DNA of 35,025 nucleotides. Origin: Bacteroidia bacterium. GTDB taxonomy: Bacteria; Bacteroidota; Bacteroidia; B-17B0; Aurantibacillaceae. Shown one piece after another: positions 1 through 35,025 of this stretch. The stretch covers positions 1 to 35,025 of the forward strand of contig JAEUTM010000397.1 in NCBI GenBank assembly GCA_016788025.1, written 5' to 3'. Positions within the stretch are counted from its first letter, which is position 1, and each line of letters starts with the position of its first letter. Under the pieces are notes generated by a model that ran no database searches, was not told the DNA's origin, and was given only the letters and a program-made list of their open reading frames with translations. The position numbers were made by a program, and so were the translations under genes.

Positions 1-584
1 TTGTATTGCAATTCCTTATTGTATACCGGTTCCCTGTACAAATAGTTTTGTTGAAGAAGTTGCGTTACAGAGAACCCTAAAAGCCATTTTTTACAACTGT
101 AGGTGATTCCAAATGCAGCATCAGGAATAGTTACAGCCTGCTGCTGTGGCCACTGCTGAAACTCTTCTGGAGCGTCGGCTTTAATCTTCGAAAAATCACT
201 CAGTTGTCGCTGAAAACCAGCGGAAAGGCCAAAAAGTAAATGATGCTTTAGGTTTAGTTTAGCCCTGAAACGTAATGAGCCGGACAAATACGTTTTGGAA
301 AATATCCCGGCTCTTTCATTAATAACATTTAATCCTGCCCCGTATTTATTCTTCGAAAATGGCCCGTCTACAGTCAATTGAACTAACTCAGGACTTTCGC
401 TCATACCAAACCAATTCTTTTTATAGTGACAATTGGCTGTTATTTCATTGTTCAATCCGATGGCCGCCGGATTTAATATATAAGGATTATATGCCGACTG
501 ATTCAGGAGAATGTTTTGTTGCGCGGCTATTTTGATCGCCCACGCCAAAATCATTAACAGATATTTCTTGTAATTTCTATTCAT
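1..584 (-). CDS. PorP/SprF-like T9SS-associated outer-membrane protein, 3' end outside window
   Basis: The reading frame runs leftward from an ATG at 584 without a stop to the window edge, giving 194 codons. The protein begins MNRNYKKYLLMILAWAIKIA, a signal-peptide-like stretch. It continues with QQNILLNQSAYNPYILNPAA and then alternating strands with phrases such as KYGAGLNVINERAG and FGLSAGFQRQ. An 'NP..NPA..G' N-terminus followed by beta-barrel strands is typical of PorP/SprF proteins (usually about 300-340 residues), which in Flavobacterium help T9SS export or anchoring of partner adhesins such as SprB. It is the last visible gene of the minus-strand operon and starts one base after the stop of the large PKD adhesin, so the two are probably translationally coupled. 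The adhesin is the obvious candidate partner. The family call is fairly firm; the substrate is inferred. Confidence 0.8.
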   Translation of the reverse strand, partial: MNRNYKKYLLMILAWAIKIAAQQNILLNQSAYNPYILNPAAIGLNNEITANCHYKKNWFGMSESPELVQLTVDGPFSKNKYGAGLNVINERAGIFSKTYLSGSLRFRAKLNLKHHLLFGLSAGFQRQLSDFSKIKADAPEEFQQWPQQQAVTIPDAAFGITYSCKKWLLGFSVTQLLQQNYLYREPVYNKELQY

Positions 585-585
585 T

Positions 586-3500
586 CTAATCTGTTTTAAT
601 AAATTTTCTTATCTGTTTTACATTTCCTTTTGCGCTATTAGTTTCTGCACTTATCATGTAAACACCACAGGAAATATTTCGAATGTTAATCTGTTGAGAA
701 TAAATTTTATTTCTCTCAAAGGTTTCCGCATAAATAAGTCGACCCGAAATGTCGGTAAGTGTAATAAGAACTGGCGCTTCATCATTCAACTCGTAAAATA
801 CATTCACTATCTCTGACCCAGGATTCGGAAACACGTTAAATTGCAAAAGTTCAAGTTTTGTTATCGGCTGATGGATTGACACTGCGCCCTGTCGGAATAA
901 AACACTAAGGGCTTTGGTTATCCTATCGCTACAAAATCCGTTTGTCACTTCTAAAGTCACACTGTAATCTACTGGGAGAACAAACGTATGAATTGGATTT
1001 AAATCACTACTTGTCAATCCGTCTCCGAATTGCCAGAGTTGACCAATAGGTGCCGGGGTGCTCAAGTTCACAAATTGCACAGGCCGGTTTACCGTATCTA
1101 TTGTTGAGGCTAAAAATTGTGCTTGAATGGTATTATTTGTAGTAGACACCATTACTGAATCATAGGCGGCACACCCGCCGGTTGACACACGAACTTTATA
1201 CTCGCCGGGTGTTTGTATTTGCAACGTTTGTTCAGTTGAGAGTGTTCCTGTTTCATTACTCCACAAAATATCCCCTGATTGGCCGGCGTCGAGCTCCACA
1301 AAATTGTTACCGCATAAATAACGCGTACTGCTTCCTAGTTCAACGGTAGGCGCTTCCAGCAAAGTAATCTGTATATAATCTGATGCTGAACATCCTCCAT
1401 TGTTTGTAACAGAAACCCCATATAATCCCGAACTGGTTACAGGAATAAATTGGGTATTTTGTCCATTTGCCCAGCTATACGTAGCCCCTGGATTGCCAGC
1501 ATTAAGTAAAAAACCAGTGTTGTCGCAAAAGCTCGTATCATTTCCCAGAAACACGTTAACCAATGGAAAAATAGTAAGAAATATCGTATCGTTTTGCGAA
1601 CAACCACTCACTGTATTTGTCACGCTAACCCAATAATTTCCGGTGAGGTTCGCGCTAATTGTCTGGCTAACCTCATTCGTACTCCACAGGTATGTTGCGC
1701 CTGAATTTTGGGCGTCCAAAATGGCGGAGCCACACAAAGATTTATCAGGTCCTAAATCTGGCTGAGGAGTTGTCAAAAATAAAACTGTCACAGTGTCTTT
1801 TTTCTTACATCCGTTTGATGCAGTTACTTCAAGCCAATATGATCCATTATTTGTAACTAAAATATTTGAGGCTGTTGACCCTGTGTTCCACTGGTAACTG
1901 CTGGCATTGGTTGTAGGTGTAATTACCAATCCATGTTTTGGTTTACAAATTAAAAGGTCATTACCGAGGTCAACGGTAGCAGCTGAATTTACTGTTAGTT
2001 GAATGATGGCAGTTCCGACACAAGCATTCTGATCTGTAACCGTCACAGAATATACCCCTGAATTGGTTGCAAGAATTGTCTGTGTTGTTTGAGACGAGCC
2101 CCACGTATAAGTACTACCAGGATATCCGGCATCTAATACAATAGAACCGCAAACCGTACTATCATTCCCCAGATAAGGAACAACCGGTGCGTTTAATGTT
2201 AACTGAACCGTTCCGCTTCCAATACAACCATTGGTGTTTGTAATAGCTACCTGATATTGCCCGGTGTTCTGCGCAATGATTGTTTGGGTGGTTTGGTTTC
2301 CAGGTTGCCATAAAAAAGAAGATCCTGGATTGCCTGCATCAAATGTATAAGATGAACCGCATGTTGAGATCTGGTTACCAAGTGAAACTACCGGGCTAGT
2401 AAAAACAGTATGGGTAATGGAACTTGTATCACTACAAGACCAAACATCAGATATTATCAAACTGGATGTATAAACACCTGCCACCGGATACATATAGTTA
2501 TGAAACTGCGAGTTTAGAGTATTGCTGACAGTAGAATTACCATAATACCAAACGTAACTCAATCCCGAACCGCTGGAACTGGAAATAAACTGGCTTTGAT
2601 CCCCCAGGCAATTGTTACTGACAGTGTACTGTGCTGTAGGTTGAGAATGCACTGTCACAGGTAAATCTATCACAGACACACATCCGGAATCAGAAACAGC
2701 CGTGAGGGAAACGCCATAAACTCCAGAATTAGAATAGGTCTCCGTCGAATTAATACTTGTTGCAGTATTCCCATTACCGAAATTCCAATTGTATGAGCTG
2801 ATGCTGCCAGAGGAAATGCTTGAACCATTGCTGAAGTAAACGGGAGTATTTATGCAGACATCCTGAACTGAACTATTAAACTGAGCAGAAGGTTTTGGAT
2901 TAACAAACACGGATATACTCATCGAATCAGGGCAGCCTACAGGAGCGTTTATTTTTAATTTTACGCTGTATAGCCCAGGCGCGCTATATTTTTTCTTTGG
3001 CGACAGAGAAGAGGAAAATGACCCGTCACCAAAATCCCACTGATAATTACAACTACCTGTATTGCATGCTGATGAGTTTGTTAGATAAACAGTATCTCCG
3101 AGACAAGAATTGTTTTTTGAAAACAAAGGACTGTTATCCGGATGCAAAGTAACTATACTCTCCACCGAATCTTTACAGCCAAAATTTGTAGAAATTTTAA
3201 GTTTGACTGTGTATGTTCCACTGGCGCTATAGCTTTGAGAAGGATTTAACAAGGTACTTGTGTTGGCAGTCCCTTGCCCTAAATTCCAAAGCAAGCTTGT
3301 AATCGCCATCGCGGTGTGATTGCTTACGGAAGTGCTGCTAAATGAAAATACACCGTTCGAACAATTAAACGAGTTCACAAACGCAGCGATTGGTAGTGGA
3401 TATACAGTAATGTTTGTAGAGGTTACAGTAACCGAGCAGCCATAATTTGACGTTGAAACAAGTTGCATGCTGTATTCTCCAGGTGAAGCAAACTTTCGTT

Positions 3501-4929
3501 TGAAGTGTTGTGCATTCGAATTCAACGACGTGGCGTCGCTAAATGTCCACTGGTTATTAAATGATCCCGAGCTGATAGTAACTGTGTCTTTAATAATTAC
3601 AGAATCTCCAAAACAGGAATTAAGATGATTAAAATAAGTAATCTGAGGATAAGGTGCCTGAGGCGCTATAACAATACTGTCTTTCGTAACACAGCCACGA
3701 ACGTCTTTAAGAGAAACGACAAACTTCTTATGCGTTGCACCAGGAATTGTGCTTATAGTTTGAGTATAAGATGGTGGCACGGTGCTCCATTCCCATTTTA
3801 ATGGTGAGTTTGGAATCTGAGAATTGTTGCCTGCATCGAGAATCGCCACGCTTCCAGTACACAAATGCATCGTATCAGGAATTAGTGCTGAAATTGGCGG
3901 ATTCGTACAATTCGGGTCAGCAATAGTAATGCGAAAAGCCTTCTGGTCAATCGCAACGTTTGTATGATTCATGTCGGTGAGAGTTGCAGTCATCACCCCG
4001 TTATTAACCGGTCCGCTTAAACTTACAATTGTATTCACAACGGTAGATGGAAGTACAGACCAGTTCATATCTGAATTGGGTGAAACAAAAAGTCTCATTG
4101 CTGACAGATTGTAATATCCGGTTGTGAAATAAGAAAAATCAGCGTAGGAGTAGTTAACCTTGATCGAGTTGTTTGCGAGTGATTGACCCGGAGAGTAAAT
4201 GTCAAAATATCTGAGTACACTTCCTTTTGCCGCATTTACCTGAGGTTTAAAGCCCCGGAAGATATTCAGGTCCGACCCTATATTAAGTAAGCCAAAAATT
4301 TGAATTCCGATATTCGCAGGATTAATGTCAACAGAATAGTTATAGATAGTTTTATAAATCACCAGACCGGTATCCTGCAATGAACTCGCCATAAACTCAG
4401 ACCCGTACCTTTCATTCTTTATATAAGGATGATTCATGACAGAAGGCGCGCCAACCGGATCAATGATATTCCATTTGAACCCGTTCATAAAAATGTTTCC
4501 GGTTTTAAACGTCAGAGTATCCTGACAACGTACATTAGTCTGAAGCGTAACAGAATTATTATTTCCTTTGTCAACTTCCACCTCCCAGAACTTAGGAATG
4601 GCATTTCCGCTTATTGTACAACTCGTTCCTGCCGAATATGTAAGAGTTGTTCGAAAAATAATTCTGGCTTTTTTTGCATTACCAGGACCGGCTGTTGCGC
4701 TAAACTTCAAGGTGTCATCATTTACAAGGTTGCCAGAGAGGTACAACGGTCCATTAAATCTTACTTGTTTCACCGCGTCGCAATTTAAATTACGAAAATC
4801 ACCGTCTACGCTTAAATAGCTATTCGAATCAACGCGTAAACTTGCATCTGCACCATTGACAAATAGTCCTGTTTGCGCAAAACAAAAAGTACTTAGTAAA
4901 GAAAATAATATGTTAAGATACTTTCTCAA
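586..4929 (-). CDS. Large PKD/Ig-like repeat adhesin with T9SS type A sorting domain
   Basis: This 1447-residue exported protein has a signal peptide at about residues 1-19 (ending CFAQ) and a unique N-terminal region to about 330. About five PKD-like domains follow (roughly 430-865; motifs such as WDFGDG and WNFGNG). Six shorter repeats then carry 'LGND..CG...LDAG.PG..Y.W' and 'SG.Y.V.VT...GC' (roughly 868-1275), then another PKD domain (WQFGDG). The C-terminal domain from about 1364 (NVFPNPG, ISGRLIY, GVYMISA, KFIKTD) is a T9SS type A sorting signal, so the protein should cross the outer membrane and be anchored or released at the surface. The start is a TTG at 4929, two bases after the upstream stop; no ATG exists back to the in-frame stop. 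No catalytic domain is visible. A binding or structural role is inferred. Confidence 0.88.
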   Translation of the reverse strand: MRKYLNILFSLLSTFCFAQTGLFVNGADASLRVDSNSYLSVDGDFRNLNCDAVKQVRFNGPLYLSGNLVNDDTLKFSATAGPGNAKKARIIFRTTLTYSAGTSCTISGNAIPKFWEVEVDKGNNNSVTLQTNVRCQDTLTFKTGNIFMNGFKWNIIDPVGAPSVMNHPYIKNERYGSEFMASSLQDTGLVIYKTIYNYSVDINPANIGIQIFGLLNIGSDLNIFRGFKPQVNAAKGSVLRYFDIYSPGQSLANNSIKVNYSYADFSYFTTGYYNLSAMRLFVSPNSDMNWSVLPSTVVNTIVSLSGPVNNGVMTATLTDMNHTNVAIDQKAFRITIADPNCTNPPISALIPDTMHLCTGSVAILDAGNNSQIPNSPLKWEWSTVPPSYTQTISTIPGATHKKFVVSLKDVRGCVTKDSIVIAPQAPYPQITYFNHLNSCFGDSVIIKDTVTISSGSFNNQWTFSDATSLNSNAQHFKRKFASPGEYSMQLVSTSNYGCSVTVTSTNITVYPLPIAAFVNSFNCSNGVFSFSSTSVSNHTAMAITSLLWNLGQGTANTSTLLNPSQSYSASGTYTVKLKISTNFGCKDSVESIVTLHPDNSPLFSKNNSCLGDTVYLTNSSACNTGSCNYQWDFGDGSFSSSLSPKKKYSAPGLYSVKLKINAPVGCPDSMSISVFVNPKPSAQFNSSVQDVCINTPVYFSNGSSISSGSISSYNWNFGNGNTATSINSTETYSNSGVYGVSLTAVSDSGCVSVIDLPVTVHSQPTAQYTVSNNCLGDQSQFISSSSGSGLSYVWYYGNSTVSNTLNSQFHNYMYPVAGVYTSSLIISDVWSCSDTSSITHTVFTSPVVSLGNQISTCGSSYTFDAGNPGSSFLWQPGNQTTQTIIAQNTGQYQVAITNTNGCIGSGTVQLTLNAPVVPYLGNDSTVCGSIVLDAGYPGSTYTWGSSQTTQTILATNSGVYSVTVTDQNACVGTAIIQLTVNSAATVDLGNDLLICKPKHGLVITPTTNASSYQWNTGSTASNILVTNNGSYWLEVTASNGCKKKDTVTVLFLTTPQPDLGPDKSLCGSAILDAQNSGATYLWSTNEVSQTISANLTGNYWVSVTNTVSGCSQNDTIFLTIFPLVNVFLGNDTSFCDNTGFLLNAGNPGATYSWANGQNTQFIPVTSSGLYGVSVTNNGGCSASDYIQITLLEAPTVELGSSTRYLCGNNFVELDAGQSGDILWSNETGTLSTEQTLQIQTPGEYKVRVSTGGCAAYDSVMVSTTNNTIQAQFLASTIDTVNRPVQFVNLSTPAPIGQLWQFGDGLTSSDLNPIHTFVLPVDYSVTLEVTNGFCSDRITKALSVLFRQGAVSIHQPITKLELLQFNVFPNPGSEIVNVFYELNDEAPVLITLTDISGRLIYAETFERNKIYSQQINIRNISCGVYMISAETNSAKGNVKQIRKFIKTD
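1140..2400 (-). repeat. Six tandem Ig-like repeats within the PKD adhesin
   Basis: Six units of about 67-72 codons lie in tandem. Each opens with 'V.LGND...C', continues with LDAGNPGATYSW-like sequence and 'TQTI', and closes with 'SGxYxVxVTNxxGC'. The third and sixth units have diverged most (ITPTTNASSYQW; LDAGQSGDILW). They are probably beta-sandwich spacers extending the adhesin from the surface. Boundaries are approximate. Confidence 0.8.
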
Positions 4930-4931
4930 TC

Positions 4932-5981
4932 TTATGGAAGTTTAATTATATATGCCAATACATAGTATGGCGGCCTGTTTTCATGAATCTGATCGCCTCC
5001 TTTTGCTGTTTCGGATACGCTCACTGATACAGTCTGTGGATCGCCACTGTAAGAAGTGCCATTTCCAATCCACACGTTTCCCCATAAATTGAACCCGAAG
5101 ACATTGCTGTTCGCTAAGGATGCACTTACATTATGCGTATGATTCGGCATTTCTGCGAGAGAAAGTGTATGCCCATTTTCACCTCCGGTATTACCAATAG
5201 CTCCGTAATTTATAGTCGTTCCATCAGCTGGTGCATTTACAGGAGTAACGCTTCCTGAACTAACGGCTATATATTGTCCTGTTGGAATATACTGACTACC
5301 TGGCGTGTTGTTCATACCAACGATAAATCTTCCTCTCAAGTCAGGGGTAGTTAAGCCATTATAAGTTCCCCCATCACAAATTGCCCAACCTACTGGTATC
5401 AGCGTACCACTCCACATAATAATTGCTCCTGTCGGAACAAGAGCATTCGACGAAAATCCTCCAACGTTAAGTGTACCAGTTGAAATTGTACCGCTGGAAG
5501 TAATGTCTCCACCGGTTTGTAAATTTCCAGACACTGTTGCGTTCCCAACAACATCAAGTGCCTGAATTGGATTCTGTTTGTTAATTCCAAGAGAAAATGT
5601 AGCAGATGACGACGGCGTTGTAATTACACCTGAAGGGTAATTTGTTGATCCGGTAGTAGGAGTGGATAACGTCAAAGGACTCATCGAAACCCAACGATTA
5701 ATAGATCCTTGATAATAATAATGCATTCTGTGATCCTTATCATAAACAACCAGTCCATCGGAAGGACTATTGGTGCCGGTTGACATAGACATTCTTTGTG
5801 TAGTTGTCATACTGGGCGTGAGTAACCCTTTAACAGTTCCCGCTGGTGACTCAACCTGTAAGGCCGCCGAATTATGCGGTGTTAAAATGTTTACCCCAAC
5901 CTGGCATTCATATTGCTCTGATAATGCAAGCAGGAACAGTAACAGCGTTATCCCTTTCTTAACCAATCTTTTCATAATCAT
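4932..5981 (-). CDS. Exported phage-tail-collar domain protein
   Basis: This 349-residue protein has a signal peptide at residues 1-27 (charged start, then ITLLLFLLALSEQ). Residues 28-100 follow the pattern common in Bacteroidota surface proteins (SAALQVESP, KGLLTPSMTTTQR, DGLVVYD, YYYQGSINRWV). Residues 128-175 look like a tail-fibre shaft (LGINKQNPIQALDVVGN). Residues 183-349 match the phage tail collar fold: PTGAIIMWSG, PVGWAICDGGTYNGLTTPDL, RGRFIVGM, LAEMPNHTHN and a C-terminal RPPYYVLAYIIKL. In phages this domain sits in fibre or baseplate proteins. Free-standing bacterial versions exist, but their function is mostly unknown. No T9SS sorting domain is visible. It lies 17 bases after the FN3 gene and two bases before the PKD adhesin, so it is probably a component of the same surface assembly. 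No other phage genes are nearby. Confidence 0.85.
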   Translation of the reverse strand: MIMKRLVKKGITLLLFLLALSEQYECQVGVNILTPHNSAALQVESPAGTVKGLLTPSMTTTQRMSMSTGTNSPSDGLVVYDKDHRMHYYYQGSINRWVSMSPLTLSTPTTGSTNYPSGVITTPSSSATFSLGINKQNPIQALDVVGNATVSGNLQTGGDITSSGTISTGTLNVGGFSSNALVPTGAIIMWSGTLIPVGWAICDGGTYNGLTTPDLRGRFIVGMNNTPGSQYIPTGQYIAVSSGSVTPVNAPADGTTINYGAIGNTGGENGHTLSLAEMPNHTHNVSASLANSNVFGFNLWGNVWIGNGTSYSGDPQTVSVSVSETAKGGDQIHENRPPYYVLAYIIKLP

Positions 5982-5998
5982 ATTTTATTTTCTGGATT

Positions 5999-8005
5999 CT
6001 ATTTAGTTTGCGGTTTACCTGTTCTTATTTCCAATTGATCGGACTTAAAAACATCACCCCTTTTATTATAAACTCTTAACTGATATATGTAATTATTGCC
6101 AGAACTCACATCCTTGTCCTTGTAAACATTGTCCTGTAGAACACCCGTTAATGGAAAAAAATAATTGTCATTTGAATTTCTTTTGTACAAGATTATGCCT
6201 TTAAGTTCGCTTTCTTCATCCAACATCCATTTCAAACTTATTTGCTGGTTACGTTTGTCATACTTTGCTTCGAACCGTTTTATTTCCACAAGATCGTCCT
6301 GCCGCTTCCTGATTTTTATTTTCTGTTTATTGGAAGACTTTGAAATATTACCAGTACTGTCAAGCGCCACTAGATAATACTCATACACAGTTTCCAGATT
6401 TGCTGTACGATCTATATAACGATACGAATCAAATGGAATCAACCTCGTATTCACTTTTTCAAAATTCTCGACGCTGTCAGTCATATTCCTACGGAAAACA
6501 TTATATCCGGCCAGATCAGGCTCAGCATTCAGCAACCACTCTACCTGGATTTGTTCTTTTTCGTTTGCAGCGAGGGTTTTTAAAAAAGGGGCGTTAGGAG
6601 CTTTTACATCAGGCATAGAGGCCGCTGCAAAATCTGAATACGGACTTTTATTTAGACTCTGATCGACGGCTACGATCTTGTAAAGAAATTTATTTTTTGT
6701 ATTGCTCGGCAGACGCTCTTCGTAACTATTCGTCGTAACAGGAACGGGAGTTATTTTTACGTAATTATCTGCCGAGTTTTCGTTTATAGTCCTGTATATC
6801 AGGTATCCTTCTAAATCATCCTCCGGATTTTTTTCCCAACTTAAGCGAAGGACCCCTGTATCTGCGCTAATCGTTAGGTTCTTTGGTTTAACCGGAGGTT
6901 CATCGTCATAAATTTCGAGGAAAAATGGATTTGATCTGGATTCGTTTTTATCATAATCTACTGCTGAGATGGCATACATGTACGAGCCGAAATGAGGCAC
7001 ACTGTCTATAAAGACAGAGTCTCCCACACTCACAAGTTCCTTATTAATGCGAACATAGTCAGTGTCATTTTTCGTTGTTCTGTAGACATTAAAGCCCGCC
7101 AAATCATCTTCAATGTTCTTTTTCTTCCATCTTAAACTTACCCTTCTTCCTTGTTGCGTTTTATAGACGGAGTCAGGCGCGATCGGCGCTTCCAGATCTT
7201 TTATATAGACCTCGATGGTTTCTGATTTCTCTGAAACATCTCCAAAAAAATCTATTGCTAAAAACTGATAATAATACTTAACACCCCCTCTGAGTTTTGA
7301 GTCCACAAAAAATTCCTTACCGTATTCCTCTTTACCATCTTTAGTTTTAGTTTTCGACAATATTATAGGGTCTTTCGTTATCTTAACAAAAGTACCGGTG
7401 TCTCCAATCCTCCGGTATATATCTGTTCCAAAATAACGGCTGCTCTCCGGCTTCCATAAAAACGAAACCTTTTTCTTTCCAGTCGTAAAAGAAATTTCTT
7501 TCTGAGGTTCAATGGGCTTATATCCAGATGCTACTATTTTTGAACTAATCGCCACATCTGCTTCAATACCTTGTTTAATTCTAGTGAGTTTGTATTCATA
7601 TTCCTTTCCCTTTATGAAATTCACATCGTCAAAACGAATCCCAAGAAACTTACTGAATTCATCGCTCTTAAACGATTTGATAATACAGGCCAGGAACGCG
7701 AGGTCCTTAAGATTTTTTGGATCAGCAGCAATCGTAATATAGCTACTAAGTTCTTTGTCGATTAATTTAGCTTCCTGTGAAACTGAGTAAGAGCCGTGTT
7801 TTACCGGAGCTTGATTTAGCTTCTGCCAGGTTATTTCCCCGATCTCCCTTCTGTAAATATTAACTCCTTCCTTCGAAAGCAATTCTGCACAGTACCACTT
7901 CACCTGTACAACATTTCCGTCGGGACTTACTCTGCACAAGAGATTATCTTGCGCTTCCAGGCCAATAACAAAAAAAATTAATAAATATTTTAAATACCTA
8001 AACAT
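5999..8005 (-). CDS. Secreted multi-domain fibronectin type III protein
   Basis: This 668-residue protein has a signal peptide (MFRYLKYLLIFFVIGLEAQ). After an N-terminal module it carries about five FN3-like domains from roughly residue 170 to the end. Each is marked by a core Trp (VSLRWKKK, LRLSWEKN, IQVEWLLN, ISLKWMLD), then 'DL.GYxxYR' (DLAGFNVYR, DLEGYLIYR, DLAGYNVFR) and a Tyr-rich strand with 'YxIxAVD'. FN3 arrays usually act as binding or spacer modules. No enzyme domain and no T9SS C-terminal signal is visible, so it may stay in the periplasm or be held by a partner. Its ATG overlaps the upstream gene's stop by one base, which implies translational coupling with the beta-barrel protein. 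Its role is inferred from context. Confidence 0.8.
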   Translation of the reverse strand: MFRYLKYLLIFFVIGLEAQDNLLCRVSPDGNVVQVKWYCAELLSKEGVNIYRREIGEITWQKLNQAPVKHGSYSVSQEAKLIDKELSSYITIAADPKNLKDLAFLACIIKSFKSDEFSKFLGIRFDDVNFIKGKEYEYKLTRIKQGIEADVAISSKIVASGYKPIEPQKEISFTTGKKKVSFLWKPESSRYFGTDIYRRIGDTGTFVKITKDPIILSKTKTKDGKEEYGKEFFVDSKLRGGVKYYYQFLAIDFFGDVSEKSETIEVYIKDLEAPIAPDSVYKTQQGRRVSLRWKKKNIEDDLAGFNVYRTTKNDTDYVRINKELVSVGDSVFIDSVPHFGSYMYAISAVDYDKNESRSNPFFLEIYDDEPPVKPKNLTISADTGVLRLSWEKNPEDDLEGYLIYRTINENSADNYVKITPVPVTTNSYEERLPSNTKNKFLYKIVAVDQSLNKSPYSDFAAASMPDVKAPNAPFLKTLAANEKEQIQVEWLLNAEPDLAGYNVFRRNMTDSVENFEKVNTRLIPFDSYRYIDRTANLETVYEYYLVALDSTGNISKSSNKQKIKIRKRQDDLVEIKRFEAKYDKRNQQISLKWMLDEESELKGIILYKRNSNDNYFFPLTGVLQDNVYKDKDVSSGNNYIYQLRVYNKRGDVFKSDQLEIRTGKPQTK

Positions 8006-9747
8006 TACACTTTCGAAGTCCGAATTTTTTTACTTTTAATTCCGAAATTATATACGTAACCCAATCCACCTCTTACTTCCTTGAACTCCTGGGTTCCCTC
8101 CTTTAGTGCGGTTTTGCTTAGATAAGAGCAATCGGCTTTAAAAGACTGATGCTTATCAATTGTGAAAGCAAAGCCGAAACTTAAACTTATATTCCGACTC
8201 AGAGCTTCCTTGTTAAATAACGCTTTTTGAAAACCTGAAGAAACGACCAATCTTATCTTATTCTTATACAAACCTTTTTGCAATCCTATGTTTGGTCCAT
8301 ACCCTTCCGTCGATCCAATATTCCCAGCAGTTGATTTGTTATATATTGCAGAAATATTAATTCCCAATCCTAGTTCGCTAAAATTTGTGTTGAACGAACA
8401 GGTCTCATTTAAAAATGTTGAAAGAGCCTGTTTATTACCCCCCGATTCCTGATAGGCCAGGCTATTTGAAAGACTGTATTTTACTTTTCCCTTACCGAAT
8501 GCATACATTCCGGAAAGTGATCCATTCTGTGTTAACTGAACAAATTTTATTGAATCAGTGAAAACATCGCGCACCGGCAATGTATTAGAACTGAAATTCG
8601 AATAGTTGGCAGAAAGATTGAAACTCTCAGTAATGTTATAGGACAAATTTAAAGCTCCAATAAATCTTTGAGAAGTTACTACCTGAATCCGGTCAAGATT
8701 GTTTCTTTGCAGGCCGGCTGCAACACCAACACTTATTCTATTTTTTAACACTGCAAAATTGCTGTTTGCCGAAAGTTCTTCTACATCGTTTGCAAGAAAA
8801 ATGGCACCCAGCGATCTATAGTCCGGATCAATACGTTTATACTTTACTCCGAAACGCGCTTTACCTGGGTTAAAATCAATACCGAAATTCATAGCTTTAT
8901 TGAATTGTGATGACGGTCTTGGAGAGTAAATCTGGTTAACGTAAGTGAATCTTTCTATTTTAGTAACATCATCGTACAAATTTTTTGTAAACATGCTGTA
9001 GGAAAAATCACCATTCACCCCGAGCCATGAGTTCACTCTTTGCCTTGTAACAATCGCGATAATTTGGTTTTCCTGAGGGGTTATAGTTAATGCTGTGTCA
9101 AATGCAATTGAGCTCACCCGATCCTTCATTTTTAAGAATATGAACTCGCCATAATTCTGCTCTGTGCCCACTTTTAATTTTGTCCCGGCTCCCCATCTTT
9201 CATACGCTGGGAGACTAACCGTAACACCATCCACGCCTCCTTTAGGCACTGCCTTTACAAATCGTCCGTACAAAGCCGTCCCACTGATTAAAGATTTTTC
9301 TGGCTTTACCTCAACACCTCCTCCAAGAAAAATTGCACCTGATAAAGTGTATTCAGAAAATTCCAATGACCGGAAGCCAGCGTGGATAGTGAGCCAACGA
9401 TATCTAGGTGAAATTCCGAACTGGTTAAAAGGTTGGCTAAACTTGTCCAAACCGTTAGAATAATTCTTGTCTTGTTGGGTAATAACCGCTGTAAAAGGAA
9501 CGTTTATTTTGTTAAACAAGCTGATATTAAGATTAGCGTTCAGAACCCAATAAAAGGGATCTCTTCTCGCCTGGATGCCATAAGGTTTATAAAACACAGC
9601 ATTAGCACCTATACTTCCGGTACAAGAAATGGGTTCCTGTTTAAAGAGGTTTTTTGCTTCAGACACAGATTGTTCAATGTCTTGCGCAAGTACGCTTTCA
9701 AACATAAAAAAACCTAGCAGTATGGGTATCAGGGCTCGGTAATGCAA
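8005..9747 (-). CDS. Outer-membrane beta-barrel protein, first gene of the surface operon
   Basis: This 580-residue protein has a signal peptide ending near residue 22 (ESVLAQ). The rest is alternating polar/hydrophobic strands with aromatic residues, for example FNQFGISPRYRWLTIHAGFR, ARFGVKYKRIDPDYRSLG and a C-terminal GGLGYVYNFGIK. That pattern fits a large beta-barrel of the kind common and mostly unnamed in Bacteroidota. The start used is TTG at 9747, directly after an in-frame TGA. An in-frame ATG lies seven codons upstream of that stop, so the true start or an upstream nonsense change is uncertain. As first gene of the operon it could anchor or export the downstream FN3, collar and PKD proteins, but this is inference. 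A barrel is likely; a specific function cannot be named. Confidence 0.75.
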   Translation of the reverse strand: MHYRALIPILLGFFMFESVLAQDIEQSVSEAKNLFKQEPISCTGSIGANAVFYKPYGIQARRDPFYWVLNANLNISLFNKINVPFTAVITQQDKNYSNGLDKFSQPFNQFGISPRYRWLTIHAGFRSLEFSEYTLSGAIFLGGGVEVKPEKSLISGTALYGRFVKAVPKGGVDGVTVSLPAYERWGAGTKLKVGTEQNYGEFIFLKMKDRVSSIAFDTALTITPQENQIIAIVTRQRVNSWLGVNGDFSYSMFTKNLYDDVTKIERFTYVNQIYSPRPSSQFNKAMNFGIDFNPGKARFGVKYKRIDPDYRSLGAIFLANDVEELSANSNFAVLKNRISVGVAAGLQRNNLDRIQVVTSQRFIGALNLSYNITESFNLSANYSNFSSNTLPVRDVFTDSIKFVQLTQNGSLSGMYAFGKGKVKYSLSNSLAYQESGGNKQALSTFLNETCSFNTNFSELGLGINISAIYNKSTAGNIGSTEGYGPNIGLQKGLYKNKIRLVVSSGFQKALFNKEALSRNISLSFGFAFTIDKHQSFKADCSYLSKTALKEGTQEFKEVRGGLGYVYNFGIKSKKIRTSKV

Positions 9748-9882
9748 TCAGTGTCTAAAATAGTGCATTCTGGTGTTGCTATGCGAGCCTTTAATGCTTG
9801 GAAATAAAAAATAAGACAAGGCTATTTCCCAACTCCATCAAAACATAAAATGCTCCGACGAACAAGTATCTAAAACGATTTT

Positions 9883-9898
9883 TGAGGGGATCCCCTCA
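9883..9898. promoter_or_regulatory. Perfect 16-base palindrome, possible operator
   Basis: TGAGGGGATCCCCTCA is a perfect inverted repeat about 135 bases upstream of the left-facing operon. It could bind a dimeric regulator. In RNA it would form a six-base-pair stem with a GATC loop, and no U-tract follows, so it is not a standard terminator. Confidence 0.35.
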
Positions 9899-9958
9899 TC
9901 TTAGCCTAAGGTTAATAACCGTTAGTGAAAAAGTCATGTGAAAACGGTCTATAAACAG

Positions 9959-9993
9959 AAAAAACCTCATCTGGCGGGCCAGAGAGGTTTTTT
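9959..9993 (+). terminator. Strong intrinsic terminator in a divergent region
   Basis: The arms AAAAAACCTC (9959-9968) and GAGGTTTTTT (9984-9993) pair perfectly. Inside them TCTGG (9970-9974) pairs with CCAGA (9979-9983) around a CGGG loop, with one bulged A at 9969. A T-rich run follows to about 10003. The A/T-ended stem makes it work on paper in both directions. No gene converges on it: the flanking genes are transcribed away from each other. It may end an unannotated short RNA, or act as an attenuator or insulator in the leader of the left operon. Confidence 0.7.
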
Positions 9994-10000
9994 CCTTTTT

Positions 10001-10064
10001 TTTGGGTAGAATGTATCAGTTGGCAGTTAACTATAGTGTTATTCTTTACCCAAATGTAGAATGT
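10001..10064. repeat. Nested inverted and direct repeats
   Basis: TTTGGGTA (10001-10008) is the exact reverse complement of TACCCAAA (10047-10054). GTAGAATGT occurs at 10006-10014 and again at 10056-10064, 50 bases apart. The combination just after the terminator suggests protein binding sites or an RNA fold, but the repeats are short. Confidence 0.35.
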
Positions 10065-10095
10065 TTGTGTGGTGGAAAATCCGCAGTTGTGTGGT
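10065..10095. promoter_or_regulatory. Direct repeat with 22-base spacing, candidate LytTR regulator site
   Basis: TTGTGTGGT occurs at 10065-10073 and 10087-10095, start to start 22 bases (two helical turns), with a 13-base spacer. LytTR regulators such as AgrA bind two roughly 9-base direct repeats separated by about 12-13 bases, so the geometry fits the response regulator encoded downstream. The sites lie about 130 bases before the kinase promoter element. Binding is not shown by the sequence. Confidence 0.35.
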
Positions 10096-10228
10096 TTATC
10101 ACATCCGTTTTATAAGTGGTAGGGTTTATTGAGAGTTTTGAAAAGTATGGAATTGGGCATTTGATGAATTTTAATCGCATGAAAAATGCGGTTTGTCTAT
10201 ATAAAATAGCTTTTAGACGTGCAAATTC

Positions 10229-10236
10229 TAAGTTTG
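10229..10236 (+). promoter_or_regulatory. Candidate Bacteroidota -7 element for the LytS/LytTR operon
   Basis: TAAGTTTG fits the TAnnTTTG consensus of the Bacteroidota housekeeping sigma factor and lies 43 bases before the GTG start, leaving a leader of about 35 bases. No well-spaced TTG or TTTG -33 motif is present, so the promoter may be weak or need an activator. Confidence 0.4.
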
Positions 10237-10278
10237 GTATAAATTGGTGATTTTTGTTCTGATAAAGTCTCTGGTAGC

Positions 10279-11772
10279 GTGTTATTCAGACTTATAGCAG
10301 TCCACATAGCTTTGTGTATGAGCAGCTTCTTGGCGGCGCAGAGCCAAAGAGGTCCAAGCGCTGCTTTTTATTTTAATAAGGGCAGCCCAGTGGATGCCGT
10401 TACTGGGCACAGAGCCGGCATTAGCGGCGCATCTTTTACCACGGACCGTTTCGGCAATAAAGACCATGCGATCTTTCTGAGTGGTACTGGCGACTCGCAC
10501 CTCAACCTGGGAACTTACAAGGAGCTTAAACCGAGCGAGGGAAGCATTTCCCTTTGGGTAAAGATGGAACACCCGATCCGGGCCGGTAAAGGTGTTCCTT
10601 ACAATCCAATTCTTATTACCCGTTGTGCCGATCGCGAGGATTTTAACGAGGCTTATGTACTTTATTATATGCTGGAATCGGGAAAAATGCTGGCCGCCTG
10701 CTGCAGGGATTCTACCCGCGAAATAGGTGTGTATAGCAAGGAGCGCTTTGAACGTGAGGTTTGGAAACACCTGGTGGTAAGCTACGATTCGAGCCATGTG
10801 GCCCTTTACATAGACGGCCGTTTGCAACAGAGCAGTCCGAAAAAATTTAAAACAGTTTTCCTGGAAGGAGAGTCTGTATTGGTTGGCTTTAATGGCAGCG
10901 CAAAAAATTTACGGTGGTGGAACGGGAGCGTAGACGATATTGAGTTTTATGATCATGTACTCAGCGAGGAGGAAATTATAAATCTCTTCCACGCGCCAAA
11001 TCCCAATAAAACCACAATCCTGGTTCAGCGTATTCTTATTGCCCTGGCTATACTTGTTGTTTTGGTGTTGATTTATTTTTTAATACGGTACCGGGTAAAA
11101 CAGGTTTTAAAACGCGAGAAACAAAAACACGAACTTAATAACGTGATCCTGCAGACAGAGCTGAGGGTGAACCGCGCCCTGATGAACCCACACTTTGTGT
11201 TTAATTCGTTAAACGCCTTACAGAATTTAATCCTGAGCCAGGAAATTGAGAAAGCAAATGATTACCTGGTAAAATTCAGTAAAATGATCCGGAAGTTACT
11301 GGAGAGTAATATGTCGGACCTGATAAGCCTGGAAATGGAAATAGAATTACTGAAGCGTTACATGGAAATTGAGAATCTACGTTTTGAGGAAAACATCGCC
11401 TTCAACATAGAAGTAGATCCCGCGATTAATACTATGACAACCCGGATTCCTGTGATGATGCTTCAGCCCTTTGTAGAAAATGCGATCTGGCACGGGCTTC
11501 TGAAAAAACAAGGAGAAAAACTTCTGACCATTTATTTTTCGCTGGTTGAGGACAAATACATTCTGTGTGTTATAGAAGACAATGGCATTGGAAAAGAAAA
11601 CAAAAAAAACTCGGCCATTTTTGATAAAGCGTCGCTTGCTACCAGCTTTATTGAACAAAGACTCCAGACTTTGAACAGGATCCATGGTTTGCATTGCGAA
11701 ATGAGCATTGAATACAAAACGGGGCAAAGCGGAACCAAAATGAAAATATTGTTACCAATTCTTAAAGCATGA
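10279..11772 (+). CDS. LamG-domain sensor histidine kinase, LytS/YehU type
   Basis: The 497-residue protein has four parts: a signal peptide (about 1-21, LAAQ), an extracytoplasmic LamG/concanavalin-A-like domain (about 25-238; SISLWVKME, VVSYDSSHVALYIDGRL, WWNGSVDDIEFYDHVLSEEE), one membrane helix (about 251-270) and a cytoplasmic kinase. The kinase has a coiled stretch and then the His_kinase motif LMNPHFVFNSLNAL with phospho-acceptor His305. The ATPase N-box (LQPFVENAIWHGL) and G-box (EDNGIGKEN) follow. LytS-family kinases phosphorylate LytTR regulators, and one is encoded four bases downstream. A LamG sensor suggests detection of a glycan or surface protein, but the ligand is unknown. The GTG start at 10279 is chosen because it preserves the signal peptide; the frame has no ATG before it. 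Confidence 0.88.
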   Translation: MLFRLIAVHIALCMSSFLAAQSQRGPSAAFYFNKGSPVDAVTGHRAGISGASFTTDRFGNKDHAIFLSGTGDSHLNLGTYKELKPSEGSISLWVKMEHPIRAGKGVPYNPILITRCADREDFNEAYVLYYMLESGKMLAACCRDSTREIGVYSKERFEREVWKHLVVSYDSSHVALYIDGRLQQSSPKKFKTVFLEGESVLVGFNGSAKNLRWWNGSVDDIEFYDHVLSEEEIINLFHAPNPNKTTILVQRILIALAILVVLVLIYFLIRYRVKQVLKREKQKHELNNVILQTELRVNRALMNPHFVFNSLNALQNLILSQEIEKANDYLVKFSKMIRKLLESNMSDLISLEMEIELLKRYMEIENLRFEENIAFNIEVDPAINTMTTRIPVMMLQPFVENAIWHGLLKKQGEKLLTIYFSLVEDKYILCVIEDNGIGKENKKNSAIFDKASLATSFIEQRLQTLNRIHGLHCEMSIEYKTGQSGTKMKILLPILKA

Positions 11773-11776
11773 TGTT

Positions 11777-12520
11777 ATGTTGAGAGCAATTATTATAGAC
11801 GATGAACAGAGAGGAATAAACACTCTTAAACTGTTGCTGGAACGTTATGTTCCAGAGGTGAAAGTGGTTGCCGATTCGTCGGAGCCTTTAAAGGGGATGG
11901 ATCTTATAGAAAGCTACAGGCCAGAAATTGTTTTCCTGGATATTAATATGCCTGAGATGGATGGTTTTGAATTGCTGGAAAAATTGCAATGGAAAAACTT
12001 TAACCTGATATTCACAACTGCACACCAGGAATATGCTTTAAAGGCTATTAAGAACAATGCGATAGATTACCTGTTAAAACCCATTGATTATGTTGATCTG
12101 AAGGCAGCGGTAGCGCGCATCCTGAAACGTAATGCACAACACGATACAGATGTAAAATTCAATTACAGCCAGTTGATCCAGGACCTGAACCAGAAACAAC
12201 GTATTTTGATCAATTCACGATCGGGGGTTGAAGCCGTTGATCTGGACGAAATCATTTGTATGGAATCGGAATCGAATTATACCACGGTATTTTTGGTGGA
12301 CGGAAAAAAAATAACTACTGCAAAGACCCTGAAAGAGTTCGAGGGACAGCTTTGCAGCGAAAACTCTCATTTTATGAGGGTTCACCAGTCTTACATTATC
12401 AACCTCAAAAAAGTTCAGCGTTTTGTGAAGACGGATGATATGATCGTACTTGATGAGGAACTGCAGGCTCCTCTATCCAAGAGCAGGCGTGATCTCTTCT
12501 TTAAATGGATGAATGTTTGA
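11777..12520 (+). CDS. LytTR-family response regulator
   Basis: The 247-residue protein has an N-terminal receiver domain (about 1-120) with acidic Asp9/Asp10 (IIIDDE), phospho-acceptor Asp55 (IVFLDINMPEMDG), the conserved Thr region IFTTAH and Lys in LLKPID. A LytTR DNA-binding domain follows (about 140-245), with 'RILINSRSGVEAVDLDEIIC', SNYTTVFLVDGKK and FMRVHQSYIINLKKV. It starts four bases after the kinase stop and surely forms a two-component pair with it. Likely targets are the divergent surface operon, its own operon, or both; the repeat pair at 10065-10095 is a candidate site. It ends directly against the convergent esterase gene, with no spacer and no terminator visible between them. 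Confidence 0.92.
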   Translation: MLRAIIIDDEQRGINTLKLLLERYVPEVKVVADSSEPLKGMDLIESYRPEIVFLDINMPEMDGFELLEKLQWKNFNLIFTTAHQEYALKAIKNNAIDYLLKPIDYVDLKAAVARILKRNAQHDTDVKFNYSQLIQDLNQKQRILINSRSGVEAVDLDEIICMESESNYTTVFLVDGKKITTAKTLKEFEGQLCSENSHFMRVHQSYIINLKKVQRFVKTDDMIVLDEELQAPLSKSRRDLFFKWMNV

Positions 12521-14299
12521 TTAATGCTGCACCAGCACCTTTTTTACAATGGTGCTTTCAGGCAACACAAATACCAGCGAGTAAACTCCAGGTTCCAGCT
12601 GGCTGACCGCGATCTCTAGTTTTGTTTTGTCGGGATCGGGTTCTATTTGAACAAACAGGTTCCCATTGAGATCGTAGAGTCGAATTTCTTTAATGGTTTT
12701 ATTGAACAGTCTTATTTCGATAAACTCGTCGGCCGGCGATGGAAACACATTCACATAACCCCCTCCAACGGGAAATTCAAAAAAGGAAAGGGCTCCAAGC
12801 GTGGGATTGTTTTTGTTAACGATCCAGGGTCCCATATAACCGGTTTGCAATTTGGATAGAATATTCGGCAAATAGGTTAAACGATCGGTTTTTTCAAACA
12901 TGTTAGACATGGTGAGGTAGAGTTTGTTTCCCTGTGTATGGATGTCTTGTATGAGAAGCTGTTCGAAGGACTTCTTGTAAAAATAATCCTTGAGATAGGT
13001 TGTTCCTGTGTATGGATAACTGAAGTCGGTGGACAGCTGTGCCTCTATGTCCATATCAAATTCCAGGCATAATTGCGAAGAAGAGACATAGGATATTTTC
13101 TGAATTGAAGGACCCATGATCTGATCCCTGGGATAATTAAATCCGTAAATTTCGTTCAGCACCACCGGATACAAAATTTCGGCGAGTCGATTCGCGCCCT
13201 TAAGCGTGTAATGACAGCCATCCGTGCTTTTGTCGTATTGATCGAAACCAAAGGTTGGAAGAACCAGTACATCGTTAAAAATCAAGGGCCATTGTCGCTG
13301 TTGTTCCCTGATCCTGTATTCGTAATCGCCATAACAGCCCGTGTTGAGTTGAAACACAAATATTTTCTTCAGGTTGGGATAGTCTGATTTCCAGGATTCC
13401 CTTAATTTGCCGAAACGGGTGGTGTAATCCATGGCATCTTCATAGGTCAGGTTTCCGTCGGTTTCTCCCTGGTACCAGACAATACCTTTAATGCCCCGCA
13501 ACACATCGTTGTTGAGTAATTTAATATAGGCACGATCATAAGGTCGCATTACCCGGCCTGTGCTTGTATCATTTACCACCTGCAGCCTGCTTTGATCACT
13601 GGGCGTATTGGAAGCCATGTGGTAGGAGATGGAACTGCCACCTTTGCCGCTGTTGATGAAACACAGAGGCACCCCGGTTTTTTTGCATAGCTCATACATT
13701 AAACGGTAGGGCCAGGAGGCAATGCAACCGTGCTCAAAATAAATGGAGGAAGGTTTGTAGTAACCGCAGTCCATGGAGAGATTCCAGTTTATATACTCTG
13801 CCCGTTCATACAAAGTTCCTAAACTTCTGCAATACTTATTTGCGTAGGTTGAATCGAAGCGGAGGCCTTCTTCGCTGTATCCATTGGATCCAACAGCGTT
13901 TGACTGACCGCTGATTAAAAAATAATCGCCGGCCACCAGGCCCGGGACTTCCTTCACGAGATTTTGATTTCCCTGTTCGTCATAAGAATAGATGATCAGT
14001 TTATATTCTTCAAACTTTGCCGGGATTTCGAGTGTTGCCGAAAATTTTGATTCCTCATCCAGCCTGATTGTCTTATCATAAATGTATGTGTCGTTTTCGG
14101 CGTTGTGAAGCAGTAACCTAACATACTTCTTTTCCGGGTTAAAACATTTCCCTGCCACCACAAAACGACCCATGTTATCGTCGTCCCTGGGAATCAGTTT
14201 CATTTCTGCCGGAATGCTGTAAAATATAAATTGTGCAGAGACGCAAAATGGCATCGCAGACAAGAGCATAAAGGAAAGTATTTGGTACAGAGCCCGCAC
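12521..14299 (-). CDS. Secreted SGNH/sialate O-acetylesterase-like enzyme with T9SS type A signal
   Basis: The 592-residue protein has a signal peptide (MRALYQILSFMLLSAMPFCV, cleavage near residue 22). After an N-terminal beta domain comes an SGNH-type esterase resembling the SASA family: GQSNAVGSNG with nucleophile Ser133, GIVWYQGETDGN (275-282) and DGCHYTLKGANRLAE with Asp360 and His363. This family removes acetyl groups from sialic acids or other acetylated sugars. The last 75 or so residues (VNVFPSPADEF, EIRLYDLNGNLF, GVYSLVFV, KKVLVQH) form a T9SS sorting domain, so the enzyme acts at or beyond the cell surface. It starts at GTG (14299); no ATG lies before the upstream stop. It is divergent from hemCD and convergent with the response regulator. 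The substrate is inferred only. Confidence 0.82.
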   Translation of the reverse strand: MRALYQILSFMLLSAMPFCVSAQFIFYSIPAEMKLIPRDDDNMGRFVVAGKCFNPEKKYVRLLLHNAENDTYIYDKTIRLDEESKFSATLEIPAKFEEYKLIIYSYDEQGNQNLVKEVPGLVAGDYFLISGQSNAVGSNGYSEEGLRFDSTYANKYCRSLGTLYERAEYINWNLSMDCGYYKPSSIYFEHGCIASWPYRLMYELCKKTGVPLCFINSGKGGSSISYHMASNTPSDQSRLQVVNDTSTGRVMRPYDRAYIKLLNNDVLRGIKGIVWYQGETDGNLTYEDAMDYTTRFGKLRESWKSDYPNLKKIFVFQLNTGCYGDYEYRIREQQRQWPLIFNDVLVLPTFGFDQYDKSTDGCHYTLKGANRLAEILYPVVLNEIYGFNYPRDQIMGPSIQKISYVSSSQLCLEFDMDIEAQLSTDFSYPYTGTTYLKDYFYKKSFEQLLIQDIHTQGNKLYLTMSNMFEKTDRLTYLPNILSKLQTGYMGPWIVNKNNPTLGALSFFEFPVGGGYVNVFPSPADEFIEIRLFNKTIKEIRLYDLNGNLFVQIEPDPDKTKLEIAVSQLEPGVYSLVFVLPESTIVKKVLVQH

Positions 14300-14335
14300 G
14301 ATTAGACTAAATTACTAAATTGATTTGTAAAAGCT

Positions 14336-14343
14336 TAACTTTG
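14336..14343 (+). promoter_or_regulatory. Candidate -7 promoter element for hemCD
   Basis: TAACTTTG matches TAnnTTTG and lies 26 bases upstream of the hemCD GTG start, implying a leader of about 20 bases. The 69-base gap is shared with the divergent esterase gene. A properly spaced -33 motif is not evident. Confidence 0.4.
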
Positions 14344-14368
14344 CCGCGGCTATTAAACAAGAACACTC

Positions 14369-15955
14369 GTGAGTAGAAAAATAATCATCGGTACGCGCGG
14401 TAGCGACCTGGCTTTGTGGCAGGCAAATTACACCAAGGAATTGCTGGAAGAAAAGGGGCAAGAGGTTGAAATTAAAATCATTCAAACCGAAGGAGACCGC
14501 TCGCAGCAATGGAATACAAGCTTCGACAAGCTGGAAGGAAAAGGCTTTTTTACCAAAGAGCTTGAAGAGGCCTTATTGAATAAAAGCATAGACCTGGCGG
14601 TGCATTCCCATAAAGACTTACCAACAGTGAACCCTGATGGTTTGCTTGTTGCCGGTGTTTCAAAACGCGAAGATCCTTCTGATATTCTGATCATGCAGAA
14701 AAGTGCGGTAGATGACAAACAAAAATTTGGTTTAAAAAAAGGGGCCATCGTTGGCACGTCATCTGCCAGGAGAAAATCGCAGTTGCTGGCATTTCGTCCG
14801 GATGTGACGATAAAAGACCTGAGAGGCAATGTTCCCACCCGTGTAGAAAAACTGAGAAAAGGAGATTACGATGCTATCTTATTGGCTACTGCAGGAGTTG
14901 AAAGGCTCGAATTGGATCTTGATGATCTGCATTCGGAGAACTTAAATCCCGAAGAATTTGTTCCTGCACCTGCGCAGGGAGTACTGGCCTGGCAGACACG
15001 CGAAGACGATAACGAGCTTTTGAGCATTATAGACGAAATCAGTGATCTGGATGTATTGATCCGAATAAATATTGAGAGGCAGATCCTGAACATGCTCGAC
15101 GGTGGATGTCAATTGCCTTTGGGCGCTTATTGCGATACGGAGGAAGATGATGAAGACCGTTTAAAATTCAGGGTGTGGGTGAGTGTGGCTAAAGACTGGA
15201 ACGAACAGCCCAAACAGTTATACTTCGAAACGTTGGATACAGATGGATTCAGCGATATGATCGTGGATCACATTCATGCTATTAAGGGGAAAAAAGTGTT
15301 TGTGACCAAAACCTTCCGCGAAGAAGACTATTTACCAAGCGCACTAAAGCGTTTGAATTTTGAGGTAGAAGGAAAAAGCCTTATTGAATTTAAACAGATC
15401 AGGATCAAAGAACTTCCAAAAACCGACTGGGTATTTTTCAGCAGCAAACATGCCGTGCGTTATTTCTTTAACCAGAATCCAAAACTTGAAAATGTGAAGT
15501 TCGGGTGCATCGGCACTTCGACAAGTGCAGAGCTAAGAGCCTTCGGCAAACGCGCGGACTTTATCGGGACAAGCACCGACATTAAACTCGTTGGTAAACA
15601 ATTCAGCAGCAAGGTGGGTAATGGAAAAGTGTTATTCCCAATTGCCCGAGGCAGCATGCAAAGCATCCAGTGGCAGATGGTGAAAAGAGAAAATGTATTT
15701 AACCTCGAGGTTTACGCCACGTTAAAACACAGCATAGAAATTCCTGCAGACTACGATATTTTAGTGTTTACCTCTCCAAGCAATGTTGAAGCCTGGGCGG
15801 AAAAAAACACATTACATCCCAACCAGAAAGTGGTAGCCATGGGCGAAAGCACAGGCAAGGCATTGGAGAAATTAAAAATTAAAGAATATGTGATGCCACA
15901 AAGTTTCGATGACCTTGGATTGCTGAGAGCGGTTTTGGGTGTGGCGAAGTTTTAA
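14369..15955 (+). CDS. hemCD: Fused hydroxymethylbilane synthase / uroporphyrinogen-III synthase
   Basis: The 528-residue protein joins two successive enzymes of tetrapyrrole synthesis. Residues 1 to about 300 are porphobilinogen deaminase (HemC), with IIGTRGSDLALWQA, the catalytic Asp83 in VHSHKDLPT, GTSSARRKSQLL, LRGNVPTRVEKL and Cys247 in LDGGCQLPLGA, which should carry the dipyrromethane cofactor. Residues from about 307 resemble uroporphyrinogen-III synthase (HemD): KKVFVTK, DWVFFSSKHAV, GCIGTSTSAEL, ILVFTSPSNVEAW and VVAMGESTGKAL. It should convert porphobilinogen to uroporphyrinogen III in the cytoplasm. Separate HemC proteins are about 310 residues and HemD about 250, so the length supports fusion. 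It starts at GTG 14369. No other haem gene is adjacent. Confidence 0.93.
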   Translation: MSRKIIIGTRGSDLALWQANYTKELLEEKGQEVEIKIIQTEGDRSQQWNTSFDKLEGKGFFTKELEEALLNKSIDLAVHSHKDLPTVNPDGLLVAGVSKREDPSDILIMQKSAVDDKQKFGLKKGAIVGTSSARRKSQLLAFRPDVTIKDLRGNVPTRVEKLRKGDYDAILLATAGVERLELDLDDLHSENLNPEEFVPAPAQGVLAWQTREDDNELLSIIDEISDLDVLIRINIERQILNMLDGGCQLPLGAYCDTEEDDEDRLKFRVWVSVAKDWNEQPKQLYFETLDTDGFSDMIVDHIHAIKGKKVFVTKTFREEDYLPSALKRLNFEVEGKSLIEFKQIRIKELPKTDWVFFSSKHAVRYFFNQNPKLENVKFGCIGTSTSAELRAFGKRADFIGTSTDIKLVGKQFSSKVGNGKVLFPIARGSMQSIQWQMVKRENVFNLEVYATLKHSIEIPADYDILVFTSPSNVEAWAEKNTLHPNQKVVAMGESTGKALEKLKIKEYVMPQSFDDLGLLRAVLGVAKF

Positions 15956-16077
15956 GAATTAAACCATTCTTATCTATTATACCCAAACGTAAGATCAGAG
16001 CCACTATCCCCCTATTAAATGCCATTTTGAGTTAAAAGTAGCAACGATAACTTTTTCCGGAAATGATTGCGGGATGA

Positions 16078-17985
16078 TTACTGCACCAGCAATCTCAAAA
16101 TTGCCACAGCGCCTCCACACTGAACCCTTACGATATAAACACCCTGTGTAGGGTAAAAATTGTTTACGGTAAAGTTTATCTGATCATCAGAACCAACGGT
16201 ACCTGTACTGGTAACAGCAGCGGCAAGATTTGTTATTTCGACGGTAACCGGATGTTGCGCTGCCTCCGACAAGGTAAATTTTATTTGATCTCCTTCGTTT
16301 ATAGGATTAGGAGTAAGGCTTACCTCCAATTCTTCTCCACGATCGACCGCCACTACCGGTGAGTATTCATAGGAACCATCGAAATCAATTTGTTTGAGTC
16401 TGTAATAGCTGATGCCGCCAACCGGATTGTTATCGTAAGCACTGTAATTATTAATATTCTGGCTGTTGCCTGCTCCCGGCACAGAGGCTACGTAAGAATA
16501 GCCTATTCCATCGGTGCTTCTCTCCACAACAAACATTGCGTTGTTTTGCTCTGTGGCGGTAGACCATTGCGTTAAGACCCTGTCGTAACTTTCTGTTGCT
16601 TTGAATTCAATCAGCTCAATTGGTAAGGGTCCTGAACTTGAGGCAATAATTCCAGAACCGTTGGTACCGCTGCCTGCACCCGCGCTCACTGTGCCACCAC
16701 TGTTATCTTGTCCTGCCGCCCCGTTGCTTGTTTGTGTAGTGACATTTGTGGTTGGTTGTGCGGATGAAAAAATCACAACACCCTGGCCACCACCGCCGCC
16801 TCCGGCGTGAGCCGCTCCATCAGTACAATCGCCACCATCTCCACCGTTTGCTCTTAGTGTTAAAGGGCAGGCTGCATTAATTGAAAATGCGGAAGCATCG
16901 ATAACAATAGAACCTCCGGCGCCACCGCCGCCCATTCCATCATTACCTCCGTTAATAGCATTAGCTCCGTTTGCCGACATCCTAATTGTGGACCCGCATG
17001 TTGTACTGGTTGCAATAGTGCCTGCTTTAACGAGAATGATACCTCCACCGTTACCACCTGATGAATTTTGAGAGTTGTTCTGCTGACCGCCGCCACCGCC
17101 GCCGCCCATAAATACCCGACTCGCGCTAATATTCGACGATAGTGAAAGACCACCTAAGCCACCACCGGGAAAGGTTGTACAGTTATTATATCCGTTGCCC
17201 CCCTGGCCTCCCGATGTATAGTTTCCGCCGCCGCCGCCGCCGGCATTATGATCATTACCTCCACCACCACCGTTTAGCATTCTACCTCTGGCATTGTTAA
17301 ATGTGTTTGTTGTATTACGATAAATGCTTTCGCCCTTATATCCCAAATTTGCGTTGTTTGCAATGTATATTGTGTTACTTGGTGAAGTGCATATGGCCCC
17401 GCCGTTATTGTTAGAATAACTGCCACCTCTGAATCCGACAGCTTCTGCAAGCAAACGATGATTTAAGGTAAGCGTTCCGGTTGTCGCAATTGCCAATACC
17501 CCGCCTACATTTCCATCCCAGGCTACAGCTGCCAGATTTGCGGTAGTTGTATAATTTGCGCCGAGGTCTCTGAAACTAATCATTTGCACTGATGAGTTTG
17601 TGCCCGTGTTGTATGTACCCGACAAAGCAGAGGTTAATGTAACCGAGGTGGGTGTTCCGCTTGTTGGCGTCACCGCGGCAATCGTTCTTACCTGGTAAAT
17701 ACCTGCGTTAGCAATTGAACTTAACGACCCAAACGTTGAAACATTTGTGGTGTTCGTTCCTATAACATCGTCCTGCATTTGCATAACAATAACCAAACCG
17801 CCCACGGTAAATGTATGATTGGTGATATTAACGTTGGATAAAGCCAGAACGCTGCCACTCGTTATGGAAGTAACCTTGGCATAGGCATTAACAATGGTTT
17901 GAGACGTTGAAAAAAAGGTAACAAGTTGCAGGAGAAAAATAAGTCCTGTCTTTGATATTAAATATCTGCAGCCTGAAGTTGACAT
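16078..17985 (-). CDS. Glycine-rich secreted protein with T9SS type A sorting domain
   Basis: The 635-residue protein has a hydrophobic signal segment (about 10-32, ending FFSTSQ). A beta-rich region follows (about 33-230; VNITNHTFTVGGLVIVMQMQ). A glycine-rich stretch (about 235-440) has runs such as GGGGGGGQ, and some sections look like a glycine-rich scaffold. Residues from about 450 hold the sandwich common before Bacteroidota sorting signals (LPIELIEFKATE, QWSTATEQNNAMFVVERSTD, YYRLKQIDFDGS). The end (VSLTPNPINEGDQIKF, GVYIVRVQCGG, RLLVQ) is a type A T9SS domain. It is therefore an exported surface or released protein. No enzyme motif is seen; a structural or adhesive role is a guess. A 122-base gap separates it from the convergent hemCD. 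Confidence 0.82.
   Translation of the reverse strand: MSTSGCRYLISKTGLIFLLQLVTFFSTSQTIVNAYAKVTSITSGSVLALSNVNITNHTFTVGGLVIVMQMQDDVIGTNTTNVSTFGSLSSIANAGIYQVRTIAAVTPTSGTPTSVTLTSALSGTYNTGTNSSVQMISFRDLGANYTTTANLAAVAWDGNVGGVLAIATTGTLTLNHRLLAEAVGFRGGSYSNNNGGAICTSPSNTIYIANNANLGYKGESIYRNTTNTFNNARGRMLNGGGGGNDHNAGGGGGGNYTSGGQGGNGYNNCTTFPGGGLGGLSLSSNISASRVFMGGGGGGGQQNNSQNSSGGNGGGIILVKAGTIATSTTCGSTIRMSANGANAINGGNDGMGGGGAGGSIVIDASAFSINAACPLTLRANGGDGGDCTDGAAHAGGGGGGQGVVIFSSAQPTTNVTTQTSNGAAGQDNSGGTVSAGAGSGTNGSGIIASSSGPLPIELIEFKATESYDRVLTQWSTATEQNNAMFVVERSTDGIGYSYVASVPGAGNSQNINNYSAYDNNPVGGISYYRLKQIDFDGSYEYSPVVAVDRGEELEVSLTPNPINEGDQIKFTLSEAAQHPVTVEITNLAAAVTSTGTVGSDDQINFTVNNFYPTQGVYIVRVQCGGAVAILRLLVQ
16780..17285 (-). 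repeat. Glycine-rich low-complexity segment with GGN codon runs
   Basis: On the plus strand this segment shows repeated CCGCCACC and CCGCCGCCG runs, notably around 17087-17106 and 17226-17243. They encode poly-glycine on the minus strand. Such trinucleotide runs can slip during replication, changing loop length without a frameshift. Confidence 0.6.
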
Positions 17986-18141
17986 GTTATAAGGTTCTAG
18001 GTTTTATACGTTTTAGGGACCTGGGGGTTGCGGTTAAACGATATTTTAAATATTTGACTTTTAACCTGATACACCAAAGAAATGCTGGTTTTTTGCAACC
18101 TTATTGTTAAATTTTTAGTATTTAGAGCATAATAGAATCAT

Positions 18142-19632
18142 ATGCGCGATCTGTTCCTGGTTTTTATTCATGGATATAGTGTAACAAACACCGATACTTA
18201 TGGCGGTTTACCTCAGCGTTTACTGAATGAATCTCAGGGACGCGGCTTTAATGCCAGGGTTGAACATATTTTCCTTGGCCGGTATATCAGTTTCAACGAT
18301 GAAGTGAGACTGGATGATGTATCGCGGGCTCTTGAAAGTGCAGTGAAAGAACAGATTCCCGGTGGAACCAGGTTTGTGTGCATCACCCATTCGACCGGCG
18401 GCCCTGTTGCAAGAAATTGGTGGAATAACTTTTACAAAGACAAGGCATCCGTCTGTCCGATGAGTCACTTAATAATGCTTGCTCCCGCGAACTACGGATC
18501 GAGCCTGGCCCAACTCGGGAAAACCCGCCTGAGCCGGGTGAAATCGTGGTTTGACGGTGTAGAGCCAGGCCAGAAAATTCTTAACTGGCTGGAACTGGGG
18601 AGCCAGGGATCCTGGGACCTTAACCTCGACTGGATCCTTAACGGCGAAAAACATATTTCAGAAAAAGAGATCTTCCCATTCGTTATCACCGGGCAAAGTA
18701 TAGATCGCAAATTATATGATCATATCAATTCATACACCGGGGAACTGGGCTCTGATGGGGTTGTGAGAGTCGCTTCGGCAAATCTTAATTCGCGTTATGT
18801 AAAACTGAGACAAGCCGATGTTATTATCACGTCAGGCACTGTTTCCGCTCCAAATTTAGAACCTGCGGGCTATTTTGAAGCTCCGAAAACAGCCATGAGA
18901 ATTGTGAAACACAAATCGCATTCTAATGCTGATATGGGAATTATGAAAAGCGTAAAAGCTGAGACAGATGATGAACAAAGCAAGGAAACAGTGGATGCCA
19001 TTTTTAATTGTATTTCGGTGAACACCCTGGAAGATTACAAAAACCTGTGTGTGGCTTTTGACCGGGAAACTGAGGAGGTTCTGCGCGACGAAAAAGTAGA
19101 GATTGAAAAGAAACTTTTGAAAAAGAATATTTATATCCACGATTCCTTTTGTATGGTAATATTCAGGGTGAGGGATTCGGAAGGATTACCTGTTCCGAAC
19201 TTTGACCTGCTACTCACCTCTGGCCCCGAAAACGATCCAGACATGTTGCCAAATGGTTTCTTTGCCGATCGCCAGTGCAACCAGTCAGATAACTCTGTTC
19301 TTACCTACTATTTTAATTATGACGTAATGAACGGTAATGTCGCAATCAGGAAAGATGGAGAGGAGATTAGAAAGGAACTGCCTGGAACGGATTCACTTGG
19401 CTTTATTCTAAGGCCCCGGCCCGACGAAGGCTTTGTAAGATATCTCCCTTGCAGCATTAAGGCATCGAAAGAAATTTTTGAAACAGTGCTAAAACCAAAT
19501 TCCACCACACTGATTGATATTGAGCTTAAACGCGTGGTAAGCAAAGAACTATTCCGTTTTGAAAGCGCCGACCCGGTGAAGCTAGCAGATAAAAACTTTA
19601 AGAAAACCAGTCCGGGTGATTCTATTGTTTAG
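18142..19632 (+). CDS. Alpha/beta hydrolase, lipase-like, with unknown C-terminal domain
   Basis: The 496-residue protein has an N-terminal alpha/beta-hydrolase domain (about 1-270). LFLVFIHGYS provides the oxyanion-hole HG, and CITHSTGGPVA is a GxSxG-like nucleophile elbow (H-S-T-G) with Ser84. GSDGVVRVASA supplies the probable catalytic Asp205, and His260 (KSHSNADM) or His257 completes a triad. The layout resembles lipases and acyltransferases of the LCAT/PGAP1-like group. The C-terminal 220 residues are unassigned. They include an acidic/basic helical stretch (about 300-330) and a beta-rich part (MVIFRVRDSEGLPVPNFDLLL). There is no signal peptide, so it is probably cytoplasmic or exported by another route. 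It overlaps the convergent cation transporter gene by four bases. The substrate is unknown. Confidence 0.78.
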   Translation: MRDLFLVFIHGYSVTNTDTYGGLPQRLLNESQGRGFNARVEHIFLGRYISFNDEVRLDDVSRALESAVKEQIPGGTRFVCITHSTGGPVARNWWNNFYKDKASVCPMSHLIMLAPANYGSSLAQLGKTRLSRVKSWFDGVEPGQKILNWLELGSQGSWDLNLDWILNGEKHISEKEIFPFVITGQSIDRKLYDHINSYTGELGSDGVVRVASANLNSRYVKLRQADVIITSGTVSAPNLEPAGYFEAPKTAMRIVKHKSHSNADMGIMKSVKAETDDEQSKETVDAIFNCISVNTLEDYKNLCVAFDRETEEVLRDEKVEIEKKLLKKNIYIHDSFCMVIFRVRDSEGLPVPNFDLLLTSGPENDPDMLPNGFFADRQCNQSDNSVLTYYFNYDVMNGNVAIRKDGEEIRKELPGTDSLGFILRPRPDEGFVRYLPCSIKASKEIFETVLKPNSTTLIDIELKRVVSKELFRFESADPVKLADKNFKKTSPGDSIV

Positions 19633-20543
19633 TCTCCACACGATTCCGCGGAGCAATTTGTAATTTCTGTTTCCAGGGTACTGTGCTGGATCCCGAGGTG
19701 GTAAAGTTTGTCGCGCAATTTGTTTTTTAGTGTGACGATTTCGTTTTCATGCAGGTCTTTTTCAAGAACAATATGAGCCGTGAGAGCATTTTTTGTAGTG
19801 GCCATGGCCCAGATGTGAATATGATGAACATTTTTTACGCCGCTCACTTTCATCATTTCGTTCTTAATATGCTCTGTATTTATGGCCATAGGAACAGCGT
19901 CCAATGAAAGCTTTATACTTTCCGTTAATAGATCCCAGGTGCTATAAATAACAATAATCATTATGGCGATACTGATCAGAGGATCAATCCAGGTTATCCC
20001 GGTGTAATAAATCACTACACCGGTTATCACCACGCCAATTGATACCAGCGCATCTGTGAGTAAATGCAGATATGCTCCCTTGATATTGAGATCTTTTGCC
20101 TGATCTTTGTAAAACAAGAGTGCAGACACAGTGTTTACGATCACCCCAACGCCCGCCACGAGACTGATGATCACGCCTTTGCTTTCAATCGGATGCTGTA
20201 AACGATAAATTGCTTCCAGGCCAATGCTGCCTACCGCTATTAATAAAATTACTGCGTTCGTGAGAGAGGCCAGAATAGTACCTTTCTGGAAACCGTAAGT
20301 AAACCTGTTATTTGCTTTCCTCTTTGCAATCTGAAAAGCAAACAGGGAAAGTCCCAATGTTGCCACGTCGCCCAGGTTATGACCAGCGTCTGATAGCAGA
20401 GCCAATGAGTTTCCATAAAAACCATAAGCGAACTCGACAAGTACAAAAAGACCATTCAATAAAATTCCGAAGATAAACGCCCTCCCCACCTGTCGCAAAG
20501 CAAGCGCTTCATGATGATGATGATGTGAAGAATGATCCTCCAT
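19629..20543 (-). CDS. Cation diffusion facilitator (zinc-type) transporter
   Basis: The 304-residue protein has a His-rich N-terminus (HSSHHHHHE), six predicted membrane helices (about 20-215) and a cytoplasmic C-terminal ferredoxin-like domain (HHIHIWAMATTKNALTAHIVL). The metal site is visible in SDAGHNLGD (His55, Asp59, in TM2) and in AYLHLLTDA (His160, Asp164, in TM5). The HxxxD/HxxxD pairing is that of zinc-transporting CDF proteins of the CzcD/ZitB group. It should export Zn2+ (or Co2+/Cd2+) from the cytoplasm using the proton gradient. It begins 21 bases after the pirin gene and is probably co-transcribed with it. No metal-responsive operator was recognised. Confidence 0.93.
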   Translation of the reverse strand: MEDHSSHHHHHEALALRQVGRAFIFGILLNGLFVLVEFAYGFYGNSLALLSDAGHNLGDVATLGLSLFAFQIAKRKANNRFTYGFQKGTILASLTNAVILLIAVGSIGLEAIYRLQHPIESKGVIISLVAGVGVIVNTVSALLFYKDQAKDLNIKGAYLHLLTDALVSIGVVITGVVIYYTGITWIDPLISIAIMIIVIYSTWDLLTESIKLSLDAVPMAINTEHIKNEMMKVSGVKNVHHIHIWAMATTKNALTAHIVLEKDLHENEIVTLKNKLRDKLYHLGIQHSTLETEITNCSAESCGD

Positions 20544-20564
20544 TTTCGAAAGGTATAATCAGGT

Positions 20565-21554
20565 TCAATCCGCCAGAAAACCAAATTTCCCGGCATTATA
20601 ATCTTCTATTGCCTGCCGGATCTCTTCCTCGGTGTTCATTACAAAAGGTCCATAACTCACATATGGTTCGTTTAAAGGCTCTCCGCTTAGCAGAAGTAGA
20701 ATTGTTTTTGATTTTGCTTTGATGTGAATTTCTCCGGCTTCATTTTTAAACTGAAGATAATTGTTTTCCGGCACGTCTTGTATCCCGTTTACTGTTATGC
20801 TACCATCTACCACTAATATGGCTGAATTAAAATGTGGAGGCAAAGAAAAATCCACTTCTCCGTTCGGGTTTAGATGAAAGTCGTAAATGTGAACCGGTGA
20901 AAAAGTACTGGCAATTCCTTTTGTGCCTTTGTATTCGCCAGCAACTACGTGCACGCTTCCCATCCCTTTAGGCAATTCTATCACCGGTTTGTGTTTATGC
21001 AAAATGCTCTGATACTTTGCAGGTGTCATTTTATGTTTTTTGGGAAGGTTGATCCAAAGTTGAACCATTTCAAAAGCGCCGCCTGCTTTGTCGAAATTTT
21101 TCTCGTGGTATTCTTTATGCAGCACACCTCCACCAGCCGTCATCCATTGAACATCGCCGGGATTGATAACACCAGAGTTACCGGCACTATCGTGATGTGC
21201 AACACTGCCTTTATACGCAAATGTAATGGTTTCGATACCGCGGTGTGGATGAACGCCAACACCACGCGAAATTTCGGAAGGTGGAAAGTTAACCTCGGCG
21301 TTAAAGTCCAACAGAAAAAACGGACTCATGCGTTCTTCAAATCCACGTCCGTTTGGAAAAAAATTCATGACTTTGAAACCATTTCCAACCATGTGTGTGT
21401 TGGTGGGAGCATAGACCCCCTCTATGCCACGAAAACGTGACGAAGATTTGGTATTCCCGTTAGCCATGGGAATCAAAACATTTCCAAAAGCGGACGATAT
21501 CCCCATAAAAAAGGCACCCAAAGCGCCTTTCTTCAAAAACTCTTTTCTTTTCAT
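20565..21554 (-). CDS. Pirin-family cupin with Tat-like leader
   Basis: The 329-residue protein has the pirin bicupin fold. The N-terminal cupin carries the metal ligands in GVGVHPHRGIETIT (His102, His104) and TAGGGVLHKEYH (His146, Glu148), matching the His/His/His/Glu iron site of pirins. NPGDVQWMTAGGG and the C-terminal cupin (DVPENNYLQFKNEAGEI) follow. Pirins may act as quercetin dioxygenases or redox-sensing co-regulators; the activity here is unknown. The N-terminus MKRKEFLKKGALGAFFMGIS resembles a Tat signal, with RK in place of RR, followed by a hydrophobic stretch. Export is therefore possible, which is unusual because most pirins are cytoplasmic. The gene sits 33 bases downstream of the TPR/PD40 gene and upstream of the CDF transporter. 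Confidence 0.88.
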   Translation of the reverse strand: MKRKEFLKKGALGAFFMGISSAFGNVLIPMANGNTKSSSRFRGIEGVYAPTNTHMVGNGFKVMNFFPNGRGFEERMSPFFLLDFNAEVNFPPSEISRGVGVHPHRGIETITFAYKGSVAHHDSAGNSGVINPGDVQWMTAGGGVLHKEYHEKNFDKAGGAFEMVQLWINLPKKHKMTPAKYQSILHKHKPVIELPKGMGSVHVVAGEYKGTKGIASTFSPVHIYDFHLNPNGEVDFSLPPHFNSAILVVDGSITVNGIQDVPENNYLQFKNEAGEIHIKAKSKTILLLLSGEPLNEPYVSYGPFVMNTEEEIRQAIEDYNAGKFGFLAD

Positions 21555-21587
21555 GATGCTTGGTTTTAATTTTTTTGCAAATCCAGA

Positions 21588-23174
21588 TCAAGGCTGATTT
21601 GCTGAGGCCTTGGTACTTTTCTTCAGAATAATATCTTTCTGGCGCTCTAAATTTATTTTACCCATATCACTCACGGTAAGATTTTCTTTATAACGCAGGT
21701 AACCTTTTGCATGCGTTACCAGTTTATATTCCCCTGCCGGAAGTGCCATCACATAACGACCTGTTTTGGGATGAGGAACAAATGAGTATTCGTAATTGGT
21801 AAGCGTGTTTGTAACTGTAATGGTAATGCTGTAATCCTTGGGTTGGTTTGCCGGAATAGTATCGCCCATAAAAAACTGACCCGTGTAAATGACACTTATT
21901 GGTTCGGTATCTTCAAATTTAATCCTGTAGATATCCAGGTCTCCGAATCCATTTGGCCTGAATGCGCTTACGTAGGCCAGGCGGTTATCCTGTGTTACGC
22001 AAATGCTCCGTTCATCGTCGGTAGAATTAATTGGAAAACCAAGATTTACTGGCTCGGAGAATTTGTTTGTTTTTTGGTCCCAACGGGTTTTAAACAAATC
22101 ATAACCGCCCATGGTGTTGTGTCCGTCGCTTGCAAAATAAAGTGTTTCGCCATCGTAAGACAAATAAGGCACGTCTTCGTTATACGGGGAGTTAACCGTT
22201 TCAGGCAGTTTCTGAGGTATCCCCCATTTACCGCTTGGCAATTTGCGGCTCATGTATAGATCGCTGGTTTCAGAAATTTTATCCCTTCGGGCGAAGATCA
22301 TGATACTTCCGTCTTCACTCACGCAACCGCTTGTTTCAATTTTAGCATTCACCGAAGGGTCGCATATTTTTGCTTTCGCAAACTCTGAGTTAGCATCTTT
22401 GCGGTTGCTTATATATATGTCCCCAAACTTATCAATATGATCAAGGTAAACATACATTTCCATTCCATCTGATCTCAGGCCAGTAACCTGTTCATCCAGG
22501 TTAGTATTCAGGTACCTGCCCACGCTTTTGGCGGTTGTCCAACGACCATCTGCATCCAGAGTACTCTGGTAAATATCGGAGCTGCGGTAACCATCAATTT
22601 CGATTTTTTTTCCTCCCACGTTTTCCTTTCTGCGGGACGTGAATACAAGAAACATTTCATCTTTGTCTATGAAGGGATAATAATCTGGTTCGGTGCTGTT
22701 AATCTCTTTACCCAGGTTCTGAAACGAAACGTTAGTTGGTTTCTTCATGAATTTTATTGCGTTCTCACACTGTTCAATCAATCTCTCAGATTCTGCCTGA
22801 TTTTTAGGTTTAAGTGTTGCGTATTTTTCAAAAGCAGTGATTGCTTCTTCGAGTTTATTGTTGATATGATAGGCTTTTCCGAGATTAAGCCAAACCTCTT
22901 CTTCCAGTTTAGGATCTTTAGACGCCTCTTCAAGGTAGGTCATTGATTCATGGCGATCTATCCTGGTGTTTAAATAACAGAGCCCCAATTGATACTTTAT
23001 CTTGGTATTGCCGGGATCTTTTTTTAATTCAGACTTAAAAATAGGAATGGCGAACAGGTAATTCCCGTGCTTGACATGATCTTCGGCATCTTCTATACTA
23101 CCAGGATTTTTAGATTGCGAAAACAGGGAAGTGCCAATCAGCAAAAAAAATATAAGTGCTTTAAGGGTATTCAT
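21588..23174 (-). CDS. TPR/PD40 protein resembling PorE but lacking an OmpA domain
   Basis: The 528-residue protein has a signal peptide (about 1-19, TSLFSQ). TPR repeats follow (about 25-145; NYLFAIPIFKSEL, VWLNLGKAYHINNKLEEAI). Next come WD40-like PD40 beta-propeller blades (about 160-410; DEMFLVFTSRR, EDGSIMIFARRD, DGETLYFASDGHNTMGGYDLF). A small carboxypeptidase-regulatory-like beta domain (about 430-510; GRYVMALPAGEYKLVTHAKGY) ends the fold. PorE of the T9SS has TPR, propeller, regulatory and OmpA peptidoglycan-binding domains in this order; here the OmpA part is absent and the protein ends after about 18 residues (KKSTKASANQP). It is probably a periplasmic scaffold or lipoprotein-like partner. 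No lipobox was seen. It may lead a transcript with the pirin and CDF genes. Confidence 0.85.
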   Translation of the reverse strand: MNTLKALIFFLLIGTSLFSQSKNPGSIEDAEDHVKHGNYLFAIPIFKSELKKDPGNTKIKYQLGLCYLNTRIDRHESMTYLEEASKDPKLEEEVWLNLGKAYHINNKLEEAITAFEKYATLKPKNQAESERLIEQCENAIKFMKKPTNVSFQNLGKEINSTEPDYYPFIDKDEMFLVFTSRRKENVGGKKIEIDGYRSSDIYQSTLDADGRWTTAKSVGRYLNTNLDEQVTGLRSDGMEMYVYLDHIDKFGDIYISNRKDANSEFAKAKICDPSVNAKIETSGCVSEDGSIMIFARRDKISETSDLYMSRKLPSGKWGIPQKLPETVNSPYNEDVPYLSYDGETLYFASDGHNTMGGYDLFKTRWDQKTNKFSEPVNLGFPINSTDDERSICVTQDNRLAYVSAFRPNGFGDLDIYRIKFEDTEPISVIYTGQFFMGDTIPANQPKDYSITITVTNTLTNYEYSFVPHPKTGRYVMALPAGEYKLVTHAKGYLRYKENLTVSDMGKINLERQKDIILKKSTKASANQP

Positions 23175-23181
23175 TGCAGAC

Positions 23182-23211
23182 TCACTAATATAAAAAAAAT
23201 ATATTTAGTGA
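23182..23211. promoter_or_regulatory. Inverted repeat upstream of the TPR/PD40 gene
   Basis: TCACTAA (23182-23188) and TTAGTGA (23205-23211) are perfect inverted arms around a 16-base A/T spacer, seven bases before the gene's ATG at 23174. They could be an operator or a weak leader hairpin affecting translation. No promoter consensus was found nearby. Confidence 0.3.
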
Positions 23212-23272
23212 CCCTTATCATAATGTGTTCTTATTAACAATTCGATATATTCTGCTTTAGCTGTGGTGAATA

Positions 23273-24094
23273 TTATTTTTTCTGGGATAATTTAAATAGT
23301 TCGTCTTTTTCGCTTTTAGTTAAACTATCGTAACCACTTTTAGAGATCTTATCCAGCAATTCGTTCATTGTTTGCTCGTCATTCTTTCCCTTGTTCTGCC
23401 TGGGTTTCACCATTTCAATCACCCTCGGCTCATACGTTTTCTTACGCTTAAAGCTGAACGAAAAATTAAAAAGATCTGTTCCCTTTTTTAAATAATAGCC
23501 GTAAATCAATCCGAATAATGTTCCGCCGATATGGGAAATTTTACCCCCGGTATTTACGGAAAGATCGATGATTGTGGAAAGTGCAAAGGTTATTAGAAAA
23601 AAATACTTGTAAGAAAGTTCTATGGCGCCGAAAAGATATACCTTGTAATTTGGCGAATATACTGCCATTACTGCCCCTACACCGAGCACAGCTGCGGATG
23701 CGCCAAGCAGGATCGCATTGGAAAATGCGGAAGGAAAGATCAGGCCGAGAATTAGCATCAGCACGCCCCCTGAAATGCCACTCATTACATACAGGTAAAG
23801 AAGTTTTTTCTGTCCCATAATTGTAAAGAACACCTGAGACATAAAATAAAACAATACCATGTTCCAGAACAAATGCCAGAAATCGAGGTGTGTAAACATA
23901 TAGGTAAAGAGCGTCCAGAAATGAAACAGAAACGTCTCACTGTTGATTGGAAGCGCGGTATAAGGAACCAGATTTAAATGAGAGAGGTTTCCAACAAGGT
24001 TGATAGTAAGATATAGTGCAACATTCAGAATAATAATCTGTGTTAGTACTCCCTGTCTCTGGAAATTATATTTTATCTGCTGAAGAAAGTTCAT
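23273..24094 (-). CDS. Rhomboid-family intramembrane serine protease
   Basis: The 273-residue protein has about six membrane helices. The HxxxN motif lies in DFWHLFWNMV (His74, Asn78), the nucleophile Ser133 in GASAAVLG, and the catalytic His188 in ISHIGGTLFG, so a Ser-His dyad is present. The usual GxSG motif is GASA here, with Gly after the serine replaced by Ala, which may change activity. A charged cytoplasmic tail (about 210-273) ends in LTKSEKDELFKLSQ, a small helical segment often seen on Bacteroidota rhomboids. Substrates are unknown. It follows the other rhomboid gene by eight bases and mutL upstream, a cluster I recall as recurrent in the phylum. Confidence 0.88.
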   Translation of the reverse strand: MNFLQQIKYNFQRQGVLTQIIILNVALYLTINLVGNLSHLNLVPYTALPINSETFLFHFWTLFTYMFTHLDFWHLFWNMVLFYFMSQVFFTIMGQKKLLYLYVMSGISGGVLMLILGLIFPSAFSNAILLGASAAVLGVGAVMAVYSPNYKVYLFGAIELSYKYFFLITFALSTIIDLSVNTGGKISHIGGTLFGLIYGYYLKKGTDLFNFSFSFKRKKTYEPRVIEMVKPRQNKGKNDEQTMNELLDKISKSGYDSLTKSEKDELFKLSQKK

Positions 24095-24102
24095 GTTCCG
24101 GT

Positions 24103-24831
24103 TTAATAAAAATGAGTTCTGTTGCGCCTCCAGATGAGTACTAACACAACGCCAACAATCAGTCCTCCGATATGGGCGAAGTGTGCAACGTTATCCATAG
24201 GATCATTGCGCCAGCCGGAAATCAATTCGAAAGCTCCGTATGCAATTACCAGCCATTTCGCTTTTACCGGAAAGAGGAAATAAAGATACAAGCGTTGGTT
24301 AGGAAACAACATTCCAAATGCACCCAAAAGCCCAAACAACGATCCCGAAGCTCCCACAATTACCTGTGAATTTATGTCGTTTATTTTGTTTTCGATCAAC
24401 TGAGACCTCACATCGGCACCGATGTCTGGCAGCGCAATTCTTACATTGTACCAATCGATTATTTCGTTTACCTGAAAGTACATTACAAAGTACTGCGCTA
24501 ACGCTGCTCCAAATCCGGTAAGCAAATAAAATACAAGATACCGTTTTGGTCCCCACACCTGTTCTAAAACCTGGCCGAATATGTAAACTCCGAACATGTT
24601 AAACAAAATGTGCGTGAAACTACCATGCATAAAAATGTACGTTACAAACTGGTGAGGCTTAAAATCCGGGGCCAGGTAATAATGCAGCCCAAAATATTTT
24701 ACCAGGTCTATACCTTGTGTTTGCGCAGCAAATGTGGCAAGGAACATAACAGCATTAATGATAATGATGTTCTTCGTAACAACAGGAAGGTACCCAAACC
24801 CTCCGGGACGATATTGGTCGTTATAACTCAT
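24103..24831 (-). CDS. Rhomboid-family intramembrane serine protease
   Basis: The 242-residue protein has about six membrane helices and all rhomboid landmarks: YIFMHGSFTHILFNMFGVY (His74, Asn78 as in GlpG), nucleophile Ser162 in IVGASGSLFGLLG and His220 in VAHFAHIGGLIVG. It should cleave transmembrane helices of membrane proteins in the inner membrane. A roughly 40-residue hydrophilic stretch (about 121-158; residues such as VNEIIDWYNVRIALPDIGAD) lies between membrane helices, probably in the periplasm. The ATG shares one base with the mutL stop, so it is translationally coupled to mutL. It is paired with a second, shorter-motif rhomboid immediately downstream. Confidence 0.92.
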   Translation of the reverse strand: MSYNDQYRPGGFGYLPVVTKNIIIINAVMFLATFAAQTQGIDLVKYFGLHYYLAPDFKPHQFVTYIFMHGSFTHILFNMFGVYIFGQVLEQVWGPKRYLVFYLLTGFGAALAQYFVMYFQVNEIIDWYNVRIALPDIGADVRSQLIENKINDINSQVIVGASGSLFGLLGAFGMLFPNQRLYLYFLFPVKAKWLVIAYGAFELISGWRNDPMDNVAHFAHIGGLIVGVVLVLIWRRNRTHFY

Positions 24832-26660
24832 TATTTTTTAAAAAATTTTTCAATAGCATCGTATTCAACATCCATCATCACCACTTTTCCTCCAGCCGTG
24901 TACAAGGGGTTTTCACACTGCATCAGATGATTAAGTAATAATTTCATTTCCTCGGTTTCTAAAAACTTTCCGTATTTAATGGAAATATTTTTAGCGATGG
25001 CCCGGCATAAATTATCTCTCCTTTCGATCTTCGCATCAATGGTATTCAATTTATAGGTTTCGAGAATGCCCTCAAAGATTTGTACCGCGCTAAATTCCTG
25101 CATGTCCGCCGGAGTGCCGTTAATAACAATACTGTTCTTCCCAAAAATTTCCACATCAAATCCCAGTTGTTTAAACTCGGGAAGCAGATCTTTCACCAGT
25201 TGAAAATCGTTAACGCTTAATTCGATTTGCTCAGGAAAAAGAAGCTGTTGTGAATTGCTTTTGTCTTCTTTTTTCGAATGAAGATAATGTTCGTATACTA
25301 TTCTCTCGTGTGCACGTTGCTGGTCAACGATCAACACATTTTTATTGTACACCGTTACAATGTACTTTAAGTTCAGCTGGAATACCTGAAAATCAATGGC
25401 CTCCTGGTGAATATTCTCAAGTACCGACTGATCCTGACCTGGCGTATGCTCGGCAATCTCTTTGTCGTTTTTAAAACCTTCAAACATTGTTTCCCAGTTC
25501 TGCCTGTTGCTCTTTTGTAAAGGATTCTCCTGCTGAATAGCAGTATTTGTATGAAATGGATTGTAATTTGCGTTGTAAGTAACCTTTGGTTGAGTGTATA
25601 TCTTCCCGGAAGAGGCGGGCTCCTGGTTAAATCCGGTTTCTGCTTCGAAATCGAGAGATGGGGACACATTGGCTTTCCCGAGCGCTCTCTTTACTGAACT
25701 TACGAGAAGCATATACACCGTTTTATCATCGGTAAATTTTACTTCTGTTTTTGTGGGATGGATGTTAATATCGATGTGTTTAGGATCCAGTTCGAGAAAA
25801 ATAAAATAGCGCGGGTGAGATTGGAAACTTATGAGTTCTTTATAAGCCTCATAAATAGCGTGATTCAGAAAGGGATTTCTCACAAACCTGTTATTTACAA
25901 AAAAATACTGTTCTTTTTTTGTTTTAATAGCGTGCTCGGGAAGGCTCACATATCCTGAAATTTTGACGAAAGAAGTATCTTCGTTAATAGGAGTCAGCTC
26001 TTTCTGCATATACCCTCCGAGTAGAGACTTAATGCGTTGTATAAGCGTTCCCGGCGGCAGATTCAGAATTTCATTGCCATTACTTTGCAGCACAAAATGA
26101 ATGTTTGTGTGGGGAATAGCAACTCTTTCCAACTCATCGATAATGTGCTTTTGTTCTATTTGATCGCTTTTGAGGAAGTTACGCCGTGCTGGAATGTTAT
26201 AAAACAAATTTTTTACGATGAATGACGTACCGGTTGCCGTCTGGCACTCATTTTGTGAAAGGAATTTCCCGCCTTCAATAATGATCTGCTGACCTACCAG
26301 GTCGTTGGCTTGCCGCGTTTTTAATTCTACCTGTGCAATGGCGGCAATACTAGCCAAAGCCTCCCCGCGAAATCCTTTCGTTGTTAATGCAAAAAGATCG
26401 TCTGCTTTACTGATCTTGGACGTTGCATGACGCTCGAAACACATCCTTGCATCAACGGGATTCATGCCCTTTCCATTATCAATAACCTGGATAAGAGATT
26501 TACCCGCATCCTTAATGATTAGTTTGATATGCGTTGCTCCGGCATCTATCGCATTTTCCAAAAGTTCCTTAACCACACTTGCAGGCCGCTGAACCACTTC
26601 TCCGGCGGCAATCTGATTTGCAACATGATCTGGTAAAAGAGCTATAACATTTTGCTGCAT
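24831..26660 (-). CDS. mutL: DNA mismatch repair protein MutL
   Basis: The 609-residue protein has an N-terminal GHKL ATPase (about 1-330), with LPDHVANQIAAGEVVQRPAS, VKELLENAIDAGA, DNGKGM, HATSKI and TKGFRGEALASI. A low-complexity linker (about 345-420) and a C-terminal dimerisation/endonuclease domain follow. The metal-site motif DQHA(x)2E(x)4E of endonuclease-type MutL appears as DQQRAHERIVYE (about 444-455): Asp, Gln and both Glu positions are kept, but the His and Ala are not. The later ACHxA and CPHGRP motifs are not recognisable (LCRAIAKNISIKYGKFL; CENPLYTAGGKVV). MutL couples MutS mismatch recognition to strand incision. It leads the operon with two rhomboids. Confidence 0.95.
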   Translation of the reverse strand: MQQNVIALLPDHVANQIAAGEVVQRPASVVKELLENAIDAGATHIKLIIKDAGKSLIQVIDNGKGMNPVDARMCFERHATSKISKADDLFALTTKGFRGEALASIAAIAQVELKTRQANDLVGQQIIIEGGKFLSQNECQTATGTSFIVKNLFYNIPARRNFLKSDQIEQKHIIDELERVAIPHTNIHFVLQSNGNEILNLPPGTLIQRIKSLLGGYMQKELTPINEDTSFVKISGYVSLPEHAIKTKKEQYFFVNNRFVRNPFLNHAIYEAYKELISFQSHPRYFIFLELDPKHIDINIHPTKTEVKFTDDKTVYMLLVSSVKRALGKANVSPSLDFEAETGFNQEPASSGKIYTQPKVTYNANYNPFHTNTAIQQENPLQKSNRQNWETMFEGFKNDKEIAEHTPGQDQSVLENIHQEAIDFQVFQLNLKYIVTVYNKNVLIVDQQRAHERIVYEHYLHSKKEDKSNSQQLLFPEQIELSVNDFQLVKDLLPEFKQLGFDVEIFGKNSIVINGTPADMQEFSAVQIFEGILETYKLNTIDAKIERRDNLCRAIAKNISIKYGKFLETEEMKLLLNHLMQCENPLYTAGGKVVMMDVEYDAIEKFFKK

Positions 26661-26667
26661 AAACCAC

Positions 26668-26675
26668 CAAATTTA
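26668..26675 (-). promoter_or_regulatory. Candidate -7 element for mutL, nearly leaderless
   Basis: On the minus strand the bases read TAAATTTG, a full match to TAnnTTTG, ending only seven bases before the mutL ATG at 26660. Transcription would start almost at the start codon. No spaced -33 motif is evident, so this may be chance in A/T-rich DNA. Confidence 0.25.
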
Positions 26676-26809
26676 ACCATTTGAATGGGTTTAGCCGGCA
26701 CTTTATTTTTTAATTAATTCTAAAGACTTTCTTTTTATTACCACGCTTAAAAAATTAGTAATTCGGTCACTTTATCGAAGAAAAAACGGGTGGGTGCCCT
26801 AAAAACACA

Positions 26810-26859
26810 TTTTTTACGGCAAAATTTAGGTAAGTATTTTTAACAATTTTCGTAAAAAA
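26810..26859. repeat. AT-rich inverted repeat
   Basis: TTTTTTACG (26810-26818) is the exact complement of CGTAAAAAA (26851-26859). A second pair inside (AAAATT and AATTTT) extends the potential stem to about 15 pairs with a two-base bulge. It could be an operator, an mRNA fold, or an untranslated RNA element. It lies about 175-225 bases before the giant adhesin gene. Confidence 0.4.
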
Positions 26860-26952
26860 GGCTCCGTTTTTGACTCCCATTAACTCGCTGTAAGCTAATG
26901 TTTACGCATTGATGCATAAATAAAATGATGATTTTCAACTAATTGAAAAAGG

Positions 26953-26984
26953 TTGGGTCTAACTGCAAAATTTATTTAAATTTT
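26953..26984 (+). promoter_or_regulatory. Candidate promoter of the giant adhesin gene
   Basis: TTG at 26953-26955 and TAAATTTT at 26977-26984 are 21 bases apart, matching the Bacteroidota -33/-7 spacing (TTG-N19-21-TAnnTTTG) with one mismatch in the last base. The start of transcription would fall near 26992, about 40 bases before the ATG at 27034. Confidence 0.4.
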
Positions 26985-27033
26985 GTTCAAAAAATTTGAG
27001 TAAGTTAGTTGTCACTATTTCAGATATTATTCT

Positions 27034-30000
27034 ATGAAATTCAGACAATTACTAGTCCTTTTTACAGCAGTATTAACATTTTCTAACAGCCCTCTTTTTT
27101 CACAAATTAACACGGCTCTTTTTGCAGATGTTCTGTCTCAGGACTCATTACAGGGATTTGACGTAAACCAGGCTAATGCCAAAGCTCTGGCAGAAGGCCT
27201 TTACGGCGCGAATTACGCAAACGCCATTAAACTCTACAAAAGGAGTTATGTTATTGATAAATACAATCTTAACTCAAATGTTGGCTATCAGGGCTTTCAA
27301 ACCAACTGGTTTGGCAAATACAGTCCGGCAACTACCGCTAATGCTCCTTGTAGCAATGAAGGTTTCGAGTCAGGAACTTTATCAAGCTGGTCCGCGTCGC
27401 TGGGTTTGAACACTAATTCTCAAAGTTATCCATCTACGCCAACTTCGATTTCTTCGGGCTCACTGGTTTCGGTGGTAACAACTACGCTGTTGGATCCTTA
27501 TGTTGGAACAATTCCTAACTCGCCTTTTAGTGGAAATAGCGTTGTTAAGATTGGAAATAATAACGCTAATGCTGAGGTAGTAAAAATTGCTCAGACATTT
27601 CCGGTTACATCTACAAACTACATGTACGAGTTTGCTTATTGGGCGGTGATGGAAGACGTTTCCCAGGCGGGAAGCCCTTTTGGGATTCACACATGTACAG
27701 GTACACCCTACATGCAGGTCAAGTTCTGGGATTCGGGAGTTTTACAATCCTGTCCAAGTTTTAGTATCATTGCTCCTGAATCGGGCACAGGTGGTTGTGC
27801 CGGTATTGGTCCTCTTACCTGGAGCACCGTTGCGGTAGGTTCCACAACCGTTAAAACGAGCCAGGGTTGGCAGAAATTTTCTGTTAACCTTAGCGGCTAC
27901 ATCAACTCCAACATTACTGTTGAAGTGATTGTTGGTGACTGCGCTCTGGGCGGACACTTTGGTTATGCCTATTTCGATTCCAATTGCGGAACGATGAATC
28001 TTACCGTCAATTCGAACACCGTTTCAATGCCCTCTGCTACTGTTTACCCGCAGGCACAGTGTGGCAGCTCCGCTACGTTAATTGCGCCTCCGGGCTTAAT
28101 TACTTACACATGGAACGGTCCATCAGGAAGCGGTGTAAGCAGCAATACCAGTCAAACAATTACCACAGCCGTTGCGGGTGTTTATACATTGCAGATGAAT
28201 CCTCCGGGAATCTGTAATCCACCGTTAACGAGAATCATTGACCTTTCTTTTGTTCCTCCGACGACCGTGACAGCAAGCCCCGCTAACCTTTGCTCTGCCG
28301 GAACAACCACATCCTCTACACTGAGTGCCAGCGGTGCAACTTCTTATACCTGGTCACCCGGCGGCTCAACATTATCATCTATTGTCGTCACGCCTACTAT
28401 CACAACAGTCTACACGGTCACGGCCAAAACCGGGACCTGTGTTGGTAATTTTACAGTACAGGTTAATGTAAACACCAACCCACTGGTAAATATTTTATCC
28501 AGCAACACCTCCATTTGTCCGGGACAAACTGCAACATTGGCTGCATTTGGAGCCAGTCTTTACTCCTGGAGCCCGGGTGGTTCAACCGGTTCTTTAATTA
28601 CGGTTTCCCCCTCGTCTCAAACCACCTACACCGTAATTGGTACGGCTTCCACCGGGTGTACCGGCAGTGCGGTGAGCACCATTTCCATTACCGCTGCCCC
28701 ACCCGTAGCTATACTTCCAACCACCGTAGCCCCTATATGTGCCGGCACACCGGTTAATCTCATTGGTCTTGCTGCCCCTGATTTTACGTGGTATCCTGGC
28801 GGCGCCGTCGGAATATTTCAAACCTTCACCCCAACTGTTACTACAACTTATACGGCCATAGGAGCCGCTAATACATGTACTGCCCAGGCAACCATAACAG
28901 TAACTGTTGATCCGGGACCAACAATGACTGTTTCCGCAAGTCCCGCAACGGCGTGTCCGGGAAACACTGTAATATTATCTGCAGTGGCGCCAACGGCAAC
29001 GAATTCTCTAACCTGGAATCCAGGGGCCATTTCCGGCACTTCTATTCCTGTTACTGCTACAACCTCGGGCGGCTACTCGGTGAGTGGAACAAACGCAATG
29101 GGTTGTACATCTACTTATACTATAAATCCTATTTTCAGTACTCCGCCATCTCTCACGATCAGTCCATCGAGCGCGAGTGTTTGTCTTGGCAGCTCGGTTA
29201 CCTTAACTGCAAGTGGCGCTAACAATTATACCTGGCAACCAGGAGGTCTTTTTGGATCCGTTGTAAATGTATCACCGGGTTCAAATACAACTTATACGAT
29301 TACCGGCGCAAATGCCGCGGGTTGTACTTCGACTACGACTGCAGTAGTTACTGTTGTTACGCCACCAACGATATCCTCTTCTGCTTCGCCTACCTCTTTC
29401 TGTACTGGCAATTGCTTTACCTTCATTAATTCAGGGGCAACGAGTTATACTACCAGTCCTACAAACCTTTGTCCTACATCAAACACCACATATACTGTAA
29501 TCGGATCGAATGCTGCGGGATGCGTGAGCAGCCCGGTATTGGTTTCAGTTACTGTTAATCCAAGTCCGGCTTTGACAGCGTCTGCCAATCCTGCAACAAT
29601 CTGCGCGGGTAACAGTTCAACATTAACGGTAAATGGTGCCAGTTCATATCTTTGGTCAACGGGTGGGACCGGAACCAGTGTTGTGGTTTCTCCAAGCAGC
29701 ACTACCGTATACACTGTTACCGGAACCAGTGCGCTTGGATGTACAGCAGTTGCGAACGTAACGGTAACCGTAGTTCCTGCACCTGTCATTAATATTAGCC
29801 CTACTTCCGCATCGGTATGTGCAGGCAGCAGTGTTGCACTTATTGCTTCGGGTGGTACTGGAAATTCTTATACATGGACCCCAGGACCTATAACGGGTTC
29901 CGCCGTGAATGTTTCACCTTCCTCAAACACCATTTATACTGTTACCGGTTCAAATGGCAGTTGCATTGGCCAAAATACTGTACAGGTTACCGTAGTTCCT

Positions 30001-33000
30001 ATTCCTGCAATTACCGCCAGCTTTAATCCGTCTACGATTTGTGCGGGCAGTTGTGCAACTTTAAATGCAACCGGAGGCGGAAGCTACACAATTACAGGAG
30101 GTAGTGCTGTCGATTGTCCTACTGTTACTACTACTTACACTGTTGTTGGCTCAAGTGGCGGCTGTGTGAGTGCCCCGGTTATAACTACAATTACTGTAAA
30201 TAACGGACCCGTTCTTACTGCATCAGCAAATCCTCCGGGAATTTGTGCAGGGCAGAGCGCCACATTAACCGCATCGGGTGCAACTCCATTAACATGGCAA
30301 CCAGGCGGCTTGAGTGGCAGTCCGGTTATAGTTACGCCAACGAGCACAACAACTTATTCTGTAAGCGGTACAAACGGGCTTGGTTGCAGCACAACGCAAA
30401 CCGTTACTGTTTTTGTTACTCCGATACCGGCCGTTACAGCTTCTGCAAGCCCATCTTCCATTTGTTCCGGGGGTACAACAACGCTTACCGCGAATGGCGC
30501 TTCGTCTGGCTATTTCTGGCAACCGGGTAGTCTCGTTGGAAGCAGCATATTTGTTTCTCCAAATTCTACTACAACTTATACTGTTATTGGTTTTGCCGCT
30601 TCCTGCAGCAATATTGCTTTTGTAACTGTTACGGTAACTCCAAGTCCTACTGTAAATCTTAGCGCATCTTCCAACACAATTTGTTCTGGAGGAACAGTAA
30701 CGTTAACGGCAAATGGCTTAACCAACTATCAGTGGTCTGATGGTCCGACCTCTCCGGTTAGAACAGTAACGCTAAGTACTACAACTACTTTCTCAGTTTC
30801 CGGTGACTCGGGTGGCTGTCCTAGTACAAACACTGCCGCGGTTACCATCACAGTATCTCCATTCCCTGCTATAACAGTAGCATCAAATCCAACCGCCATT
30901 TGTGCAGGAGGTTCGGCCACCTTAACAGCTACAGGAACTTCCACTGGTTACGTCTGGAACCCGGGTAGCCTTCCGGGCGGCACCGTAACAGTAAATCCGA
31001 CTTCCAGTACTGTTTACACGGTAACTGGTACTACCGCTGCCGGATGTACTGCAACCGTTGGCATTAATTTAATCGTTAATCCGTCCCCTTCAATGATCGT
31101 CGGCGCATTCCCTTCCACTATCTGTGTGGGAAGTGTTGCTGCTCTCACTGCCAGCGGCACAGCGGCTAATTATAGCTGGATGCCTGGGGCACTTAGTGGC
31201 GCTAACGTAACAGTCAGTCCATCTACCAGCACTACGTATACCGTAACAGGCTATAATCCTACCGGATGTAGCACTCAGAGCACTGTCTTAGTTACGGTAA
31301 ATCCTACACCAAATATTACATTATCTGCTACTTCGGTTTCTTTATGCGCGCCGGGTTGCTCTACGATATCTGCTTTTGGCGCAACTAATTATACGTGGAG
31401 CACCGGCTCTACAGGTGCATCCGTAGCTGTATGTCCAACAGTGAGTCAAACGTATGTTGTACTAGGTTCAAATGGAACAGGCTGCGTGGGCAGTGCGACC
31501 ATTGCAATCATTGTAGGTCCTCAGGCCGTTATAAGCGCCAGCGCCAGCCCTTCATCCATATGTGCGGGCGCTTCTTCCAGTTTATCAGCTACCGGCGGGG
31601 TAAGTTACGTTTGGCAGCCTGGTTCTTTACCAGGAGCTAACGTCGTTGTTTCACCATCAGGCACTACCATTTATACTGTTACGGGAATCAGCGCTTCCGG
31701 ATGTTCGGGTACTGCCGCTGTAGTGGTTACTGTGAACCCGGCTGCAAATATTACAGCTACAGCCACACCTACCGCAGTTTGTATTGGTCAGTCTGCAACT
31801 CTTACCGCAGGTGGCGGAACAAGTTATAACTGGTCGCCTACAGGCGGAAGTGGTTCTCCGGTAATTGTTACACCAAGTGTTACCACCGTTTATACAGTTA
31901 ACGGAACCAGCAGCAGTGGTTGTTCAGGCAGTAACACCGTGCAGGTGGTTGTTAATCCTCTGCCAATTGTGACAGCCAGTGCTAATCCATCATCCTTGTG
32001 TGGCGGATCTGGAATTACAACAACTCTTTCTGCAACAGGTGGTACCTCTTATGCATGGACACCTTTTGGAACCGGCAACCCGATTGTTATGATACCAGTT
32101 GTTACGACTGTATATACCGTAACAGCAACCAATGCATTCGGTTGCCAGGGCACAGCATCGGTGCTTGTTACCGTTGCTCCGTCACCTTCGCCTGCCATTA
32201 ATATAACAGGAAGCGGAACAATCTGTTCCGGCTCTTCAGAAACCTTAAGTGCCACTGGCGCCACAACATATAGCTGGAATACAGGATCTACAAGTTCGGC
32301 CATTGTTGTTAGCCCTACTGTTACTACTGTATATACCTTGTTTGGATTTAACGGCGGATGTACCGGAGCGGTAAGCAGAACCATTTTTGTGGCACCCGCT
32401 CCTCCACTTTCAGTCTTTGCGTCAACCACTACACCTTGTGTTGGTTACACCGTTGCGCTCGGCGCTATTACTCCTGGTACGCATACGTGGTATCCCGGTG
32501 GATCCGTTGGTAGTCCTTACATTGTAACCCCTTCGGTAACTACAATCTACACTGCGGTTACAAGTGGCGGACCTTTGAACTGTACCAATTCTAAAACCAT
32601 TTCAATAAATCCGATTCCTTTACCTATCGTAACTGCCAGTGCTAATCCGCTTACTGTTTGTCCTGGAGGAACAAGCACTCTATCGGCCACAGGAGCAGTA
32701 ACTTACACCTGGTTGCCAGGTTTTGTGCCTGGTAATCCAATAGTTGTAAATCCTTCCGGCACCACTACTTACACAGTTGGTGGAATAGGATCCAACGGTT
32801 GCCCGAATTTTGACACTGTTACTGTAAGCATATTTAATGTGCCTGTAGTTGGCATAAGTACTGCTACAAATTCTGTCTGTTATGGAAGCCCTTTGACTTT
32901 GATTGGAACCGGCGCGACCAACTATACCTGGTTGCCCGGACCACAGACCGGCACAAGTATAGTGGTTAATCCTACTACAACCACCACTTATACCCTTATT

Positions 33001-35025
33001 GGCGACAACGGTGCTTGTTCGGGATCAGTTACTACGCAGATAAATGTTCTTTCACTGCCTGTGGTAACTGCCACAGCGCTTAATACTCCGCTTTGTGCAG
33101 GAAGTACCGTCAGTTTATCAGCCGGCGGCGCGGTTAACTACGTTTGGAACCCAACATCTTTAGTTGGTCAAACCATTACAGATACACCAACCATTACAAC
33201 AATTTACACGGTTAGCGGTCAGGATGCCAATGGATGTGTTGGGGAGGCTACAGCGAGTGTTGCGGTGATACCGCTTCCGAATATTTTCACGGCAGCCACA
33301 ACATCCGTATTCTGCGGTGGCAATACAAATACGATAATGATAACTGCCAATGGCGCTAATACCTATACCTGGTTTCCAGGAAATCAAGCCACCATCACTA
33401 TTGTGGATACTCCTACTGCAACCACTACCTATACTGTTTATGGAACAGATAGTAATGGCTGTATTGGTATAGGTTACAATACGGTGAGTGTGGTTCCAAC
33501 GCCAACCATCACTGTGTCTCCGGTAAGCCCGTCCATTTGTATGGGTAGTTCTGCAACATTAACGGCTTTTGGCGCTACCAACTATACCTGGCTCCCAAGC
33601 GGAAACACCTCCTCTGTAACTATAGAATCACCAACAGCACTTACAACTTATACGGTTATCGGTGCAACCGGAGGCATCTGTTCAGGAACCGCAACTGTTA
33701 GTATTTTCGTTAATCCTTTACCTGACCATGTTGGTGCAGCTTCTTCAGGAACAGTTACGTGTTCAAGCCCAACGGTACAACTTTTCGGTACTTGTAACGA
33801 CCTTAATGTAAGTTACTTCTGGACCAGCGCGCAGGGCTATACTTCTGCGGTTCAAAACCCAACACCTTCGGGATACTGGGGAGATTTTACAGTAACGGTT
33901 ACGGATAATGTTACCGGATGTACTGATCAGGCAACAGTTAATGTTCCAACCGATAACAGCATACCTTCGGTAACTGCAAGTACATCGGGAAGCATTACCT
34001 GTGCGGTTTCCACTATTACCTTAAATGCTGCCAACACAACAACGAATCCGGCTTACAGCTGGACCGGTCCTGCAGGATTTACCAGCACACTTCAAAGCCC
34101 TACCGCTTCGACGGCTGGTGATTATACAGTAGTTGTAACTGACTTATCAAGCACTTGTACAGGAAGCAATATCATCACTGTTGGCTCACATACAAATGTG
34201 TCTATAACTGCTACCATTGTGCCGGCAACGTGTGAAGGAACTGTAAGTAGTAACAACGGAATGATCATCGTTTCCAACTTTGTATCTCTTGATAAATACG
34301 ACCTGGTAAGCGGCACAACCTACACCGGAACCGCAACGTATGCCAATGCAGCGCTGATCCCGGTTGGAGGAACAATTACAAGCAATCTTGCAAACCCAAC
34401 CAGCACTGTAGCTTACACCATCCGGTTCTTTGATGGTAATGGTTGTCAAAAAGACACTACACTTATCCTGCAACCTGTGGATTGTTCGGTAAAAGCCCTG
34501 GGTGTGGCGAAAGCGGTGTCGGCACCTCAGGCCAATTCAGACGGCTCTTACAACCTGACTTATACGGTAGTACTTAAAAACTATGGATCCGATCTTCTGG
34601 CTAACATTTCGCTTACCGATAATCTTGCAAACACCTTCCCTGCTCCTTCCACATTCACAGTATACAGTGATTCTACAAAAACGGGCTCTGGAAGCGGATT
34701 GTCTGTCAATGCAACATTCGACGGCTCTTCACAAGTTAACTTGCTCGCGGGCTCATTGAATACACTTGCAGCTAATGCATCAGATACTGTTATATTTATG
34801 GTTCGTGTTCATCCTGGTGCATTCTTTGTTCCATACTCTAATTCAGCCCATGCCCAAGCATTCAATATTCTGAACAGTGCAATAAGTGACTCTTCAAATG
34901 CAGGTATGGATCCTGATCCGGATTCTGACGGTAAACCAACAAACAATAACACTCCGACCACTGTTACATTCTCACCTGTTCAGTTCTTCGGAATTACTAA
35001 GGTTGGCAGCATCGTTAAAACCGAC
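27034..35025 (+). CDS. Giant Ig-like repeat surface protein, 3' end outside window
   Basis: The frame from the ATG at 27034 stays open to the window end: 2664 codons with no stop. A signal peptide (about 1-24, ending LFSQ) is followed by a unique N-terminal region (about 25-320; NEGFESGTLSSW, possibly a jelly-roll). One divergent Ig-like unit follows, then about 25 tandem repeats of roughly 73 residues (28260-33720; consensus 'ICAG.S.TLTASGA..YTW.PGG...V.VSP..TTTYTV.G....GC'). Two more Ig-like domains (TCSSPTVQLFG, TCAVSTITLNA) and, near 34480, a repeat resembling DUF11-type anchors (KNYGSDLLANISLTDNL) complete the visible part. The repeats resemble the CHU_C-associated Ig-like family of Bacteroidota adhesins. 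A T9SS signal is expected beyond the edge but cannot be seen. Role inferred: long surface adhesin. Confidence 0.93.
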   Translation, partial: MKFRQLLVLFTAVLTFSNSPLFSQINTALFADVLSQDSLQGFDVNQANAKALAEGLYGANYANAIKLYKRSYVIDKYNLNSNVGYQGFQTNWFGKYSPATTANAPCSNEGFESGTLSSWSASLGLNTNSQSYPSTPTSISSGSLVSVVTTTLLDPYVGTIPNSPFSGNSVVKIGNNNANAEVVKIAQTFPVTSTNYMYEFAYWAVMEDVSQAGSPFGIHTCTGTPYMQVKFWDSGVLQSCPSFSIIAPESGTGGCAGIGPLTWSTVAVGSTTVKTSQGWQKFSVNLSGYINSNITVEVIVGDCALGGHFGYAYFDSNCGTMNLTVNSNTVSMPSATVYPQAQCGSSATLIAPPGLITYTWNGPSGSGVSSNTSQTITTAVAGVYTLQMNPPGICNPPLTRIIDLSFVPPTTVTASPANLCSAGTTTSSTLSASGATSYTWSPGGSTLSSIVVTPTITTVYTVTAKTGTCVGNFTVQVNVNTNPLVNILSSNTSICPGQTATLAAFGASLYSWSPGGSTGSLITVSPSSQTTYTVIGTASTGCTGSAVSTISITAAPPVAILPTTVAPICAGTPVNLIGLAAPDFTWYPGGAVGIFQTFTPTVTTTYTAIGAANTCTAQATITVTVDPGPTMTVSASPATACPGNTVILSAVAPTATNSLTWNPGAISGTSIPVTATTSGGYSVSGTNAMGCTSTYTINPIFSTPPSLTISPSSASVCLGSSVTLTASGANNYTWQPGGLFGSVVNVSPGSNTTYTITGANAAGCTSTTTAVVTVVTPPTISSSASPTSFCTGNCFTFINSGATSYTTSPTNLCPTSNTTYTVIGSNAAGCVSSPVLVSVTVNPSPALTASANPATICAGNSSTLTVNGASSYLWSTGGTGTSVVVSPSSTTVYTVTGTSALGCTAVANVTVTVVPAPVINISPTSASVCAGSSVALIASGGTGNSYTWTPGPITGSAVNVSPSSNTIYTVTGSNGSCIGQNTVQVTVVPIPAITASFNPSTICAGSCATLNATGGGSYTITGGSAVDCPTVTTTYTVVGSSGGCVSAPVITTITVNNGPVLTASANPPGICAGQSATLTASGATPLTWQPGGLSGSPVIVTPTSTTTYSVSGTNGLGCSTTQTVTVFVTPIPAVTASASPSSICSGGTTTLTANGASSGYFWQPGSLVGSSIFVSPNSTTTYTVIGFAASCSNIAFVTVTVTPSPTVNLSASSNTICSGGTVTLTANGLTNYQWSDGPTSPVRTVTLSTTTTFSVSGDSGGCPSTNTAAVTITVSPFPAITVASNPTAICAGGSATLTATGTSTGYVWNPGSLPGGTVTVNPTSSTVYTVTGTTAAGCTATVGINLIVNPSPSMIVGAFPSTICVGSVAALTASGTAANYSWMPGALSGANVTVSPSTSTTYTVTGYNPTGCSTQSTVLVTVNPTPNITLSATSVSLCAPGCSTISAFGATNYTWSTGSTGASVAVCPTVSQTYVVLGSNGTGCVGSATIAIIVGPQAVISASASPSSICAGASSSLSATGGVSYVWQPGSLPGANVVVSPSGTTIYTVTGISASGCSGTAAVVVTVNPAANITATATPTAVCIGQSATLTAGGGTSYNWSPTGGSGSPVIVTPSVTTVYTVNGTSSSGCSGSNTVQVVVNPLPIVTASANPSSLCGGSGITTTLSATGGTSYAWTPFGTGNPIVMIPVVTTVYTVTATNAFGCQGTASVLVTVAPSPSPAINITGSGTICSGSSETLSATGATTYSWNTGSTSSAIVVSPTVTTVYTLFGFNGGCTGAVSRTIFVAPAPPLSVFASTTTPCVGYTVALGAITPGTHTWYPGGSVGSPYIVTPSVTTIYTAVTSGGPLNCTNSKTISINPIPLPIVTASANPLTVCPGGTSTLSATGAVTYTWLPGFVPGNPIVVNPSGTTTYTVGGIGSNGCPNFDTVTVSIFNVPVVGISTATNSVCYGSPLTLIGTGATNYTWLPGPQTGTSIVVNPTTTTTYTLIGDNGACSGSVTTQINVLSLPVVTATALNTPLCAGSTVSLSAGGAVNYVWNPTSLVGQTITDTPTITTIYTVSGQDANGCVGEATASVAVIPLPNIFTAATTSVFCGGNTNTIMITANGANTYTWFPGNQATITIVDTPTATTTYTVYGTDSNGCIGIGYNTVSVVPTPTITVSPVSPSICMGSSATLTAFGATNYTWLPSGNTSSVTIESPTALTTYTVIGATGGICSGTATVSIFVNPLPDHVGAASSGTVTCSSPTVQLFGTCNDLNVSYFWTSAQGYTSAVQNPTPSGYWGDFTVTVTDNVTGCTDQATVNVPTDNSIPSVTASTSGSITCAVSTITLNAANTTTNPAYSWTGPAGFTSTLQSPTASTAGDYTVVVTDLSSTCTGSNIITVGSHTNVSITATIVPATCEGTVSSNNGMIIVSNFVSLDKYDLVSGTTYTGTATYANAALIPVGGTITSNLANPTSTVAYTIRFFDGNGCQKDTTLILQPVDCSVKALGVAKAVSAPQANSDGSYNLTYTVVLKNYGSDLLANISLTDNLANTFPAPSTFTVYSDSTKTGSGSGLSVNATFDGSSQVNLLAGSLNTLAANASDTVIFMVRVHPGAFFVPYSNSAHAQAFNILNSAISDSSNAGMDPDPDSDGKPTNNNTPTTVTFSPVQFFGITKVGSIVKTD
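28260..33720 (+). repeat. About 25 tandem Ig-like repeats, roughly 219 bases each
   Basis: Each unit has a Cys early (ICAG, LCGG, ICSG), a 'TLTASG' strand, an invariant-looking Trp (YTWxPG), a 'TTYTV' strand and a late Gly-Cys. The two cysteines could form a disulfide within each domain. Units are diverged at the DNA level, so recombination between them is possible but not obviously recent. Units around 29390-29540 and 30020-30180 lack the Trp (SYTTSPTNLC, SYTITGGSAV). Confidence 0.85.

Follow-up and report, generated by a model that had tools for sequence, protein, structure and literature searches.

The window analysed in this study, a stretch of 35,025 nucleotides from contig JAEUTM010000397.1 of a Bacteroidia bacterium, carries genes for a LamG-bearing sensor kinase and its regulator between an adhesin operon and an esterase gene (Table 1). 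As described in the original prediction, the kinase gene is oriented away from the operon, and the pair and the esterase gene are convergent; the stop codons of the regulator and esterase genes are adjacent (12520/12521). The placement and identification of the LamG–LytS kinase, the LytTR regulator and the T9SS-tagged SASA esterase in that prediction also hold, coordinates included. The "OMP" protein of the operon showed no Pfam or NCBIfam match, and its name is a label given in this analysis. The gap between operon and kinase (9748-10278) holds no ORF over 44 aa. Adjoining the hemCD fusion is a gene for a glycine-rich T9SS protein (16078-17985) resembling the N-terminus of the gliding protein AgmC (187.6 bits, below the cut-off of 275); such a gene also adjoins hemCD in two related genomes, G001 and G030. 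A very long open frame (27034-35025; 2664 aa so far) runs past the window end.

Table 1. Genes and predicted features around the kinase–regulator pair in the window.
Feature	Position	Strand	Basis and remarks
Operon OMP–FN3–tail-collar–PKD/T9SS tail–PorP/SprF	3-9747	-	Pfam; last gene incomplete at the window's edge
Short leader RNA with an intrinsic terminator at its end (predicted)	9953-10044	-	Fold; inferred start site
-7 box TACATTTG of the leftward promoter	10051-10058	-	Perfect; 52 bp from the element
23-bp element TATAAGTGGTNNNGTTTATTGAG, exact match	10111-10133	.	Likely LytTR-type operator
LamG (Laminin_G_3)–LytS-type sensor histidine kinase	10279-11772	+	Pfam; signal peptide, LamG, one transmembrane helix, catalytic core
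LytTR response regulator, likely binder of the element	11777-12520	+	Pfam; sites accompany the regulators most similar to it
SASA-family (sialate O-acetylesterase-like) protein with T9SS type A tail	12521-14299	-	Pfam, NCBIfam and PDB matches
hemCD fusion	14369-15955	+	Pfam; downstream of the pair in relatives, neighbour of the esterase

The kinase matched Laminin_G_3 (E 3.8e-18) and His_kinase (E 1.4e-19) in Pfam, and its sequence reads as an N-terminal hydrophobic signal with one further hydrophobic helix. Its H, N and G boxes are all present, H305, N401 and D434-N435-G436 being invariant in an alignment of 35 homologues. In the structure model (mean pLDDT 71) the LamG part is a beta-sandwich. 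The 50 matches listed by a fold search were lectin-like jelly-roll matches of 12-18% identity, nearly all of them to receptor-binding parts of clostridial neurotoxins, with an arabinanase (AbnA) and a domain of a mosquitocidal protein making up the remainder; they inform on the fold only. The LamG domain had been called extracellular, but in a Gram-negative cell the topology of the protein (signal peptide, single transmembrane helix, cytoplasmic kinase) would place it in the periplasm. The regulator matched Response_reg (2.7e-20) and LytTR (4.9e-17).

Within the order, we searched 87 genomes, all of one family, including the window's own genome (G000). The last is 91.6% complete and in 628 contigs, and it may therefore hold further targets of the element described below that are unseen. 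With the window kinase as query, four LamG–LytS kinases were found in G000, namely the window's and those on contigs C212 (57% identity), C196 (49%) and C522 (36%). Among the matches listed, full-length ones occur in at least six of the ten genera of the family, and none from 23 genomes outside the family extends into the LamG domain. Among the 80 named loci kept, only L038 and L039 carried LamG kinases by a local HMM. The genus set comprises 35 units, L039 being dropped from its counts as it shares a contig with L198, and a later set comprises 21 units fetched afterwards, 17 of them from other genera. The control total for neighbour counts is 44, since one of the initial 45, L204, was the latter half of a split LamG kinase and was removed. 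The counts below are not independent because the genomes are related. A gene for a receiver–LytTR regulator is adjacent to the kinase gene in 34 of the 35 genus units (the remaining one ends at a contig edge) and in 19 of the 21 later units.

Reading of the regions upstream of the kinases revealed a common 23-bp sequence. Toward the surface gene it reads CTCAATAAAC-N3-ACCACTTATA, most often with the start codon some 80 bp further on; in L122 and L123 it is shorter by one base. By weight matrix, eight of 35 genus and three of 21 later upstream regions scored above every simulated sequence versus none of 45 controls, the later set being the only independent test because the matrix was trained on eight of the 35 genus regions; one control, L176, passed the 1% level. 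Sites with up to three mismatches numbered 57 against 9 for the reversed pattern in 12 genomes chosen for kinases of the clade defined below, and those with up to two mismatches numbered 46 against 5 in the 87 genomes, lying in 19 of them. Of the 46, 31 (29 by count and two masked there by a spurious 70-aa ORF) precede an opposite-strand gene with a surface label within 420 bp, compared with 54 of 460 genes labelled in control loci, and 14 of 29 element-to-gene distances are 76-86 bp. By this count, the other 15 of 46 had no labelled gene. The -7 consensus of Bacteroidota is TAnnTTTG, and such a box lies 51-53 bp from the element at 24 of the 46 sites (13 perfect), against a mean of 2.4 and a maximum of 8 in 1000 shuffles. 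Moreover, a box toward the kinase stands at exactly 42 bp in 8 of 11 kinase-proximal elements (shuffles reached at most 4 at any offset). The half-site ATAAGTGGT is repeated 17 bp away, with 5.24 of 9 matches against a background of 2.61 (sd 0.62). LytTR direct-repeat operators are usually about 21 bp apart, a spacing that is not strictly defining; with 17 bp, the element is not a classical LytTR site. In a pairwise search for a second element in the other LamG-kinase clades, one of 25 pairs exceeded its own shuffles, by one base. In one of these clades, AAGTGGTT-like pieces recur upstream of L134, L136, L142, L144 and L194 and are perhaps a diverged operator.

The element appears to go with the regulator. 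Among 92 regulators compared from the genus, later and control loci, 13, including the window's, have a site within 3.5 kb, and all 13 are among the 18 that most resemble the window's, which makes a regulator of the window type the likely binder of the element. The kinase partners of two of the 13 are of the LytS type but lack LamG; the site therefore follows the regulator and not the sensor. Three loci with such kinases and with regulators close to the window's (L151, L152 and L154) carry the element before the gene after the regulator, in L154 in a three-mismatch form. In a kinase tree that omits L150 and L204 as too short, a single clade of 17 rows (support 100/100) contains 12 of the 13 kinases marked as element-bearing, with up to four mismatches and length changes of one base permitted. 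Genomes with a kinase of this clade (13 by the tree and G012 by identity) have a site with up to two mismatches in 12 of 14 cases, versus 7 of 73 other genomes; the two without one are G030 and G090. In G000, three kinases belong to the clade and the element is found only at the window's, the region upstream of the C212 kinase being cut by a contig end. The seven genomes with a site and without a clade kinase are G033 (exact) and G069, both with the site before T9SS genes, and G009, G027, G070, G073 and G102, which have two-mismatch sites with no labelled gene so placed and whose number is matched by the 5 sites of the reversed pattern. The exact site in G033, that in G069 and the atypical repeat spacing would fit an element bound by another factor with the LytTR regulator merely nearby. 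We regard this as unlikely, because the association tracks regulator similarity across two kinase types and because the half-site read on the other strand, ACCACTTAT, equals one repeat printed for the LytTR regulator BrsR (PMC6193735). From these sequence comparisons, binding of the 23-bp element by the LytTR regulator is likely.

Compared with known systems, the pair is like LytS/LytTR systems of the LytSR, BtsSR and YpdAB kind in its LytS-type His_kinase with conserved motifs and its adjacent receiver–LytTR gene in one operon, and we claim membership on the protein side only, because its half-sites are 17 bp apart, unlike the approximately 21 bp of that class. It also differs by its LamG sensor, whereas kinases of that kind have a multi-pass membrane sensor. 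The best NCBIfam match of the regulator was BtsR, below the cut-off (132.7 of 246 bits). PorX/PorY is a two-component control linked to T9SS; the window regulator matched NCBIfam PorX only over residues 5-141 and far below the cut-off (41.2 of 300 bits). LytTR Regulatory Systems such as HdrRM and BrsRM are similar in that they have a LytTR regulator and that repeats precede both its own promoter and those of its targets (PMC6193735). On the other hand, they have a membrane inhibitor and no kinase or receiver, while the window pair has both a histidine kinase and a receiver and so lies outside that class; the repeat spacing also differs. PMC full text, a corpus with most subscription papers outside its coverage, yielded no paper on LamG histidine kinases in Bacteroidetes and none joining the chaperone of endosialidase with type IX secretion.

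The window's element is the only match with up to three mismatches in G000. Its leftward -7 box is perfect, and 364 bp separate the element from the start of the operon. Toward the kinase no box is present at 42 bp, and TAAGTTTG stands at 95 bp. The segment 9950-10045 folds at -24.5 kcal/mol (z -4.24) with a weak hairpin before the terminator, and the terminator-like stem core (9970-9983) was found on both strands, in a whole scan that gave 5 such stems against a shuffle mean of 6.7. The predicted leader had no Rfam match. Loss of a gene with its promoter left behind is the simplest reading of this arrangement, and judging from the sequence, the leftward promoter probably once served a surface gene that was lost. 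Since the promoter is intact and directed at the adhesin operon and a weak hairpin precedes the terminator, it might instead drive the operon (from 9747 leftward) through a leader of about 300 nt, with the terminator as an attenuator subject to signal-dependent read-through. This form of leader control seems doubtful to us: the start codons in relatives are most often about 80 bp from the element, Rfam gave no match, and the whole operon in G030 has an unrelated-looking upstream region in a genome without a site with up to two mismatches. The intact promoter and the strong terminator with no gene between them could also produce a functional small RNA, which we consider quite improbable, as decay after gene loss is simpler.

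The original prediction linked the pair to the adhesin operon, a link that is not supported. In G030 the same five genes occur in the same order at 52-71% identity, and the nearest of the LamG kinases listed for that genome is about 350 kb away. We rejected the operon as a conserved partner of the kinase, because the G030 copy is whole, away from any LamG kinase and without the element; in the window itself, the terminator separates the operon from the element. Weaker FN3 homologues exist in G019, G018, G034, G063 and G003 (25-32% identity), and by coordinates none is beside a LamG kinase among the matches listed.

The esterase matched SASA (1.2e-12) and Por_Secre_tail (4.2e-9) in Pfam and TIGR04183 above its cut-off. 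Export by the T9SS is plausible because a T9SS core gene is present in the same genome (SprA_N, E 5e-156), so that both a C-terminal sorting domain and a core gene are found. Weak matches to sialic acid esterases in the PDB (E 0.0009 to 0.006) and a GQSN motif with S133, which we take to be the motif of the SASA family, were also found. The protein shares the SASA domain and this motif with SASA sialate O-acetylesterases and differs from them by its T9SS tail; as predicted from sequence, it is sialate O-acetylesterase-like by domain family only. Long homologues occur in five of 39 other genomes of the genus, the one in G026 being cut by a contig end. In G017 and G030 the esterase gene and hemCD are divergent and no kinase match occurs at these loci; in G001 the esterase gene lies near a LamG kinase of the same type, on the other side and beyond a LamG fragment; and the stretches fetched around the homologues in G006 and G026 had neither a kinase nor a hemCD match. 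As a partner of the pair, the esterase was rejected in favour of hemCD, which is the recurring neighbour: the esterase adjoins hemCD in two genomes and is near a LamG kinase in a single genome. At seven loci (L121, L122, L123, L125, L126, L128 and L193) hemCD directly follows the pair, at L124 it lies 6 kb away, and in the window the esterase intervenes.

These results leave little of the proposal that the pair controls both operon and esterase in order to sense, attach to and de-acetylate one glycan. Adjacency in the window and the esterase near the same kinase type in G001 speak for such a circuit. On the other hand, the esterase goes with hemCD without a kinase match in G017 and G030 and with neither in the stretches from G006 and G026, the G030 operon is not linked to a LamG kinase, and no site stands at the esterase, because the one at 10111 is the only one in G000. 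No support was found for glycan sensing and de-acetylation as one circuit. We consider the circuit very unlikely; operon and esterase are probably neighbours with separate histories and not partners of this promoter.

The more general idea of a kinase beside surface genes stood in the window's genus and was not reproduced in the 21 later units. The divergent upstream gene carries a surface or export label in 18 of 21 cases in the genus units, which include several orthologues and one tandem pair, versus 3 of 23 for LytS kinases without LamG, whose neighbours are largely one repeated context because 10 of the 23 are NUDIX proteins; none of the 13 same-strand upstream genes in the genus units (without L039) is labelled. 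The surface HMMs were home-made and seeded partly from neighbours of genus-set kinases, but Pfam, which is free of such seeding, pointed in the same direction, with 8 Por_Secre_tail, 3 CHU_C, 2 S74 and 8 LamG matches among the 21 divergent genus neighbours and 2 Por_Secre_tail and 10 NUDIX among the 23 control neighbours (first 25 of 52 families listed). Single Pfam scans of 17 neighbour proteins gave a family consistent with the label for 13 and none for three "TF" (tail-fibre-like) neighbours and the G001 LamG fragment. In the later set, 2 of 6 divergent upstream genes were labelled by the same HMMs, and two more looked surface-like by eye. A labelled gene on either side was found in 27 of 35 genus units, 10 of 21 later units and 19 of 44 controls, the later set thus showing no excess over controls. 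A LamG gene next to the kinase occurred in 12 of the 35 genus units, in 1 of the 21 later units and in 0 of the 44 controls, and the pairing of LamG gene and LamG kinase was rejected as a general rule.

The gene divergent from the kinase is varied: Ig/CHU_C giants in G018, G034 and G063 (the last ending at a contig edge and 79% identical to that of G034), LamG proteins with T9SS tails in G006 and G020, a tail-fibre-like protein in G007, a T9SS protein in G025, a LamG fragment in G001 and the operon in the window. The G001 surface gene (L128:10800-11700) looks fragmentary and lies between kinase and esterase; an 83-aa piece is LamG-like by local HMM and without a Pfam match. In L126 (G025:C84), two LamG-kinase–regulator units stand in tandem, separated by the gene for a 1323-aa T9SS protein, and the element is present in several copies. 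In another LamG-kinase clade (L197, L203, L205, L207 and L208), the pair is downstream of apparent CDP-sugar synthesis genes (by eye).

Taken together, it is quite likely that the window encodes a LamG-sensing LytS/LytTR pair acting via the 23-bp element on surface genes, with a promoter that lost its gene. The periplasmic LamG domain would receive a signal, and the kinase, as its conserved motifs suggest, would phosphorylate the regulator, which by the association of sites with regulator similarity would bind the element. From there it may activate leftward transcription from the TAnnTTTG promoter 52 bp away, a spacing that is observed, and at many kinase loci it may also activate the rightward kinase operon through the box 42 bp away. 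In relatives the leftward gene usually encodes an exported surface protein that contains parts of the LamG, Ig/CHU_C, tail-fibre-like or S74 kind, while in the window the intact, gene-less promoter would yield at most a terminated RNA of about 90 nt.

How Bacteroidia select which T9SS-exported surface proteins to make is, to our knowledge, little known. As a tentative and rather speculative extension, the LamG domain might monitor T9SS cargo in transit, binding unexported surface proteins, many of them LamG-bearing, or glycans on them, and the kinase might adjust transcription of the same cargo through the bidirectional promoter of fixed spacing. Regulator and operator would then be retained through exchanges of sensors (LamG or other) and surface genes, the window showing the promoter after gene loss. 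A promoter element of fixed spacing tied to one regulator subfamily makes the regulon predictable from sequence and directly testable. Moreover, a periplasmic LamG sensor facing LamG-bearing cargo would, if true, be a new kind of export feedback.
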